Origin: Alphaproteobacteria bacterium
GTDB lineage: Bacteria; Pseudomonadota; Alphaproteobacteria; ATCC43930; CGMCC-115725
Direction of reading: 5' to 3'
Assembly: GCA_028871055.1 (NCBI GenBank)
Contig: JAGWON010000006.1
Location: forward strand, 1-64,000
DNA length: 64,000 bases
Numbering within the stretch: the first letter of the stretch is position 1; each line of letters opens with the position of its first letter. Position numbers and translations under genes: made by a program. The notes under the pieces were generated by a model. It saw only the letters and a program-made list of their open reading frames with translations, searched no databases and was not told the DNA's origin. Below are positions 1 through 64,000 of this stretch, piece by piece.

Positions 1-347
1 CCGATGCGCACCAGGTTGAGCAGCACCTCGCGCGGCTTGCGCGTCGCCTGCAGCGTCTGGCTCAGCACCACGTAGTCGAACGCGTCCGAGGGATAGTCCT
101 CGAGGTCGTTGTCGGCGTCGCCCTGGATCACGCTGAGCCCGTGGCGCACGCACGAGTTCACGCCCGATTGCGACAGCTCCATGCCGCGGCCGTCGACGCC
201 CTTGCTATGCACCAGGTAATAGAGCAGCTCGCCGTCGCCGCAGCCGATGTCGAGCACCCGCGTGCTCGGCTCGATCATCGAGCCGACGAGCCGCAGATCG
301 CCGCGCAGCTCCGACGGCGGATTGAAGGCGCGCGCGTCCACGCTCAT
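1..347 (-). CDS. metW: MetW, methionine biosynthesis methyltransferase-like protein (partial)
   Basis: This class I SAM-dependent methyltransferase-fold protein is the usual partner of MetX in alphaproteobacterial methionine synthesis; its exact reaction is not settled. Translating the minus strand from the ATG at 347 gives [20 protein letters not shown], then the SAM-binding loop [12 protein letters not shown] at about residues 30-41 and [17 protein letters not shown] near the window edge. The ATG overlaps the metX stop as ATGA, so the two are translationally coupled. The C-terminus lies outside the window. The forward ORFs over this stretch are shadows. Confidence 0.9.
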
Positions 348-1510
348 GCTCCCGGCAGGCCGCGATGCTGCGCGCAGCCGTCGAGGAAGCCGCGCAGCGT
401 GGCGAAGAACTCGGGCTCGTCGAGCAGGAAGGCGTCGTGGCCCTTGTCGGTGGCGACCTCGACGAAGCTCACGTTGGCCGCCGCCGCGTTCAAGGCGTGC
501 ACGATCTCGCGGCTCTCGCGCGTCGGATAGAGCCAGTCGCTGTTGAACGAGATGACGCAGAACCGCGTCGGCGAGCCGCGGAAGGCATTGGCGAGCGCGC
601 CGCCGTGCTCCGCCGCCAGGTCGAAATAGTCGCAGGCGCGGGTAATGTAGAGATACGAATTGGCGTCGAAGCGCTCAACGAACGCGATCCCCTGGTGGCG
701 CAGATAGTTCTCCACCTGGAAATCGGCGTCGAAGCCGTAGGTCAGCGCGTCGCGGTTCTGCAAATTGCGGCCGAACTTGCGGTGCAGCGCCGCCTCCGAC
801 AGATAGGTGATGTGCGCCGCCATGCGCGCCACGGCGAGACCGCGGCGCGGCTCGCGCCCCTGCTCCTGGTAATTGCCGCCGCACCATTCGGGATCGGCCA
901 TGATCGCCTGGCGGCCGACCTCGTGGAAGGCGATGTTCTGGGCCGAGTGCCGCGGCGCGGTCGCGATCGGCACCGCGGCGAAGACGCGCTCGGGATAGGC
1001 CGCCGCCCATTGCAGCACCTGCATGCCGCCCATCGAGCCGCCGGTGACGCAGAAAAGCTTGTCGATGCCGAGATGCTCGATGAGCCGCTTCTGCGCCCGC
1101 ACCATGTCGGCGACGGTGATCACCGGAAACGACAGGCCCCACGGCTTGCCGGTTGCCGGATTGATGTCCGCCGGCCCGGTCGAGCCCATGCAGCCGCCGA
1201 GCACGTTGGCGCAGATCAGGAAATAGCGGTCGGTGTCGAGCACCTTGCCCGGTCCGGCGAGCGTGTCCCACCAGCCCGGCTTGCCCGTGACCGGATGCGG
1301 CTCGGCGACGTATTGGTCGCCGCTCAGTGCGTGGCAGGCCAGAATGGCATTCGACTTGTCGGCGTTGAGCGTGCCGTAGGTCTGGTACGCGATGGTGTAA
1401 GGCGCGAGCTGCACGCCGCAATCGAGCGCGAGCGGCTCTGTCACGCGCAGCACGGGGCTGGGCCGCGCGGCGCGGGCCGGACGGGACGGGGCGGCAACCG
1501 GCTTGGTCAT
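344..1510 (-). CDS. metX: Homoserine O-acyltransferase MetX
   Basis: MetX transfers an acyl group from acyl-CoA to homoserine, the committed step of methionine synthesis, in the cytoplasm. The 388-residue alpha/beta hydrolase-fold protein has the normal family length. It shows the nucleophile elbow GGSMGGMQ with the catalytic serine, and late aspartate (NSDWLYP) and histidine (DKGHDAFLL) regions for the triad. MetX-family enzymes may use acetyl- or succinyl-CoA, and I cannot decide which from sequence alone. It starts with ATG and is followed by metW with a 4-base overlap. It diverges from the chorismate mutase gene, and a promoter-like element with a palindrome lies just upstream. Confidence 0.95.
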
Positions 1511-1543
1511 CCGTTCAAAGCCTGAAAATCCAAATAATCCGTG

Positions 1544-1577
1544 GCGTTAGCTAGGTAACGCGCAGCCGATATGTCAA
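1544..1577 (-). promoter_or_regulatory. Candidate metX promoter with overlapping palindrome
   Basis: On the minus strand a perfect TTGACA (-35) occupies 1577-1572. About 11 bases further on begins the inverted repeat GCGTTA-N6-TAACGC (1544-1561), which covers the expected -10 region. Such a promoter would leave only about a 30-base leader before the metX ATG. The palindrome is therefore better read as an operator than as a riboswitch stem. No good -10 hexamer is visible. Confidence 0.4.
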
Positions 1578-1638
1578 TGTTTTCTTTGCTTTCACCCCGC
1601 CCAGGAATTATCAAAGACGCCCGCACCCCGAATCCGCC

Positions 1639-2502
1639 ATGGCCAAGCAACCGCGCACGCTCAAGACCCTGCGTCGGAAGATCGACCAGACCGACGACCG
1701 GCTGCACGACCTGCTGATGCGGCGTGCCGACCTCGTCGCCGAGATCGGCGTCGCCAAGCAGGCCGAGCGCATCGGCGCCGAGGTGCCGCTGCGCGAGGCC
1801 GAGATCCTGCGCCGCCTCGAAGGACGCCACCGCGGCCCGCTGCCGGTCGGCGCCCTGGTGCGGCTTTGGCGCGAGCTGGTGGGCGCCGCCATCGTCATGC
1901 AGACGGATTTCTCGGTCGCGATCGCGGTGCCGGATGACGATCCCGGCATCTGGGACCTGGCGCGCGACCATTACGGCACCCAGGTGCCGATGGTAGCCTT
2001 TCGTTCGCCGAGCGAAGTCTTGCGCGCGCTCGCCGAGTTGCGCGCCGATTCCGGCGTCATCGCCGTGCCGGGCGAGGGCGTCGACGACCCGTGGTGGCGC
2101 GCCCTTGCCGGCGCCGGCAACGGCCCGCGCGTCACCGCGCGCCTGCCCTTTGCCGGCCGCGGCAACGCGCGCGGCGTGCACGACGCCTTCGTCCTCGGCC
2201 GCACCGCCAACGGCATCGGCGACCGCAGCCTGTTCGTGATCGAGACGCATGGCGAGCTGAGCCGCGCGGGCCTCAATACCGCGCTCGCGGGTGCCGGCAT
2301 CGGCGTCGGCGTGCTGGCGCATTTGCGCGGCAACGACTCCGCGGTCGCGCTCATCGACATCGACGCGCCGCTGGCGCCGGACGATCCGCGCCTCGCGCAG
2401 ATCACCGCCGGCTTCGCCAGGCAGCTCGTCCACGTCGCGCCGCTCGGCTCCTACGCCAAGCCGCTGCTCGCCGGCGAAGCCGCGCGCGCAGCGGCACGGT
2501 GA
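1639..2502 (+). CDS. Chorismate mutase with C-terminal prephenate-dehydratase-like region
   Basis: The first 90 or so residues form an AroQ-type helical chorismate mutase domain (LKTLRRKIDQTDDRLHDLL, then RLWRELVGAAI), which converts chorismate to prephenate. The remaining 190 residues have the alternating pattern of the periplasmic-binding-like fold seen in prephenate dehydratase. I see neither the catalytic TRF motif nor an ACT domain, so dehydratase activity is doubtful. The protein is 287 residues. The stop overlaps the hisC start as GTGA, and tyrA follows, giving a three-gene aromatic amino acid operon. Confidence 0.85.
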   Translation: MAKQPRTLKTLRRKIDQTDDRLHDLLMRRADLVAEIGVAKQAERIGAEVPLREAEILRRLEGRHRGPLPVGALVRLWRELVGAAIVMQTDFSVAIAVPDDDPGIWDLARDHYGTQVPMVAFRSPSEVLRALAELRADSGVIAVPGEGVDDPWWRALAGAGNGPRVTARLPFAGRGNARGVHDAFVLGRTANGIGDRSLFVIETHGELSRAGLNTALAGAGIGVGVLAHLRGNDSAVALIDIDAPLAPDDPRLAQITAGFARQLVHVAPLGSYAKPLLAGEAARAAAR

Positions 2503-3602
2503 GCGCCGTGTCCGCCGCGCCGACTCCGCGTCCCGGCATCCTCGACATCGCGCCTTATCAGGGCGGCGAGGGCCGCATCCCCGGCATGACCAAGCCGATC
2601 CGGCTCGCCTCGAACGAGAGCGCCCTCGGCCCGAGTCCCCGCGCGGTCGCCGCCTATCGCGAAGCGGCCGACGACATCTTCCGCTATCCCGACGGCCATG
2701 CCACGGCGCTGCGCCAGGCGCTGGCGCGCCACCACGGCCTCTCCGCCGACCGCATCGTCTGCGGCGCCGGCTCGGACGATCTCATCCACCTGCTGGCCGC
2801 CGCCTATGCCGGTCCGGGCGACGAGGTGCTCTATGGCCGCCACGGCTTTGCCATCTATCCGATCGCGACGCAGACCGCGGGCGCGACGCCCGTCGCCGTG
2901 CCGGAGAAGAATCTCACCTTCGACGTCGATGCGACGCTGGCGCGGGTGACGAAGAAGACCAAGCTCGTCTTCATCGCCAATCCCAACAATCCGACCGGCA
3001 CCTTCATTCCGCGCGACGCGCTCGCGCGCCTCCATGCCGGCCTGCCGCACTCGGTGCTGCTGGTGGTCGACTCGGCTTACGCCGAGTACGTCGTGCGCAA
3101 CGACTACGACCCGGGGCTGACGCTCGCCGGCTCGGCGCCCAACGTGGTGATGACGCGGACCTTCTCCAAGATCTACGCGCTCGGCGGATTGCGCCTCGGC
3201 TGGTGCACTGCCGGCCCGGCGGTGATCGACGTCCTCAACCGCGTGCGCAACCCGTTCAACGTCAGCTCGGCGGCGATCGCCGCCGGCCTCGCCGCGCTCG
3301 AAGATGTGGCCTCGGTCGACCGGGCGCGCGCCCACAACGACGTCTGGCGGCCGTGGCTCGAGCGCGAGCTCAAGGCGCTCGGCCTCGAGGTGGTGCAAGG
3401 CGTCGCCAATTTCGTGCTGGCGCGCTTTCTCGCGCCGCCCCGGGACGCCGCCGCGGCATGGGAATTCCTGCGCCAGCGCGGCATCCTGGTGCGCAAGGTC
3501 GGCGTCTATCATCTGCCGGACTACCTGCGCATCACCATCGGCACCGAGGTCGAAATGCGCGCCGTCGTTGCGGCCGTCGCCGCATTTCTGGGCAAGTCAT
3601 GA
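2499..3602 (+). CDS. hisC: Histidinol-phosphate / aromatic aminotransferase HisC
   Basis: This PLP-dependent class I/II aminotransferase has 367 residues, typical of HisC. The ORF track starts far upstream at 2091. I choose the GTG at 2499 because it overlaps the chorismate mutase stop (GTGA) and gives a normal N-terminus (SAAPTPRPGILDIAPY). Visible motifs are ASNESALGPSP, NPNNPTGTF for cofactor binding and the PLP-lysine signature TFSKIYALGGLRLGW. Placement between chorismate mutase and tyrA suggests it also transaminates prephenate or aromatic keto acids, as known for some HisC homologues. The stop overlaps the tyrA start as ATGA. Confidence 0.93.
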   Translation: MSAVSAAPTPRPGILDIAPYQGGEGRIPGMTKPIRLASNESALGPSPRAVAAYREAADDIFRYPDGHATALRQALARHHGLSADRIVCGAGSDDLIHLLAAAYAGPGDEVLYGRHGFAIYPIATQTAGATPVAVPEKNLTFDVDATLARVTKKTKLVFIANPNNPTGTFIPRDALARLHAGLPHSVLLVVDSAYAEYVVRNDYDPGLTLAGSAPNVVMTRTFSKIYALGGLRLGWCTAGPAVIDVLNRVRNPFNVSSAAIAAGLAALEDVASVDRARAHNDVWRPWLERELKALGLEVVQGVANFVLARFLAPPRDAAAAWEFLRQRGILVRKVGVYHLPDYLRITIGTEVEMRAVVAAVAAFLGKS

Positions 3603-4480
3603 GCCGCCTGTTCGATCGCGTCGCCTTCATCGGCATCGGCCTCGTCGGCTCCTCGCTGGCGCGCGTCATGCGGCGCGACAAGCTGGCGGGCGAGATCGTC
3701 GCCTGCGCCCGCACCCAGGCGACGCTCGACACGGTGAAAAAGCTGAAGCTCGCCGACCGCGTCACCCACGATCCGGCCGAGGCGGCAAAGGGCGCCGATC
3801 TCGTCGTCATCGCCACGCATCTCTCAGCCTATCCCGAGATCGGCCGGCAGATCGCCGGTATCCTCAAGCCCGGCGCCATCGTCACCGATGTCGGCTCGGT
3901 CAAGCAGGCGGTGGTGCGCGACTTGAAGCCGCTGCTGCCGGCGGGCGTGCACCTTGTTCCCGGCCACCCCGTGGCCGGAACGGAGTTTTCGGGTCCGGCG
4001 GCGGGCTTCGCCGAGATGTTCCGCGACCGCTGGTGCATCCTGACGCCTGTCGCCGGCGCCGACCGCGCAGCGATCGCCAAGATCACGCACATGTGGGAAA
4101 GCGCCGGCATGAAGGTGACGACGATGGATCCCGAGCACCACGACATGGTGCTGGCCATCACCTCGCACCTGCCGCACCTGATCGCCTTCACCATCGTCGG
4201 CACCGCCACCGATCTCGAGGACACGCTCAAATCCGAGGTCATCAAGTTCTCGGCCGGTGGCTTCCGCGATTTCACCCGCATCGCCGCCTCCGATCCGGTG
4301 TTCTGGCGCGACGTGTTCCTGGCCAACCGCGAGGCGGTGCTGGCGATGCTGCAGCGCTTCACCGAGGATTTGACGGCGATGCAGCGCGCCATCCGCTATG
4401 GCGAGAGCGACACGCTCGAGCGCGTCTTCGCCCGCACCCGTGCCATCCGCAAATCGATCGTCGACGCCAAACAGGCGTAA
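3599..4480 (+). CDS. tyrA: Prephenate/arogenate dehydrogenase TyrA
   Basis: TyrA oxidatively decarboxylates prephenate or arogenate with NAD(P)+ in tyrosine synthesis. The protein has 293 residues: an N-terminal Rossmann domain (FIGIGLVGSSLAR), then the substrate loop GHPVAGTEFSGP and the helical dimerisation half with SHLPHLIAF carrying the conserved histidine. There is no ACT domain, so regulation by tyrosine through such a domain is not expected. It is the last gene of the chorismate mutase-hisC-tyrA operon and starts inside the hisC stop. A dispersed palindromic repeat follows the stop. Confidence 0.94.
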   Translation: MSRLFDRVAFIGIGLVGSSLARVMRRDKLAGEIVACARTQATLDTVKKLKLADRVTHDPAEAAKGADLVVIATHLSAYPEIGRQIAGILKPGAIVTDVGSVKQAVVRDLKPLLPAGVHLVPGHPVAGTEFSGPAAGFAEMFRDRWCILTPVAGADRAAIAKITHMWESAGMKVTTMDPEHHDMVLAITSHLPHLIAFTIVGTATDLEDTLKSEVIKFSAGGFRDFTRIAASDPVFWRDVFLANREAVLAMLQRFTEDLTAMQRAIRYGESDTLERVFARTRAIRKSIVDAKQA

Positions 4481-4500
4481 TCTCGCTACTCTTGAACGTC

Positions 4501-4575
4501 GCCCCCGCGAAAGCGGGGGCCAGGGCCGGCGATGTGCTGTCGGCTCTGGATTCCCGCTTGCGCGGGAATGACGAA
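4501..4575. repeat. Dispersed double-hairpin repeat (family A)
   Basis: Two palindromes in tandem: GCCCCCGC-GAAA-GCGGGGGC (4501-4520) and ATTCCCGC-TTGC-GCGGGAAT (4550-4569), ending in GACG. Related copies are at about 10044, 38122 and 42769. It separates tyrA from the next gene. Confidence 0.8.
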
Positions 4576-4594
4576 CGAAAAATGGAGGATTGCA

Positions 4595-4942
4595 ATGTAT
4601 GCCGTCATCTTCGAAGTCGAGCCCAAGCCGGGCCACGAAGGCGATTACCTCGACATCGCCGCCGCGCTCCGCGGCGAGCTCGAGAAAATCGATGGCTTCA
4701 TCTCGGTCGAGCGTTTCCGCAGCCTGACCAAGGACGGCAAGCTGCTGTCGCTGTCGTTCTGGCGCGATGCCGCGGCGGTCAAGCGCTGGCGCGAGCAGGC
4801 GCAGCACCGCCGGGCGCAGGCCAAGGGCCGCACCGACGTCTTCGCCGATTACCGCATCAGCGTCGCGGCGGTCGAGCGGCAATACGGCATGTTCGCGCGC
4901 GAACAGGCGCCGCAGCCGGCGCCGGAAACCGTCAAGAGCTAG
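4595..4942 (+). CDS. Antibiotic biosynthesis monooxygenase (ABM) domain protein
   Basis: This 115-residue protein has the small dimeric alpha+beta barrel (ABM) pattern: MYAVIFEVEPKPGHEGDYL, then GFISVERFRS and LLSLSFWRDAAAVKRWREQ. Family members include cofactor-free oxygenases and heme-degrading enzymes, and the substrate here cannot be told. The ORF track begins at 4532 inside the repeat. I choose the ATG at 4595 because GGAGG lies 6 bases before it and the family fold begins there. The stretch after the gene to 5337 holds only repeats. Confidence 0.85.
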   Translation: MYAVIFEVEPKPGHEGDYLDIAAALRGELEKIDGFISVERFRSLTKDGKLLSLSFWRDAAAVKRWREQAQHRRAQAKGRTDVFADYRISVAAVERQYGMFAREQAPQPAPETVKS

Positions 4943-4957
4943 CCGTTCAATTTCACC

Positions 4958-5130
4958 GTCATTGCGACGCTGCGCGACGCGCAGCGGAAGCAATCCAGAA
5001 TCTCGCCACGGCGCTGGATTGCTTCGCTTAGCTCGCAATGACGTGCGGGTTTCCCACGATGCGGTCGAACCCCACTTTCCCTCGCCCCCGTGAGGGGCAG
5101 AGGGAAGGGTGAGGGGCGTGATTCGATCTA
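4958..5130. repeat. Two dispersed intergenic repeats (families D and C)
   Basis: 4958-5043 is bounded by CGTCATTGCGA and CGCAATGACG, with internal GCAATCCAG/CTGGATTGC arms: a long imperfect palindrome. 5071-5130 is the CCCTCGCCCC...GAGGGAAGGGTGAGGGGCGTGATTCGATC type, also seen near 8641, 8850, 16800, 26600 and 27447. Confidence 0.75.
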
Positions 5131-5337
5131 AGCTGATCATGCTCTAGCGCCCAGGGTGGCGCTCCGCGGATCGCTCGAATTTTATCGATATTGGACGGAT
5201 GCCGGCGGCGCGCGGGCCGGCGACGGTGCGCACGGCCGAAATTTTTCCGACGCAGTTCTGCCTGATTCTTAACCGTTTTGGGCGATGCTCCATCTGTAGA
5301 GACGTTTGAATCGCCGCCGACCGACGCGGGATTTCGC
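5131..5337. other. Intergenic remainder upstream of the histidine kinase
   Basis: This is the rest of the 395-base gap between the ABM gene and the kinase. I see no coding pattern here and no confident promoter. An in-frame TTG at 5278 extends the kinase ORF but has no support. Confidence 0.5.
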
Positions 5338-7428
5338 ATGTCGCCACAGTTGCGCAGGGTTTCGGCTCTCACGGTGCGTATCCGCGCGATCCCGTTCGCG
5401 CGGCGCATCGTCCTGCTCACCGTCTTGTTCCTGGCGGTGGTTTACGTCGGCAACGCGCTCATTGTCGCTCACTATTACACCGCGCTCGACGGGCGGGAGC
5501 GCGAGTCCCGCGACGCCAAGGCGGCGCTGCTGGCCGAGCACGCCGGCCGCGCGCTGGCCGCTGTCGATCTCTCGCTCCAAACCATCGCCGAGACGCTGAA
5601 GGCGCGCCTGCCGTTCGACAAGCCAACGGTCTTCACGCAGCTGCTGCTCGACAAGTACCGCAAGGCGCTGCCGTCGGTGCACAGCATTTTCGTGCTCAAC
5701 GTGGACGGCCGCGACATCAACACCACGGCTTCGTTTCCGCCGCCGCCCGTCAACGGCTCGGATCGGATGTATTTCTCGGAGCAGAAGAAGTGGCTCGGCG
5801 TCGGCCTCTATCTCGATCGCCTCCAGTTTTCGCGCGTGGACCACCGATTGGTCTTCGCCGTGAGCCGGCCGATCCTCGACGACAACGGCAATTTCGACGG
5901 CGTCGTCGCGGCGGTTGTCGATCCCGCATACTTTGCCGATTTTTACGGCCGGGGCGGCGGACAACCGGGCGACGTGGTCCTGCTCGAGCGCGCCGACGGC
6001 ACCATCCTCGCCGGCTCCGGCTTGTCCGACCGGGATCTCGCGGAGAGCCGCCTCAACGCCTTGAGCAACCGCGAGAAGGCGCGCGCGGTTACAGCGGCGG
6101 TCCGCGGCTTTCCGGCCAAGATCGTGCTGATCGGCCAGCCGACGATCGCCTCGTCGCAATTCGTGAGCTTTTGCGCGATGGATGGCGGGCTGCTCCTGGT
6201 CATGACGCTCATCGCCTGGTGGCTGGCGACCGCCGCGTCGCGCGAGGCGGCTTCGGTCGATCGCCAAGCGCGCGCGCGCCGGACCGCCGAGGCGCGGCTC
6301 CTGAGCGCGATCGAAAGCGCGCCGGCGGCATTCGCGCTCTACGACGACGCCGACCGCCTGGTGTTGTCAAACGAGCTTTTTCGCTCGTTCTTCGCGCCGA
6401 TCAAGGACCTGATCGTTCCCGGCACGACCTTCCAGCAGATGAGCGAAGCCGCGGTGACGCGTCGCGCTTATGCCCATGCCCATCCGGACGAGCGCGAGTT
6501 TCTGCGCTGGCGGATGGAGCAGCATCGCGTCGGCGTCGGCGAGCCCGTTCTCCAGCTTTACGACGGCCGCTGGATCCTCATGCGCGAGCGGCGCACCCCG
6601 GAGGGTGGCACCGTCCTGTTCTATTCGGACATCACGCCGCTTAAGCAGCGCGAAGACCAGCTCGGCCTGGCGCGGCAGGAGGCCGAACAGGCGAGCCAGG
6701 CCAAGACCGCGTTCCTCGCCAACATGAGCCACGAGCTGCGAACGCCGCTCAACGCGATCATCGGCTTTTCCGAGATGATCGAGCGCAAGATGCTGGGGCC
6801 GATCTCCGAGAGCTATCGCCAGTACGGCGAGATCGTGCGCACCAGCGGCCAGCACCTGCTGGCGATCATCAACGACATTCTCGACATCGCCAAGCTGAAC
6901 GCGGGCAAGACCGAGCTCCACTTCGAGCCGGTCGACGTCAACCAGATCGTCGCCGAGGCGGTATCGATCATCGCCAAGACCGCGGAGACCGCCGGGGTGC
7001 AGATCGTGACGCGCTGCGACGTGCGCTGCCCGGCGATCGAGGCCGATCCTCTGCGCCTGCGCCAGGTCCTGCTCAACGTGCTCACCAACGCCGTCAAGTT
7101 CACGCCGGCGGGCGGGCATGTCGCGGTCGCGACGTCCGTCGCGGCGAGCGAGCTGCGCGTCGCCGTCGAGGATACCGGCATCGGCATGGCGCCGGAGGAC
7201 ATTCCGCGCGCGCTGGAGCCGTTCACCCAGGTCGTCCGCGACAGCACGCGAGCGCAGGAAGGCACCGGCCTCGGCCTGCCGCTGTCGAAATCCCTCGTCG
7301 AACTGCATGGCGGCCGGTTCGAGATCGCCAGCGCACCCCAGCGCGGCACCACCGTGACGATCAGCCTGCCCATTCGCCGCGCCGGCCGCACGGCGGCCGA
7401 CCGGTCGGACCTGGACATCGCGATTTGA
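5338..7428 (+). CDS. CACHE-PAS hybrid sensor histidine kinase
   Basis: This membrane sensor kinase has 696 residues from the ATG at 5338; the TTG at 5278 would add 20 residues without a family match. Order: TM1 (about 24-46), a periplasmic double-CACHE-like domain (about 47-270), TM2 (about 276-299), a PAS domain (about 320-430), HisKA with the phospho-acceptor His465 in [15 protein letters not shown], and an HATPase domain with [10 protein letters not shown] (N box), DTGIGM (G1) and GTGLGL (G2). No receiver domain is fused and no response regulator gene is near. The next gene, 23 bases away, encodes a periplasmic binding protein, suggesting they sense together. The ligand is unknown. Confidence 0.9.
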
Positions 7429-7451
7429 ACGCCAGCTACGGAGTCACTGCG

Positions 7452-8633
7452 ATGAAATTGAACAAGCTTGCGATTTTTGTCGGCATCCTGGTGCTCGCCG
7501 GCTTGCCGGCGCGCGCCGCCGAGCCGATCCGCATCGGCGTCGATGGCCCCTTCACCGGCGGCTCGGCGCCGATGGGGATCGACATGCTGCGCGGCATCGA
7601 GCTCGCCGCCGGCGAGATCAACAAGGCCGGCGGCGTCCTCGGCCGGCCGCTCGTGCTGGTCGAGCGCGACGACCGCGCCAACAACGACCGCGGCGCGCAG
7701 ATCGCCAAGGAGCTGACCGGGAAGCGCCTGATCGACGCCGCCGTCGGCTACGTCAACACCGGCGTCGCCCTGGCGGCGATCCCCTATTTCGAGGAAGCGC
7801 GCATCCCGGTGGTCCTCAGCGTCACCACCGGAAGCCTGCTGACGCGGCAGTTCGCGCCTCCGGAATACGCCGAGAACTACATTTTCCGCGCCTCGTGCAG
7901 CACGGCGCTCGAGGTCCAGAAGATCGCGGAAATCGTCAAGGCGCGCGGCTATCGGAAGGTTTCGATCCTCGCCGACACCACGGCCTATGGCCAGGTCGGC
8001 CGTCACGATCTGATCCAGGCGCTGGCCGCGCAAGGCATCGCGCCGGTGTCGAACGAGAAATTCAACATCGGCGATACCGACATGACCGCGCAGCTGACGC
8101 GCGCGCGCAAGGCCGGCGTTGATGTCGTCCTGACCTACGGCATTGGTCCGGAATTGGCGGCGATTGCCAATGACCGCGCCAAGCTTGGCTGGATGGTGCC
8201 GATGATCGGCAGCTGGACGCTGTCGATGTCGAATTTCATCGACGCCGCCGGCGCCAACGGCGAGGGCACGGTCATGCCGCAGACCTTCATCGAGCAGGGC
8301 GACACGCCGAAGCGCGCCGCGTTCATCGACGCCTTCCATGCCGCCTACAAGGTCGCGCGGATGGATTCGCCGCCCTCCGCCGCCCAGGGCTATGACTCGC
8401 TCTATCTGCTGGTGGCGGCGATCCGCCAGGCGGGCACCGTCGACGGTCCTAAGGTGCGCGCCGCGCTCGACGATCTTCACGACAAGATCGAAGGTGTGCT
8501 GCAGGTCTACGATCATCCCTTCACGCCGACCGACCACGAGGCCGTCGAAGCGGCGAACGTCGCTTACGGCGTGGTCGAGAACGGCCGGGTGGTCCGCCTG
8601 ACGTCGCCCGCCCAGGCGGCGGCCGCGCGCTAA
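7452..8633 (+). CDS. Periplasmic branched-chain amino acid-type substrate-binding protein (LivK-like)
   Basis: This 393-residue type I periplasmic binding protein has a signal peptide (KLAIFVGILVLAGLPARAAE) and the family start IRIGVDGPFTGGSAPMG. I start at the ATG at 7452; the tracked ORF begins at a TTG at 7425 inside the kinase stop. No permease or ATPase gene of an ABC transporter lies nearby, so it may work as a ligand-presenting partner of the upstream kinase rather than in uptake. The family binds amino acids, amides or aromatic acids, and its ligand cannot be read from sequence. Repeats follow the stop. Confidence 0.9.
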   Translation: MKLNKLAIFVGILVLAGLPARAAEPIRIGVDGPFTGGSAPMGIDMLRGIELAAGEINKAGGVLGRPLVLVERDDRANNDRGAQIAKELTGKRLIDAAVGYVNTGVALAAIPYFEEARIPVVLSVTTGSLLTRQFAPPEYAENYIFRASCSTALEVQKIAEIVKARGYRKVSILADTTAYGQVGRHDLIQALAAQGIAPVSNEKFNIGDTDMTAQLTRARKAGVDVVLTYGIGPELAAIANDRAKLGWMVPMIGSWTLSMSNFIDAAGANGEGTVMPQTFIEQGDTPKRAAFIDAFHAAYKVARMDSPPSAAQGYDSLYLLVAAIRQAGTVDGPKVRAALDDLHDKIEGVLQVYDHPFTPTDHEAVEAANVAYGVVENGRVVRLTSPAQAAAAR

Positions 8634-8640
8634 TTTTTCT

Positions 8641-8902
8641 TACCCTCGCCCCGGTGAGGGGAGAGGGCAGCGGGTATAGCCGAGCGACGGCTCGTCGCTC
8701 GTTGATCACTCTCATCGTCATGCCCGGACTTGTTCCGGGCATCCACGTCTTTCCGCCGATCCGTGGATGGGCGGGCCAAGCTTGTCCTCGGGCCGGCCTG
8801 CGGCCGGGCCCGTGGGCCCGGCCATGACGAGCAAACTGGAGCCGGCGCCTCGCCAACTCAAAGCAACCCTCTCCCCTATTTGGGGGAGAGGGAAGGGTGA
8901 GC
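8641..8902. repeat. Cluster of dispersed palindromic repeats (families C and B)
   Basis: The whole gap between the convergent binding protein and DUF2125 genes is repeats. 8641-8672 and 8850-8902 are CCCTCTCCCC...GGGGGAGAGGGAAGGGTGAG types. 8717-8828 contains TGCCCGGACTTGTTCCGGGCA (8721-8741) followed by a second GC-rich inverted pair ending GGCCATGACG. Such hairpins could also act as bidirectional terminators. Confidence 0.75.
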
Positions 8903-8916
8903 GTTTCGCTATTCCG

Positions 8917-9924
8917 TCAGCGCCAGTCGATCGTCGGGATGCGCGCGATCGCGGCCGGGCCGAGATAGAGCCGGCGGTTCTGCGCGCTGATCGGCAGGCG
9001 GATCTGCTTGCGGCCGTCGTCGCCCTGCTGCGAAATCATGGCGAGGACGGCGCGCGCGAGGCCAGCGTCGCCTTCCGGCATCGCACCCGAGCCGACCGCG
9101 GCGTCGACGATCTCGTTCTGTCCCCTGACCGTCGCGGTCAGCGCCGCCAGCGGTTGCAGGTCGTCGTCGAGCGCCAGCGTGCCGTTGGCGTCGATGTCGA
9201 GCTTGTCCCACGCCAGATGCGCGCTCTCGAGCTCGATCGCGCCGCCGGCGCGCCGCCAGGCGTCAAGCATTTGCGGCAGCGGCGCCGGCGCCATCGTGCC
9301 GTCGATGGTGGCGGTCGCGGAAATATCCTGGATGGTGGTGCCGAACGGCGCCGGCGCGGCGCGCAGCCGGGCGCCCTTGATGTCGAAGTTCACCAGCAGG
9401 GCCGGATCGTGGTCGGTCTTGGGCGGCGTCGGCGGCTGCTGCACGGCGACGTGGACCGAATCGAGGCCGATTCCCTGTGCAGCACCGCGGCCGTCGACGC
9501 CCTGCGCCTCGATGTCGGCGGTGCCGCCGGGCTGGAGCGGCACGGTCACGGTGCCGTCGAGCGCCTTGGCGTCGAAGCCGGCCGAGGCAAGCAGGAACTC
9601 GACGCGCGCGCCGTCGGGCGCGCTGAAATGCCATTGCCGCAGGTCCCACGGCCGCGACCAGAACGAGATGTCGGCGGCGCTCATCACATAGGGCAGGGGC
9701 TTCGCCGCGGCGGCGTCGAAATTGGCGAAGCGCAGCCGGATCGCCAGCGGAAAGCCGCCGATCGCGACGCTGTCCCATTTGATGGTGACGCCCTCGGCCT
9801 GGCGCGAGGCGACCCACGGCGCCATCCGGTCGCGGATCTTGCCGGCGACGGTATACCAGTAGCCGCTGTAAGCCGCTGCGAGCGCGACTGCCAGCCCCCC
9901 GACCACCCACACGATGCGCCGCAT
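8917..9924 (-). CDS. DUF2125 domain protein
   Basis: This 335-residue protein has one N-terminal membrane segment (IVWVVGGLAVALAAAYSGYW), then a large exported part rich in beta-strand patterns and repeated phrases such as GGFPLAIRLRFANFD and GTLALDDDLQPLAALTATVRG. This is the DUF2125 family of alphaproteobacteria, whose function is unknown; it resembles AsmA-type periplasmic beta proteins in pattern only. I start at the ATG at 9924; the upstream extension in the ORF track runs into a dispersed repeat. It commonly sits near metX/chorismate mutase/tyrA in related genomes, which fits here. Confidence 0.85.
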   Translation of the reverse strand: MRRIVWVVGGLAVALAAAYSGYWYTVAGKIRDRMAPWVASRQAEGVTIKWDSVAIGGFPLAIRLRFANFDAAAAKPLPYVMSAADISFWSRPWDLRQWHFSAPDGARVEFLLASAGFDAKALDGTVTVPLQPGGTADIEAQGVDGRGAAQGIGLDSVHVAVQQPPTPPKTDHDPALLVNFDIKGARLRAAPAPFGTTIQDISATATIDGTMAPAPLPQMLDAWRRAGGAIELESAHLAWDKLDIDANGTLALDDDLQPLAALTATVRGQNEIVDAAVGSGAMPEGDAGLARAVLAMISQQGDDGRKQIRLPISAQNRRLYLGPAAIARIPTIDWR

Positions 9925-10012
9925 GTTTGAATTATACGGCGAACGCGACGCGCGGTCGAGGCCGCGCGCGGCGCGCCGGTCGGTGAACGGCTGCAAACTT
10001 TTTGTCATGCCC

Positions 10013-10070
10013 GGGCTTGTTCCGGGCATCCACGTTGCTTTTCGTCATTCCCGCGACAGCGGGAATCTAG
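10013..10070. repeat. Dispersed palindromic repeats (families B and A, partial)
   Basis: GTCATGCCCGGGCTTGTTCC (from 10014) begins the family B hairpin, and ATTCCCGCGACAGCGGGAAT (10047-10066) is the family A hairpin. They lie between two leftward genes. Confidence 0.75.
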
Positions 10071-10091
10071 GGCGGGCGACGGCCCCTCGAT

Positions 10092-11750
10092 TTATCGCGA
10101 CGGCGCCTGAATCTCCGGCCGATAGCGCCACACCGTCAGGTCGCGGTCGTGGAACACGACGTCGGTATCGCGCACGTGCATGCGCACTTTCGGCCCTTCG
10201 CCGAATTTGGGCTCGACGATGACGTGACAGCCGGGCACAGCGTCGGCGCAGCTCTGCAGGCGATAATCGGCGGCGGCGATGTATGTCACGCCGCGCGCGC
10301 GGAAATAGCTCTGCCAGCCGCCCGGCTGCCGCAAGGCGCGAAGATATTCGGCGCCTTCGACCAGGCCCTCGATTTGCACCATCGGCCGCGCGAGCCGATA
10401 GCCGAGACTGCCGGCGAGATCGCCCATTGCCACCACGGCGTCGGCTGGCAGGATCGCGTTGAGTTGCGCCGCGTCGCGCTCGGCATGCACCCAATAGGAG
10501 GACCGGTTGTCGCCGAGCGCGAGGCGCTTGGCAACGACCGCGCCGCTGCCCAGCGCCAGGAGTGCGACGGTCACGGCGACCACCATCGGCACCGCGATCC
10601 AGCGGCGCCACACCGCCGCCAGCGCCAGCGGCACGACGATCGCGCCGAGCAGCGCGCGGCCATAGCCGTACCACGCCCAGATCGGCCAGCTCGAGCCGAC
10701 GCAGAGATAGACCAGGTGCAGCGCGACGCCGGCGAGCAGCACGGCGGCGATGACGAGAAGCTGCGTGCGCGCCCCGTCGGTGTCGCGGTCGCCAGTCTTG
10801 CGCCAAGCCAGCGCCAGCACCGTCGCCGGCGCGGCGACGAACACGAGGCCGAGCGGAATGGTGCGCAGCTGCAAAGTGCTGGCGCCCCACAGCGAGGCGA
10901 TCAGCGGATTGAAATTGAGGAACGGTCCGCCCAGCGCCTTGGCCGCGCCCGAGACCGGCATCGCCGCGCCGAATAGCACCTGGTTCGTCGCCATGTAGAT
11001 CAGCAGCGTGATGGCGAGAGGCGCGCCCATGACAATGCCGTCGCGCAGGCTCGCGTGCCAGCCGCGCTGCCGCCGCACGAGGACAAACGCGGCGATCGTG
11101 GCGCCGGCGATGAACACGGCGTCGAGCCGCGCCAAGCAGAGGAGCGTCAGCACTGCGCCGATGGTCAGCAGCGTGCGCGGCGATTGCGGCGCGGCCGTGA
11201 AGATCGCGCGACTCAGGCTCCATTCGATCAGCCATAGCGCGAGCGGCAGCGCCAGCGTCGTCTCCATGCCGAGGAAGACGAGGCCGGCGCCGCCCGGCAG
11301 CGCGAAGGTGCCGAGCCAGCAGAGATAGAGCCCGCCGAGCAGGAACGCCGCTTCGGCGTCGCACAGTTGGCCGATACGGCGATAGAGAACGACGCAGGCA
11401 ATCCACGCCGCGGACGCGATCGCGAACACCGCCGGTATCGCTTGATCGGGCGCGCGGATGAGCCAGAACACCGGCACCAGCGCGAGCTGCCACAGCGGAT
11501 GGTAGCCGTTGGTCGGCACCAGGTTGCCATAGGTGGAGCCGGCACCGCGCGCGATGTTGGCCGCGACGCGCAGGTAGTAATAGGCGTCGTCGCTCAGATA
11601 GTCGTTCATCGCCATCGGCGGCGACAGCACCGCGAGCACGAACAGCGCCGCAACGGGAACCAACGCCAGCGCCCAATAGCCGGCGGTCAGCGCGGCGGAT
11701 GCGCGAACGCCGCGCCGCGCGGCGCCGCCGGATGACACCTCGATGGCCAT
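10092..11750 (-). CDS. GT-C type glycosyltransferase-like integral membrane protein
   Basis: This 552-residue protein has about ten hydrophobic membrane segments. Its first loop after TM1 holds an Asp-Asp motif (LSDDAYYYLRVAANIARG) and NGYHPLWQ, as in PMT/ArnT-like GT-C enzymes that transfer sugars from polyprenyl-phosphate donors outside the membrane. The C-terminal 130 residues form a soluble periplasmic part. Donor and acceptor are unknown. It starts at ATG and stands alone. The overlapping ORF 10045-11676 is a shadow. Confidence 0.75.
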   Translation of the reverse strand: MAIEVSSGGAARRGVRASAALTAGYWALALVPVAALFVLAVLSPPMAMNDYLSDDAYYYLRVAANIARGAGSTYGNLVPTNGYHPLWQLALVPVFWLIRAPDQAIPAVFAIASAAWIACVVLYRRIGQLCDAEAAFLLGGLYLCWLGTFALPGGAGLVFLGMETTLALPLALWLIEWSLSRAIFTAAPQSPRTLLTIGAVLTLLCLARLDAVFIAGATIAAFVLVRRQRGWHASLRDGIVMGAPLAITLLIYMATNQVLFGAAMPVSGAAKALGGPFLNFNPLIASLWGASTLQLRTIPLGLVFVAAPATVLALAWRKTGDRDTDGARTQLLVIAAVLLAGVALHLVYLCVGSSWPIWAWYGYGRALLGAIVVPLALAAVWRRWIAVPMVVAVTVALLALGSGAVVAKRLALGDNRSSYWVHAERDAAQLNAILPADAVVAMGDLAGSLGYRLARPMVQIEGLVEGAEYLRALRQPGGWQSYFRARGVTYIAAADYRLQSCADAVPGCHVIVEPKFGEGPKVRMHVRDTDVVFHDRDLTVWRYRPEIQAPSR

Positions 11751-11853
11751 GCGCTGGAGTCTAAAGCGCGCGGGTAAAGGAAGCTTTGGCGCGGCGCGCG
11801 CGAGCGTGGTTAATTTAGGCTTAGCGCAGTTGAGGCCGCGCAGCCTGCGCGTC

Positions 11854-12060
11854 TCAAGGAGTCGGTGTCAGCTCAAGCCGTCGCTCGATGCGGCCGACAC
11901 GCTCATCGAGGCGGTCCAGCCGGCGCGGCACGCTCGCGTATTGTTCTTCGAGCGTGCCGAGGCGCGATTTCACCTCGCGCATGTCTTCTTTCAACCCGCC
12001 GATATCGCTACGGATTGCGCGAAGATGTTCGAGAGCGACGTTATCGAAGTCCCCAGTCAT
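11854..12060 (-). CDS. Small coiled-coil hypothetical protein
   Basis: A 68-residue protein of heptad-like charged sequence (LEHLRAIRSDIGGLKEDMREVKSRL) ending RIERRLELTPTP; almost all of it would form a coiled coil. I start at the inner ATG at 12060 (MTGDFDNVALEHL), where the coiled coil begins, rather than the tracked 12123. Similar short proteins are common in alphaproteobacteria near toxin genes, but I know no function. It lies just downstream of the duplicated nrdJ 3' end. Confidence 0.65.
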   Translation of the reverse strand: MTGDFDNVALEHLRAIRSDIGGLKEDMREVKSRLGTLEEQYASVPRRLDRLDERVGRIERRLELTPTP

Positions 12061-12156
12061 GACAGAAAGATAAGGCCCGGCTGATGTGAAGTCGATATGC
12101 AAATGCCGATGGAAATTCAACACAACTGGTCGAAATCGTCGAGTATCAGGGCGTCA

Positions 12157-12364
12157 ACTCACCCGCACTTCGAGTAGTCGCAGCTCGTGCACTGGTCGCA
12201 GTCTTCGATGCGGATGAGCGCCGCCTGGCCGCATTTCGGGCACTGGCGCAGGCCGGGGTTCTGCCCGGGCAGGTTGACCACCTGGCGCCGAGCTTCGACC
12301 GCGGCCGGCGCGGACCGGGGCTGAATGAACCCGATCTCGATCATGTGCCGCTCGATCACCTTGC
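12157..12364 (-). pseudogene. Duplicated 3' end of nrdJ (C-terminal ~67 codons, left copy)
   Basis: This segment repeats the last ~208 bases of nrdJ at a constant 1380-base offset (right copy 13537-13744). By eye I count about 18 mismatches, roughly 91 % identity. The reading frame and stop are kept, and it still encodes HMIEIGFIQPRSAPAAVEAR and the cysteine-rich tail CDQCTSCDYSKCG. Six residues differ from the intact gene over the last 62. It has no start of its own and is cut off at about 12364, where the toxin gene begins to overlap. It looks like a recombination or integration scar. Confidence 0.85.
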
Positions 12365-12742
12365 AGATGCGGACCGCCGAGCGGTGGCCGTGAGGCGCTT
12401 GTCGAGCGTCACGAGCTCTCCGCCATACCGGCGTGATAGCCACAGGTAGCTCGCGTCGTAGGCGCTCAGACCCGTTTCCTCGGCCAACCCGAGCGCGTCG
12501 GCATGCTCGACCTCGACGGTCGCAATCGGCATGCGGCTCGCCATGCCGAACGCCTCGAGCAGCGCGTCGCGCTGGGCCGGATGCCGGCGAATCTTCTTGA
12601 GGCAGATATTGGCGACCTCGAACCCGAGGAGGGACGGTGCGATCAACTCGGCGTTGCGCAGCCGGTCCGCGACGGCACGGCCTTCCGGCTCGCCGAACAG
12701 CAGCGCGCCGAGAGCCGAGGCGTCGACGACCTTAACGGCCAT
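12356..12742 (-). CDS. vapC: PIN-domain toxin (VapC/FitB type)
   Basis: This 128-residue PIN-domain ribonuclease is the toxin of a type II toxin-antitoxin pair. The four acidic metal-binding residues are present: Asp7 (VVDASA), Glu42 (GFEVAN), Asp96 (YDASYL) and Asp114 (LDKRL). It starts at ATG and overlaps the antitoxin gene by 11 bases, the usual coupled arrangement. Its last codons and stop fall within the nrdJ-derived repeat, so its original 3' end may have been replaced. It is likely autoregulated with the antitoxin at the palindrome upstream. Confidence 0.9.
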   Translation of the reverse strand: MAVKVVDASALGALLFGEPEGRAVADRLRNAELIAPSLLGFEVANICLKKIRRHPAQRDALLEAFGMASRMPIATVEVEHADALGLAEETGLSAYDASYLWLSRRYGGELVTLDKRLTATARRSASAR

Positions 12743-12968
12743 TCCGGTCCCGGCGGACGATCCGGGCGCTTTCGGCGGGTGTGCGCAGCTTCAGGCGACC
12801 GACCTCCGCCGACACCTCCGCGGGCGTGAGGGGATGCCGCGCCTCGACGGCCGCCTCGACAATGGCCAGCAGTTCGCCCTGCAGCGACCGGTGGTTGCGC
12901 TGGGCGCGCGCCTTGAGGCGGCGCACGACGTGATCGGGTGCGTTCTTGATCGACAGGTTGAGGGACAC
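12732..12968 (-). CDS. Ribbon-helix-helix antitoxin (FitA/VapB type)
   Basis: A 78-residue protein starting at the GTG at 12968: SLNLSIKNAPDHVVRRLKAR, then ARAQRNHRSLQGELLAIVEAAV, the beta strand and two helices of a FitA-like ribbon-helix-helix DNA-binding domain. The C-terminal half (LTPAEVSAEVGRL...) would wrap the toxin. The ORF track begins at 13097, but that extension reads through the operator palindrome and has no family pattern. It precedes and overlaps the PIN toxin gene. Confidence 0.85.
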   Translation of the reverse strand: MSLNLSIKNAPDHVVRRLKARAQRNHRSLQGELLAIVEAAVEARHPLTPAEVSAEVGRLKLRTPAESARIVRRDRNGR

Positions 12969-12970
12969 CG

Positions 12971-13004
12971 CTTGGCTCCGAATCGGCTCCAAATTGGAGC
13001 CAAG
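12971..13004 (-). promoter_or_regulatory. Toxin-antitoxin operator palindrome
   Basis: A perfect inverted repeat GGCTCC-AAATT-GGAGCC (12985-13001) sits directly before the antitoxin GTG. An additional half-site CTTGGCTCC (12971-12979) can pair with GGAGCCAAG (12996-13004). The position fits autorepression by the antitoxin-toxin complex. Confidence 0.6.
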
Positions 13005-13093
13005 TCTAGCGTCTCCGGACCGGGGAAGCAACCCGTCGCCGCGAAACGGCGGTCTAGCTATAGTCGCGGGCCATGGCATCCGCTTCGTTCGTA

Positions 13094-13447
13094 TCAAAAA
13101 ATTTCGGTGGCGCGTATACCGACTGCCGACAAATCTACTCTGACCCTGAATCTCGTTGTCGCTCGTCCTGCTTGAGTCAAAAGCGCTTGCAGCTTAACGA
13201 GTGCAGTGCCATCGCCAAGACGACGCTTTGCAAGTTTACGTATCCGGTAGCGCAGTTCGCGCGAGCCGTCCCTTACTGTCGCATCCAAGGCTTCCTTCTT
13301 GGTCACGTCAGTAAGGTCTTTAATTAACATCCGTAGTTGATTGTCGAGTTGACCGTGGCGAAGAGCAATCATACCGATTGCACTCAGCCTGCGCCGATCA
13401 TCGGGAAGTCTGTGACTTACTCTTCTTTCTTTTTTCGTTTGCACCAT
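13094..13447 (-). CDS. Hypothetical protein in low-GC cassette
   Basis: A 117-residue ORF from the ATG at 13447 (MVQTKKERRVSHRLPDDRRR). The middle, IGMIALRHGQLDNQLRMLIK and GSRELRYRIRKLAKRRLGDG, looks like a genuine helical protein. The end (FRVRVDLSAVGIRATEIF) changes character, which could mean a frameshift or truncation. Local base composition is visibly lower in GC than the neighbours, suggesting transfer. I do not recognise a function. It lies between the antitoxin and the intact nrdJ, inside the segment bounded by the nrdJ repeats. Confidence 0.5.
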   Translation of the reverse strand: MVQTKKERRVSHRLPDDRRRLSAIGMIALRHGQLDNQLRMLIKDLTDVTKKEALDATVRDGSRELRYRIRKLAKRRLGDGTALVKLQALLTQAGRATTRFRVRVDLSAVGIRATEIF

Positions 13448-13500
13448 CGCCGGGATACCCGCGCTTTTCCTTAATGCCGGCTGCTCGTAGAGCCCGCCAT

Positions 13501-13522
13501 GCGAAGGCACACTTGCCTTCGC
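13501..13522 (-). terminator. Hairpin downstream of nrdJ
   Basis: Perfect 9-bp inverted repeat GCGAAGGCA-CACT-TGCCTTCGC, starting 17 bases past the nrdJ stop. It lacks a U-tract, so intrinsic termination is uncertain. It also marks the edge of the cassette next to the right nrdJ repeat. Confidence 0.4.
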
Positions 13523-13538
13523 GGGTAATTCGTACGAC

Positions 13539-15848
13539 TCACCCGCACTTCGAATAGTCGCAGCTCGTGCACTGGTCGCAGTTCTCGATGCGGATCAGCG
13601 TCGCCTGGCCGCATTTCGGGCACTGGCGCAGGCCGGGGTTCTGCCCCGGCAGGTTGACCACCTGGCGCTGGGCCTCGACCGATGCCGGCGCGGTCTTGGG
13701 CTGAATAAATCCGATCTCGATCATGTGCTGCTCGATCACGTTGCCGAGCGCCGCCAGGATCGACGGCACGTAGTGGCCCTCCATCCAGGCGCCGCCGCGC
13801 GGATCGAACACCGCCTTCAATTCCTCGACCACGAACGACACGTCGCCGCCGCGCCGAAACACCGCGCTGATCATGCGCGTCAGCGCCACGGTCCAGGCGT
13901 AGTGCTCCATGTTCTTGGAGTTGACGAAGATCTCGAACGGCCTGAGCCGGCCGTCCTGCACGATGTCGTTGATGGTGACGTAGAGCGCGTGCTCGCTCAG
14001 CGGCCAGCCCACCTTGTAGGTGTGGCCGGGCAGTGCCTCGGGCCGCGACAGCGGCTGCGTCATATAGACAATGCCGCCGCCCTCGAAGACGTCGGCCGGC
14101 CGCGCCTGCGGCGCCGGCAGCGGCAACTCGGCCTGTTTCGCCGCGCGCGTCTCGGGCTTGGCCTCGAGCACCGCGCCGGTGACCTCGTTCGGCCGATAGG
14201 TGGTGCAGCCCTTGCAGCCGAGCTCGTAGGCCTGGAGATAGACGTCCTTGAACTGCTCGAACGGGAAGTCGGCCGGCACGTTGATCGTCTTGGAGATCGA
14301 GCTGTCGACGTATTTCTGCACCGCCGCCTGCATCACCACGTGGTCGGCGGGCGCCAGCGCCTGGGTGTCGACGAAATAATCGGGCAGCGGCGCGCCGTCG
14401 CCCTTCAACCGGCGGAACAGGCGATAGGCGTGGTCCGAGACCTCTTCCTCGCGCCGCGTGCCGTCCGGCATCAGCACGTTGCGCGTGTACTTGAAGCTGA
14501 ACACCGGCTCGAGCCCCGACGACACGTTGTCGGCGAAGATCGAGATCGTGCCGGTCGGCGCGACCGAGGTGAGGAGAGCGTTGCGGATGCCGTTGGCGGC
14601 GATGGCGGCGCGGATCTCGGCGTCGAGGCCCTTGATCTTCTCGCCGGCGAGATACTTCTCCTTGTCGAAGAGCGGGAAGGCGCCTTTCTCGCGCGCGAGC
14701 TCGGTCGAGGCGAGATAGGCCGCGCGCTCGATCGCCCGCATCCACGCCTCGGTCGTCGCCACCGCCTTGGCCGAGCCGTAGCGCAATCCGCACAGGATCA
14801 GTGCGTCGGCCAGGCCGGTGACGCCGAGGCCGATGCGCCGCTTGGCCTTGGCCTCCTTCATCTGCTGTTCGAGCGGGAAACGCGACACGTCGATGACGTT
14901 GTCCATCATGCGCACGGCGAGCGGCACCAGCCGGTCGAGCGCGTCGAGGTCGAGCCGCGCCTTCGCCGTGAACGGCTCCTTCACCAGCACGGCGAGATTG
15001 ATCGAGCCCAGGAGACACGCACCATAGGGCGGCAACGGCTGCTCGCCGCACGGATTGGTCGCGCTGATGGTCTCGGCGTAATAGAGATTGTTGAGCCGGT
15101 TGATGCGGTCGATGAAGATCACGCCCGGCTCGGCATAGGCATAGGTCGCGCGCATGATCTTGTCCCACAGCTCGCGCGCGGCAATCACCTTGAAGGTCGT
15201 GCCCGCGAAGCTCAGCTCCCACGGCGCGCCTTCCTTCACCGCCTGCATGAAGGCGTCGGTGACCAGCACCGAAAGATTGAACATGCGCAGCCGGCCGGGT
15301 TCGCGCTTCGCCTCGATGAAGGCCTCGATGTCGGGATGGTCGCAGCGCATCGTCGCCATCATCGCGCCGCGGCGATAGCCGGCGCTCATGATGGTGCGGC
15401 ACATCGCGTCCCACACGTCCATGAACGACAGCGGTCCCGAGGCGTCGGCGCCGACGCCCTTCACCGGCGCGCCCTTGGGCCGGAGCGTCGAGAAGTCGTA
15501 GCCGATGCCGCCGCCCTGCTGCATGGTCAGCGCCGCTTCGCGCAGATGCGTGAAGATGCTGCCCATGTCGTCGTCGATCGTGCCCATGACGAAGCAGTTG
15601 AACAGCGTGACGTTGCGGCCGCTGCCGGCGCCGGCGACGACGCGGCCCGCCGGCAGGAACTTGAAATCGGCGAGCGCCTCGGTGAAGCGGTCGGTCCACA
15701 GCGCCTGGTCGCGCTCGGGCGCGGCGAGCGCCGAGGCGACGCGCCGCCACGTGTCCTCGATGGTGCGGTCGATCGCGCCGCCTTCCGGCGTCTTGAGGCG
15801 GTACTTCATGTCCCAGATCTGCTGCGAGATCGAGGCGACGGCGGGCAT
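13539..15848 (-). CDS. nrdJ: Class II (adenosylcobalamin-dependent) ribonucleotide reductase NrdJ
   Basis: NrdJ reduces ribonucleotides to deoxyribonucleotides using an adenosylcobalamin-generated thiyl radical, with no need for oxygen. The 769-residue protein starts at the ATG at 15848 (MPAVASISQQIWDMKYRL); 20 further residues in the ORF track are unlikely. Visible are LTMQQGGGIGYDFSTL, the active-site loop NPCGEQPLPPYGACLLGSIN, GLGVTGLADAL, APTGTISIFADN, and the redox cysteine tail CPKCG...CDQCTSCDYSKCG. The last ~208 bases are duplicated downstream at 12157. DnaA-box sequences lie upstream. The PduO-type adenosyltransferase at 33.2 kb could supply its cofactor. Confidence 0.95.
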   Translation of the reverse strand: MPAVASISQQIWDMKYRLKTPEGGAIDRTIEDTWRRVASALAAPERDQALWTDRFTEALADFKFLPAGRVVAGAGSGRNVTLFNCFVMGTIDDDMGSIFTHLREAALTMQQGGGIGYDFSTLRPKGAPVKGVGADASGPLSFMDVWDAMCRTIMSAGYRRGAMMATMRCDHPDIEAFIEAKREPGRLRMFNLSVLVTDAFMQAVKEGAPWELSFAGTTFKVIAARELWDKIMRATYAYAEPGVIFIDRINRLNNLYYAETISATNPCGEQPLPPYGACLLGSINLAVLVKEPFTAKARLDLDALDRLVPLAVRMMDNVIDVSRFPLEQQMKEAKAKRRIGLGVTGLADALILCGLRYGSAKAVATTEAWMRAIERAAYLASTELAREKGAFPLFDKEKYLAGEKIKGLDAEIRAAIAANGIRNALLTSVAPTGTISIFADNVSSGLEPVFSFKYTRNVLMPDGTRREEEVSDHAYRLFRRLKGDGAPLPDYFVDTQALAPADHVVMQAAVQKYVDSSISKTINVPADFPFEQFKDVYLQAYELGCKGCTTYRPNEVTGAVLEAKPETRAAKQAELPLPAPQARPADVFEGGGIVYMTQPLSRPEALPGHTYKVGWPLSEHALYVTINDIVQDGRLRPFEIFVNSKNMEHYAWTVALTRMISAVFRRGGDVSFVVEELKAVFDPRGGAWMEGHYVPSILAALGNVIEQHMIEIGFIQPKTAPASVEAQRQVVNLPGQNPGLRQCPKCGQATLIRIENCDQCTSCDYSKCG

Positions 15849-15906
15849 GGTGGCACGTCCCGAGGCGATGAGAACGCCGCGCCTATTGGGGCGCGGCTTA
15901 GGCCTC

Positions 15907-16024
15907 AATATAGCGGGTTCGTGCTTTGTTTTCTATGCCCCGGCGTGCGCAAAAAGCCGAATTTATCCACGGATTTAGCGGCGGTGAGCGGTCGCCGACG
16001 AGACTTATCCACAAACCTATCCCC
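15907..16024 (-). promoter_or_regulatory. DnaA boxes and -10 candidate upstream of nrdJ
   Basis: A perfect DnaA box TTATCCACA lies at 16005-16013, a one-mismatch box TTATCCACG at 15963-15971, and a weaker CCTATCCCC at 16016-16024. Read on the minus strand, TATATT at 15912-15907 is a plausible -10, about 59 bases before the nrdJ ATG. The boxes sit upstream of it, as expected for DnaA control of a ribonucleotide reductase gene. Confidence 0.55.
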
Positions 16025-16793
16025 AGGAATCCCAGGGACCGTGGCCGTGCGCCCGGCCTTCCGCAACCAGCGCGTCGGTGGCCGCCTCGATGCGGCGCTC
16101 GAGCTCGGCCATGAACGCCGGCCGCGGCTGGCCGGGCGGGATCGGCGGCAGGATCTCGACCACGACGGTGCCCGGCCGCCGCATGAAATGGCGCCGGCCC
16201 CAGAACAGTCCGGAGTTGACCGCGACCGGCACCACCGGCAGGCGCAGCTGCTGATAGAGCGCAGCGACGCCCGGCAGGTAAGGCCGCTGCGCGTCGACCG
16301 CGGTGCGCGTGCCCTGCGGAAAGATCACGATCGGACGATTGTCGGCCGCCGCGTCCTCCGCGCGCGCCACCATGCGCCGTAGGGCGCGCGCCGCCGCGCC
16401 GCGATCGACGGTGATCGAGCCGGCCTTGACCGTGTACCAGCCGTAGAACGGCAGCCAGCCGAGCTCGCGCTTGATGACCGCGGCGCAATCGGGAAACAGC
16501 ACCGGCGCGGCGAAGGTGTCCCACGCCGACTGGTGCTTCATCGCGACGATGACCGGGCCGGCGGGCAGGTGCGCGCGGCCGCGCACCTCGTAGTCGAGCC
16601 CGACGATCCAGCGCAGCAGCGCCAGCGTGCCGCGCGACCAGAACGTGCCGAAGCGCATCATGGCGCGGCGCGTGCCGAGCAGGAAGGGCAGCCCGGCGAA
16701 GGCGAGCAGCGTCGTCCAGCTCCAGAACGCGAGCTGGAAGGCGAGCGAGCGGACGACGATCACAGCGGCCCGGTCCGGAGCATGATCGGTCAA
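16017..16793 (-). CDS. plsC: 1-acyl-sn-glycerol-3-phosphate acyltransferase (PlsC family)
   Basis: This membrane-associated acyltransferase makes phosphatidic acid from lysophosphatidic acid. It shows motif I HQSAWD (HX4D), FPQGTR for motif III, and VPVAVNSG for motif IV, after an N-terminal hydrophobic stretch (FQLAFWSWTTLLAFAGLPFLLG). I choose the TTG at 16793 (LTDHAPDRAAVIVVRS) because the tracked extension to 16889 runs into a dispersed repeat. A GTG a few codons later is also possible. About 258 residues, the normal family length. It ends next to the DnaA boxes of nrdJ. Confidence 0.85.
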   Translation of the reverse strand: MTDHAPDRAAVIVVRSLAFQLAFWSWTTLLAFAGLPFLLGTRRAMMRFGTFWSRGTLALLRWIVGLDYEVRGRAHLPAGPVIVAMKHQSAWDTFAAPVLFPDCAAVIKRELGWLPFYGWYTVKAGSITVDRGAAARALRRMVARAEDAAADNRPIVIFPQGTRTAVDAQRPYLPGVAALYQQLRLPVVPVAVNSGLFWGRRHFMRRPGTVVVEILPPIPPGQPRPAFMAELERRIEAATDALVAEGRAHGHGPWDSWG

Positions 16794-16799
16794 GATCGA

Positions 16800-16960
16800 A
16801 TCACGCCCCTCACCCTTCCCGCTCCCCCGAATTGGGGGAGAGGGTTGCTTTGGGTTGGCGAGCCTTAACTCCTCGTCCTGAGGAGCCACGCGCTCTCTCC
16901 TTCGAGACGCTTCGCTCCTCAGGATGAGGGCGCGTGGCGTCTCGAAGGACGAATGACAAA
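16800..16960. repeat. Two dispersed intergenic repeats (families C and E)
   Basis: 16800-16862 is the TCACGCCCCTCACCCTTCCC...GGGGGAGAGGG type. 16866-16960 is another palindrome with arms CCTGAGGAGC...GCTCCTCAGGATGAGG and GTCTCGAAGGACG. Together with ~50 further non-coding bases they fill the gap to ydcF. Confidence 0.7.
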
Positions 16961-17012
16961 GGGCGAGCCTTATCCAAAGCTGGGCGAGGGAAACCGTCTC
17001 GATCTAGACCGA

Positions 17013-17609
17013 TCACGTTTCGCCCTGCGCCTCGTGGATCAGCGCCGGCCTGACGGCGGCGGCGAGATACTTGACGTATTCGGTCACGATCAGGTTGAGC
17101 GTGCCGGGCCACTCCCACCACTGGCCCTGCTTCACGTTCCCGGCGAAGACCGGGTTGGGCACGATGGTAATGTCGGGCATGGCGCGTGAGAATTCGAGCA
17201 GACTGCGCGGCATGTGATAGGCCGAGGTCACCAGCCGCAGCGACTGATAACGCTGCTTGCGCATGAAGGCGGCGGTCTCGACCGCGTTGCCGGTAGTGTT
17301 GCCGGCGGTATGGTCGAGCACGATGCAGCACGTGAGAGTCTCCGGAGCGTTGGCGCCGTGCAACAGCGCCGGCACCTGCACGCCGGGGAAGACGCCGGTG
17401 ACGAACAGCGTCTTGCCCATGCCGGCGGCCAGCAGCTGCAATCCGCCTTCGACGCGCTGGCTGCCGCCGGTGAGCACGACGATGGCGTCGGTATGGGTCG
17501 TCGTGTCGGCGACGGCGTCCGGAATCTGATCGGCAAACCAGATCAGACCGGCGAGCCACACGGCCGAGACGGCGCCGAGCACCAGGACGAGCCGCCGCAG
17601 CGCCCTCAC
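17013..17609 (-). CDS. YdcF/ElyC-like DUF218 membrane protein
   Basis: This 198-residue protein has one N-terminal membrane helix ([20 protein letters not shown]) and a DUF218 domain: [46 protein letters not shown]. Relatives (YdcF, SanA, ElyC) affect envelope integrity and lipid-carrier use, but the biochemical role is unclear. I take the GTG at 17609, which overlaps the ftsX stop as GTGA; the tracked 394-residue ORF joins an out-of-frame stretch of ftsX to it. It is probably cotranscribed with ftsE-ftsX. Confidence 0.85.
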
Positions 17610-18496
17610 GGCAGGCGCCGCAGCGTCGCGAGCACGGTCAGCCGCGCGGTCGCCATGGCGACGAGCCCGGCCACTACCGGCAGCACCGCCAGCACCGCCC
17701 AGTTCCAGCCGCGCAGGTGCAGCGTCGGCAGCAGCGTCACGCGCTCGCCGAGGAACGCCGCGGCGCCAGTCGCATGGCCGAGCGCCAGCAGCGCCGCCAC
17801 CGCCAGCGCCAGACCGCCGGCGCCGCCGATCAGCGCCAGACGCAGTGCCTGACGCTCGAACTGGCGCGCGACATAGCCGTCGCGCGCGCCCATCAGGTGC
17901 AGGAGCTCGATCACGTCGTGGTGGACGGCGAGGCCGGTGCGCGTGGCGAACGACACGCTGATTACCGCGACGCCGCCGATGAGGGCGAGAATGCCGAGCG
18001 CGGTCAGCTCGGCCGAACGCGCGAAGCGCGCGAGATTGTCGAGCCACAGCTGATGATCGTCGAGCGTCGCGCCCGGCGCCGCCTTGGCGAGCCGCGCGCG
18101 CAGGGCGGCGAGGTCGGGCCGCGCCGCCGGGTCGAGCCGCACGTCGACGAGCCGCGGCAGCTCGAGATCGGTGGGCGACAGCGATGCGCCGAGCCACGGC
18201 GCGACCAGCTTGGCAGTGGCGGCGCTGTCGATCGGCGTCGCGCTGGTAACGCCGGGCGCGACCCGCAGCGCCGCAAGCGCGGCGTCGAGGCTCTTGTCGC
18301 CCGCGCCCGTCGCCGCCGGCAGCTCGACCGTCAGCGTGCCGGTCAGGCTCTGGTCCCAGCGCGCAAGCGCGCGCTCGAGGTCCATGACCGCGGCAAGCGC
18401 CAGCCCCGCCAGGAACACCATGAGCAGCGTCAGCGCCGGCAGGAAGCGGCTGCCGCCGTCGCGGCCGAACGGAATGGCGAGGCCCGGCCGGCTCAC
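17606..18496 (-). CDS. ftsX: Cell division protein FtsX
   Basis: FtsX is the membrane subunit of the FtsEX ABC complex that controls peptidoglycan hydrolases at the septum. The 296-residue protein has TM1 ([20 protein letters not shown]), a periplasmic loop of about 130 residues, then three C-terminal TM segments with [32 protein letters not shown], a typical FtsX coupling region. The GTG at 18496 overlaps the ftsE stop (GTGA). The tracked 526-residue ORF also includes a shadow of ftsE. Confidence 0.92.
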
Positions 18497-19170
18497 GACG
18501 CCGCCCACGCCGCCGCCGCGGCGGTCAGCTCGCCCGCCTCGAGATGCAGCACCGGCCGGCCGAACTGCCGCGCCAGCGCCGCGTTGTGCGTGGCGATGAT
18601 CAGCGTCGTGCCGAGCTTGTTGAGCTCCTCGAACAGTCGCATCAGCCGCTGCGCCATCGCGTCGTCGACGTTGCCGGTCGGCTCGTCGGCGATCAGCAGC
18701 TTGGGCCGCGCCACCACCGCGCGCGCGATGGCGACGCGCTGCTGCTGGCCGCCCGACAGCGTCGGCGGCCTGGCGTCGAGCTTGTCGGCCAATCCGACCC
18801 ATTCGAGCATCTCGCGCACGTTGTCGCGGAGCTTCGCCTCGGCCATGCCGGCGACGCGCAGCGGCAGCGCCACGTTGTCGAAGGCCGAGAGATGCGGGAT
18901 CAGCCGGAAATCCTGGAAGACGATGCCGATCCGGCGCCGCAGCGGCGCGAGCGCGGCGCGCGTCAGCCGCGACAAATCCTCGCCGAACAGCGAGATCAAG
19001 CCGCGCGACGGCCGCTCGGCGAGATAGACGAGGCGCAGGAGGCTCGTCTTGCCGGCGCCCGACGGGCCGGTGAGGAAGTGGAACGAGCCCGTCTCGAGCC
19101 GCAGGGTGATGTCGCGCAGCACCTCGGGCCCGGTGCCATAGCGCATGCCGACGTTCTCGAATCGCACCAT
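18493..19170 (-). CDS. ftsE: Cell division ATP-binding protein FtsE
   Basis: FtsE is the ATPase of the FtsEX complex. The 225-residue protein has Walker [11 protein letters not shown]-loop FQDFRLIPH, signature [14 protein letters not shown], Walker [13 protein letters not shown] and the switch histidine in IIATHN. It starts at the ATG at 19170 ([20 protein letters not shown]). ftsX and the ydcF-like gene follow with 4-base overlaps. A dispersed repeat lies upstream, between it and the divergent zinc-ribbon gene. Confidence 0.95.
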
Positions 19171-19254
19171 CGGCGCAAGATGGCATGCGGCGGCCGGACC
19201 GGTAAAGGTGCCGCGCCGCCGCGGCTCCGATCCGATCGCTGGCTTCCTTTCATC

Positions 19255-19328
19255 GTCATGCCCGGCCGAAGTGCCGGGCATCCACGCCTTCAAGTCGTGG
19301 ATGGCCGGGACGGGCCCGGCCGTGACAA
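19255..19328. repeat. Dispersed palindromic repeat (family B)
   Basis: TGCCCGGCCGAAGTGCCGGGCATCCACG followed by GTGGATGGCCGGGACGGGCCCGGCCGTGAC; same family as 8717-8828 and 41636-41714. It lies in the divergent ftsE / zinc-ribbon gene gap. Confidence 0.75.
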
Positions 19329-19452
19329 CCGACAAAGCGGATCGCAAACGAGACGCTCCGCCTGCGCCGCCGCGGCGCGCTTCCGTGCGTCGCCAAGAGC
19401 GCGGTATAAGAGACGACCGCCGCCATCGCGGCGTGCCGGCACCGGAGCGGCG

Positions 19453-20115
19453 ATGATCGTCACCTGTCCGACCTGTTCGACGCGCTACCTCGTCGACACG
19501 CAGAAGCTCGGCGTGCAGGGCCGCATGGTTCGCTGCGGCAGCTGCGGCCACACCTGGTACCAGGCGCCTCCCGAGCACGCGACGTCGCGAATCGATCTCA
19601 CCGAGCCCGTGCCCGAGCCGACGCCGGGCGTGGTCGAGCGGCGCGGCTTGCCGGCGATTCAGCGCCGCCGCCGGTCGTGGGGCAAGCTGGTCGCGCTGCT
19701 CGTGCTGCTGCTGGTGCTGGCTGGCGCCGGCTGGGGCGCGATCTTCATGCGCGACCGGGTGATGGCGCTGGTGCCGCAATCGGCGCGGATCTACAGCCGG
19801 CTCGGCCTCGCCGCCAGCATGCCGGATTTCGGTCCCGGGCTCGCGCTGCGCGACGTCGCGCCCCGGCGCGCGGTCGAAAACGGTCAGTCGGTGCTGGTGA
19901 TCGACGGCCGGATCGTCAATCTCTCGTCGGCGCGCCGGCGCGTGCCGCCGCTCAAGGTGACGCTGCGCGACGCCAACGACAAGCCGCTGACCTCGTGGAC
20001 CTTCTCGGCCGGCATCGCCGAACTCGGGCCCGGCGCCTCGGCGTCGTTCCACACCACCTACCAGCAGCCGACCGCCGATGCCACCGGCGTCGTCGTCACG
20101 CTCCAAAATCCGTAG
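19453..20115 (+). CDS. MJ0042-type zinc-ribbon, DUF3426 membrane protein
   Basis: A 220-residue protein beginning with a zinc ribbon MIVTCPTCSTRYLVDTQKLG...RMVRCGSCGHTW (two CxxC pairs). A proline-rich linker follows, then one membrane helix (LVALLVLLLVLAGAGWGAIF) and a DUF3426-like extracytoplasmic beta domain (LVIDGRIVNLSS, VTLRDANDKPLTSWTF). Function is unknown. It is often adjacent to ftsEX in alphaproteobacteria, as here. The start at 19453 gives the zinc ribbon right at the N-terminus. Its 3' end overlaps the oppositely oriented small gene by 20 bases. Confidence 0.88.
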   Translation: MIVTCPTCSTRYLVDTQKLGVQGRMVRCGSCGHTWYQAPPEHATSRIDLTEPVPEPTPGVVERRGLPAIQRRRRSWGKLVALLVLLLVLAGAGWGAIFMRDRVMALVPQSARIYSRLGLAASMPDFGPGLALRDVAPRRAVENGQSVLVIDGRIVNLSSARRRVPPLKVTLRDANDKPLTSWTFSAGIAELGPGASASFHTTYQQPTADATGVVVTLQNP

Positions 20116-20269
20116 AGCGCCGCCGGCGCAGATCGCGCGCGCGTTGCTCGAACTCCTCGGCGATCTGCACCAGCTCGTTGCCCGCAGGCGGCCGAAACCG
20201 CTGCGCCAGGGCGCGGAACTGGGCGGCCTTTTCCTCGAGAAAACGGATTTCGTCGAGGTCGTCGGTCAC
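20096..20269 (-). CDS. Small helical protein A (57 aa), not in ORF track
   Basis: Reading the minus strand from the GTG at 20269 gives a 57-residue protein: MTDDLDEIRFLEEKAAQFRA, then LAQRFRPPAGNELVQIAEEF and EQRARDLRRRRSTDFGA. It is highly charged and helical with no membrane segment. The sequence GCAGGAGGCG just upstream contains a good AGGAGG ribosome site. It is related to the divergent gene at 20402, which also encodes exactly 57 residues. Short helical proteins of this kind are frequent in alphaproteobacteria, but I know no function. Confidence 0.7.
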   Translation of the reverse strand: MTDDLDEIRFLEEKAAQFRALAQRFRPPAGNELVQIAEEFEQRARDLRRRRSTDFGA

Positions 20270-20401
20270 GAGCTGCGCCTCCTGCGGGTCAGCGAGCCCC
20301 CCGGAGAAAACGGCCTAACCCCCTCGCAATTTCCGTCGCTCCTGTGTTAAGAGCGTGATCGACGAACCACGGTTGTGCCACAGTCGATCCGGTGATCCGC
20401 C

Positions 20402-20575
20402 ATGTCGCAGGCGGCCTATCTACGACTCCAAGCAGCGCGCTGTCGGCGGCTGGCGCACGCGATCGCCGTTCCCGACGTCGTCGCGACGCTGCTCGAGATG
20501 GCGAAGGAATTCGACGAGCGCGCCGCCAAGCTCGAAGCCGAACAGGAGCCTGACGGCGACGCCGCCAACGAGTGA
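20402..20575 (+). CDS. Small helical protein B (57 aa), not in ORF track
   Basis: From the ATG at 20402: MSQAAYLRLQAARCRRLAHA, then IAVPDVVATLLEMAKEFDER and AAKLEAEQEPDGDAANE. It aligns with the divergent protein A through [FY]LxxxAAxxRxLA and AxEFxxRAxxL with a one-residue gap. No strong ribosome site is visible. It stands between protein A and the DUF4175 gene. Function unknown. Confidence 0.65.
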   Translation: MSQAAYLRLQAARCRRLAHAIAVPDVVATLLEMAKEFDERAAKLEAEQEPDGDAANE

Positions 20576-20602
20576 GACGCGCCGTCCCGCCGGCGTCCGC
20601 GC

Positions 20603-23014
20603 CTAGAATTCCTGCAACAGGCGGTCGATGTAGTCGTGCTCGAGCGGCGGGCGGTCCGGCTCGCCGGCGCGCCGGCGCAGCTCGTCGAGAATCTGCTTCG
20701 CCTTCTCGAGCGCATAGTCGTTCTGCGCCTTGCCCATGCGCAGCGCGCCGCCGTCGTCGACCCCGTTGCCGTCGTCGTTCGGCAACAGCCGGCCGAACGG
20801 ATCGCGCCGGACTCGCGGCTGGTCGCTGTCGCCGGGACCGCCGAACGCGCTCGTGTCTGCACTTCCCATCTTCCGGGCAATTTCGCGCGCCGCCTGCTGC
20901 AGCGCGTCCACCGCATCGGTCTGCGGCCCGATCGCCTGGCCGGGAGCGCCGCGCTTGAGCGCCTCGACCGCGTTGCGCATGGCGCGGTCGGCGCGCGCCA
21001 TCGGCTGCGGAACGGCGCCGCCGTTCTCGCCCAGCCGGCGCATCATGTCGCCGAGCGCCTGCCGCAGCGCCTCCTGCGCCGCGGCACCGTTGCCGCGCTG
21101 CGCGCCGCGGCTGCGCGACTGGCGAAAGCTCTGGTCGAGCAGCCGCTCCTGGCGGCGCGTCAGGTCCTGCATCGCGTCGAGCGAACCCGCCGAACCCTGC
21201 ATCTGCATCGGCCGCGCGCTGCGCAGATTTTCGAGCAGCTCCTGGAGCTCCGCCAGCATGTCGCGCGCCTGGGCGCGCGCGCCGATGCGCGCCAGCTCGC
21301 GCGCGCGATCGAGGATGCGCTGCAGGTCCTGGCTGGTCAGCATGCGCGACGGATCGATCGGCGTTTGCGCCGCTTGCGGGTTCTGGCGCCGCATCTGCTG
21401 CGCGAGCGCCCGGAGATAGCGGTCGATCTGCTGCTGCAGCTGTTGCATCAGGCGGTCGATCTCGGATTGGGGCGCGTTGCGCGTCAGCGCGTCCTGCAGC
21501 GACTGCATCGACTGGCGCAGCGCATTTTGGTTCAGCCGGGCGCCGCCATCCTCGATGCGCACCGCCGTATCCCACAGCAGCTGCTGCACCGAGTGAACGG
21601 CGTCGGCGTCGCGGTCGAGCAGCAGCCGGTCGGCGGCGGTGCGCATGCCGAGGAACGCGACGATGTCGTCGTCGTAGAGGCCGGGCTGCGCCGACAAATC
21701 CTCGAGTGCGTCGGCCACCGGCTCGCGGTCGCCCGGACGGCGCGTCAGCTCCTTGCGCTCGTCGACGAGGGCGCGCGCGATCGGATTGTGGAAGATGCGC
21801 TCGGGCAGCACGAGCTCCATGATCTCGCTGTCGCCGGTCTGGCCGAGCGCGTCGGCCGCCTGCAGCTGGATCCGCACCCGCACGCCGGCCCACGGGCTCG
21901 CCGTCAGGTCGTTGAAGCTCGTGCCGTGGACGTCCTTGAGGTGGCGGTCGGGCAGGGGCAGGTCGAGCGTCAGGGTCTGGCCGCTCGGATCGTCGGGCCG
22001 GCGGATCAGCGCGGTGACCTTCTCGACGCCGTAATCGTCCTTGGCGTCGTATTCGAGATGCAGCGCGCCCATCGCGGTACGCTGCGGCGGCCGGACTAAG
22101 GCGACGGTCGGAGGATTGTCGGGCATAACGGTGATCGGCCACGATCCCAGCGTGCTCCAGCCCTGGTCGACGGCAAGCCGCGTTCCCGCCTTGATCGTGA
22201 TCTCGCCCTTGTAGTCGCCGTCGTCGATCTTGGTCATCGGTGTGGCGCTGCCGTCGACGACTAGCTTGGGCCGCGCGTCGCCGCCATGCACCCGCGCCAG
22301 CACCGTGCTGCCGACTGGTACGGCAACCGTCCCAGCGGCGCCCTGCGTCGACAGGAATTGCGGCGGCAGGCCGGTGTATTGCGGCGGGCTCACCCAGATG
22401 TCGAGCGCCACCGCCGCTCCGCCGCTGCCGCCGAACGCGAGCTCGGGATTGAGCGCGCGGACGATGCGCGCCGGTGCGTCGGCGCCCGCGTCGATCGTGG
22501 CGAGCAACAGCGCCAGGCTGAGCGCGACGCGCAGCGCATAGGGGTCGCGACGCAGCAGGCCGGCGCGCGGCGACCCGACGCGGAGCGCGCGCGCCGCCTC
22601 CGCCATGCGCGCCTGATGCACGTGCCACAGCGCGGCGCTTGCCGGATCCTCCGCGCTCGCCAAAGTGTCCTCGAGCGCGGCGAGCGGCCGGTGCGCGAGG
22701 CCGCTCGCGGTCTCGAGCCGCCGCCGGGCGGCCGCGTGCGACGGCAGCCGCAGGTCGCGCACGCCGAGCGTCAGCGTGGCGATCAGCGCGGCGACGAAGA
22801 GTCCGAGCAGCGCCGCGGCCGCCCAGGCGGGCAAGCGGGCGGGAACGTCGAACAGCGCCAGCGCGAGAAACGCTCCGGCGACGAACAGCGCCGGCCACAG
22901 CGCCGGCCAGATCCGCTCCCAGCCGAGCGCGAGACGGGCCAGCGCCAGGCGCGCGCCGAGCCGCGGCCGCGTGTCCGGCTCGGTGACAAAATCGGGGCGC
23001 TTTTGATCGCGCAA
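20603..23014 (-). CDS. TIGR02302/DUF4175 family membrane protein
   Basis: This 803-residue protein has two N-terminal membrane helices (LWPALFVAGAFLALALF and WAAAALLGLFVAALIATLTLGV) and a third near residue 160 (ALRVALSLALLLATIDA). A long extracytoplasmic part follows, with Ig-like strands and then helices very rich in Gln, Arg and Met (LMQQLQQQIDRYLRALAQQMRRQ). This is the alphaproteobacterial TIGR02302 family; its function is unknown, with an envelope role inferred. The start is a TTG at 23014, 16 bases after the lysA stop. It belongs to the argH-lptM-lysA operon. Confidence 0.85.
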   Translation of the reverse strand: MRDQKRPDFVTEPDTRPRLGARLALARLALGWERIWPALWPALFVAGAFLALALFDVPARLPAWAAAALLGLFVAALIATLTLGVRDLRLPSHAAARRRLETASGLAHRPLAALEDTLASAEDPASAALWHVHQARMAEAARALRVGSPRAGLLRRDPYALRVALSLALLLATIDAGADAPARIVRALNPELAFGGSGGAAVALDIWVSPPQYTGLPPQFLSTQGAAGTVAVPVGSTVLARVHGGDARPKLVVDGSATPMTKIDDGDYKGEITIKAGTRLAVDQGWSTLGSWPITVMPDNPPTVALVRPPQRTAMGALHLEYDAKDDYGVEKVTALIRRPDDPSGQTLTLDLPLPDRHLKDVHGTSFNDLTASPWAGVRVRIQLQAADALGQTGDSEIMELVLPERIFHNPIARALVDERKELTRRPGDREPVADALEDLSAQPGLYDDDIVAFLGMRTAADRLLLDRDADAVHSVQQLLWDTAVRIEDGGARLNQNALRQSMQSLQDALTRNAPQSEIDRLMQQLQQQIDRYLRALAQQMRRQNPQAAQTPIDPSRMLTSQDLQRILDRARELARIGARAQARDMLAELQELLENLRSARPMQMQGSAGSLDAMQDLTRRQERLLDQSFRQSRSRGAQRGNGAAAQEALRQALGDMMRRLGENGGAVPQPMARADRAMRNAVEALKRGAPGQAIGPQTDAVDALQQAAREIARKMGSADTSAFGGPGDSDQPRVRRDPFGRLLPNDDGNGVDDGGALRMGKAQNDYALEKAKQILDELRRRAGEPDRPPLEHDYIDRLLQEF

Positions 23015-23030
23015 ATCCCTGGTCCAGTCG

Positions 23031-24326
23031 TCAACGCCCGGCGAGCCACGGCGCCATCCGGTCGCGCGCCAGCAGCGCGTCGTAGCTTGGCCGTTCGCGG
23101 ATCACCGCGAAATCGCCGCCGCGCACTAACACTTCCGCGGTCGGCGGACGGGTATTGTAGCTGGAACTCATCACCGCGCCATAGGCTCCCGCCGACAAGA
23201 TGGCCGTCAGGTCGCCGGGCCGGAACGGCGGCAGTAAGCGGTCGAGGGCGAAGGCATCGCCGGTCTCGCAGACCGGGCCGACCACGCTCTGCGCCAGCGC
23301 CGGGCCGCGGCCAACGGGCGGCTTCACCGGCCCGATCTCGTGCCAGGCGTCGTACAGCGCCGGGCGCAGCAGGTCGTTCATCGCCGCGTCGACGATGACG
23401 AAGCGCCGCGTCACGCCCTCCTTCACGTAAAGCACGCGCGTGACCAGCACGCCCGCGTTGCCGACGATGTAGCGCCCCGGCTCGAAGGCGAGCTCGACAT
23501 CGAGTCCCTGGGTCATGTGTCCGACGACCGCGGCGTATTCCTCGATCGAGGGTGGCGTCTCGTCCCGGTAGCGGATGCCGATACCGCCGCCGAAATCGAT
23601 CCGTGGGAGCTTGATGCCGCGGTTGTTCAGCGCGCGCCACAGCTCGATCACGCGCAAGAAGGCGATCTCGAACGGGCCCAGCGCGGTCAGCTGCGAGCCG
23701 ATATGGACGGCCATGCCCTTGAGCGCGATGCCGGGCAGCGCCGCGGCCTCGACGAAAACGTCCGGCGCATGCGCCAGGTCGATGCCGAACTTGTTCTCCT
23801 TCTTGCCGGTGGCGATCTTGTGATGCGTGCGCGCGTCGACGTCGGGATTGACGCGGATGGCGACCGGCGCGACGCGGCCCGCGCGCTGGGCGATCGCGCT
23901 CAGCGCCTCGAGCTCGCCGCGCGATTCGACGTTGATCTGATATGCGTCATGCTCGAGCGCGAAGGCGAGCTCGGCCTCGGTCTTACCGATGCCGGAGAAG
24001 ACGATGCGCTGGCCCGGAATGCCCGCCGCCAGCGCGCGGCGGAACTCGCCCTCGGAGACGACGTCGGCGCCGGATCCCAGCCGCGCCAGGGTCGCGATCA
24101 CCGACAGATTCGAATTGGCCTTGACCGAATAGCACAGCCGCGGGGCGCGGCCGGCGAAGGCCGCAGCGAAGCGCCGGTACTGCCGTTCGATGGCGCCGCT
24201 CGAGTAGCAGTAGAAGGGCGTGCCGACCGCCGCCGCGATGCGCGACAGCGCTACGTCCTCGACGGACAGCTCGCCGTCGCGATAGGCGATTTCCGGCGCG
24301 TCGGGATGCGGAACCGCCGCGCTCAC
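23031..24326 (-). CDS. lysA: Diaminopimelate decarboxylase LysA
   Basis: LysA decarboxylates meso-diaminopimelate to lysine using PLP. The 431-residue protein shows the PLP-lysine site YSVKANSNLSVIATLARLGS, RVNPDVDARTHHKIATGKKENKFG, the glycine loop DFGGGIGIRY and the C-terminal GPVCETGDAF and GAYGAVMSSSYN. It begins at a GTG at 24326, 9 bases after the lptM stop. Neighbouring argH, lptM and the DUF4175 gene lie on the same strand, a conserved alphaproteobacterial order. Confidence 0.95.
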   Translation of the reverse strand: MSAAVPHPDAPEIAYRDGELSVEDVALSRIAAAVGTPFYCYSSGAIERQYRRFAAAFAGRAPRLCYSVKANSNLSVIATLARLGSGADVVSEGEFRRALAAGIPGQRIVFSGIGKTEAELAFALEHDAYQINVESRGELEALSAIAQRAGRVAPVAIRVNPDVDARTHHKIATGKKENKFGIDLAHAPDVFVEAAALPGIALKGMAVHIGSQLTALGPFEIAFLRVIELWRALNNRGIKLPRIDFGGGIGIRYRDETPPSIEEYAAVVGHMTQGLDVELAFEPGRYIVGNAGVLVTRVLYVKEGVTRRFVIVDAAMNDLLRPALYDAWHEIGPVKPPVGRGPALAQSVVGPVCETGDAFALDRLLPPFRPGDLTAILSAGAYGAVMSSSYNTRPPTAEVLVRGGDFAVIRERPSYDALLARDRMAPWLAGR

Positions 24327-24335
24327 GAGCCCGAC

Positions 24336-24482
24336 TCATTCACTGGGGTATTTTCCCGGATAGGTCTGCGGCTGATCCTTCGGCGGCGCCGGGTCGCTCT
24401 TCTTGCCGCACGACGCCAGCGGCAGCGCCAGTGCCAGTGCCGCCGCCACCAGGATCAGAATCGGAAGCCTGCGCCACCTCAT
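24336..24482 (-). CDS. lptM: LptM (YifL)-like small lipoprotein
   Basis: A 48-residue lipoprotein: signal peptide ending LALPLASC with the lipobox cysteine at residue 25, then [19 protein letters not shown]. The CGKK/CGxKG start and the place just before lysA match the YifL family, named LptM in E. coli, where it helps mature the LPS translocon LptD-LptE. The ATG overlaps the argH stop as ATGA. In the ORF track it is hidden inside a longer shadow reading. The family assignment rests on length, lipobox and context. Confidence 0.75.
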
Positions 24483-25915
24483 CTCTTCTTGTTCTCCTTC
24501 TTCTCTTCCAGAAACCGCGCGCGCGCCGCCTTGGCCGCGGCCGCGACCAGCGTCGGCGCGGTGCCGCCCAGGCTCGCGCGGCTGGCGACCGATTTCTCGA
24601 CCGTCAGCACCTCGCGCGCCGCGGCGGTGATGCGCGGCTCGATCGTTTGCATTTCCTTGAGCGGCAGATCGGCCAGGCTCGTGCCCATCTCCTCGGCGCG
24701 CTTGACCAGCGTGCCGACGATGCGGTGCGCGTCGCGGAACGGCAGCGCGAGATTGCGGGTGAGCCAGTCGGCGAGGTCGGTGGCGGTGCTGTGGCCGGCG
24801 GCGGCGGCGCGCCGCATCGCCGCCTTGTCGACGGCGATGTCGCGTACCATGCCGGCGGTCGCGGCGAGGCACAGTTCCAGCGTGTCGGCGGCCTCGAACA
24901 CCGGCACCTTGTCCTCCTGCATGTCCTTGGAATAGGCCAGCGGCAGGCCTTTCATCACCGTGACCAGCGACGCGAATGCGCCGAGGAACCGGCCGGTCTT
25001 GGCGCGCACCAGCTCGGCGGCGTCGGGGTTGCGCTTCTGCGGCATCATCGAGCTGCCGGTGGTATAGGAGTCCGACAGCCGGATGAAGCCGAAGGGCGGC
25101 GACAGCCAGAGCACGATCTCCTCGGCGAAGCGCGACAGATGCATGCCCGATATCGCGCAAGCCGCGAGGAACTCGAGCGCGAAGTCGCGGTCGGAGACGG
25201 CATCGAGCGAGTTGGCCATCGGCTGGTCGAAGGCAAGCGCCTTCGCCGTCTTGTCGCGGTCGATCGGGAACGACGTGCCGGCGAGCGCTCCCGCGCCCAA
25301 AGGACATTCGTTGAGCCGCTTGCGGCAATCGCGCAGGCGGCCGCGGTCGCGTCCCAGCATCTCGACATAGGCGAGCAGATGATGGCCGAAGGTCACCGGC
25401 TGCGCCGTCTGCAGGTGCGTGAAGCCGGGCATGACGGTGGCGGCATGCGTCTCCGCCTGGTCGATCAGCGCCGCTTGCAGCAGCGTCATGTGCCGGTCGA
25501 GATGGTCGATCGCGTCGCGCACCCACAGCCGGAGGTCGGTCGCGACCTGGTCGTTGCGCGAGCGCGCGGTATGGAGCCGGCCCGCCGCCGGCCCGATCAG
25601 CTCGCCGAGCCGCGCCTCGATGTTGAGGTGGATATCCTCGTGCTCGACGCGGAATGGAAACCGCCCGGCTTCGATCTCGGCGCGAATTTTCTCTAGACCG
25701 CGCGCGATCGCCTCGCCATCCTCGGGCGTGATGATCCGCCGCGCCACCAGCATCGCGCAGTGGGCGAGCGATCCGGCGATATCCTGGGCATAGAGCCGCC
25801 TGTCGAAATCGATCGAGACGTTGATGCGCTGCATGATCTCCGCCGGCTCGCCGGACAGCCGCCCGCCGCGCGCGGCGTTGCGCGGCTTGGCGGCGGATGG
25901 GCGCGGGCGGCTCAT
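24479..25915 (-). CDS. argH: Argininosuccinate lyase ArgH
   Basis: ArgH splits argininosuccinate into arginine and fumarate. The 478-residue fumarase-superfamily protein has the signature [14 protein letters not shown], plus [18 protein letters not shown] and [21 protein letters not shown] start at the ATG at 25915 ([18 protein letters not shown]); the tracked ORF runs 708 bases further through the antisense of tlpA. It starts the argH-lptM-lysA-DUF4175 operon and diverges from tlpA with a 24-base gap, so their promoters must overlap each other's genes or be very compact. Confidence 0.95.
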
Positions 25916-25939
25916 GGCGCGGCGGCCCGGGTGACGGCA

Positions 25940-26563
25940 ATGACGAGGTTCATGAAGGCGCTTTCGGTCTTGGTCGTCCTGTGCGTCGCGGCGCTGGGCC
26001 TGCTGCTCTATTACCGCGCCCAGCTTCCGCCCGCCACACCCGCGCCAAGCGTCGCGAACGGGCCGCCGGCCGAGGAAGGATTCGAGTTTACCCCGCTCGC
26101 CCCGCCGCGGCCAGCGCCGGCCTTGCGCTTCACCGCGCGCGACGGCACGCCCAAGACGCTTGCCGATTTCCGCGGCCGGCCGGTGCTGGTCAACTTCTGG
26201 GCGACCTGGTGCGGCCCGTGCCGCGAGGAGATGCCGTCGCTCGACCGGCTCCAGGCCCGGCTCGGGAAGCGGCTCACCGTGCTGGCGATCTCCGAGGACC
26301 GCCGCGGCGCCGATGCCGTCGACCCGTTCCTGGCCAAGCTCAAGCTCGCCGCGCTCGCGGTCTATCTCGATCCCGAGAACGACGCCCTCCAGGCGTTCCA
26401 CCTCCGCGGCCTGCCGACCAGCGTCCTGATCGACCGCGACGGCCGCATGGTCTGGCGCGTCGAGGGCGCGCTCGATTGGACCGGTCCCGACGCCGCGGCC
26501 AAGCTCGCGCCCTATCTCGCGCCGCCGCCGCCCGCTGTGCAGCGCACGTCGACAAGCCCGTAA
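25940..26563 (+). CDS. TlpA/ResA-like thiol-disulfide oxidoreductase
   Basis: A 207-residue membrane-anchored thioredoxin: N-terminal signal anchor ([19 protein letters not shown]), a Pro-rich linker, then an AhpC/Redoxin-type domain with [16 protein letters not shown] (CxxC redox pair) and [16 protein letters not shown] containing the cis-proline region. Such proteins reduce apocytochrome c or other periplasmic thiols. It starts at the ATG at 25940, divergently from argH, a common arrangement in this group. A dispersed repeat follows the stop. Confidence 0.9.
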
Positions 26564-26583
26564 CGCGTCGCCGCACAAGGCAC

Positions 26584-26678
26584 CCCTCACCCAGCTTTGA
26601 GTAACGCTCGCGTTGCTCGCCAACTCAAAGCAACCCTCTCCCCCAAATGGGGGGAGAGGGAAGGGTGAGGGGCGTTAG
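26584..26678. repeat. Dispersed intergenic repeat (family C)
   Basis: CACCCCTCACCCAGCTTTGA... with GCCAACTCAAAGCAACCCTC and CCCCAAATGGGG followed by GAGAGGGAAGGGTGAGGGGCG. It fills the gap between convergent tlpA and the esterase gene. Confidence 0.75.
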
Positions 26679-27367
26679 CGCGCTGACTGAGCGTTCGCCG
26701 TCAGCGCCGCCGTCAGAAACTCGCCGCCGCGCTTCAGGCCTTCCTCGTCGATCGAATGGCCGAGGCCGGGCCGCGCCAGCGATTCCACTTTCACGCCGTT
26801 GGCCGTCAGCGTCTTCACCGCGGCGTCGAGGGATGTGAACGGCACGAGCGGATCGTCTTCGCCGTGCACCAGCAGCACCGGCGGCCGGCAGCGGATCTCC
26901 TGCGCCAGCCGCGCGGCGCCGGCGAGCGCGCCGGAGTAGCCGACGATGCAGGCCGGCGCGCGGGCACGGCGCAGGCCGCAATAGAGCGACATCATCGTGC
27001 CTTGCGAGAATCCGACCAGCGCCAGGCGCGAGTCATCGAGGCCACGCGACGCCAGCAGCTCGTCGAGAAAATGGTCGAGGATCGGTGCCGCCTCTTGGAT
27101 GCCGGCGAGGATCGCCTCGGGCGAGCGGTCCTGCAGGCTGAACCATTGGCGGCCCATCGGCGCCATGTCGTAGGGGAACGGCGCGTTGGGCGAGACGAAT
27201 TCGGTCTCGGGCAGCGCCGGCGCCCAATAGGGCGCGAGGCCGATCAGGTCGTTGGCGTCGGCGCCGACGCCGTGCAGCAGCACGACGACGCTGGCGGGCG
27301 GCTTGCCCGACGCCGGCGGTAGCGCGACGCCCTGCAGATGCGGCGGATGCGGATGATGATCGGCCAT
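26675..27367 (-). CDS. Phospholipase/carboxylesterase family alpha/beta hydrolase
   Basis: A 230-residue serine hydrolase of the carboxylesterase 2 type. It shows the oxyanion region VVVLLHGVGADANDL, the nucleophile elbow GFSQGT, the aspartate in HGEDDPLVP and the histidine in GLGHSID. The N-terminal HHPHPPHLQG is His-rich. It has no signal peptide, so it is cytoplasmic. Substrates of the family range from short esters to lysophospholipids. It is a single gene between two repeats and diverges from gluQRS. Confidence 0.9.
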   Translation of the reverse strand: MADHHPHPPHLQGVALPPASGKPPASVVVLLHGVGADANDLIGLAPYWAPALPETEFVSPNAPFPYDMAPMGRQWFSLQDRSPEAILAGIQEAAPILDHFLDELLASRGLDDSRLALVGFSQGTMMSLYCGLRRARAPACIVGYSGALAGAARLAQEIRCRPPVLLVHGEDDPLVPFTSLDAAVKTLTANGVKVESLARPGLGHSIDEEGLKRGGEFLTAALTANAQSAR

Positions 27368-27446
27368 GAGCTCCTCGTTTTTGACGCGACAGCGATAGAC
27401 GAAGCGCCGGCGACTGTCACGCCTGCGCGACGCATCGCCGCCACCC

Positions 27447-27492
27447 TAACCCTCCCCCCTCGAGGGGGAGGGAATGGGAGGGGGGCGATTCA
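27447..27492. repeat. Dispersed intergenic repeat (family C)
   Basis: ACCCTCCCCCCTCGAGGGGG then AGGGAATGGGAGGGGGGCGATTC, just upstream of gluQRS. Confidence 0.7.
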
Positions 27493-27509
27493 TGCTCTAA
27501 GTTGCACCC

Positions 27510-28349
27510 ATGTCCGTCGTCACCCGCTTCGCGCCCAGCCCGACCGGCTATCTCCATCTCGGCCACGCCTATGCGGCGCTGGTCGCGTTCGGCATCGCCC
27601 GCGAGCGCGGCGGCCGTTTCCTGCTGCGCATGGAGGACATCGACCGCGGCCGCTGCCGCGCCGAGTTCGCCGACGCGATCGAGGACGATCTCTCCTGGCT
27701 CGGCATCGCCTGGGACGGCGGCGTGCGCCGCCAGTCGGAGCATCTCGACGATTACCGCGCCGCGCTGGCCCGGCTCGAAGCCATGGCGCTGATCTATCCG
27801 TGCTTTTGCACCCGCGCCGACATCAAGGCCGAGCTCGCCGCCGCCGTCTCGGCGCCGCACGGTCCCGCCGGTCCGCTCTATCCCGGCACCTGCCGTGGCC
27901 TTCCCGAATCCGAGCGCGCGGCGCGCATTCGCCAGGGCCTGGCCTATGCGCTGCGGCTCGACGTCGCCAAGGCGCAGGCCATGACCGGGCCGCTGTTCTG
28001 GGAGGACGAGATCGAAGGGCCGGTCGAAGCCGCGTCGACGCTGCACGGCGATGTCGTGCTGGCGCGCAAGGACGCGCCGACCTCGTACCACCTCGCGGTG
28101 ACGGTCGACGACGCGCTCCAGGGCGTGACGCTGGTGACGCGCGGCGAGGATCTGTTCGCCGCGACCGACATCCACCGCCTGCTGCAGGCGCTGCTCGGCT
28201 ATCCGACGCCGCGCTATCGCCACCACAAGCTGCTGGCCGACGCCGCCGGCAAGCGCTTCGCCAAGCGCGACCAGGCGGTGACGCTGCGCGGCCTGCGCGC
28301 CATCGGCAAGACGCCCGCCGAAGTGCGCGCGATGGCCGGCTTTGCCTAG
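27510..28349 (+). CDS. gluQ: Glutamyl-Q tRNA(Asp) synthetase GluQRS
   Basis: GluQRS attaches glutamate to the queuosine base at position 34 of tRNA-Asp. The 279-residue protein is a truncated glutamyl-tRNA synthetase: catalytic domain with FAPSPTGYLHLGHAYAAL (HIGH-like) and KRFAKRD (KMSKS-like), no anticodon-binding domain. The zinc cysteines CFCTR and YPGTCRG are present, as in the family. It begins at the ATG at 27510. It converges on the small zinc-ribbon gene 4 bases from its stop. Confidence 0.95.
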   Translation: MSVVTRFAPSPTGYLHLGHAYAALVAFGIARERGGRFLLRMEDIDRGRCRAEFADAIEDDLSWLGIAWDGGVRRQSEHLDDYRAALARLEAMALIYPCFCTRADIKAELAAAVSAPHGPAGPLYPGTCRGLPESERAARIRQGLAYALRLDVAKAQAMTGPLFWEDEIEGPVEAASTLHGDVVLARKDAPTSYHLAVTVDDALQGVTLVTRGEDLFAATDIHRLLQALLGYPTPRYRHHKLLADAAGKRFAKRDQAVTLRGLRAIGKTPAEVRAMAGFA

Positions 28350-28353
28350 CGCT

Positions 28354-28584
28354 TCACGGTCCGCCGCTGGCCCAGATGTTCACGACGTAGGCGATCGCCT
28401 GTTTGGCGCCCCAATAGCCGTAGCGCACGATCGGATCGAACCAGATGGCGAGCACGGCGAACAGCGCGGCGTAGATGATCCAGCGCCGCCAGCGCGGATA
28501 GGCGAAGAAGCGCGCGCCGCAATGCGGACAGAAGCGCGCCGTTGTGCTGACCTTGTTCCGGCATTCGCGGCACTCGATCAGCAT
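28354..28584 (-). CDS. Small zinc-ribbon membrane protein
   Basis: A 76-residue protein with an N-terminal zinc ribbon (CRECRNKVSTTARFCPHCG, two CxxC pairs) and one or two membrane segments (WRRWIIYAALFAVLAIWF and a weaker C-terminal one). I start at the ATG at 28584, 8 bases after the Nudix stop, so they are probably cotranscribed. Function unknown. The tracked 376-residue ORF is mostly an out-of-frame reading of the Nudix gene. Confidence 0.8.
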   Translation of the reverse strand: MLIECRECRNKVSTTARFCPHCGARFFAYPRWRRWIIYAALFAVLAIWFDPIVRYGYWGAKQAIAYVVNIWASGGP

Positions 28585-28592
28585 GGCGCCCC

Positions 28593-29444
28593 CTAGTCGA
28601 ACGACCGGTGGAGATCGGTGACGAGATCGAGATACTCGGGATCGTCGGGCCCGATCACGCCGTGGCGCAGCGCGAAGTCGATCATCACCAGGTTGACGTT
28701 GAACTTGAAATCGTCGGTGTCGCGCACCCGCGCCACCACGTCGGCCGCGTCCATCAGCGCGAATGAGACGATCTCGCCGTCGGTGTTGCGCGGCGTAAAT
28801 TCGGCCGGAATCTCGATATCGTAGACGAACAAAACGTCGTCGCGCACACCGTCCGGCGTGCCCATGCGATAGGAGATCGCGCCGGCCGGCACGGCGCGCG
28901 CGGTGAGGTCGCGCGGCATCGCCGCCTCTTCCCCGCCTTCCTTGAGCAGCGTCTCGACCAGGCCGTGATCGCGGCCGATGCCGCCCGCGACCAGATTGTC
29001 GAGCTTGTCGGGCGCCACCAGCTTGTCGGGCGCGCGCCGGCCGATCCATAGCTTCAACGCGCCGCCGTCGCGGCGCCAGCCGTTGAGATGCACGCCATAG
29101 GCGCGCGCGCCGAAGAACGGCACCGCGCCGCGGTCGAGGTCGAAGCGCGGCACCGCGCTCCAGCGCTCGGCGACGGCGAAATACTCGCGGCGGTACTTGG
29201 TGACGACGCCGTGCGCGACCAGCGTCTCGACCGCTTCGTCGATCCGCGCGGTGAGCGCGGCGCGGCCGCCCGCGGCGACGATCCGCACCGCGTCGGCGCC
29301 GACGTCGAAAATCGCCGGAAACCGCCGCAGCTCTGCGGCGTTGTCGCGGCGGATCAGGCCCAGCCGCGCGCCGTCGTGCCGCAGCGGCACGAAGCGCGCC
29401 GCATCCCAGGCGTTGCAGGCGCGGATGTGGCGCAGCAGGCTCAT
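28593..29444 (-). CDS. Nudix hydrolase with DUF4743 N-terminal domain
   Basis: The 283-residue protein has an N-terminal DUF4743-like half (RFVPLRHDGARLGLIRRDNA) and a C-terminal Nudix domain. Its Nudix box is GGIGRDHGLVETLLKEGGEE, with Lys in place of the usual Arg before EXXEE. Relatives include the fungal/plant thiamine-diphosphate-type Nudix enzymes, so a role in removing damaged thiamine phosphates is possible but not shown. It starts at ATG and is followed by the zinc-ribbon gene. Confidence 0.85.
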   Translation of the reverse strand: MSLLRHIRACNAWDAARFVPLRHDGARLGLIRRDNAAELRRFPAIFDVGADAVRIVAAGGRAALTARIDEAVETLVAHGVVTKYRREYFAVAERWSAVPRFDLDRGAVPFFGARAYGVHLNGWRRDGGALKLWIGRRAPDKLVAPDKLDNLVAGGIGRDHGLVETLLKEGGEEAAMPRDLTARAVPAGAISYRMGTPDGVRDDVLFVYDIEIPAEFTPRNTDGEIVSFALMDAADVVARVRDTDDFKFNVNLVMIDFALRHGVIGPDDPEYLDLVTDLHRSFD

Positions 29445-29605
29445 CGCGCCATTTCAACATGCCCGCGACGCGGCGTCGTGACAAAACCGGGATCCTGCCG
29501 CGCCGCGCCGCCCGCGTCCCAATTTCGTCATTTTGTTTCCCGGTATGGCCATATTCGCTGCCTAGCTACTGGGCGGGTTCCCGATGGTCGGGACGGAGGA
29601 TCGAC

Positions 29606-29842
29606 ATGCGCAGTCTGATCGCCTGCTTGTGCCTCGCCGCGTCGGCGGCGCTTGCCGGCTGCAGCTCGGTCGGAGAGCCGGCTCCGTCGACGGCGCGCGC
29701 CATCGATAGCGACATATCGGCGGCCCACAACACCGGTCCGACCGCGGAACAGATCGGCCAGACGGTGGTTCCGAACGTCACCTCGCCGCGCGACACGTCG
29801 GTCATTCCCACCGTGACGGTGCCGCTCAACAACGCGTATTAA
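29606..29842 (+). CDS. Small lipoprotein, unknown function
   Basis: A 78-residue lipoprotein: signal peptide MRSLIACLCLAASAALAGC with lipobox LAGC, then a Ser/Thr/Pro-rich low-complexity tail (TVVPNVTSPRDTSVIPTVTV). The ATG at 29606 has GGAGGA 6 bases before it; the tracked ORF from 29459 extends upstream without support. It is a single gene that converges on the HNH gene. Confidence 0.8.
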   Translation: MRSLIACLCLAASAALAGCSSVGEPAPSTARAIDSDISAAHNTGPTAEQIGQTVVPNVTSPRDTSVIPTVTVPLNNAY

Positions 29843-29867
29843 CCTCACGCGATTGACCGCGCGGGGA

Positions 29868-30431
29868 TCAGCTCGGCTCGAGCTCGGTGTCCCAGTAGAG
29901 GAAGTCGCGCCAGGAATGGTGCAGGAAGTTGGGCGGGAAGGTGCGGCCGTTCTCGCGCAGCAGCTGCGTCGTCGGCTGGATCGGGCGGTGGCGCGGATGT
30001 AGCCCGCTCTCGGCCGGGATGCGGTTGCCCTTGCGCAGGTTGCAGCCCGAGCAGGCGGTGACGACGTTCTCCCAGGTCGTGTGCCCGCCGCGCGAGCGCG
30101 GCACGACGTGGTCGAAGGTCAAGTCGTGCGACGGGAAGCCGTCACCGCAGTACTGGCAGATGAAGCGGTCGCGCAGGAAGACGTTGAACCGCGTGAAGGC
30201 GGGCCGCCGCGCCATCCGGATGTATTCCTTGAGCGAGATGACGCTCGGCAGCTTCATCTCGAAGGACGGGCTGCGCACGACCCGGTCGTATTGCGAGACG
30301 ATGTTGACGCGCTCGAGGCAGACGGCCTTGACGGTCTCCTGCCACGACCAGAGCGAAAGCGGGAAGTAGCTCAGCGGACGGAAATCCGCATTGAGCACCA
30401 GCGCCGGGCAGCTATCGAGCGTGACTGACAA
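29868..30431 (-). CDS. HNH endonuclease domain protein
   Basis: A 187-residue protein with an HNH nuclease core: CQYCGDGFPSHDLTFDHVVPRSRGG and CSGCNLRKGN, i.e. two CxxC zinc pairs around the HH/N motif. This short HNH family is widespread as a single housekeeping-like gene in alphaproteobacteria, with unknown biological role. The start is a TTG at 30431, decided by a GGAGG four bases before it. A 7-bp GC hairpin (30447-30466) lies just upstream of that ribosome site. Confidence 0.88.
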   Translation of the reverse strand: MSVTLDSCPALVLNADFRPLSYFPLSLWSWQETVKAVCLERVNIVSQYDRVVRSPSFEMKLPSVISLKEYIRMARRPAFTRFNVFLRDRFICQYCGDGFPSHDLTFDHVVPRSRGGHTTWENVVTACSGCNLRKGNRIPAESGLHPRHRPIQPTTQLLRENGRTFPPNFLHHSWRDFLYWDTELEPS

Positions 30432-30446
30432 CCAGCCTCCAAATCC

Positions 30447-30466
30447 CGGCGGGTTGGAGCCCGCCG
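30447..30466 (-). promoter_or_regulatory. Hairpin upstream of HNH gene
   Basis: Perfect inverted repeat CGGCGGG-N6-CCCGCCG between the hbdA stop and the HNH ribosome site. There is no U-tract; it could be a weak terminator or an mRNA leader stem. Confidence 0.3.
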
Positions 30467-30518
30467 TTGCCGCGCATTAAAGCCAAAAAATTGTTACGCT
30501 GCAATGTCATCGCGGCGC

Positions 30519-31409
30519 TCACCGCGTCGGCACCGGCTTGTCGCCGCGATAATCGTAGAATCCGCGCCCGGCCTTGCGTCCGAGCCAGCCGGCCTCGACG
30601 TATTTGACCAGTAGCGGACACGGCCGATACTTCGAATCGGCGAGGCCCTCGTACAGCACCTGCATCACCGCGAGGCAGGTATCGAGGCCGATGAAATCGG
30701 CGAGCTCGAGCGGTCCCATCGGGTGATGGGCGCCGAGCTTCATCGCCGTATCGATCGCCTCGACCGAGCCCACGCCTTCATAGAGCGTATAGACCGCCTC
30801 GTTGATCATCGGCAGCAGGATGCGGTTGACGATGAAGGCCGGAAAATCCTCGGCCGCGACCGGCGTCTTGCCCAGCTTCACGGCCAGCTCGCGGATCGCG
30901 GCGAAGGTCGATTCGTCGGTGGCGATGCCGCGGATCAGCTCGACCAGGGCCATCACCGGAACCGGATTCATGAAATGCATGCCGATGAACCGGCCCGGCC
31001 GGTCGGTCGACGCGGCGAGCCGCGTGATCGAGATCGACGAGGTGTTGCTGGCGACGATCGCCGACGGCTTGAGATTCGGCACGAGTTTCTTGAAGATTTC
31101 GCGTTTGGTCGCCTCGTTCTCGGTCGCCGCCTCGATCACCACGTCGCAATCCTTGAACTGATCGAACGCGGTGCTGGTCTTGATCCGCTTCAGCGCGGCC
31201 ACCTTGTCAGCCTCGCTGACCTTGCCGCCCTTGACCTGGCGCGCCAGGTTTTTGTCGATCACGCCCATCGCGCGGTCGAGCGCCTTCTGGTCGACGTCGG
31301 CGAGATAGACGTCGTAGCCGGCCAGCGCCGTCACATGGGCGATGCCGCTGCCCATCTGGCCGGCGCCGATGATGCCGACGGTCTTGATCGTGGTCGCTTG
31401 CTCCGCCAT
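30519..31409 (-). CDS. hbdA: 3-hydroxybutyryl-CoA dehydrogenase
   Basis: This 296-residue single-domain enzyme oxidises 3-hydroxybutyryl-CoA with NAD(P)+ or runs in reverse. It has the Rossmann motif [20 protein letters not shown], the catalytic histidine in [11 protein letters not shown], and the 3HCDH C-terminal domain ([11 protein letters not shown]). It starts at ATG 16 bases after the etfA stop. The order etfB-etfA-hbdA is typical of this bacterial group and links fatty-acid or butyrate oxidation to the respiratory quinone pool through ETF. Confidence 0.93.
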
Positions 31410-31425
31410 GTGGTGCTCCCCTTTT

Positions 31426-32370
31426 TCATGCCGCGCCGCCTTTTTCGAGCGCCTTGTCGAGCGCCGGAACGATCTCGAACAGGTCGCCGACCAGGCCGTA
31501 ATCGGCGACCTGGAAGATCGGCGCTTCCTCGTCCTTGTTGATCGCGACGATGACCTTTGAATCCTTCATGCCGGCGAGATGCTGGATCGCACCCGAAATG
31601 CCGACGGCGATATAGAGCTCGGGCGCGACGATCTTGCCGGTCTGGCCGACCTGATAGTCGTTGGGCACGAAGCCGGCGTCGACCGCGGCGCGCGAGGCGC
31701 CGACCGCGGCGCCGAGCTTGTCGGCGAGGCTCTCCAGCAGCTTGAAATTGTCGCCCGACTGCAGGCCGCGCCCGCCCGAGACGATGACGCGCGCCGCGGT
31801 GAGCTCGGGCCGCTCGCTCTTGGCGAGCTCGGCGCCGACGTATTGCGCCAGCCCGGCGCCGCCGGCGGCCGCGATCGTCTCGACCGGCGCATTGCCGCCG
31901 GATGCGTCGGCCGCCGGAAACGCCGTCGCGCGCACCGTGATCACCTTGATCGGATCGGGCGACTTGACCGTGGCGATGGCGTTGCCGGCATAGATCGGTC
32001 TTTCGAACGTGTCCGCGGAAACCACGCCCGAGATGTCGGAGATCGGCGCCACGTCGAGCAGCGCGGCGACGCGCGGCATCGCGTTCTTGCCGAACGTCGT
32101 CGCCGGCGCCAGCAGATGGGAATAGCCCTTCGCGAGGCCGACCAGCAATCGCGCCAGGTCCTCGGCCAGCGGATGGGCGTAGATCGCGTCGTCGGCGACC
32201 AGCACTTTGGCGGCGCCGGCGACTTTGGCCGCCGCCGCGGCCGCGGTGGCGCAGCCCGATCCCGCCACCAGCACGTGGACATCGCCGAGCTTCGCCGCCG
32301 CCGCAATGGTGTTGAGCGTCGCCGGCTTCAGGTTCTTTCCGTCGTGCTCGGCCAGGACGAGAACCGCCAT
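31426..32370 (-). CDS. etfA: Electron transfer flavoprotein alpha subunit
   Basis: A 314-residue ETF alpha chain, the FAD-binding subunit that takes electrons from acyl-CoA dehydrogenases. The C-terminal signature [20 protein letters not shown] is complete, with [13 protein letters not shown] before it. The ATG at 32370 overlaps the etfB stop by one base (TGATG). The tracked 595-residue ORF continues out of frame into etfB. It is cotranscribed with etfB and hbdA. Confidence 0.95.
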
Positions 32371-33119
32371 CAGATCACCCGCGCCTCGTTCCGGAGCTTG
32401 TCGACCAGCTCCGCCACCGAGCCGAGCTTCTTGCCGGCTTGTCGCTTGTGCGGCTCGGCGACTTTGAGCGTCTGCAGCCGCGGCTTGGGGTCGACGCCGA
32501 GCGCTTCGGGGGTGACCTGTTCGATGGGCTTCTTCTTCGCCTTCATGATGTTGGGGAGCGAGGCGTAGCGCGGCTCGTTGAGCCGGAGGTCGGTCGTCAC
32601 TACCGCGGGCAGGGCGAGCTTCACCGTCTCGAGCCCGCCGTCGACTTCGCGCGTCACCGTCGCGGCGTCGCCTTCGAGCTTGAGCTTCGAGGCAAAAGTT
32701 GCCTGGCCCCAGCCGAGCAGTGCCGCCAGCATCTGGCCGGTCTGATTGCAATCGTCGTCGATTGCCTGCTTGCCCAGGATCGCGAGAAGGGGCTGTTCCT
32801 TCGCGACGATGGCCGTGAGCAGCTTCGCCACCGCCAGCGGCTGGAGCTCGACGTCGCTTAACACGTGAATGCCGCGATCGGCACCCATGGCGAGCGCGGT
32901 GCGGATGGTTTCCTGGCATTGTGCCGCGCCCATCGACACCGCGACGATCTCGCTGGCCGTGCCCGCCTCCTTGAGGCGCACCGCCTCCTCGACGGCGATC
33001 TCGTCGAACGGATTCATCGACATCTTGACGTTGGCGGTCTCGACGCCGCTGCCGTCCGCCTTGACGCGGATCTTGACGTTGAAGTCGATCACCCGCTTGA
33101 CGGCGACGAGAACCTTCAT
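32370..33119 (-). CDS. etfB: Electron transfer flavoprotein beta subunit
   Basis: A 249-residue ETF beta chain ([20 protein letters not shown]), which binds AMP and pairs with EtfA. The beta signature region [27 protein letters not shown] is present. I use the ATG at 33119 rather than the tracked 33188, because the family begins [10 protein letters not shown] palindrome 43-58 bases upstream is a likely operator. It is the first gene of etfB-etfA-hbdA. Confidence 0.95.
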
Positions 33120-33161
33120 GATCGGGTCGTTCAGCCTGTTTTGCTGCAATGCGGCGAGGAA

Positions 33162-33177
33162 TTGTGCACGCGCACAA
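33162..33177 (-). promoter_or_regulatory. Operator-like palindrome upstream of etfBA
   Basis: Perfect inverted repeat TTGTGC-ACGC-GCACAA located 43-58 bases before the etfB ATG, in the gap to the PduO gene. Size and place fit a dimeric repressor site. The regulator is not identified. Confidence 0.45.
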
Positions 33178-33241
33178 CGTGAACGCAAGGAATTCGTGTA
33201 ACAGAAATTTCACGGATCAGGCGGGCGATAGCCCGCGGAAA

Positions 33242-33805
33242 TCAACGGTTTGCGCCCGGCTTCCACAGCACGTCGGACCGTCCCTGGTCGTTGGCGTGGC
33301 GTGCCAGGACGAAGAGATGGTCCGACAGCCGGTTGAGGTATTTGAGCGCCTCGGGATTGATCCTCTCCTTGGCGCCGAGCGCCGCGACGGTGCGCTCGGC
33401 CCGCCGCACGACGGTGCGCGCCAGATGCAAAGCCGCCGCAAAGGGTGTGCCGCCGGGCAGGACGAAGGATTCGAGCGGCTCGAGCTCGGCGTTGAGCGCA
33501 TCGATTTCGCGCTCGAGCCGTTCGGTTTGCGCCGGCACGACGCGCAGCGCGCCCTTCGCTTTGCGGCCCGTATGCGGCGTCGCCAGGTCGGCGCCGACGT
33601 CGAACAGGTCGTTCTGGATGCGGCCGAGCATGGTGTCGATGTTGTCGGTGGTGTGCAGCCGCGCCAGGCCGAGCGCGGCGTTGGCTTCGTCGACCGTGCC
33701 GTAAGCGGCGACGCGCAGATGCTGTTTCGGCACCCGCTTGCCGCCGACGAGTGCGGTCTGTCCCTTGTCGCCGCCGCGGGTGTAGATGCGCGTGAGTTTG
33801 ACCAT
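33242..33805 (-). CDS. Cob(I)alamin adenosyltransferase, PduO/MMAB type
   Basis: The enzyme transfers adenosyl from ATP to cob(I)alamin, making adenosylcobalamin. The 187-residue protein has the ATP loop YTRGGDKGQTALVGG, AAYGTVDEANAALG, and the signature RTVVRRAERTVAAL followed by YLNRLSDHLFVLAR, all typical of the PduO family. It follows the HIG1 gene with a 7-base gap. Its product is the cofactor of NrdJ (15.8 kb) and of other B12 enzymes. Confidence 0.93.
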   Translation of the reverse strand: MVKLTRIYTRGGDKGQTALVGGKRVPKQHLRVAAYGTVDEANAALGLARLHTTDNIDTMLGRIQNDLFDVGADLATPHTGRKAKGALRVVPAQTERLEREIDALNAELEPLESFVLPGGTPFAAALHLARTVVRRAERTVAALGAKERINPEALKYLNRLSDHLFVLARHANDQGRSDVLWKPGANR

Positions 33806-33812
33806 CAGCGCC

Positions 33813-34004
33813 TCAGCGCCGATAGAGCATCATGAAGATGAAGAACAGCAGCAGCGCCGTTCCCTGGAACCAGATGCGATAGCGCATGATCACGTTGGCG
33901 CGCTGCGGGTCGCCACCGCGCGCCATCCAGAACACGCCGAAAAGCAGCGTCCCGAGCGTCGCGAGCATGGCGATCACGACCAGGATCGGCAGGACGATTT
34001 GCAT
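33813..34004 (-). CDS. HIG1-domain twin transmembrane protein
   Basis: A 63-residue protein with two membrane helices (IVLPILVVIAMLATLGTLLFGVFW and GTALLLFFIFMML) joined by a short basic loop with the HIG1 pattern RYRIWFQ (RxRxxxQ). Mitochondrial relatives associate with respiratory supercomplexes; the bacterial role is unclear. It lies directly upstream of the PduO gene on the same strand. Confidence 0.8.
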   Translation of the reverse strand: MQIVLPILVVIAMLATLGTLLFGVFWMARGGDPQRANVIMRYRIWFQGTALLLFFIFMMLYRR

Positions 34005-34153
34005 GGCGCATTATATACCGCCCGGCGGCGCGCCGGCCAGCGCGCGAAGTGGGCCCAATCCCAATTTGACGCCGCGGCGCGCGACACCGATAATTGCCGA
34101 AATCGAAATCAACCGCCGGCGCAAGGCGGCCATCCACGGGGAGGAGAAATCGC

Positions 34154-35536
34154 ATGGCTTCCGCACCGACGGTCGACGTCGCGCGCATCATCGACGATCG
34201 CAAGCTCGACGGCTTCACCTGGGCGATCATCATCTGGTCGTTCCTCATCATCAACTTCGACGGCTACGACATCTCCGCGATCGCATCGGCCGCGCCGCTG
34301 GTGATGCACGCCTGGGGCATCACCAATCCCGGCCTCTTCATGGGCACGGTGATCAGCGCCAGCCTGTTCGGCATGCTGTTCGGCGCGCCGATCCTCGGCT
34401 ACGTCGGCGACGGCTTCGGCCGCAAGACCGCGACCATGATCGCGTGCGTCATCTTCGGCGTCTTCACCCTGGCCTGCGCCTGGGCGAGCGATCTCGACAC
34501 GCTGCGCACGCTGCGCTTCTTCGCCGGCCTCGGCATCGGCGGCCTGTTGCCGAACCTCATCGCACTGACCGCCGAGTATGCGCCGCGGCGCGTGCGCGCG
34601 ACGCTCATCATCGTGATGTTCGTCGGCATTACGCTGGGCGGCGTTTTCCCGGGTCTCGCCGCGGTCTATATCGCGCCGACCTATGGCTGGCAGGCGGTGT
34701 TCGTGATCGGCGGCGTGGCGCCGCTGGTGATGGCCGTGCTGGCCTTCTTCTTCCTGCCTGAATCGCTCAAGTTCCTGGTCGTGCGCAACAAGCGCGCTCA
34801 GGCCGAGACCATGATCCGCCGGCTCGCGCCCGACGCCAATGTCGGGCCGGGCACGCAGTTCGTCATCGCCGACGAAGGCAAGACCAGCCGGAGCCTGTCG
34901 CCGCATCACCTCTTCAAGGGCGGCCTCGCCTACATCACGCCGCTGCTGTGGCTCTGCTTCTGCATGAACCTGATGGGCTTCTATTTCATGATCGGTTGGA
35001 TGCCGATCATCCTCCAGCGCACCCACGTCCTCACGCCCAACGATGCCCAGTTCGCCAACGTGCTCGTTCAGCTCGGCGGCACCATCGGCGGCCTGCTGCT
35101 GGCGCGGCCGATGGACAAGAAGGGCTTCCTGCCGGTGACGGTGCTGTTCGCACTCGCCGTGCCGGCGATCGCCGGCATCGGATATTTCTCGCAGATCTCG
35201 CAGCCGATGGTGCTCGCGTCGGCTTTCGTCGCGGGCTTCTGTGTCCTCGGGCTGCAGTTCGGCATCAATGCCGCCTCCGGCATGATCTATCCGACGGCGG
35301 TGCGCTCCAACGGCTCGGGCTGGGCGTTCGGCATCGGCCGCTTCGGCTCGATCGCCGGCCCGGTGCTCGGCGGCTATTTCATCGCCCAGCACCTGCCGCT
35401 GCCGAGCCTCTTTCTGCTGTGGACGATCCCCAGCATCGTCGGCTTCCTCGCCGCGCTGACGCTGACGCTGCTGTATCACAGCCGCTTCAAGGGCCTGGGA
35501 TTGGGCCAGCGCGAGGTGCTGGAGGCGGCCGAATAG
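34154..35536 (+). CDS. MFS transporter, aromatic acid:H+ symporter (AAHS) type
   Basis: A 460-residue, 12-TM permease. The DGYDISAIASAAP motif in TM1, GDGFGRK after TM2 and LGIGGLLPNLIALTAEY in TM4 are characteristic of the AAHS family (PcaK, BenK, MhpT-like), so an aromatic or other organic acid is the likely substrate. The ATG at 34154 has GGGGAGGAG 8 bases upstream; the tracked start 34094 is in non-coding sequence. A strong hairpin pair follows the stop. A dehydrogenase gene follows on the same strand. Confidence 0.9.
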   Translation: MASAPTVDVARIIDDRKLDGFTWAIIIWSFLIINFDGYDISAIASAAPLVMHAWGITNPGLFMGTVISASLFGMLFGAPILGYVGDGFGRKTATMIACVIFGVFTLACAWASDLDTLRTLRFFAGLGIGGLLPNLIALTAEYAPRRVRATLIIVMFVGITLGGVFPGLAAVYIAPTYGWQAVFVIGGVAPLVMAVLAFFFLPESLKFLVVRNKRAQAETMIRRLAPDANVGPGTQFVIADEGKTSRSLSPHHLFKGGLAYITPLLWLCFCMNLMGFYFMIGWMPIILQRTHVLTPNDAQFANVLVQLGGTIGGLLLARPMDKKGFLPVTVLFALAVPAIAGIGYFSQISQPMVLASAFVAGFCVLGLQFGINAASGMIYPTAVRSNGSGWAFGIGRFGSIAGPVLGGYFIAQHLPLPSLFLLWTIPSIVGFLAALTLTLLYHSRFKGLGLGQREVLEAAE

Positions 35537-35552
35537 GTTTGCTTCACACGAC

Positions 35553-35579
35553 GCCGGCGCGCTGAATTCACGCGCCGGC
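35553..35579 (+). terminator. GC-rich hairpin after the MFS gene
   Basis: Perfect 9-bp stem GCCGGCGCG / CGCGCCGGC with a 9-base loop (CTGAATTCA), 17 bases past the MFS stop. It lacks a T-run, so termination would need help. Confidence 0.45.
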
Positions 35580-35611
35580 TGTGCTACGCGGAACGCATTG
35601 ACGCTTGCGAC

Positions 35612-35640
35612 AGGTCCGGCGATGTTCGCCGGACCTTTTT
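35612..35640 (+). terminator. Intrinsic terminator immediately before the SDR gene
   Basis: Perfect 11-bp stem AGGTCCGGCGA-TGT-TCGCCGGACCT followed by TTTT. It ends only 16 bases before the SDR ATG and touches its ribosome site (GGGAGGA). It could terminate MFS transcription or attenuate the SDR gene. Confidence 0.8.
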
Positions 35641-35655
35641 CTTGGGAGGAGCGCG

Positions 35656-36456
35656 ATGGTTGATATCGATTTTGCGCGCATGGCGCCGCCCAAAGGCGCG
35701 CGCGTCGCGGTGGTCGGCGCCAGCGGCGGCATCGGCCGCGCTCTGACAGAGGCAGCGGTCGACATCGGCCTCGATGTTGCGGCGCTCGACCTGCCGCGCT
35801 CGCTCGAAGAATTTCCACCCGCCGGCGTGAAGCTCGCGGTCGCGCTCGACGCCACCAAGGAAGCGCAGGTCGAGTCCGCCTTCGGCCGCGTCGGTCGCGC
35901 CTTCGGCGGCCGGCTCGACGGCCTGGTCAATCTTGCGGGGTTCCCGAACCGCCATGTGCCGTTCGACGAGCTGACGCTCGCCGAATGGCAGGAGACGGTC
36001 GATGGCAGCCTGAAGACCACCTATCTCTGCTGCCGCGCCGCGCTGTCGCTCTTGCGGGCCGCGGCCGATGCCGGGGGATCGCCGGCGATCGTCAACACCG
36101 CGTCGGGCCTCGCGGCGCGGCCATTGCCGGGGCTCTCGGCGTACAGCGCGTCGAAGGCGGGCGTCGCCAACTTCACCAAGACGCTGGTGCACGAGCTCGC
36201 GCCGCACATCCGCGCCAATACGCTGGCGCCCGGCGTGGTGCGCACCGCCTTCCACACCGGCGGCACCGGCCGGCCGTCGGATGCGCCCAACGCCAATCCG
36301 CGCGTCGACTTCGAGGGCTATGCGCGGCTGGTGCCGCTGGCCCGCGTCGCCGAGCCGGCCGACATGGTGGGGCCGATCCTGTTCCTGCTCGGTCCGGCAT
36401 CCGGCTGGGTCAACGGCCAGGTGCTGCACGTCAACGGCGGCGGCTTGATGCCCTGA
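35656..36456 (+). CDS. Short-chain dehydrogenase/reductase
   Basis: A 266-residue classical SDR with NAD(P) motif VVGASGGIGRA, LVNLAGFPN for the NNAG position, catalytic Ser in VNTASG, and YSASK (Tyr-x-x-x-Lys). The ending WVNGQVLHVNGGGLMP is the usual SDR tail. The substrate is unknown; the neighbouring aromatic-acid-type transporter hints at a catabolic role. The ATG at 35656 has GGGAGGA 5 bases before it. A terminator hairpin directly precedes this ribosome site. Confidence 0.9.
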   Translation: MVDIDFARMAPPKGARVAVVGASGGIGRALTEAAVDIGLDVAALDLPRSLEEFPPAGVKLAVALDATKEAQVESAFGRVGRAFGGRLDGLVNLAGFPNRHVPFDELTLAEWQETVDGSLKTTYLCCRAALSLLRAAADAGGSPAIVNTASGLAARPLPGLSAYSASKAGVANFTKTLVHELAPHIRANTLAPGVVRTAFHTGGTGRPSDAPNANPRVDFEGYARLVPLARVAEPADMVGPILFLLGPASGWVNGQVLHVNGGGLMP

Positions 36457-36506
36457 AAAGGGCGGTCTGGGTTGCGCTGGCCGCAACCAGCCTCGCCTTG
36501 CCGATC

Positions 36507-36520
36507 ATAAGCTTGCTTAT
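36507..36520 (+). promoter_or_regulatory. Operator-like palindrome at the marR start
   Basis: ATAAGC-TT-GCTTAT, a perfect AT-rich palindrome 12 bases before the marR ATG, overlapping a -10-like TTATACT. It fits autoregulation by the MarR protein of the marR-emrA-emrB operon. Confidence 0.6.
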
Positions 36521-36532
36521 TATACTCGTCGG

Positions 36533-37012
36533 ATGCCGACAATTCATGATTTCGAGCGCGCGTTCGGCTTCGTGCTCTATGAGGCGGCGCGGCTCTACGG
36601 CAAACGGTTCGACCACAAGGCGCGCGCCCTCGGCCTGTCGCGCGCGCAGTGCCATGTCCTGTTCCGTCTGGCGGTCAACGAAGGCGCCAACCAGGCGCGC
36701 CTCGCCGAGCTCCTCGAGCTCGAGCCGATCTCGCTGGCGCGCATGATCGACCGCATGGAAGAGGCGGGTTGGGTCGAGCGTCGCGCCGATCCGGCGGACC
36801 GGCGCGCGCGGCTGCTCTATTTGACATCCAAAGCGAAGCCGATCTTCGACCGCATCGTCGCGCTCGGCGCCGAGACGCGCGGCGAGGCGCTGACCGGCAT
36901 TTCGCCGGCCGACCGTGACCGGATGATCGAGCTGCTGACCCAGGTGCGCCGCAACCTGTCGGAGCGCGGCACGCTCGAGCCCGAACACAGCAACGCCGGA
37001 GAGCGCGCATGA
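36533..37012 (+). CDS. MarR-family transcriptional regulator
   Basis: A 159-residue winged-helix regulator: QARLAELLELEPISLARMIDRMEEAGWVERR for the recognition helix, and the wing DPADRRARLLYLTSKAK. It heads an operon with EmrA- and EmrB-like efflux genes and overlaps the emrA start as ATGA. It is therefore probably a drug- or phenolic-responsive repressor of that pump, like EmrR in E. coli. A palindrome lies directly upstream. Confidence 0.92.
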   Translation: MPTIHDFERAFGFVLYEAARLYGKRFDHKARALGLSRAQCHVLFRLAVNEGANQARLAELLELEPISLARMIDRMEEAGWVERRADPADRRARLLYLTSKAKPIFDRIVALGAETRGEALTGISPADRDRMIELLTQVRRNLSERGTLEPEHSNAGERA

Positions 37013-38085
37013 GTCCCGACACGCGCGGCGCGTTGCGCCTCGGCCGCGAGCCGATGACGGCGCGTGTCCGCCACTGGGTCCGCCGGCACGCGCCGCAATG
37101 GCGCCTGCCGCTGCTGCTCGCCGGGCCGATCCTGGTCCTGCTCGTCGCCGCCTGGCTCTATGTGACCGCCGGCGCCTCCATCTCGACCGACGATGCCTAT
37201 GTCCAGGCCGACAAGGTCACGGTGAGCGCCGACGTTCCGGGCCGCGTCGTCGCCGTCGCGGTCCGCGACAATCAGCTCGTCCACGCCGGCGACGTGCTGT
37301 TCCGCCTCGACGACCGGCCGTACCGCATCGCGGTCGAGCGCGCCCAGGCGGCGCTCGCGAGCGCGCGCCTCAAGGTGCGCGAGGCGCTCGACAATCTCGC
37401 CTATCGCCAGCGCGAGTTCGATCGCCAGCAGCGGCTGTTCGCCAGCCACGTCACTTCGCAGGCCAGGCTCGACGAGGCGCGCAACGCGCTCGACGTCGCG
37501 CGCCAGCAGGCCGCCAGCCTCGCGCCGCCCGGTCCCGGCGACGACGCCAACGCCATCGACGCCGAGGTCGAGCATCATCCGCTGGTGCTGCAGGCCAAGG
37601 CGGCGCTCGACCAGGCGGAGCTCGACCTGTCGCACACCGTGATCGAAGCGCCGCTCGACGGCGTCGTCACGCGCGTCGCCAGCCTGCCGGTCGGCCAATA
37701 TCTCAATACCGCGACGCCGGCCTTCGCGCTCGTCGCCAGCCGGCAAATCTGGGTCGAGGCCAATTTCAAGGAAACCGACCTGACCCACGTCCTGCCGGGC
37801 GATCGGGCGACGGTCGACGTCGACACTTATCCCGACAAGACCTTCACGGGCCATGTCGAGAGCCTCGGCCCGGGCACCGGCTCCGAGTTCTCGGTGCTGC
37901 CGGCGCAGAACGCCACTGGCAACTGGGTCAAGGTGGTACAGCGCATTCCGGTCCGGGTCGTCATCGACAACGCCGATGCCAACCATCCCCTGCGCGCCGG
38001 CATGAGCGCCGAGGTCGAAATCGACACCGGCTATTCGCGGCTCTTCGGCTGGACCAAGCCGCCGCAGGCGGCCGCGCAGCACTAG
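37009..38085 (+). CDS. emrA: EmrA/HlyD-type membrane fusion protein
   Basis: A 358-residue periplasmic adaptor: one N-terminal membrane helix (LPLLLAGPILVLLVAAWLYV), the lipoyl half motif ISTDDAYVQADKVTVSADVPGRV, a coiled-coil hairpin (residues about 100-200), then VEANFKETDLTHVLPGDRATVDVDTYP typical of EmrA. It bridges the EmrB pump to an outer-membrane channel. The ATG at 37009 overlaps the marR stop; an internal ATG 17 codons later is an alternative. Confidence 0.92.
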   Translation: MSPDTRGALRLGREPMTARVRHWVRRHAPQWRLPLLLAGPILVLLVAAWLYVTAGASISTDDAYVQADKVTVSADVPGRVVAVAVRDNQLVHAGDVLFRLDDRPYRIAVERAQAALASARLKVREALDNLAYRQREFDRQQRLFASHVTSQARLDEARNALDVARQQAASLAPPGPGDDANAIDAEVEHHPLVLQAKAALDQAELDLSHTVIEAPLDGVVTRVASLPVGQYLNTATPAFALVASRQIWVEANFKETDLTHVLPGDRATVDVDTYPDKTFTGHVESLGPGTGSEFSVLPAQNATGNWVKVVQRIPVRVVIDNADANHPLRAGMSAEVEIDTGYSRLFGWTKPPQAAAQH

Positions 38086-38121
38086 GCGAAGGCCTGCCAT
38101 GCGGACCCGCATTTTCTCCAT

Positions 38122-38183
38122 CGTCATTCCCGCGCAAGCGGGAATCCAGGGGCTTCCGGACCCTCGCTTTTGCGGGGGTGACG
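38122..38183. repeat. Dispersed double-hairpin repeat (family A)
   Basis: GTCATTCCCGCGCAAGCGGGAATCCAGGG then CCCTCGCTTTTGCGGGGGTGACGG, inserted between emrA and emrB inside the operon. Confidence 0.8.
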
Positions 38184-38202
38184 GAAAAACGGGCGTGCTC
38201 TG

Positions 38203-39732
38203 ATGTCGCCCGCTGGCGAGGGCCCGGTCGTCAATCGCAGCCTGATCACGATCTCGATCATGCTGGCGACGCTGATGCAGGCGCTCGACACCACGATCGC
38301 CAACGTCGCGCTGCCCGACATGCAGGGCAGCTTCGCCGTCGCGCAGGACCAGGTTGCCTGGGTGCTGACGTCGTACATCGTCGCCGCCGCAGTCGCGACG
38401 CCGCTCTGCGGCTGGCTCGCCATGCGCTACGGACGCAAGTGGCTGTTCCTCGTCTCGGTCGCCGGCTTCACGGTCGCCTCGGGGTTGTGCGGTCTCGCCG
38501 GCAGCTTGGCGCAGATGGTGATCTATCGGCTGCTCCAGGGCATCTTCGGCGCGGCACTGGTGCCGCTGTCACAGGCGGTGCTGCTCGACACCAATCCGCG
38601 CGAGAAGCACGGCCAGGCGATGGCGCTGTGGGGCGCCGGCATCATGCTCGGTCCCATCCTCGGGCCGACGCTCGGGGGCTGGCTCACCGATACCTACAAC
38701 TGGCGCTGGGTGTTCTACATCAACCTGCCGGTCGGCATCCTCTGCTTCCTCGGGCTGCTGCTGTTCCTGCATGAGACGCCGACCAGCCGCAGCCGGCCGT
38801 TCGATTTCTTCGGCTTCGTCATGCTGAGCATCGCGGTCGGCGCGGCGCAGATGATGCTCGATCGCGGCGAGCTCAAGGACTGGTTCGGCGCGACCGAGAT
38901 CCGCGTCTACTTCGGCCTGATCGTGGCCGCGTTCTGGGTGTTTGTGATGTGGACGGCGATGGCCGATCACCCGTTCTTCAACCGCGCGCTGCTCAAGGAC
39001 CGCAATTTCGTCGCCGGCTGCATCTTCATCGCGGTGATCGGCGTCGTGCTCTATGGCACGCTGGCGCTGCTGCCGCCGTTCCTCCAGACCCTGATGGAAT
39101 ACCCAACGGTGACCACCGGGCTGCTGCTGGCGCCGCGCGGCGTCGCCACCATGATCGGCATGCTGATCGTCGGCCGGCTGTCGGGCAAGGTCGACACGCG
39201 GTTGATGCTGCTCTTCGGCTTCGGCGCCACGTCCTATTCGCTCTGGCAGATGAGCCACTTCGACCTGCAGATGGACTGGTGGCCAGTGGTGACGACCGGC
39301 CTCGTCCAGGGATTCGGCCTCGGCTTCCTGTTCGTGCCGCTGACAACGATCGCCTTCACCACGCTCGACCCGCGCCTCCGGACCGAGGCGGCCGGCATCT
39401 TCAGCCTGATCCGCAACGTCGGCGCGTCGATCGGCATCTCCTTCGTCGAGACCGAGCTGGCGCGCGGCATCCAGGTGAGCCACCAATCCTTCGCCGCGGT
39501 GATGACGCCGTTCAACCGCGCGCTGACGAATCCCCAGGTCCAGGCCTATTGGAACATCCACGACACGGCCGGCCTCGCCGCGCTCAACGCCGAGGTCAAC
39601 CGCCAGGCGGTGATGCAGGCCTACATCAACGACTTCATGCTGATCATGCTGATCGCGCTGGCGTCGGTGCCGCTGCTGTTCCTGCTGCGCAAGGCCAAGC
39701 CGCCGCCCGGCGCGGCGCCGGCATTGGAATAG
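38203..39732 (+). CDS. emrB: DHA2-family multidrug efflux MFS transporter (EmrB type)
   Basis: A 509-residue, 14-TM drug:H+ antiporter. Motifs: LMQALDTTIANVALPDMQGSF (TM1, DHA2 hallmark LDTTIVNVALP), WLAMRYGRKWLF (motif A), RLLQGIFGAALVPLSQ (motif B) and GAGIMLGPILGPTLGGWLTD (motif C). With EmrA it forms a tripartite efflux pump. The start codon lies just past the dispersed repeat that separates it from emrA. Its stop directly abuts the stop of the next, opposite gene. Confidence 0.93.
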   Translation: MSPAGEGPVVNRSLITISIMLATLMQALDTTIANVALPDMQGSFAVAQDQVAWVLTSYIVAAAVATPLCGWLAMRYGRKWLFLVSVAGFTVASGLCGLAGSLAQMVIYRLLQGIFGAALVPLSQAVLLDTNPREKHGQAMALWGAGIMLGPILGPTLGGWLTDTYNWRWVFYINLPVGILCFLGLLLFLHETPTSRSRPFDFFGFVMLSIAVGAAQMMLDRGELKDWFGATEIRVYFGLIVAAFWVFVMWTAMADHPFFNRALLKDRNFVAGCIFIAVIGVVLYGTLALLPPFLQTLMEYPTVTTGLLLAPRGVATMIGMLIVGRLSGKVDTRLMLLFGFGATSYSLWQMSHFDLQMDWWPVVTTGLVQGFGLGFLFVPLTTIAFTTLDPRLRTEAAGIFSLIRNVGASIGISFVETELARGIQVSHQSFAAVMTPFNRALTNPQVQAYWNIHDTAGLAALNAEVNRQAVMQAYINDFMLIMLIALASVPLLFLLRKAKPPPGAAPALE

Positions 39733-40188
39733 TCAGGCGCGCGTCAGCGCCGCGCGGAACGCGCGCGGATCGAAATCCGCGGCGCCTTCCGGGCCCTCGC
39801 GCTTGACCGGCAGATCGAGCCGCGCCGCCGCCAGCAGCGCGGTCTCCGACAAATCGCTCGCGCTCTCGGTTTCGAGCGCCACCCGCGCCAGCGACGGGCT
39901 CTGCGCCAAGAGCCGGAACAGCGCGGTGACGCGCAGGAACAGCGCCAGCGTCACCGGCACGCTGGTGCCGAGCTCTTCGGCGAAGAGGTCGAGTACCGCG
40001 CGCGTGTCGATCTCGGGCTCGGCCGGCGCCGGCGCGTCGCCGCCGGCGTCCGCGTTCTCCTCCGGCGGCGGCATGGCGGCCCGAAGACGGTCGAGATACT
40101 CGCCGAACACGAACACCGCCGAGGCGAGCAGGTCGGGCTCGACCGGCGGCACCCGCGGCGGCATCGGGAAGGGGAGAACCTCGTTCAT
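39733..40188 (-). CDS. Uncharacterised protein downstream of EamA gene
   Basis: I do not recognise this 151-residue protein. It has a Pro-rich start (MNEVLPFPMPPRVPPVEPDL), a short helical region (ASAVFVFGEYLDRLRAAMPPP), an acidic Ala/Pro linker (about residues 45-65) and a C-terminal helical half (SVPVTLALFLRVTALFRLLA and ETESASDLSETALLAAARLD). No membrane helix or cysteine is seen. The ATG at 40188 overlaps the EamA stop as ATGA, so it is cotranscribed with that transporter. It converges on emrB with no intergenic base. Confidence 0.65.
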   Translation of the reverse strand: MNEVLPFPMPPRVPPVEPDLLASAVFVFGEYLDRLRAAMPPPEENADAGGDAPAPAEPEIDTRAVLDLFAEELGTSVPVTLALFLRVTALFRLLAQSPSLARVALETESASDLSETALLAAARLDLPVKREGPEGAADFDPRAFRAALTRA

Positions 40189-41102
40189 CCGTCCGTCTCG
40201 GCCGGGACCGGCACCGCCGATGGCGTGCGGTTGACCAGCCAGATGCCAACGCCCACCAGCGCCACCGCCGCCACGAGCAACGCCGATAGCGGCTCGCCGA
40301 GCAGCGCGCCGCCGGCGATCAGCCCGAACAGCGGCGTCAGGAACGAGAACGCCGACAGCTTGAATACCGGATAGCGCGCGATCAGGCCGAACCACGCGAG
40401 ATAGGTCACGAACGCCACCACCACGGTCTGGAATCCGAGCGCCGCCCATACCGGCACACTGGGCGCGAACACGCCGCGCTCGCCGAGCAGCGGCGACAAG
40501 ACAAGGAGAATCACCGCCGAGCCCGCAAGCTGGTAGAACAGCGCGCGATGGGCGCTGATCCGCGCCAGCCGGGTCGCCTTGATCACCACCGTCGTGGTGC
40601 CCCAGAACACCGCGCCGAGCAGCACCATGGCGTCGCCCAGGAGTTCGCGATGAGTCGGTAGGCGCAGCGCATCGGCGAAGGCGAGGGCGATGCCGGCGAA
40701 GGCGGAGACCAGGCCAGCGACGTGGATCGGCCGCAGCCGCTCGCCAGGCACGAAAAGATGCGCGCCGATCGCCACCACGAACGGCGCGGTGTAGAGGAAG
40801 AGAACCGCGCGCGAGGCGTTGGTGTAGACGATGCCGCCGAACACGAAGATGAACTCGGCAGCGAACATCGCCGCGATCAGCGCGCCGAGCGCAAGCGTGC
40901 CGTCGCGCCGGAACAGCGGGATTCCACGCGCTGCCGCCCACAGCCAGAGCAGCACGGCGGCACCGGCCGAGCGCAACCCAGCCTGCAGCACCGGCGCTAT
41001 GCCGCCGTCGGCGACCTTGATCGCCACCTGGTTGAGGCCCCACAACGCGCAGAGCAGCGCCATCAGAGCGATCGCCCCGGTATCGAGCCGGTTATGCTTC
41101 AT
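40185..41102 (-). CDS. EamA/DMT-superfamily transporter
   Basis: A 305-residue, ten-TM permease with the two EamA repeats (ALMALLCALWGLNQVAIKVA near the start; ALLGAVFWGTTTVVIKATRL near the middle). These proteins export amino acids or metabolites; the substrate here is unknown. It starts at ATG, 13 bases after the GlcG-like gene stop, and ends overlapping the next small gene. Confidence 0.9.
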   Translation of the reverse strand: MKHNRLDTGAIALMALLCALWGLNQVAIKVADGGIAPVLQAGLRSAGAAVLLWLWAAARGIPLFRRDGTLALGALIAAMFAAEFIFVFGGIVYTNASRAVLFLYTAPFVVAIGAHLFVPGERLRPIHVAGLVSAFAGIALAFADALRLPTHRELLGDAMVLLGAVFWGTTTVVIKATRLARISAHRALFYQLAGSAVILLVLSPLLGERGVFAPSVPVWAALGFQTVVVAFVTYLAWFGLIARYPVFKLSAFSFLTPLFGLIAGGALLGEPLSALLVAAVALVGVGIWLVNRTPSAVPVPAETDG

Positions 41103-41115
41103 CGCGGCGCTGCGC

Positions 41116-41556
41116 TCACGCGGGCTCGCCGGTATCGGGCGTCAGCCCCGCCGCCTTGATGCCGGCGACGGCGCAAGCCTCGTCGTTGTCCGAGGTGTCG
41201 CCGCTGATGCCGACCGCGCCCAGGATCTCGCCGGCGCCGTCGCGGATCAGCACGCCGCCCGGCACCGGAACCAGGCGCCCATCGAACACCGCCGACAGCG
41301 CCTGGATGAAATGCGGCGCGACCGGCACGCGACGCGCGAATTCGCGCCCGCCGAAGCCCATGCCAAGGCAGCCATACGCCTTGCCGAAGGCGATCTCGAA
41401 CCGCATGATCGACGTCTTGTCCTCGCGCTTGAAGACGACGACGTGGCCGCCGGAATCCAGCACTGCGACGGCGAGCGGCTTGAACTTCTGACCGCGGCCG
41501 TGCTCCAGCGCCTTGTCGGCGATGATCGCGGCCTGGGCCAGCGTGACGTTGCTCAT
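41116..41556 (-). CDS. GlcG/HbpS-family (DUF336) protein
   Basis: A 146-residue protein with MSNVTLAQAAIIADKALEHG at the start and GGVLIRDGAGEILGAVGISG near the end, the typical GlcG/HbpS/PduO-C-like heme-binding fold. Members act as accessory heme-binding or ligand-binding proteins; this one's ligand is unknown. The ATG at 41556 is preceded by GGAGGGAG; the tracked start at 41742 runs through a repeat. It heads a small operon with the EamA transporter. Confidence 0.85.
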   Translation of the reverse strand: MSNVTLAQAAIIADKALEHGRGQKFKPLAVAVLDSGGHVVVFKREDKTSIMRFEIAFGKAYGCLGMGFGGREFARRVPVAPHFIQALSAVFDGRLVPVPGGVLIRDGAGEILGAVGISGDTSDNDEACAVAGIKAAGLTPDTGEPA

Positions 41557-41635
41557 TGGAATCTCCCTCCCGTTTTCGAGCCAAGGATCGCTATGATAGA
41601 GGCTGGGCGCGGCGAACGGAACGCGCCAATCCGCC

Positions 41636-41714
41636 GTCATGCCCGGACTTGTTCCGGGCACCCACGTCTTGAAGAAAGTCGTGGATGGCCGGGTCGAGCC
41701 CGGCCGTGACAACC
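41636..41714. repeat. Dispersed palindromic repeat (family B)
   Basis: TCATGCCCGGACTTGTTCCG...CACCCACG then GTGGATGGCCGGGTCGAGCCCGGCCGTGACAACC, between divergent genes and only 26 bases before the next ATG. Confidence 0.8.
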
Positions 41715-41740
41715 ACAAAAAGTCGGGGGAAGAAAAACGC

Positions 41741-42733
41741 ATGCCGAAGTTGCAGATGACGCTCGCCTGCTGGGACTATGACCGCACCAAGGCGCTGGCC
41801 GACGGCACGGTGCAGCCCGAAGGCATCGAGCTCAACGTACTGCCGCTGGTCGTGGAAGAAACCTTTTGGCGCATGCTGCGCCACCGCGAGTTCGACGCCG
41901 CCGAGCTGTCGCTGTCGTCCTACTGCGTGTCGCTGATGAAAGAGCACCAGGACTTTGTCGCCATTCCGGTGTTTCCCTCGCGCATGTTCCGCCATTCCTG
42001 CTTCGCCGTCTCGGCCAAGAGCGGCATCCGCGAGCCCAAGGACCTCGCCGGCAAGCGCATCGGCAATCCGGAGTACCAGCTCACCGCCATCGTCTGGATG
42101 CGCGGAATATTGCAGGACGAATACGGCGTCGATCCGGCGGGCTGCCGGTATTTCACCGGCGGCGAGGAGGAGCCCGGTCGCGAGGAGAAGCTGAAGCTCG
42201 ACCTGCCGGCGAAGTTCAAGGTCACGCCGATCGGTCCGACGCAGACGCTGTCGCGCATGATCGCGGACGGCGAAATCGACGCGATCTATGCGCCGCGCCT
42301 GCCCTCGACCATCCACACCGAGCCCGACAAGGTGAAGCGGCTGTTTCCGAACTACGTCGAGGTCGAGCAGGCCTATTTCCGCAAGACCAAGATCTTCCCG
42401 ATCATGCACGTCATCGCCTTGCGCCGCGACCTCTACGAGGCCAACCGCTGGATCGCGATGTCGCTGATGAAGGCCTTCGTCGAGGCGCAGAAGCGCACTT
42501 ATGCCGATCTCGAGATGATCGCATCGCAGAAGACCATGCTGCCGTGGCAGAGCGCTCATCTCGAGGAGACCAAGCGCGTCATGGGCAAGGAATGGTGGCC
42601 CTACGGCCTCGCCGCCAACCGCCACACGCTCGACACGTTCCTGCGCTACCACCACGAGCAGGGATTGTCGCAGCGGCGCCTCGCGCCCGAGGAGTTGTTC
42701 GCGCCCGAAACCTTCGAGGCGTTCAAGATTTGA
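41741..42733 (+). CDS. 4,5-dihydroxyphthalate decarboxylase-like / periplasmic-binding-fold protein
   Basis: A 330-residue protein of the family usually annotated as 4,5-dihydroxyphthalate decarboxylase or NMT1/THI5-like binding protein: MPKLQMTLACWDYDRTKALADG, FDAAELSLSSYCVSLM, DLAGKRIGNPEYQLTA. It has no signal peptide, which argues against a transporter component and for a cytoplasmic enzyme or sensor. Most family members have never been tested. I start at the ATG at 41741 after the repeat. The neighbouring sorbosone dehydrogenase-like gene is separated by another repeat. Confidence 0.75.
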   Translation: MPKLQMTLACWDYDRTKALADGTVQPEGIELNVLPLVVEETFWRMLRHREFDAAELSLSSYCVSLMKEHQDFVAIPVFPSRMFRHSCFAVSAKSGIREPKDLAGKRIGNPEYQLTAIVWMRGILQDEYGVDPAGCRYFTGGEEEPGREEKLKLDLPAKFKVTPIGPTQTLSRMIADGEIDAIYAPRLPSTIHTEPDKVKRLFPNYVEVEQAYFRKTKIFPIMHVIALRRDLYEANRWIAMSLMKAFVEAQKRTYADLEMIASQKTMLPWQSAHLEETKRVMGKEWWPYGLAANRHTLDTFLRYHHEQGLSQRRLAPEELFAPETFEAFKI

Positions 42734-42768
42734 GCGCTTGCGCCGGCCGAGCCGAATAGAAATTCATC

Positions 42769-42848
42769 GTCGTTCCCGCGCAAGCGGGAACCCAGGAGCG
42801 GGCGACGTGCGTTTGCTCTGGACCCCCGCTTCCGCGGGGGTGACGACG
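42769..42848. repeat. Dispersed double-hairpin repeat (family A)
   Basis: GTTCCCGCGCAAGCGGGAAC then CCCCCGCTTCCGCGGGGGTGACG, 10 bases before the next start codon. Confidence 0.8.
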
Positions 42849-42857
42849 AAAAGGGGC

Positions 42858-44117
42858 GTGATCGCGTTGAAAGCTCGCACGCTCAGTACCGGTTTTGCCC
42901 TGCTGGCCTTCGCCATGTTGGTAAGCAGCGGAGCGGCCTGGGCGCAGGCGGACCGGCCCGGCGCGGTCCACCGCATTTCACCCGACCTGCCGCCGCCTTA
43001 CGCGACGCCGCCAGCCGCGAATCCGCCGCGCCTCGTGCGGCAACCGCCGGACGTGAAGCTCGCGGCGCCGCCCGGCTTCACCCTCAGCGCCTATCTGACG
43101 GGGCTGGTCCGGCCGCGCGTGCTATGCGCGGCGCCGAACGGCGACATCTTCGTTGCCGAGAGCGCCGCCAACCGCGTCAGTGTCGTGCGCGCGCCCGCCG
43201 GCGCGGCGCAGGCGAGTCAACACGAGGTCTTCGCCCGCGACCTCGACCGGCCGTTCGGCATCGCGTTCTATCCGCCGGGTCCGAACCCGCGCTGGGTCTA
43301 CGTCGCCAACCAGAGCTCGCTCGTGCGCTTTCCCTATCGCAGCGGCGACGTGCATGCGAGCGGGAAGCCGGAGATTGTGGTGCGCGAGCTGCCGGCGGGC
43401 GGCCACTGGACGCGCGCCCTCGCCGTCGCGCCCGACGGCAAGCATCTGCTGGTTAGCGTCGGCTCGGCCAGCAACGACGCCGAAGCCGGCATGGCGCTCG
43501 AGGCCGACCGCGCCGACATCCTCGAGTTCGATCCCGACGGCAGCCATAAGCGGATCTACGCCGCGGGCCTGCGCAATGCCTCCGACATCGCCTTCGATCC
43601 GGCCTCGCACGCGCTCATCGCCGTGGTCAATGAGCGTGACGGTCTGGGCGACAACCTGCCGCCCGATTACCTCACCCGCGTCAAGCCCGGCGGCTTCTAT
43701 GGCTGGCCGTGGTACTACATCGGCGACCATCCCGATCCCCGCCACCGCGGCGCCCATCCCGAGCTTGCGTCGTCGGTGGTTGCGCCGGACCTCCTGATCC
43801 AGGCGCATTCGGCGCCGCTTGGCGTCGCGATCTACGACGGCAATCAGTTTCCGGCCGCGTATAAGGGCGATGCCTTCGTCGCGCTGCACGGCTCATGGAA
43901 TCGCGCCGCGCGCACCGGCTACAAGATCGTCCGCGTGCGGATGAAGAACGGCGCGCCGACCGGCGCATACGAGGACTTCGTCACCGGCTTCCTGCTGCCG
44001 GACGGCGAGGTTTGGGGCCGGCCGGTCGGCGTCACCGTCGCGCGCGACGGCGCGTTGATCTTCAGCGATGACGGTTCGGGCACGCTCTGGCGCGTCGCCT
44101 ATACGAGCCGGCGCTAG
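42858..44117 (+). CDS. Sorbosone dehydrogenase-like (PQQ-type beta-propeller) exported protein
   Basis: A 419-residue exported protein with a signal peptide (FALLAFAMLVSSGAAWAQA) and the six-bladed propeller pattern of L-sorbosone/soluble glucose dehydrogenases: FTLSAYLTGLVRPRVLCAAP, NGDIFVAESAANRV, and the ending AYKGDAFVALHGSWNR...GRPVGVTVARDGALIFSDDG. It probably oxidises a sugar aldehyde or lactone precursor in the periplasm with PQQ, but the substrate is not known. I take the GTG at 42858; a TTG at 42867 is an alternative. Its stop shares CTAG with the convergent fadB-like gene. Confidence 0.85.
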   Translation: MIALKARTLSTGFALLAFAMLVSSGAAWAQADRPGAVHRISPDLPPPYATPPAANPPRLVRQPPDVKLAAPPGFTLSAYLTGLVRPRVLCAAPNGDIFVAESAANRVSVVRAPAGAAQASQHEVFARDLDRPFGIAFYPPGPNPRWVYVANQSSLVRFPYRSGDVHASGKPEIVVRELPAGGHWTRALAVAPDGKHLLVSVGSASNDAEAGMALEADRADILEFDPDGSHKRIYAAGLRNASDIAFDPASHALIAVVNERDGLGDNLPPDYLTRVKPGGFYGWPWYYIGDHPDPRHRGAHPELASSVVAPDLLIQAHSAPLGVAIYDGNQFPAAYKGDAFVALHGSWNRAARTGYKIVRVRMKNGAPTGAYEDFVTGFLLPDGEVWGRPVGVTVARDGALIFSDDGSGTLWRVAYTSRR

Positions 44118-46177
44118 GCGTAGAACCCGCGTCCCTCCTTCACGCGGCGCTCGATCAACGGCGCCGGCACCAGCGCCGGCTCGCCGAGCTCGCGCGCCAG
44201 GTGACCGAGCCGGTCGCGCACGCTCTCGAGCCCGATCTGGTCGGCATAGAACATCGGTCCGCCGCGCCAGGCCGGAAAGCCGTAGCCGTTGATCCAGATC
44301 AAATCGACGTCGCCCGGCCGGAGCGCTACGCCCGCCTCGAGAAGGCGCGCGGCCTGGTTGACCAGCGGATAGATCAGCCGCTCGACGATGACGGCGGCGG
44401 CGATCGGCTGCGGTGCGACGCCGAGCCGGTTGCGCACGTCGCTGATGATCCGATCCGCTTCGGGGTCGGGCACGCCTTGGCGGCTTCCGGCCTCGTAGCG
44501 GTAATAGCCCGTGCCGGTTTTCTGACCGAAACGGCCGGCCTCGCACAGCGCGTCGGCGACCGGAAATTCGACGATGCCGCGCGCCTTGCGCATGCGCCAC
44601 GAGATGTCGAGACCGGCCAGGTCCGTCGCCGCAAAGGGGCCCATCGGAAAGCCGAATTCGACCATCGCCCGGTCCACGTCCTGCGGGGAGGCGCCGTCGC
44701 GCAGCAGCCGGTCGGCTTCGCGCGAGCGCTCGAACAGCATGCGGTTGCCGACGAAGCCCGGCGCCGCGCCGACCACCACCGGCAGCTTGCGCAGCCGGCG
44801 CATCAGCGCGATCGAGGCCGCGACCACGGCGGGCGCGGTCTCCTTCGCACGCACCACCTCGACCAGGCGCATGATGTGCGCCGGGCTGAAGAAATGCAGG
44901 CCGATCACGTCGGCCGGTCGCGCGGTCGCCGCGGCGATGGCCTCGACATCCTGGTACGACGTGTTGGTGGCGAGGATCGCGCCTGGCTTGGCGATTCGGT
45001 CGAGGTCGCGGAACACGCGCTGCTTGAGCGCCAGATCCTCGAACACCGCCTCGACGATCACGTCCGCCGCAGCCGCGTGCGCGAGTTGCAGCGACGGCTT
45101 GACCAGCCCCAGCCGCTTGTCCAGCTCGGCCGCCGACAGGTTCTGGCGCCGCGCGCTCGATTCATAGTTGCGCCGCAGCGCCGCGAGGCCGCGCTCGAGC
45201 GCCGCCTTGTCGGCTTCGATCAGCGTCACCGGAATACCCACGGCAGCGAAGCACAGCGCGATCCCGCCGCCCATCGTGCCGGCGCCGATCACCGCCGCCT
45301 GTGTGATCTCGCGCGGCGGCAGATCCGCCGGCAAATCCGGAATCTTCGCGGCTTCGCGCTCGGCGAAGAAGACGTGGCGCAGCGTGCCGAACTGCGGACC
45401 GCGCTGCAGCTCGGCGAAGATCGCCTGCTCGCGCTTGAGGCCGTCGTCGAACGGCTTCAGCGAGGCGGCGACGGCATCGACCGCCTTGAGCGGCGCCTCG
45501 AGCCCGCGTTGGCGGCGCGCGATCTCGGTGCGCGCGCGGGAAAAAAGCTCCGATGGCGCGAATTCGACGGCGCGGTCGCGCAGCCGCTTGAGCGGCCACT
45601 TCTCGGCTACGGCGCGGCGGGCGAAGGCGATCGCCGCGGCGCGCACGTCGGCACGCGTCGCGATCTCGTCGACCAATCCCGCTTCGAGGGCCGCTTGCGC
45701 GCCGATCATGTCGCCGCCGGTGATCATGTCGAGCGCCAGCTTCACGCCGACCGCGCGCGGCAGCCGCTGGGTCCCGCCGCCGCCTGGGATGATGCCGAGC
45801 TTGACCTCGGGCAATCCCAGCCGCGCGTCCGGCGCCGCGACGCGCCAGTGGCAGGCGAGCGCGAGCTCGAGCCCGCCGCCCAGCGCGGTGCCGTGGATCG
45901 CCGCCACCACCGGCTTGGTGCAGCCATCGAGCTGCGCCGCGATGTCGCCGGTGAACGGCGGCGAACGAGGCTTGCCGAGCTCGTTGATGTCGGCGCCGGC
46001 GACGAAGGTGCGGCCGGCGCAGGCGATCACCGCCGCCTTGACCGTGCCGTCCGCCATCGCCTCGCCGAGCCGCGCGGCCAGCGCAACGCGCACCGCCTGG
46101 CTCAGCGCATTGACCGGCGGATTGTCGATCTCGATGACAGCGACATCGCCCGCGTGCTCGAGCCTCACCTCCGCCAT
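44114..46177 (-). CDS. Bifunctional enoyl-CoA hydratase / 3-hydroxyacyl-CoA dehydrogenase
   Basis: A 687-residue FadB/FadJ-like enzyme of fatty-acid beta-oxidation. Residues about 1-190 form the crotonase domain (AGADINELGKP, HGTALGGGLELALACHWRVA, PGGGGTQRLPRAVG). Residues about 290-470 form the NAD-binding dehydrogenase domain (VIGAGTMGGGIALCFAAVG, IGLHFFSPAHIMRLVEVV), followed by two 3HCDH C-terminal domains (FGQKTGTGYYRY; INGYGFPAWRGGPMFYAD). It starts with ATG and diverges from chaC. No thiolase gene follows. Confidence 0.93.
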   Translation of the reverse strand: MAEVRLEHAGDVAVIEIDNPPVNALSQAVRVALAARLGEAMADGTVKAAVIACAGRTFVAGADINELGKPRSPPFTGDIAAQLDGCTKPVVAAIHGTALGGGLELALACHWRVAAPDARLGLPEVKLGIIPGGGGTQRLPRAVGVKLALDMITGGDMIGAQAALEAGLVDEIATRADVRAAAIAFARRAVAEKWPLKRLRDRAVEFAPSELFSRARTEIARRQRGLEAPLKAVDAVAASLKPFDDGLKREQAIFAELQRGPQFGTLRHVFFAEREAAKIPDLPADLPPREITQAAVIGAGTMGGGIALCFAAVGIPVTLIEADKAALERGLAALRRNYESSARRQNLSAAELDKRLGLVKPSLQLAHAAAADVIVEAVFEDLALKQRVFRDLDRIAKPGAILATNTSYQDVEAIAAATARPADVIGLHFFSPAHIMRLVEVVRAKETAPAVVAASIALMRRLRKLPVVVGAAPGFVGNRMLFERSREADRLLRDGASPQDVDRAMVEFGFPMGPFAATDLAGLDISWRMRKARGIVEFPVADALCEAGRFGQKTGTGYYRYEAGSRQGVPDPEADRIISDVRNRLGVAPQPIAAAVIVERLIYPLVNQAARLLEAGVALRPGDVDLIWINGYGFPAWRGGPMFYADQIGLESVRDRLGHLARELGEPALVPAPLIERRVKEGRGFYA

Positions 46178-46312
46178 GCCGTCTCCCCGATTTGCGCCCG
46201 AACCGAGCTTCGGGCGGGCCGCGCAGGCCTGTCAAGCACGCCCGACTCGGGCGCCGGTCAGCCCTGCGCCGGCCGCCGTTCCGAGCCGGCATGGCCTTTG
46301 GTATTGTCCGCC

Positions 46313-47041
46313 ATGGCTGGCGATCCACCGTCGGACGACGACAAGAACTGCACGCACAAGCTCACGCGTGAATCCGTGTTGAGCGGCGATTTGCGCCGGC
46401 TGCTCGAGCGACGCGATCCGTCGGTCCGCGTCATTCCCGACGAGGAGCACTGCGCCTCGGTCGCGACGATCCTCACCCGGCATCCCGAAGGCGGCGGCGA
46501 CGTCTGGCTCTTCGCCTACGGCTCCCTGATCTGGAATCCGATGATCCATTACGTCGACAAGCGCGTCGCGACGGTGCACGGCTATCACCGCCGTTTCTGC
46601 CTGTGGACGCATCTGGGACGCGGCAGCGCCGACGCGCCAGGGCTGATTCTGGGTCTCGACCGCGGCGGCGCCTGCCGCGGGCTGGCCTACCGCATCGAAG
46701 CTTCGATCGCACAGGCCGAGCTCGAATTGCTGTGGCGGCGCGAGATGGTGACCGGCTCCTATTGTCCGCGCTGGGTGCGGATCGTCACCAAGGAGGGCGG
46801 CCGCGGTTGGGCGATCACGTTCATTATCAACCGCGCGCACCAGCGCTATGCCGGCCCGGTGCCGGAGGACCGGATGGTCGAGTCGATCGCCAAGGCGCGC
46901 GGCGCGCTCGGCCCCTGTGCGGTCTATCTCTTCGACACCGCGCGCCATCTCGAAGCGCTGGGCATCCGCGACGAAAGCCTCTTCCGCCTGCGCGATCGCG
47001 TCGCTCAAGTGCTTGAAGGCCAAAAGAAAAATCCCGAATAA
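46313..47041 (+). CDS. chaC: ChaC-type gamma-glutamylcyclotransferase
   Basis: A 242-residue cytoplasmic enzyme that degrades glutathione to 5-oxoproline and Cys-Gly. The family signature WLFAYGSLIWNP (substrate-binding YGSL) is at about residues 66-77, followed by HGYHRRFCLWTHLGRG and LVTGSY-like REMVTGSYCPRWV. The ATG at 46313 (MAGDPPSDDDKNCTH) is chosen within a 946-residue forward ORF that is otherwise the antisense shadow of the fadB-like gene. It is followed by dxr after 83 bases. Confidence 0.9.
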   Translation: MAGDPPSDDDKNCTHKLTRESVLSGDLRRLLERRDPSVRVIPDEEHCASVATILTRHPEGGGDVWLFAYGSLIWNPMIHYVDKRVATVHGYHRRFCLWTHLGRGSADAPGLILGLDRGGACRGLAYRIEASIAQAELELLWRREMVTGSYCPRWVRIVTKEGGRGWAITFIINRAHQRYAGPVPEDRMVESIAKARGALGPCAVYLFDTARHLEALGIRDESLFRLRDRVAQVLEGQKKNPE

Positions 47042-47124
47042 GTTTTACGCGGGCGCTCGCGGCGCTTTATCAATAAAATGGCGGCGTGGATAACGGGCGA
47101 AGCCCGGCTGGGAGCGGTTTCGAC

Positions 47125-48327
47125 ATGACGGCGGCGGCGCATAAGCGGCGCGTGACGATCCTCGGCTCGACCGGCTCGGTCGGTTGCAACACCGTCGAAC
47201 TCGTCGAGGCCGATCGCGACGCCTACGAAGTCGAGGCGCTGGTCGCGCGCAACAATGTTGCGCGCCTCGCCGAGCAGGCGCGCCGCCTCGACGCAAAATT
47301 CGCCGTGATCGCCGATGACCGCCAGTACCGCGCGCTGAAGGAGGCGCTCGCCGGCACGGGCATCGCTGCCGCCGCGGGCCAGGCCGCGGTGGTCGAGGCT
47401 GCCGCGCGGCCGGCCGACTGGGTGATGGCCGCCATCGTCGGCGCCGCCGGCCTCGCGCCGACGCTCGAAGCGGTGCGCCGCGGCGCCATGGTCGCGCTCG
47501 CCAACAAGGAGGTGCTGGTCTGCGCCGGCGCCCTCGTCAAGGCCGAAGCGACGCGGCACGGCGCGCAGCTGCTGCCGGTCGACAGCGAGCACAATGCCGT
47601 TTTCCAGGTCTTCGATTTCGAGCAGACCAAGACGATCGAGCGTATCGTCTTGACCGCGAGCGGCGGTCCGTTCCGCGAGCGACCGCGCGAGGCCATGCGC
47701 GACGTCACGCCGGAGCAGGCGGTGGCACATCCCAACTGGCGCATGGGCGCCAAGATCTCGGTCGATTCCGCGACGATGATGAACAAGGGCCTCGAGGTGA
47801 TCGAGGCGCACCATCTCTTCGGCCTGAGCTCGCGGCAAATCGAGGTGGTGGTGCATCCGCAATCGGTGGTGCACGGCCTGGTCTATTACAGCGACGGTTC
47901 GGTGTTGGCGCAGCTCGGCTCGCCCGATATGCGCACGCCCATCGCCAACGCGCTCGGCTGGCCGCGCCGCATCCCGGCGCCGAGCCCCAGGCTCGATCTC
48001 GCCAAGCTTGCCCGGCTCACCTTCGAGACGCCCGATCCCGCGCGCTTTCCGGCCCTGCGCCTGGCGCGGGCAGCGATGGAGGCGGGCGGCGGCGCGCCCT
48101 GCGTGCTCAATGCCGCCAACGAGGTCGCGGTCGAGGCGTTCCTCGACCGGCGCATCGGCTTTCTCGAGATCGCCGAGATCGTCGAGCGCACGCTCGCGCT
48201 GCTGCCCGGCCGGCGGATCGACGCGCTCGATGACGTCTACGCGCTTGACGGCGAGGTGCGTGCGGCGGCCTCGGGCTTCGTCGCCAGCCGCGCCACTCCG
48301 AACGCGCCCCGCGCGGCGGCGGTCTAG
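47125..48327 (+). CDS. dxr: 1-deoxy-D-xylulose 5-phosphate reductoisomerase Dxr
   Basis: Dxr makes 2-C-methyl-D-erythritol 4-phosphate, the committed step of the MEP isoprenoid pathway. The 400-residue protein shows the NADPH motif TILGSTGSVGCNTVEL, ANKEVLVCAGALV, the metal/substrate residues LLPVDSEHNAVFQ and TASGGPFRERP, and HPNWRMGAKISVDSATMMNK. The ATG at 47125 is preceded by GGAG. It lies 21 bases before hpnA, so it probably heads the hopanoid operon and supplies precursors to it. Housekeeping dxr is normally beside bamA/rseP, so this could be a second or relocated copy. Confidence 0.95.
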   Translation: MTAAAHKRRVTILGSTGSVGCNTVELVEADRDAYEVEALVARNNVARLAEQARRLDAKFAVIADDRQYRALKEALAGTGIAAAAGQAAVVEAAARPADWVMAAIVGAAGLAPTLEAVRRGAMVALANKEVLVCAGALVKAEATRHGAQLLPVDSEHNAVFQVFDFEQTKTIERIVLTASGGPFRERPREAMRDVTPEQAVAHPNWRMGAKISVDSATMMNKGLEVIEAHHLFGLSSRQIEVVVHPQSVVHGLVYYSDGSVLAQLGSPDMRTPIANALGWPRRIPAPSPRLDLAKLARLTFETPDPARFPALRLARAAMEAGGGAPCVLNAANEVAVEAFLDRRIGFLEIAEIVERTLALLPGRRIDALDDVYALDGEVRAAASGFVASRATPNAPRAAAV

Positions 48328-48348
48328 GAGCAGCGCCCGGACAGCGCC

Positions 48349-49353
48349 ATGGCTCACAGCGACAAGCCCGTGCTCGTCACCGGCGCATCGGGCTTCGTTG
48401 GCGCGGCCGTCGTCCGCTCACTGCTCGCCGCCGGGCGGAAGGTCCGCGTTCTGCTCCGTCCGTCGAGCGACCGGCACAACGTCGACGGTCTCGCGGTCGA
48501 GCTGCGCTTCGGTTCGCTCACCGAGCCGCGTTCGCTCGCCGTCGCGCTCGAAGGCTGCGGCGCGCTCTACCACGTCGCTGCCGACTACCGGCTGTGGGTG
48601 CGCGATCCCGAATCGATGTACGCCGTCAACGTCGAAGGCACGCGCAGCCTGATGGAGGCGGCGCTCGCCGCCGGCGTCGACCGCGTCGTCTATACCAGCA
48701 GCGTCGCCACGCTCGGCTGGCGCGCCAACGGCGATGTCGCCGACGAGACGACGCCGAGCGCGCTCGCCGACATGGTCGGCCATTACAAGCGGTCCAAGTT
48801 CCTGGCCGAGGCGGCGGTGCGCGATCTCGTGCACACGTGCAACCTGCCGGCGGTGATCGTCAATCCCTCGACGCCGGTCGGGCCGCGCGACGTCAAGCCG
48901 ACGCCGACCGGCCGGGTCATCGTCGAAGCCGCCGCCGGCCGCATGCCGGCTTATGTCGACACCGGGCTCAACATCGTTCACGTTGACGACGTTGCCCGCG
49001 GCCATCTGCTCGCCGAGGACAAGGGCCGTGTCGGCGAGCGCTACATTCTCGGCGGCGAAAACCTGAGCCTGGGCGAAGTCCTGCGGCTGGTTGCCGCCGT
49101 CGTCGGCCGCAAGCCGCCTACCGTTCAAATACCGGCGGCACTGGTCTGGCCGGTGGCGGTGGTCGAGGAGACGCTCGGCTGGCTCACCGGGCGCGAGCCC
49201 TTCGCGACGCGCGAGGGGTTGCGCATGGCGCGGCACAAGATGTTCTTCTCCTCGGCCAAGGCCGAGCGCGAGCTCGGCTACCGCCCGCGGCCTGCGCGCG
49301 AGGGTCTCGCCGATGCCGTCGCTTGGTTCCGCCAGGCGGGGATGTGCCGATGA
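48349..49353 (+). CDS. hpnA: Hopanoid-associated sugar epimerase HpnA
   Basis: A 334-residue NAD-dependent epimerase/dehydratase of the extended SDR type: VTGASGFVGAAVVRSLLAAG, VYTSSVATLGW and YKRSKFLAEAAV (YxxxK). HpnA is a marker of hopanoid clusters and is thought to act on the sugar of the hopanoid side chain; no precise reaction is proven. It begins 21 bases after dxr and overlaps hpnB as ATGA. Confidence 0.92.
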   Translation: MAHSDKPVLVTGASGFVGAAVVRSLLAAGRKVRVLLRPSSDRHNVDGLAVELRFGSLTEPRSLAVALEGCGALYHVAADYRLWVRDPESMYAVNVEGTRSLMEAALAAGVDRVVYTSSVATLGWRANGDVADETTPSALADMVGHYKRSKFLAEAAVRDLVHTCNLPAVIVNPSTPVGPRDVKPTPTGRVIVEAAAGRMPAYVDTGLNIVHVDDVARGHLLAEDKGRVGERYILGGENLSLGEVLRLVAAVVGRKPPTVQIPAALVWPVAVVEETLGWLTGREPFATREGLRMARHKMFFSSAKAERELGYRPRPAREGLADAVAWFRQAGMCR

Positions 49354-50492
49354 GCGCCGCATATTTCTTCGCCCTGCTCGCGCTGCTGATTTGGAGCTAT
49401 CTGCTGCTCGGCCGCGGGTTGTTCTGGCTGCCGCGCCTGTTCAAGCCGTCGCCGGCGCCGAAATCGTGGCCGCGGGTTACCGCCGTCGTTCCGGCGCGCG
49501 ACGAGGCGGCGACGGTCGGCGCGGCGGTGACGTCGCTGTTGAAGCAGGACTATGCCGGCGCGTTCTCGGTGGTGCTGGTCGACGATCACAGCGGCGACGA
49601 CACCGCTCGGATCGCGCGCGACGCGGCGGCGGCGCTGGGCATGGCCGACCGGCTGCGGATCGTCGCGGCGCCGCCGCTGCCCGGGGGCTGGACCGGCAAG
49701 CTGTGGGCGCTCTCCACCGGCGTGCGCGCCGCTGTCGAGGCGGGCGCGCCCGACCTTTATCTCTTCACCGACGCCGACATCGCGCATCATCCGCGCAACT
49801 TGGCCGAGCTCGCCGCGCGGATCGGGACCGGCTACGACCTCGTCTCGCTCATGGTCCGGCTCCATTGCCGCTCGGCGGCGGAGCGCTTCTTGATTCCGGC
49901 CTTCGTCTATTTCTTCGCCATGCTCTATCCCTTCGCCTGGTCGAACGATCCGCGCAAACACATGGCGGCCGCGGCGGGCGGCTGCATGCTGATGCAGCGC
50001 ACCGCGTTCGAGCGCATCGGCGGATTCGAGGCGGTGAAGGGCGAGATGATCGACGATTGCGCGCTGGCGCGTGCGGTGAAGCGCGGCGGGCGCATCTGGC
50101 TCGGCCTGACGCGCGAGACGCGCAGCCTGCGCGCCTATCCGAGCCTCGCCGGCATCTGGAACGTGATCGCGCGCACCGCCTACGCGCAACTCGGTTATTC
50201 GGTGCTGATGCTGCTCGCAACCGTGGCCGCGCTCGGCGTCACCTTCCTGGCGCCGGTGCTCGTGCTACCGGCCGGCGGGCTCGCCGCCATGTTGGGGTTC
50301 GCCGCGTGGGCTGTGATGAGCGTCACCTACGTTCCGATGCTGCGCTTCTACGGCTTGAGCGCATACCGCGCGCTCTTGCTTCCGGCGATCGCGGCGGTTT
50401 ATCTGGCGGCGACGGTGGCTTCCGCCTGGCGGCATTGGCGCGGCCGGGGCGGCGAATGGAAAGGGCGGGTGTCATGGCAGAACCGGCCGTGA
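49350..50492 (+). CDS. hpnB: Hopanoid biosynthesis glycosyltransferase HpnB
   Basis: A 380-residue family 2 glycosyltransferase anchored by an N-terminal helix (FFALLALLIWSYLLLGRG) with two or three C-terminal membrane helices. It carries VTAVVPARDEAATVGAA, the DxD region FTDADIAHHP and EMIDDCALARAVK. HpnB accompanies hopanoid genes; its acceptor is unproven. The ATG at 49350 lies in the hpnA stop. Its last 19 bases overlap the hpnC start. Confidence 0.9.
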   Translation: MSAAYFFALLALLIWSYLLLGRGLFWLPRLFKPSPAPKSWPRVTAVVPARDEAATVGAAVTSLLKQDYAGAFSVVLVDDHSGDDTARIARDAAAALGMADRLRIVAAPPLPGGWTGKLWALSTGVRAAVEAGAPDLYLFTDADIAHHPRNLAELAARIGTGYDLVSLMVRLHCRSAAERFLIPAFVYFFAMLYPFAWSNDPRKHMAAAAGGCMLMQRTAFERIGGFEAVKGEMIDDCALARAVKRGGRIWLGLTRETRSLRAYPSLAGIWNVIARTAYAQLGYSVLMLLATVAALGVTFLAPVLVLPAGGLAAMLGFAAWAVMSVTYVPMLRFYGLSAYRALLLPAIAAVYLAATVASAWRHWRGRGGEWKGRVSWQNRP

Positions 50493-51325
50493 GCGGCGCG
50501 GTCGAGACGCCCTCGGGCAAAGGCCGCCGCGACGAGAACTTTCCGGTCGGCTCGTGGCTGATCCGCCGCGATTTGCGTCCGCACGTCCATGCCTTCTATC
50601 GTTTCGCGCGCGAGGCCGACGATGTCGCCGATAACGGCGACCTTTCGGCCGCGGACAAGATCCGGCGGCTCGAGCGCATGGGTGAGGTACTCGACGGCGC
50701 GCCGGGCGATGATGCGCCGGCGGCCGTGGCAATGCGCGCGAGCCTGCTCGCCACCGGCGTCACCGCACAGCACTGCCACGACGTGCTCACCGCATTCAAG
50801 CAGGACGCGACCAAGCTGCGCTATCGCGACTGGGACGATCTGATGGACTATTGCCGCTATTCCGCCGCGCCGGTCGGCCGCCAGCTGCTCGACCTGCACG
50901 GCGAAAGCCGCGCCACCTGGGGACCAAGCGACGCGCTGTGCGACGCGCTCCAGGTCTTGAACCATCTGCAGGATTGCGCCGAGGACTACGGGCGGCTGAA
51001 CCGCGTCTATCTGCCCGAGCCCTGGCTGATCGAGGCCGGCGCACGCGTCGAGGATCTGCGCCCGGCGTCGTCGAGTCCGGGACTGCGCCGCGTCATCGAC
51101 CGGTTGCTCGATGGCACCGACGCGCTGATCGCGACGGCGCGCGCCCTGCCGGGCGTGGTGAAAAGCCCGGGCCTGAGCCGAGAATGCGCCGCCATCGTTG
51201 CGCTCGCGGCCCGCCTCGCGGCGCGGCTGCGGCGCGGCGATCCCCTGGCGATGCGGGTCAAGCTCAGCCCCGTCGACTTCGTGCTGGCGATGCTGACCGG
51301 CCTGATGCGCGGCGGCCGACCGTGA
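50474..51325 (+). CDS. hpnC: Hydroxysqualene synthase HpnC
   Basis: HpnC converts presqualene diphosphate to hydroxysqualene in the three-enzyme HpnDCE route. The 283-residue prenyl-synthase-fold protein has the two Asp-rich regions ADDVADNGDL and LQDCAEDYGRLNRVYLP, and NFPVGSWLIRRDLRPHVHAFYRFAREADD at the start. I choose the ATG at 50474 (MAEPAVSGAVETPSG); it overlaps hpnB by 19 bases. The stop overlaps hpnD as GTGA. Confidence 0.93.
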   Translation: MAEPAVSGAVETPSGKGRRDENFPVGSWLIRRDLRPHVHAFYRFAREADDVADNGDLSAADKIRRLERMGEVLDGAPGDDAPAAVAMRASLLATGVTAQHCHDVLTAFKQDATKLRYRDWDDLMDYCRYSAAPVGRQLLDLHGESRATWGPSDALCDALQVLNHLQDCAEDYGRLNRVYLPEPWLIEAGARVEDLRPASSSPGLRRVIDRLLDGTDALIATARALPGVVKSPGLSRECAAIVALAARLAARLRRGDPLAMRVKLSPVDFVLAMLTGLMRGGRP

Positions 51326-52179
51326 GCGCGCTGGCGCAACCGGCGAGCGGCGAGCGCGCCGGCATCAAGGCGCAGGTCGCGGCCGCCAAGACCTCGTTCT
51401 ATTGGGCGATGCGCTTCTTGCCGAAGCCGCGGCGCGAGGCGATGTTCGCGATCTACGCCTTCTGCCGCGCGGTCGACGATGTCGCCGACAGCGACGACGC
51501 GCCTGCCGTCAAGCTCGCTTCGCTTGCCGCCTGGCGGCGGACGATCGACGCCTTCTACGCCGGTCAGCCGAGCGATCCGCTGACGCGCGCGCTGGCCGCG
51601 GCGGCGGCGGAATACGGGCTGCGTCGCGCCGATTTCATCGGCGTCATCGAGGGCATGGAAATGGACGCGCGCGCCGACATTCGCGCGCCGTCGCTCGCCG
51701 AGCTCGACCTCTATTGCGACCGCGTCGCTTGCGCCGTCGGCCGGCTGTCGGCGCGCATCTTCGGCGCGCCCGGCGATCAGGCCGATCGCGTCGCCAACGC
51801 GCTCGGTCGTGCGCTGCAGCTCACCAACATTCTGCGCGACCTCGCCGAGGACGCCGCGCGCGGGCGGCTCTATCTGCCGCAGGAGCTCCTCGACCGGCAC
51901 GGCATCGCCGCGCGCGAACCGGCGGCGGTGCTGGCGCATCCGAAGCTGTCGGAAGTCTGTGAAGCCGTCGCCGCGATGGCGCATGCGCGCTTCGCCGAGG
52001 CGCGCGGCGCCATGGCCGAATGTCCGCGCGGCACGATGCGGCCGGCGGCGGTCATGGCGGCGGTCTATACCGACGTCCTGGCACGACTGGAAAGACGCGG
52101 CTGGCGGCGGATCGACGCGCGCGTGAGCGCGCCCGCACCGCTGAAATTGTGGTACGCGCTGCGTTACGGCCTGCTATGA
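51322..52179 (+). CDS. hpnD: Presqualene diphosphate synthase HpnD
   Basis: HpnD condenses two farnesyl diphosphates to presqualene diphosphate. The 285-residue trans-isoprenyl synthase head-to-head family member has FCRAVDDVADS (first Asp-rich motif), GMEMDARADI, and LTNILRDLAEDAARGRLYLP (second). It starts at a GTG that overlaps the hpnC stop and ends overlapping the hpnE ATG. Confidence 0.93.
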   Translation: MSALAQPASGERAGIKAQVAAAKTSFYWAMRFLPKPRREAMFAIYAFCRAVDDVADSDDAPAVKLASLAAWRRTIDAFYAGQPSDPLTRALAAAAAEYGLRRADFIGVIEGMEMDARADIRAPSLAELDLYCDRVACAVGRLSARIFGAPGDQADRVANALGRALQLTNILRDLAEDAARGRLYLPQELLDRHGIAAREPAAVLAHPKLSEVCEAVAAMAHARFAEARGAMAECPRGTMRPAAVMAAVYTDVLARLERRGWRRIDARVSAPAPLKLWYALRYGLL

Positions 52180-53516
52180 GCGGCCGCGTCCACGTCGTCG
52201 GCGCCGGCATGGCGGGACTCGCCGCCGCCGTGCGTCTGGTCGATGCCGGCCGGGCGGTGACGCTGCACGAAGCCGCGCCGCAGGCGGGCGGCCGCGCGCG
52301 CTCCTATGACGACCAGGCGCTCGGCTGTCGCATCGACAACGGCAATCACCTGTTGATCGCCGGCAACCGCGCCGCGCTCGATTTCCTCGATGCCGTCGGC
52401 GCGCGCAGTACGCTCACCGGTCCGGGCGTGCCGGTCTATCCGTTTCTCGACCGCGCCACCGGCGAGCGCTGGGTGCTGCGGCTCAACCTCGGCCGCGTGC
52501 CGTGGTGGATGGCGTCGCCGGCGCGGCGCGTTCCCGGCACCACGCTCGGCGATTACCTGAAGGCGCTCCGACTGCGCCGCGCCCGGCCGAGCGACCGCGT
52601 CACCGATGTCCTCGATCCCGGCACTGTCGTCTTCCGGCGGCTGTGGCAGCCGCTGGCGATCGCTGCCCTCAACACACCGCTGCACGAAGCGTCGGCAACC
52701 TTGCTCGCACGGGTATTGGCCGAAAGCATCGGCGCCGGCGGTGTCGCCTGCACGCCGCTGGTGCCGCGCGAGGGGCTGTCGGAAACACTGGTCGATCCGG
52801 CGCTCGACTATCTCCGGCGGCAGGGCGCGGCGATCCGCTTCGGCGCGCGGCTGCGCAGCATCGACTTTGCCGGCGATGGCATCGCAGCGCTCGATTTCGA
52901 CGGCGGCCGCGAAACGTTCGGCGACGACGATGCTGTCGTGCTCGCGGTCACCGCGCCGGTGGCGATGCGGCTCGTGCCCGATCTGGTCGCGCCCGATCAA
53001 TATTACGCCATCCTCAACGCCCATTACCGCTTCGCCGCGCCGGATGAGTCGCCGTTCTTCGTCGGCATCATCGGCGGTACGGCGGAATGGGTGTTCCGGA
53101 AGCGCACCGTGCTGTCGGTCACGGTCAGCGCCGCGGACCGGCTGCTCGACGCGCCGGAGAACGAGCTCGCCGCCACGCTGTGGCGCGACGTCGCCGCCGC
53201 CTACGAGCTGCCGTCGGCGCCGGTGCCGCCTGTCCGGATCGTGCGCGAGCGCCGCGCCACCTTCGCGGCGACGCCGGAACAGGCCCGGCTTCGGCCCGGC
53301 GCGCGCACACGCTGGCGCAACCTGGCGCTGGCCGGAGATTGGACCGACACCGGCCTGCCGGCGACCATCGAGGGCGCCATCCGGTCGGGCTTCGCCGCGG
53401 CGCACGTTCTCGGCGCCGGCTGCGCCGGCGCGGCGGAAAAGACCTTGAGCGGCGCGGAAACCCGGGCCAAGGTAGCGCCGCTATCGCGTTCCTTGGAACC
53501 GCGCCCCAACCGCTGA
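52176..53516 (+). CDS. hpnE: Hydroxysqualene dehydroxylase HpnE
   Basis: HpnE is an FAD amine-oxidase-like enzyme that reduces hydroxysqualene to squalene. The 446-residue protein begins with the dinucleotide motif VHVVGAGMAGLAAAVRLVDAG...HEAAPQAGGRARS and ends with the FAD loop NLALAGDWTDTGLPATIEGAI. The 30-residue C-terminal tail after AAHVLGAG is not conserved. It overlaps hpnD at the start (ATGA) and shc at the end by one base (TGATG). Confidence 0.92.
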   Translation: MSGRVHVVGAGMAGLAAAVRLVDAGRAVTLHEAAPQAGGRARSYDDQALGCRIDNGNHLLIAGNRAALDFLDAVGARSTLTGPGVPVYPFLDRATGERWVLRLNLGRVPWWMASPARRVPGTTLGDYLKALRLRRARPSDRVTDVLDPGTVVFRRLWQPLAIAALNTPLHEASATLLARVLAESIGAGGVACTPLVPREGLSETLVDPALDYLRRQGAAIRFGARLRSIDFAGDGIAALDFDGGRETFGDDDAVVLAVTAPVAMRLVPDLVAPDQYYAILNAHYRFAAPDESPFFVGIIGGTAEWVFRKRTVLSVTVSAADRLLDAPENELAATLWRDVAAAYELPSAPVPPVRIVRERRATFAATPEQARLRPGARTRWRNLALAGDWTDTGLPATIEGAIRSGFAAAHVLGAGCAGAAEKTLSGAETRAKVAPLSRSLEPRPNR

Positions 53517-55453
53517 TGTCCGACGCCGCCACGACCGAATCCCGCGCGTGCGCCGCTCCAGCCTCCGCCCTCGACCGGGCGGTGGAACGCGCTGCGGCCG
53601 CCCTGATCGCGCACCAGCACGCCGACGGCCACTGGTGCTACGAGCTCGAAGCCGATGCGACGATCCCCGCCGAATACATGCTGTTGCAGCATTACCTCGG
53701 CGAGATCGAGGACGATCTGCAGCGCGACTTCGCCCAATACCTGCGCGCGGTTCAAGGCGAGCACGGCGGCTGGCCGCTGTTTCATGGCGGCGACGTCGAT
53801 CTCTCGGCGAGCGTGAAGGCCTATTTCGCGCTCAAGGCCGCCGGCGATCCGCTGGATGCGCCGCACATGGCGCGCGCGCGCGCCGCGATCCTGGCGAAGG
53901 GCGGCGCGGCGCGCAGCAACGTCTTCACCCGCATCCAGCTCGCGCTGTTCGGTGAATTGCCGTGGACGGCGGTGCCGGTGATGCCGGTCGAGATCATGCT
54001 GCTGCCGCGCTGGTTTCCGTTCCATCTGAGCAAGGTGTCGTACTGGTCGCGCACCGTGATCGTGCCGCTGCTGGTGCTGATGGCGCTGAAGCCGCGCGCC
54101 AAGAATCCGTGCGGCATCAGCGTACGCGAGCTGTTCGCACCCGGCACGCGGGCGCGGCCGCCGCGCGCGTCGGGCTCGATCTGGGCCTGGGTGTTCAATC
54201 GCATCGACGACGTGCTGCGCCGCGCCGAGCCCCATATGCCGACGGGTCCGCGACGGCGCGCGATCGACGCCGCGGTCAGTTTCATCATCGAGCGCCTCAA
54301 CGGCGACGATGGCCTCGGCGGGATTTATCCAGCCATCGCCAATTCGGTGATGATGTTCGAGTGCCTCGGCTATCTCGAGGACGATCCCGCGCCGCGCATC
54401 GCCAAGTCGGCGTTGCGCAAGCTGGTCGTACGCGCGCCCGGCCGCTCCTATTGCCAGCCCTGCCTGTCGCCGGTGTGGGATACCGCGCTGGCGGCGCACG
54501 CGTTGCTCGAAGCGGGCGGCAGCGACAGCGAGGCGTCGGCACGCCGCGGCCTCGAGTGGCTGGTGCCGCGCCAGGTGCTCGATCTGCCGGGCGACTGGGC
54601 GATGTGGCGGCCGAACGTGCGGCCGGGCGGCTGGGCTTTCCAGTATGCCAACGCCCATTATCCCGATCTCGACGACACCGCCGTGGTCGCGATGGCGCTC
54701 GACCGCGCCGATCGGATGAAGTGGCGCGAAGCGGTCGCGCGCGCGAGCGAATGGCTCCTCGGCATGCAGTGCCGCAACGGCGGCTGGGCCGCCTTCGACG
54801 CCGATAACGAATACTATTATCTCAACTACATCCCGTTCGCCGATCACGGCGCGCTGCTCGACCCGCCGACCGAGGACGTCAGCGCGCGCTGCCTGTCCCT
54901 CATGGCGCAGCGCGGCGACAAGGGTGAAGCCTTCGATCGCGGCCTCGACTACCTGCGCCGCACCCAGCTTCCCGACGGCTCCTGGTTCGGCCGCTGGGGC
55001 ACCAATTACATCTACGGCACGTGGTCGGTGCTGTGCGCGCTCAACGTCGCCGGCATCGATCCGGCCGATCCCATGATCCGCCGCGCCGTCGCCTGGCTCG
55101 CCGCCAAGCAGCGCGCCGACGGCGGCTGGGGCGAGGATGGCGCGTCCTATTGGCGCGACCGGCCGCGCGGCGAAGGCAAGGCCAGCATCGCGTCGCAGAC
55201 CGCATGGGCGCTGCTCGGACTGATGGCGGCGGGCGAGGTGGACAATCCCGCCGTCGTGCGCGGTATCGAGTATCTGCTCGCGACGCAGCAGCCGCACGGG
55301 CTGTGGGACGAGATGTGGTACACCGCCGTCGGCTTTCCGCGCGTCTTCTATCTCCGCTACCACGGCTATTGCGCCTATTTCCCGCTCTGGGCGCTGGCGC
55401 GCTACCGCGCGCTGCGCCGTGACGGCGCGCGCCGAACGTCCTACGGCATGTAA
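53516..55453 (+). CDS. shc: Squalene-hopene cyclase
   Basis: Shc cyclises squalene to hopene on the cytoplasmic membrane. The 645-residue protein has the protonating DXDD motif as DLDD (Asp384-Leu-Asp386-Asp387) within YPDLDDTAVVAMALDRAD, and many QW-type repeats (NGGWAAFD, DGSWFGRWG, DGGWGEDGASYW). Length and motif position match known cyclases. The ATG at 53516 overlaps the hpnE stop, and the stop overlaps hpnG (TAATG). It is also called hpnF. Confidence 0.96.
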   Translation: MSDAATTESRACAAPASALDRAVERAAAALIAHQHADGHWCYELEADATIPAEYMLLQHYLGEIEDDLQRDFAQYLRAVQGEHGGWPLFHGGDVDLSASVKAYFALKAAGDPLDAPHMARARAAILAKGGAARSNVFTRIQLALFGELPWTAVPVMPVEIMLLPRWFPFHLSKVSYWSRTVIVPLLVLMALKPRAKNPCGISVRELFAPGTRARPPRASGSIWAWVFNRIDDVLRRAEPHMPTGPRRRAIDAAVSFIIERLNGDDGLGGIYPAIANSVMMFECLGYLEDDPAPRIAKSALRKLVVRAPGRSYCQPCLSPVWDTALAAHALLEAGGSDSEASARRGLEWLVPRQVLDLPGDWAMWRPNVRPGGWAFQYANAHYPDLDDTAVVAMALDRADRMKWREAVARASEWLLGMQCRNGGWAAFDADNEYYYLNYIPFADHGALLDPPTEDVSARCLSLMAQRGDKGEAFDRGLDYLRRTQLPDGSWFGRWGTNYIYGTWSVLCALNVAGIDPADPMIRRAVAWLAAKQRADGGWGEDGASYWRDRPRGEGKASIASQTAWALLGLMAAGEVDNPAVVRGIEYLLATQQPHGLWDEMWYTAVGFPRVFYLRYHGYCAYFPLWALARYRALRRDGARRTSYGM

Positions 55454-56136
55454 TGCGCCTGGTCGCGCTCTGCGGCTTCGCGGCGGAGGTGCGGCTCGCC
55501 CGGCGCTTCGGCATCGAAGCGCATGCGACCGGCGGCGATGCGGCGCGCGGCCGCGCGCTCGCCGCGCAGGCGGCGGAAGCGGCGGACGGATTGCTGAGCT
55601 TCGGCATCGCCGGCGGCCTAGCGCCGCGCCTGCCGCCGGGAACGCTGCTGCTGCCGCGTGCCATCGTGAGTGAAAGCGGCGAGCGTTTTACCGTCGATCC
55701 CGGTCTCCATCGCCGCACCGCCGCCGCGTTGGCCGAAGCGGGCCTGCATGCCGAGACGGGTGACCTGCTCGGCCTCGAGGCCGTGGTCGCGACGCGGCAC
55801 GCCAAGGCGGCGCATCATGCGCGCCACGGTGCGACCGCGGTCGATCTCGAATCGATCCACGTCGCGCGCGCGGCCCACCGCGCCGGCAAGCCGTTCCTGG
55901 TGCTGCGCGCCGTCGCCGATCCGGCGGCGCACGGACTACCGGCGGCGGCGCTGGTCGGGCTCCACCCGTCGGGTCGCGCCGCGCCCGGTCGCGTTCTCGC
56001 CGCGGTGCTGCGCCAGCCCGGCCAGATTCCGCAGCTGATCGACGCCGCGCGCGACACGCGGCGCGCGCTGGCGGCGCTGCGCGCGGCGCTGCCACCGATC
56101 GAGCGGCAAATTCACAATCCGAAATCGCTGGCTTAG
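55453..56136 (+). CDS. hpnG: Adenosylhopane nucleosidase/phosphorylase HpnG
   Basis: HpnG cleaves adenine from adenosylhopane, leading to ribosylhopane and then bacteriohopanetetrol. The 227-residue phosphorylase-superfamily protein has SFGIAGGLAPRLPPGTLLLPRAIVSES and AVDLESIHVARAAHRAGKPFLVLRAVAD. It is last in the operon. hpnH, which makes adenosylhopane, is not in this window although HpnG needs its product, so it must lie elsewhere if the pathway is complete. Confidence 0.9.
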   Translation: MRLVALCGFAAEVRLARRFGIEAHATGGDAARGRALAAQAAEAADGLLSFGIAGGLAPRLPPGTLLLPRAIVSESGERFTVDPGLHRRTAAALAEAGLHAETGDLLGLEAVVATRHAKAAHHARHGATAVDLESIHVARAAHRAGKPFLVLRAVADPAAHGLPAAALVGLHPSGRAAPGRVLAAVLRQPGQIPQLIDAARDTRRALAALRAALPPIERQIHNPKSLA

Positions 56137-56308
56137 AGTGGGCATATGACCGGTGTTCCGCGATCACGCTTTCGCGACATAAAAATTCAAGATCAGCCAC
56201 TGCCGCCCGAGCTTCCGATTTGCGAAATTCCTGGTCTGTTGCTAGATTTCCTGGACGCGGTGACCAAGCCTTGCGCGGTATTCGACTGAGGCGAAGGAGC
56301 TACGCCGG

Positions 56309-57136
56309 ATGACGGTGGCGTTCTCTCCGTTGCGGCATGTGACACACGCTGCTTGGCGCTGTGGCGACACGGGTGTGGGCGATCGTGCCATCCCGGAAGA
56401 AACCGCCATTGCCTTCACCTTCAACCGGCTCACCTACGCCGTCATGATGGCGACGCCGGCAGACCTCGAGGATTTCGGGGTCGGATTCAGCCTGTCTGAA
56501 GGCGTGATTTCGGGGCCGGACGAGATCGAGAACATCGAGATTGTTCCCGGCGCCGATGGCATCGAAGTCCGGATGTGGATCACAGAACCGCGCCTCGATG
56601 CTTTCACCGCGCGGCGGCGCTATCTGGTCGGTCCGACGGGCTGCGGCTTGTGCGGGGTTGAAAGCCTCGCGGAGGCAATGCGCGCGCCGCCCAAGATCGT
56701 CTCCGATTTCTGCGTCTCCGCTGATGCGATTGCCGGCGCCATCGCCACGATGTCGGTCGGGCAGCGGCTCAACCGACAGACGCACGCGGTCCACGCGGCG
56801 GCGTATTGGGAGCCCGGGCGAGGCATCGTCGCCCTGCGCGAGGATGTCGGCCGGCACAACGCGCTCGACAAGCTCGCCGGTGCGCTCGCCCGCAGCGGCA
56901 CGAAGGCGAGCGGCGGAGCCGTGTTGCTGACCAGCCGCGTCTCGGTCGAGTTGATTCAGAAGGCCGCGGTGCTGGGCGCGCCCGTTGTCGCGGCGATATC
57001 CGCGCCGACGGCGCTGGCCGTGCGCTTCGCCGAACAGGCCGGCATCACTCTGGCCGCGGTCGCGCGCGACGACGGCTTCGAGATTTTCACGCATCGTCAC
57101 CGCATCGTCGGCGATTCGGCCGAACACGTTGCCTGA
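56309..57136 (+). CDS. fdhD: Formate dehydrogenase sulfurtransferase FdhD
   Basis: FdhD passes sulfur from IscS to the bis-MGD cofactor and is needed for active formate dehydrogenase. The 275-residue protein has the reactive pair in TGCGLCGVESL (CxxC), EDFGVGFSLSEGVI and the C-terminal REDVGRHNALDKLAG...SRVSVELIQKAAVLGAP. The start at 56309 has GGAG upstream. It marks the left side of a selenium/formate locus and is separated from hpnG by about 170 bases of lower-GC sequence. Confidence 0.94.
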   Translation: MTVAFSPLRHVTHAAWRCGDTGVGDRAIPEETAIAFTFNRLTYAVMMATPADLEDFGVGFSLSEGVISGPDEIENIEIVPGADGIEVRMWITEPRLDAFTARRRYLVGPTGCGLCGVESLAEAMRAPPKIVSDFCVSADAIAGAIATMSVGQRLNRQTHAVHAAAYWEPGRGIVALREDVGRHNALDKLAGALARSGTKASGGAVLLTSRVSVELIQKAAVLGAPVVAAISAPTALAVRFAEQAGITLAAVARDDGFEIFTHRHRIVGDSAEHVA

Positions 57137-57307
57137 CGCCAAAGCGACGGAATTGACCGGTGCGGCGGACAGGGTGCCGCAGCCGCACGCCTTCGAGTCA
57201 CGAACGGTGTTCACCACGTCCATTCATAGATGCGTCGCGTCGTTTCGAGGTCCGTCCCGACCGCAGCCGCGATTCCATCCGCTACTCACGCTACTCCGCG
57301 ATCCAAA

Positions 57308-58366
57308 TTACGGGAGCCCGAGAGTGGCGGCCGCGGCAGCGGCGAGCAGCCCGAAGACGAACGTCCCGAAGCCGAGCGAGACGATCGCGCGAAGCGGCAA
57401 TGCCCGGCCTAGCATTGCGAGAGAGGGCAGGCTCACGGCCGGCAGCGTGATGAGCAGCGCCGCGGCCCCGGCACCGCCGAGGCCGAAATGCTGCAGGATC
57501 TGGATAATTGGCACCTCGCCGGCCGTGGGAATGACCAAGAGCGTCCCGGCGGCGGCAAGCGCGGGGCCAAGCCAGAAGGCGTGGCCGATAGCCGGCGTCA
57601 TCTCCGGAAAGAGCCAGGCGCGGAGCACACCAAGGGCGAAGACGAGCACGGCGTATTCCGGAACCAGACGGACGGCAAGGCGGATGAAAGCGCGCACCCA
57701 GGCGAGAAGAAAATGTTCGTTCGTGCCGCTTGGTGGCCGCGGCGCATGCGTAACCCGCCAACCAGGCGGAACGAGGCGTGTCGCCGCGTAGCCGACGACG
57801 AAGACGAGCGCCAAGCCCATAACGAGCCGGAGCGCCGCCCACTGCCAGCCGAGGACGATGCCTATAACGACCAACACGGCGGGATTGAGGGCCGGATTGG
57901 CGAGCCAATAGACGAGGGCGGACGTAGGGCTGGCCCCGCTCTCGAGGAGGCCGACCGTAATCGGAGCGGTGCAGCAAGTGCACATCATCGACGGAACGGC
58001 AAAGGCGGTGGCGCGAAGCGAGGCTGCGGAGCCGGTGAAAAGGCGGCCGAGGATTGCGCGGGGAAGCAATGCCTCGACGCCGGCGCCGAGGGCCAGCCCG
58101 AGCAACAGCGCTTGCCAGATCGCCTTGAGGTAGGCAATCGAGTAGGCAAGACCTGCCTGCCAGCCGACAGTGGGCGGCGCAGCCTTTGTGCCGCTCAAGA
58201 TCGAGGCGCCGAGCGTGTGATGCTGGGCGGCGAAAAAGGCCTTCGCATAATAGGGTGACCACTTGACATAGAAGAGACCCCCGACGGCAAACGCGAAAAA
58301 GAGCGCCATCGGAATCCATGCAGAGAAACGCGATGCTGACGGACGCGCGGCCATGCGAGCAGTCAT
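57308..58366 (-). CDS. PF03773-type (ArsP/YraQ-like) permease
   Basis: A 352-residue protein with eight to ten membrane segments. The conserved Cys-rich membrane motif PSMMCTCCTAPITVGLLESG, followed by WLANPALNPAVLV, and a second half with LVIPTAGEVPIIQIL are typical of the two-repeat permease family PF03773 (DUF318; includes methylarsenite exporter ArsP). It starts at ATG. It lies between fdhD and selD, convergent with fdhD and codirectional with selD, 40 bases past the selD stop. A link to selenium, formate or metal transport is inference. Confidence 0.8.
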   Translation of the reverse strand: MTARMAARPSASRFSAWIPMALFFAFAVGGLFYVKWSPYYAKAFFAAQHHTLGASILSGTKAAPPTVGWQAGLAYSIAYLKAIWQALLLGLALGAGVEALLPRAILGRLFTGSAASLRATAFAVPSMMCTCCTAPITVGLLESGASPTSALVYWLANPALNPAVLVVIGIVLGWQWAALRLVMGLALVFVVGYAATRLVPPGWRVTHAPRPPSGTNEHFLLAWVRAFIRLAVRLVPEYAVLVFALGVLRAWLFPEMTPAIGHAFWLGPALAAAGTLLVIPTAGEVPIIQILQHFGLGGAGAAALLITLPAVSLPSLAMLGRALPLRAIVSLGFGTFVFGLLAAAAAATLGLP

Positions 58367-58406
58367 CGACCCCCCGTTATTGGATCAGCAATCGTTATGG
58401 CAGTCC

Positions 58407-59450
58407 TCAGCAGACGCGGATGCGCGGCGAACCCGTTTCGAACGCTCCGATTTCACACGCGCCGACGAAGCCGCGTCGGCGTGCCAGCTCAAGGACGGCG
58501 GCCACCGCGCTCGGCGCACAGGCAATCAGCAAGCCGCCGCTCGTCTGCGGATCGCAGAGCAAGTTGCGACGCCAGTCGGGCAATTTCGGCGGCAAATCCA
58601 CTTCTACTCCATAGCTCGCCCAGTTGCGTTTCGATGCGCCGGTCGCAATGCCCGATTCGGCGAGCTGGCTCGCCGCGGGAAAGACCGGCAGCGCTTCAAG
58701 CTCGACCCGGGCCGCTAGCGACGCGCCACGGCACATTTCCAAGGCGTGACCGAGCAGGCCGAACCCGGTGACGTCGGTCACCGCATGCACACCGGCAACA
58801 CCCGGAAGCTCCGCGCCGACGGCGTTGAGCTGCGTGGTCGAGGCGATCATCGTCGCATAGGATGCCTCGGCCAGCTCCCCGCGCTTGAGCGCGGCGCTGA
58901 AAATGCCGATGCCGAGCGATTTGGTCAGGATTATGCGATCGCCTGATTGCGCCGTGCTGTTGCGCAGGATGCGCTTCGGGTCGACCAAGCCGATGACGGC
59001 AAGGCCGTAGATCGGCTCGGGCGAATCGATCGAATGACCGCCCGCAACCGGGACGCTGGCGGTCGCGCATACCGCGGCGCCACCGGCGACGATCTGCTGG
59101 ATCATCTCCACCGGCAGCTTGTCGACCGGCATGCCGAGGATGGCAAGCGCCAGAATCGGCGTGCCACCCATGGCATAGACGTCGGCCAAGGCGTTGGTCG
59201 CGGCGATACGACCGAACTCATACGGGTCATCGACGATCGGCATGAAAAAGTCCGTCGTCGCGATGACGGCCTGGCGATCGTTGATGCGATAAACGGCGGC
59301 GTCGTCCGCGGTTTCCGTGCCGACGAGGAGATCGGTGAACCGCGCGCCGCCGGGCATCTTGGCGAGAATCTGACTCAGGACCGCCGGCGCCAGCTTGCAG
59401 CCGCAGCCGCCGCCGTGGGCGAGATCGGTCAGCCGGAGCGCGACGGTCAT
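58407..59450 (-). CDS. selD: Selenophosphate synthase SelD
   Basis: SelD makes selenophosphate from selenide and ATP for selenocysteine tRNA and other selenium uses. The 347-residue protein has the glycine-rich N-terminus with catalytic Cys and Lys ([11 protein letters not shown]), [32 protein letters not shown], and [10 protein letters not shown]. The residue aligned with the catalytic Cys/Sec is Cys here. I use the ATG at 59450 rather than 59495. It diverges from fdnG, whose mRNA needs Sec. Confidence 0.95.
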
Positions 59451-59712
59451 CCGCAACCCCGACGCTGCCGCATACGCTCGACCACGGCGCGGCATCTCTG
59501 CGCGTTGGAAGGCTTCGATCGATGGCGCGCCGGCACGCGGCAGCCGCTCAGAAGCACAACGGTACTATGCGGTGATCGATGCGGACGGTCAAGCCGGGCC
59601 CACTTGATCGCGCGGAGGGGCCCGGTCCTTGACGAGATCGGCAGTCGCGTAGATACTGTTAAAAAAATAAGCATCCTTGTTACCGATGCCGTTAGGGGAA
59701 GGGGACGCCGGG

Positions 59713-62700
59713 ATGCCACACGACGTTTCAAGGCGCGATTTTTTGCGCGGCGGCGCGGCGGCGGGGTTAGGCGCCACGAGCCTCGGCGCCTTCGGCTTCG
59801 CCGCCATCGAAGCGGCACATGCCGCGACAATCCGGCCGTTCAAGCTCGCGCGCATGGTCGAGACCCGCAACACCTGCCCCTATTGCGCGGTGGCCTGCGG
59901 CATCATCATGTACGCGCCGCAGGCTGCGCCGGGCGCCAAGCGCACGCTCATGCACATCGAGGGCGATCCCGACCATCCGACCAACCGGGGCACGCTCTGT
60001 CCGAAGGGCGCCGCCCTGTTGGACTTCGTGCGTGCGCCGACGCGGCTCACCGTGCCGCGCTACCGCGCGCCGGGCGCGAAGGAATTCAAGGAAGTCGCCT
60101 GGGACTGGGCGCTCGATCGCGTGGCGCGCCTGTTCAAGGACGACCGCGACAAGAATCTCGTCACCACCAACGCCAGCGGCGTGACGGTCAATCGCTGGAT
60201 CACCACCGGCTTCCTCGCCGCTTCGGCCAGTACCAACGAGTCGGCATGGGCCACCTACAAGGTGGTGCGCGGGGCGGGCGCGCTGGTCTTCGATAACCAA
60301 GCAAGAGTCTGACACGGCCCCACGGTGGCCAGTCTGGCCCCAACCTTCGGCCGCGGCGCGATGACCAACCTGTGGACGGACATCCGCAGCGCCGATCTCG
60401 TCATCGTCATGGGCGGCAACGCCGCCGAAGCGCATCCCTGCGGCTTCAAATGGGTGACGCGGGCCAAGGCCGAGCGCGGCGCCAAGCTGATCGTGGTCGA
60501 TCCGCGCTTCACCCGCACCGCCGCTGTGGCGGATTACTACGCGCCCATCCGGCCGGGCACCGACATCGCCTTCCTGTCCGGTCTCATCAAATACTGCATC
60601 GACAACGGCAAGGTGCAGTGGGACTACGTGAAGCCGTTCACCAATGCCGCTCTCATCGTCAAGGAAGGGTACGGCTTCAAGGACGGGCTTTTCACCGGCT
60701 ACGATCCGGCGAAGCGGACCTACGACCGGTCGAGCTGGGCCTATGAAATCGGCCCCGACGGCTACGTGAAGGTCGACGAGACGCTCGCCCATCCGCGGTG
60801 CGTCTGGAACCTCCTGAAGGAGCACGTCGCCGCCTTCACGCCGGAGATGGTCGAGCGCATTTGCGGCACGCCCAAGGATAAGTTCCTCCACATCGCGGCG
60901 ATGGTCGGCGAGATGTCTGCGCCGAACAAGACCATGACGTCGATGTACGCGCTCGGCTGGACGCAGCATTCTTACGGATCGCAGAACATCCGCACCATGG
61001 CCATGCTGCAGCTCATCCTCGGCAATGTCGGGTTGCGCGGCGGCGGCGTGAACGCGCTGCGCGGCCATTCGAACATCCAAGGGCTGACCGATATCGGCCT
61101 GATGTCGGAGCTGATTCCGGGCTATCTCAATATGCCGCACGACAACGAGCCCGACCTCGCGACCTACTTGAAGACGCGCACCTTCAAGCCACTGCGGCCG
61201 AACCAAATCAGCTACTGGCAGAACTATCCGAAGTTCATGGTGAGCTTCCTCAAGGCGATGTGGGGCGACGCGGCCACCAAGGAGAACGACTACCACTACG
61301 ATTGGATTCCGAAGCTCGACAAGCCGATGTACGACATGCTGCTAGCTTTCGAGATGATGGCGCATGGCGAGATGAATGGCTACGTCTGCCAGGGCTTCAA
61401 TCCGCTCTTGTCCATCTCCAACCGCGCCAAGGCGACGGCCGGGCTTTCCAAGCTGAAATTCCTCGTTGTGATGGATCCGCTCGACACCGAGACCGCGAAC
61501 TTCTGGGCGAATCACGGTGACTTCAACAACGTCGATCCGACCAAGATTCAGACCGAGGTGATCCAGCTTCCGACCACATGCTTCGCCGAGGACGAGGGCT
61601 CGCTCACCAACTCCGGCCGCTGGCTGCAATGGCACTGGGCGGGTGCCGATCCGCCGGGCCAGGCGAAGGGGGATCGGTGGATCATGGCGCAGATCCACCT
61701 CCGCATGAAGGCGCTCTATCAGAAAGAGGGCGGGAAGCTGCCGGAGCCGATCCTCAATCTCGATTGGCGATACAAGGACCCGGGCAACCCGACGCCCGAC
61801 GAGCTGGCGCGCGAGATGAATGGCTCGGCCCTGGCGGACGTGAAGGATCCGACCGACAAGAAGAAGGTGCTGGTGCCGCAGGGCAAGCAGCTTCCGTCCT
61901 TCGCCTTCTTGCGCGACGACGGCTCGACCGCCTGCGCCTGCTGGATCTACTCGGGCTGCTATCCCGAAGCGGGCAACGCGATGGCGCGGCGCGACAACAC
62001 CGATGTCGGCGATGCCGGGCTGTTCCCGAAATGGGCGTTCTCCTGGCCGGTGAACCGCCGCATCCTCTACAACCGCGCGTCGTGCGACCTCACGGGCAAG
62101 CCCTGGGATCCGACCCGCAAGATCATCGAATGGAACGGCACGATGTGGACCGGCTACGACGTGCCGGACATGCTGCCGACGGCGAAGCCGGAAACGGTGA
62201 TGCCGTTCATTATGGTGCCCGAAGGCGTCGGCCGGCTGTGGGTCGCCGGTCTGATGGCCGACGGACCGTTCCCGTCGCATTACGAGCCCTTCGAATCGCC
62301 GGTCGCTAATGTCGTCGCGCCGGCGGTGCACGGCAATCCGGCGGCGCGCGTGTTCGCGGGCGATCTCAAGGACATGGGCGACGCCAAGCAATACCCGATC
62401 GTCGGCACGTCCTACCGCCTGACCGAGCATTTCCACTTCTGGACCAAGCACAACCGCGTCAACGCGGCACTGCAGCCCGAGTTCTTCGTCGAGCTCTCGG
62501 AACAGCTCGCGAAGGCGAAAGGTATCGCCAACGGTTCGTGGGTCCGCGTGTGGTCGAAGCGGGGCTCGATCAAGGCGGTAGCCTGCGTGACCAAGCGGAT
62601 CAAGCCCATGACCATCGACGGCAAGACCGTGCACATGGTCGGCGTGCCGTTGCATTGGGGCTTCATGGGCGTCGCGCGCAAGGGCTTCGGTCCCAATTCC

Positions 62701-62793
62701 CTAACGCCTGTGGTGGGCGATGCGAACACGAACACGCCGGAATTCAAGGCGTTCCTGCTCGACATCGAGCCCAGCACGCCGCCCTCGGTCTAA
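59713..62793 (+). CDS. fdnG: Selenocysteine-containing formate dehydrogenase, major (alpha) subunit
   Basis: A 1026-residue molybdopterin/tungstopterin enzyme of the Fdh-N/Fdh-O type that oxidises formate in the periplasm. The ORF track shows two ORFs, 59677-60312 and 60325-62793, interrupted by UGA at 60310-60312. They are one gene, with UGA read as selenocysteine at residue 200 in QARV-U-HGPTVASLAPTFG, the position of Sec196 in E. coli FdnG. N-terminus: twin-arginine signal SRRDFLRGG. An N-terminal 4Fe-4S cluster is bound by CPYCAVACGI and LCPKG. The ATG at 59713 is chosen for the Tat signal and the upstream AGGGGA site. fdnH and fdnI follow. Confidence 0.95.
60310..60350 (+). promoter_or_regulatory. 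Bacterial SECIS element with Sec UGA codon
   Basis: Counting the U of UGA as 1, the RNA reads UGACACGGCCCCACGGUGGC then CAGUCUGGCCCC. The apical hairpin GG-U-GGCCA-GUC-UGGCC-CC has bulged U17 and loop G23-U24, the bases known to contact SelB in E. coli fdhF and fdnG. This directs selenocysteine insertion at residue 200. Confidence 0.9.
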
Positions 62794-62808
62794 GGAAGGG
62801 GACGGACA

Positions 62809-63711
62809 ATGGCATCCCGCGCGATGAACGTGGTCCGGACCTCGGCGACGTCGACGGCGAACGCCCAGGTGACCTTCCACGACGAAGTCGTGAAGCTGAT
62901 CGACGTCTCGAAATGCATCGGCTGCAAGGCGTGTCAGACCGCCTGCCTCGAGTGGAACGATCAGGTGCTGGACATCGGCGAATTCACCGGTTCGTACCAG
63001 GTTCCATCCGATCTCACGCCCAGCATGTTCACGCTGATGCGGTTCAACGAATGGGAGAACCCGAAGACCGGCGAGCTCGAATGGCTCATCCGCAAGGACG
63101 GGTGCATGCATTGCGCCGATCCGGGCTGTCTTGCCGCCTGTCCGGCGCCGGGCGCGATCGTGCAGTACGACAACGGCATCGTCGATTTCGTCGCCGAGAA
63201 CTGTATCGGCTGCGGCTATTGCGTGAAGGGATGCCCGTTCAACATCCCGCGCATCTCGGCGGAACCCGCCAAGGCGCACAAATGCACGCTCTGTTCGGAC
63301 CGCGTGGCGGTCGGCGAAGGTCCCGCCTGCGCCAAGGCCTGCCCGACCGAAGCGATCGTGTTCGGCACCAAGCCGGACATGCTCAAACATGCCGCAGGGC
63401 GGCTGACCGACCTAAAGTCGCGCGGTTTCGACAATGCCGGCCTGTATAACCCGGATGGGGTCAGCGGAACCCACGTCATGTATGTCCTGCCGCACGCCGA
63501 TCAGCCGGAGCTCTATTCCGACCTGCCGCGCGACCCGCGGATCAGCCCGTGGGTCCGGACGTGGAAAGGGGCAACGAAGACCTATACCAGCCTTGCGGCG
63601 ATGGCCGTCTTTGTCGTCGGTGCTTTCGTCCATCACGTCGGTACCGGAGCCAACCGCGTCTCGAGCGAGGATGAAGAGAAGGGACGTAGGGTGATCGAGG
63701 GGAGGGACTAA
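62809..63711 (+). CDS. fdnH: Formate dehydrogenase iron-sulfur (beta) subunit
   Basis: A 300-residue four-cluster ferredoxin-like subunit that carries electrons from FdnG to the membrane cytochrome. Cysteine motifs: CIGCKACQTACLEWN, CMHCADPGCLAACP, CIGCGYCVKGCPFNIPR and CTLCSDRVAVGEGPACAKACP. One C-terminal membrane helix (SLAAMAVFVVGAFVHHVG) anchors it, as in FdnH. It starts 15 bases after fdnG with GGAAGGGGA upstream, and fdnI follows after 5 bases. Confidence 0.95.
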   Translation: MASRAMNVVRTSATSTANAQVTFHDEVVKLIDVSKCIGCKACQTACLEWNDQVLDIGEFTGSYQVPSDLTPSMFTLMRFNEWENPKTGELEWLIRKDGCMHCADPGCLAACPAPGAIVQYDNGIVDFVAENCIGCGYCVKGCPFNIPRISAEPAKAHKCTLCSDRVAVGEGPACAKACPTEAIVFGTKPDMLKHAAGRLTDLKSRGFDNAGLYNPDGVSGTHVMYVLPHADQPELYSDLPRDPRISPWVRTWKGATKTYTSLAAMAVFVVGAFVHHVGTGANRVSSEDEEKGRRVIEGRD

Positions 63712-63716
63712 CCGCC

Positions 63717-64000
63717 ATGCCTGCCGATTCCTCGGGCGCAAGCACGGTCAAGCGGCACCCGCTCGATGTTCGCGTCGCACACTGGGTCGCCGCAGTGAGC
63801 TTTATCCTGCTCGGGCTGTCCGGCCTTGGTCTGTTTACGCCGGGACTTTTCTTCCTGACCGCGCTCTTTGGCGGCGGCGAAACGGCGCGGTGGCTCCATC
63901 CCTGGCTCGGACTCGCACTCGCACTCAGCTATCTCGTGCTGTTCATCCGGTTCATCGGTTCGTGTCTATGGGCTCAGGAGGACACGACCTGGATGTCACA
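63717..64000 (+). CDS. fdnI: Formate dehydrogenase cytochrome b (gamma) subunit, partial
   Basis: The gene continues past the window edge. The 94 visible residues begin MPADSSGASTVKRHPLDVRV and contain two membrane segments. Histidines in DVRVAHWVAAVSF and TARWLHPWLGLALA are the likely haem b ligands, as in the FdnI family that passes electrons to quinone. The ATG at 63717 follows the fdnH stop by 5 bases with GGGAGGGA just upstream. FdhE and the Sec insertion genes could follow outside the window. Confidence 0.85.
   Translation, partial: MPADSSGASTVKRHPLDVRVAHWVAAVSFILLGLSGLGLFTPGLFFLTALFGGGETARWLHPWLGLALALSYLVLFIRFIGSCLWAQEDTTWMS

Follow-up and report, generated by a model that had tools for sequence, protein, structure and literature searches.

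What does the membrane protein encoded directly beside selD in an alphaproteobacterial selenium island transport? The question arises from a window of 64,000 nucleotides at the start of contig JAGWON010000006.1. A first-pass annotation of this DNA had described an 'ArsP/YraQ-like' permease gene between fdhD and selD and had placed it within a selenium/formate block as the only gene there without a recognised role.

Gene content of the selenium island

Open reading frames and profile searches gave the following features, listed by position in the window:

56309..57136, plus strand: fdhD, formate dehydrogenase accessory sulfurtransferase (TIGR00129, 179 bits; PF02634)
57308..58366, minus strand: YraQ-type PF03773 permease by sequence, 352 aa, intact open reading frame with ATG start
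58407..59495, minus strand: selD, selenide water dikinase (TIGR00476, 429.9 bits, cut-off 125; NF002098, 515.8 bits)
59564..59592, minus strand: promoter-like site upstream of selD-permease (9/12 consensus match only)
59629-59657, plus strand: promoter-like site before fdnG, back to back with the preceding site
59677..62793, plus strand: fdnG, formate dehydrogenase alpha subunit, selenoprotein (TIGR01553, 1170 bits downstream of the TGA)
60307..60365, plus strand: SECIS element (Rfam RF01989 SECIS_3, 83.5 bits, E=2.4e-18)
62809..63711, plus strand: fdnH, formate dehydrogenase iron-sulfur subunit (PF13247, PF09163)

Open reading frame and profile matches agree on the permease gene, which starts 40 bases downstream of the selD end and is the second gene of a codirectional pair, as first described. 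Both neighbours named by the first-pass annotation were confirmed, but fdhD lies on the opposite strand and is convergent with the permease gene, so that only selD is codirectional. On the far side of selD lies the selenocysteine formate dehydrogenase gene fdnG; its in-frame TGA is found at 60310-60312, the readthrough translation is VUHGPT, and its true start is probably the ATG at 59713. The two promoter-like sites in the selD-fdnG gap (59564-59657) could couple the two divergent units. Just beyond the window, selA (contig positions 65488-66831) and tRNA-Sec (68838-68933) are encoded on the same contig, so that a complete selenocysteine island is present, the larger part of it within the window. 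Directly before this island, at 49091-56136, lies a block that resembles squalene/hopanoid genes as judged from translations only, with two synthase-like ORFs, an oxidoreductase and a squalene-hopene cyclase-like ORF.

The permease was found in none of three congeners searched. Among 61 genomes, matches were obtained in eight, namely the window's own genome and seven relatives, whose matches were all weak. Such few and weak matches suggest that the gene is patchy and probably mobile between lineages.

Family assignment, motifs and predicted fold

The permease matches PF03773 (ArsP_1) over residues 79-342 with 68.4 bits (cut-off 32.3). Near-full-length similarity was found to YraQ of Escherichia coli (b3151; 43.6% identity over 335 aa, similar length) and to its enterobacterial orthologues, including an annotated Klebsiella yraQ (42.6%). 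This kinship was found through plasmid records, some of which are chromosomes filed as plasmids. Three motifs, MMC[TS]CC[TA]AP, KWxPY and PTA(G/A)E, are common to the permease and its enterobacterial, Caballeronia and Paenibacillus homologues. In the window protein they are placed as follows:

57515..57529, minus strand: PTAGE, residues 280-284, second-half counterpart of CTCC (P280, T281, G283 and E284 invariant in alignment A1)
57971..57982, minus strand: CTCC, three-thiol site, residues 129-132 (invariant in 46/46 aligned relatives)
58250..58264, minus strand: KWxPY, residues 35-39, extra N-terminal helix (K35, W36, P38 and Y39 invariant in 46/46)

ArsP, the methylarsenite efflux permease of Campylobacter jejuni, shares the PF03773 domain and has a membrane helix with C(S/T)C (PMC4435449); the window protein carries this motif as the CTC of MMCTCCTAP (residues 127-135). 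Unlike ArsP, the permease has a third cysteine (CxCC) and the additional KWxPY helix, which lies outside the Pfam domain, and its gene is located beside selD, fdhD and fdnG instead of in an ars operon. C(S/T)C is the form found in ArsP proteins from ars operons, and two distant PF03773 proteins encoded in the relatives' genomes have CSC; CxCC and the N-terminal helix therefore mark the YraQ type. By these sequence features the permease is of the YraQ type of PF03773 and not ArsP proper, which retains one half of the 'ArsP/YraQ-like' label. The nearest NCBIfam models, the SO_0444 Cu/Zn efflux family (NF033936) and SaoE (NF040736), match part of the chain only and score far below their cut-offs (52.3 bits against 300 and 32.3 bits against 325). 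A form of SO_0444 with UxC is listed in a 2026 selenoproteome review (PMC13188914). YedE/FdhT (TIGR04112) is likewise a multi-pass membrane protein that co-occurs with SelD and is suspected of selenium transport (PMC5322559), but the permease comes from a different sequence family and gave no NCBIfam match to it.

The thiols of the membrane motif, highlighted in the first-pass annotation, exist and are conserved; many members have no cysteine besides these three. Invariance of CTCC among 77 collected loci is partly circular because the peptide MMCTCCTA was used for retrieval; it was rechecked on an unbiased draw of actinomycete genomes (see below), in which MMC[TSA]CC and KWxPY were present in 14 of 14 intact members. 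A divergent relative in a selD-positive actinomycete (locus L159, G341:C28) has SLLCVSGTTP in place of MMCTCCTAP and keeps one of the three thiols.

An AlphaFold2 model of the permease is all-helical and of high confidence (pLDDT 89.4, pTM 0.88). Helices of the first half span residues 69-99, 103-109, 115-126, 130-142, 147-159, 162-171 and 174-197, with a break after the third at the start of MMCTCC; those of the second half span 219-252, 258-261, 266-277, 284-293, 298-310, 313-319 and 325-349, again with a break after the third, within PTAGE (278-283). A half-versus-half profile alignment pairs the CTCC and PTAGE regions, although weakly (E=0.065). The model suggests a two-repeat secondary transporter in which thiols are contributed by one half and an acid by the other. 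Sequence searches found no relative with a solved structure, and a fold search gave no match with E below 0.08; its best-ranked entries, anion and bile-acid transporters, were no better than chance.

Co-occurrence with selD

A survey of related permeases against selD had been set beforehand as a test of the selenium link. To this end 77 related loci were retrieved with peptide patterns, in most cases MMCTCCTA, so that they represent a portion of the YraQ family; they derive from Actinomycetota, Bacillota, Chloroflexota, Vulcanimicrobiota, Acidobacteriota and Pseudomonadota. The distribution was not random: SelD scored above its curated cut-off in the genomes of 74 of the 77 relatives (47/49 and 27/28). 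The three selD-negative exceptions are explained or weak. Two are bins, one with selA present (L014) and one of 2.3 Mb (L016), and the third, Winogradskya consettensis (L075, G126), the single clear exception among isolates, lacks both selD and selA and carries the permease gene as a truncated pseudogene (around 6000-6600). The pattern in W. consettensis looks as if the permease gene decays after the loss of selenium use. SelA was detected in 71 of 78 genomes, the window's included, and SenB in 11 of 78. Selenouridine was rejected as an alternative selenium use in the selA-less genomes, as ybbB passed the cut-off in none of the eight tested.

Because the 77 loci had been collected by peptide patterns, a control was run on 395 genomes evenly drawn from one class, the actinomycetes (the class of Actinomadura pelletieri). 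The permease (E<=1e-20) was found in 17 genomes and selD in 111, and all 17 permease genomes were selD-positive against a background of 94/378. Fisher's test gave p=1.7e-10, and 5.9e-10 when the centre genome is left out; these values are not corrected for phylogeny, and the neglect of shared ancestry is their main statistical weakness. Fourteen of the 17 members are intact in CxCC and KWxPY (10 clusters at 65% identity), two are pseudogenes and one is divergent without the motif. The permease gene of locus L080 is degraded. In a selD-positive genome (L160, G200:C15:28486-29224), a TGA stands exactly at the third cysteine of CxCC. A selenocysteine form of the permease was considered for this locus and rejected, as about 90 residues are deleted right after the TGA and the gene reads as a pseudogene.

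The presence of the permease is thus tied to SelD across lineages, in the targeted set as well as in the unbiased draw. No positive selD link is observed for the PF03773 superfamily at large, for which the relation is slightly negative: actinomycetes with another PF03773 protein but none of YraQ type had selD in 31 of 162 cases, compared with 63 of 216 without any PF03773 protein. In Enterococcaceae, the permease was detected in 3 of 106 genomes, all three with selD and selA, while selA is present in only 23 of the 106. Conversely, 94 of the 111 selD-positive actinomycetes were without the permease, which is therefore not required for selenium use. Among the isolate genomes examined, no intact member was found outside selenium users.

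Genomic neighbourhood

SelD is encoded within 6 kb of the permease in 18 of the 77 loci, where simple arithmetic (a span of about 12 kb in a genome of 5 Mb) predicts about 0.2 by chance. In 14 of these 18 the two genes abut and are codirectional, eight in the order permease-selD and six in the order selD-permease, of which the window is a further case. On a tree of 46 members, all of them close relatives, the selD-linkage label requires at least seven changes. Among approximately 205 neighbouring ORFs that were scanned, the SelD domain was the most frequent neighbour in one set and recurred in the other; no ars family occurred in two or more ORFs of either set. Clustering with ars genes, the outcome that the first-pass annotation had named as evidence against a selenium role, was rejected on these scans. 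No selenium genes were found within the flanks read in enterobacteria, Paenibacillus and Caballeronia. Unlike the window gene, enterobacterial yraQ lies between an oxidoreductase gene and dolP, away from selenium genes. No carriage of the permease by phages was found.

The linked loci belong to several kinds of selenium metabolism. Seven bacterial bins (L018, L021 and L023-L027) encode senA, the permease and selD together, with senB on the fetched stretch in six; in L018 the selenoneine cluster spans 3747-8132, and its SenA and SenB pass the curated NCBIfam cut-offs. Other selenoneine arrangements with the permease were found in L030 (Actinopolymorpha, 2341-7020) and L011 (1009-7011). The selD genes of the selenoneine-cluster bins and of L030 contain an in-frame TGA, and selD of L011 is fused to an oxidoreductase. 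On megaplasmids of Ligilactobacillus salivarius (L174, L178, L179), the permease lies beside YeeE/YedE, TusA, rhodanese and D-proline reductase, in an island that also carries selA, selB, selD, YedE, YedF and DUF3343. The presence of selA and selD was already noted when pMP1046A was described (PMC4165912). With this island, selenocysteine use appears as a portable trait of a lactic acid bacterium.

The common factor among the relatives is SelD and not formate. Formate was discarded as the shared element on the strength of relatives with selD but no selA and of the proline-reductase neighbours. Of the selenium/formate association first proposed, the part concerning selenium activation through selD therefore stands, whereas the formate part does not hold in selenoneine-only, orphan-selD and proline-reductase contexts.

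Alternative functions of the permease

Four other functions were weighed. A transporter related to formate or formate dehydrogenase would account for the position of the window gene between fdhD and fdnG, and for five further loci with formate dehydrogenase, but no selD, within 6 kb. This reading is the least probable of the four: the relatives with selD but without selA also lack a selenocysteine formate dehydrogenase, others stand beside proline reductase, and neither Pfam nor NCBIfam models of formate channels matched. Export of arsenic or organoarsenicals by an ArsP proper that happens to lie near selD draws on the shared Pfam family and on the membrane C(S/T)C motif common to ArsP proteins (PMC4435449), yet it is very improbable in view of the neighbour scans, in which SelD recurs and ars families do not, and of the co-occurrence with selD. 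A role in sulfur or thiol-redox chemistry (persulfide, thiosulfate or a low-molecular-weight thiol) in organisms that use selenium by coincidence is improbable to a lesser degree. TusA, rhodanese and YeeE/YedE beside the Ligilactobacillus gene handle both sulfur and selenium, and an envelope-stress (sigma E) table gives a 2.0-fold change for E. coli yraQ (PMC2731931). However, lifestyle alone fails to explain why selD abuts the permease gene in both gene orders or why the two are linked within selenoneine clusters, and other PF03773 proteins of the same genomes have no link to selD.

The fourth alternative concerns direction and is a serious rival because export is the known direction of the superfamily. 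In cells that produce selenide for use by SelD, the permease might act as an overflow valve through which excess hydrogen selenide or methylated selenol leaves. The characterised PF03773 protein ArsP exports trivalent organoarsenicals and does not import them (PMC6205960), which counts against uptake; the two nearest NCBIfam models are named efflux transporters, though both match far below cut-off here; the three-thiol site fits soft, reduced species; and Lin et al. 2015 (PMC5322559) proposed that YedE, another selD-linked membrane protein, exports selenium. Nevertheless, excess selenium threatens SelD-less cells too, and a protein dealing with it would also serve their genomes, yet no intact member was found in isolate genomes outside selenium users. 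Uptake is preferred over export for this reason and because the protein tracks selenium users instead of being scattered; an overflow valve is accordingly considered unlikely, though far less so than a sulfur function.

A candidate selenium transporter

The first-pass interpretation as a whole is supported, and selenium transport by the permease can be regarded as well supported by inference from co-occurrence and gene linkage. That this YraQ-family permease is dedicated to selenium and serves SelD, most likely by the uptake of reduced or thiol-reactive selenium species, is given an even chance of being correct. The substrate would be that of SelD itself or a precursor, such as hydrogen selenide, thiol-bound selenite or a methylated selenol. 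It is placed at or before SelD because only SelD is common to the selenocysteine, selenoneine and orphan-selD contexts; it would thus lie upstream of selenophosphate and be neither selenocysteine, selenoneine nor formate. In the proposed mechanism, the two related halves of the protein would bring together two broken helices, one with Cys-x-Cys-Cys and one with Pro-Thr-Ala-Gly-Glu, and the selenium atom would be bound by the three thiols as the protein opens alternately to either side of the membrane.

A broader proposal, put forward tentatively and with somewhat less confidence, is that bacteria, among them E. coli, use YraQ as a dedicated importer of selenium, with CxCC as a predicted selenium-binding site that passes the element towards SelD. 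A possible further member of the family is MMJJ_00180 of Methanococcus maripaludis, which carries the annotation 'putative permease' and rises by 3.1 log2 when selenium is depleted (PMC11097638). A study of 2024 states that a dedicated selenium transporter is not known, as does a 2026 review (PMC13188914), and the available portions of the open-access literature naming yraQ yielded no selenium role for it. The link of YraQ, a family without an assigned role, to selenium is real and recurrent. If the proposal is true, YraQ would be the first transporter dedicated to selenium. The co-occurrence names a candidate family, supplies a diagnostic motif and points to the E. coli gene yraQ and, as E. 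coli carries this gene, the idea is testable in a laboratory strain.
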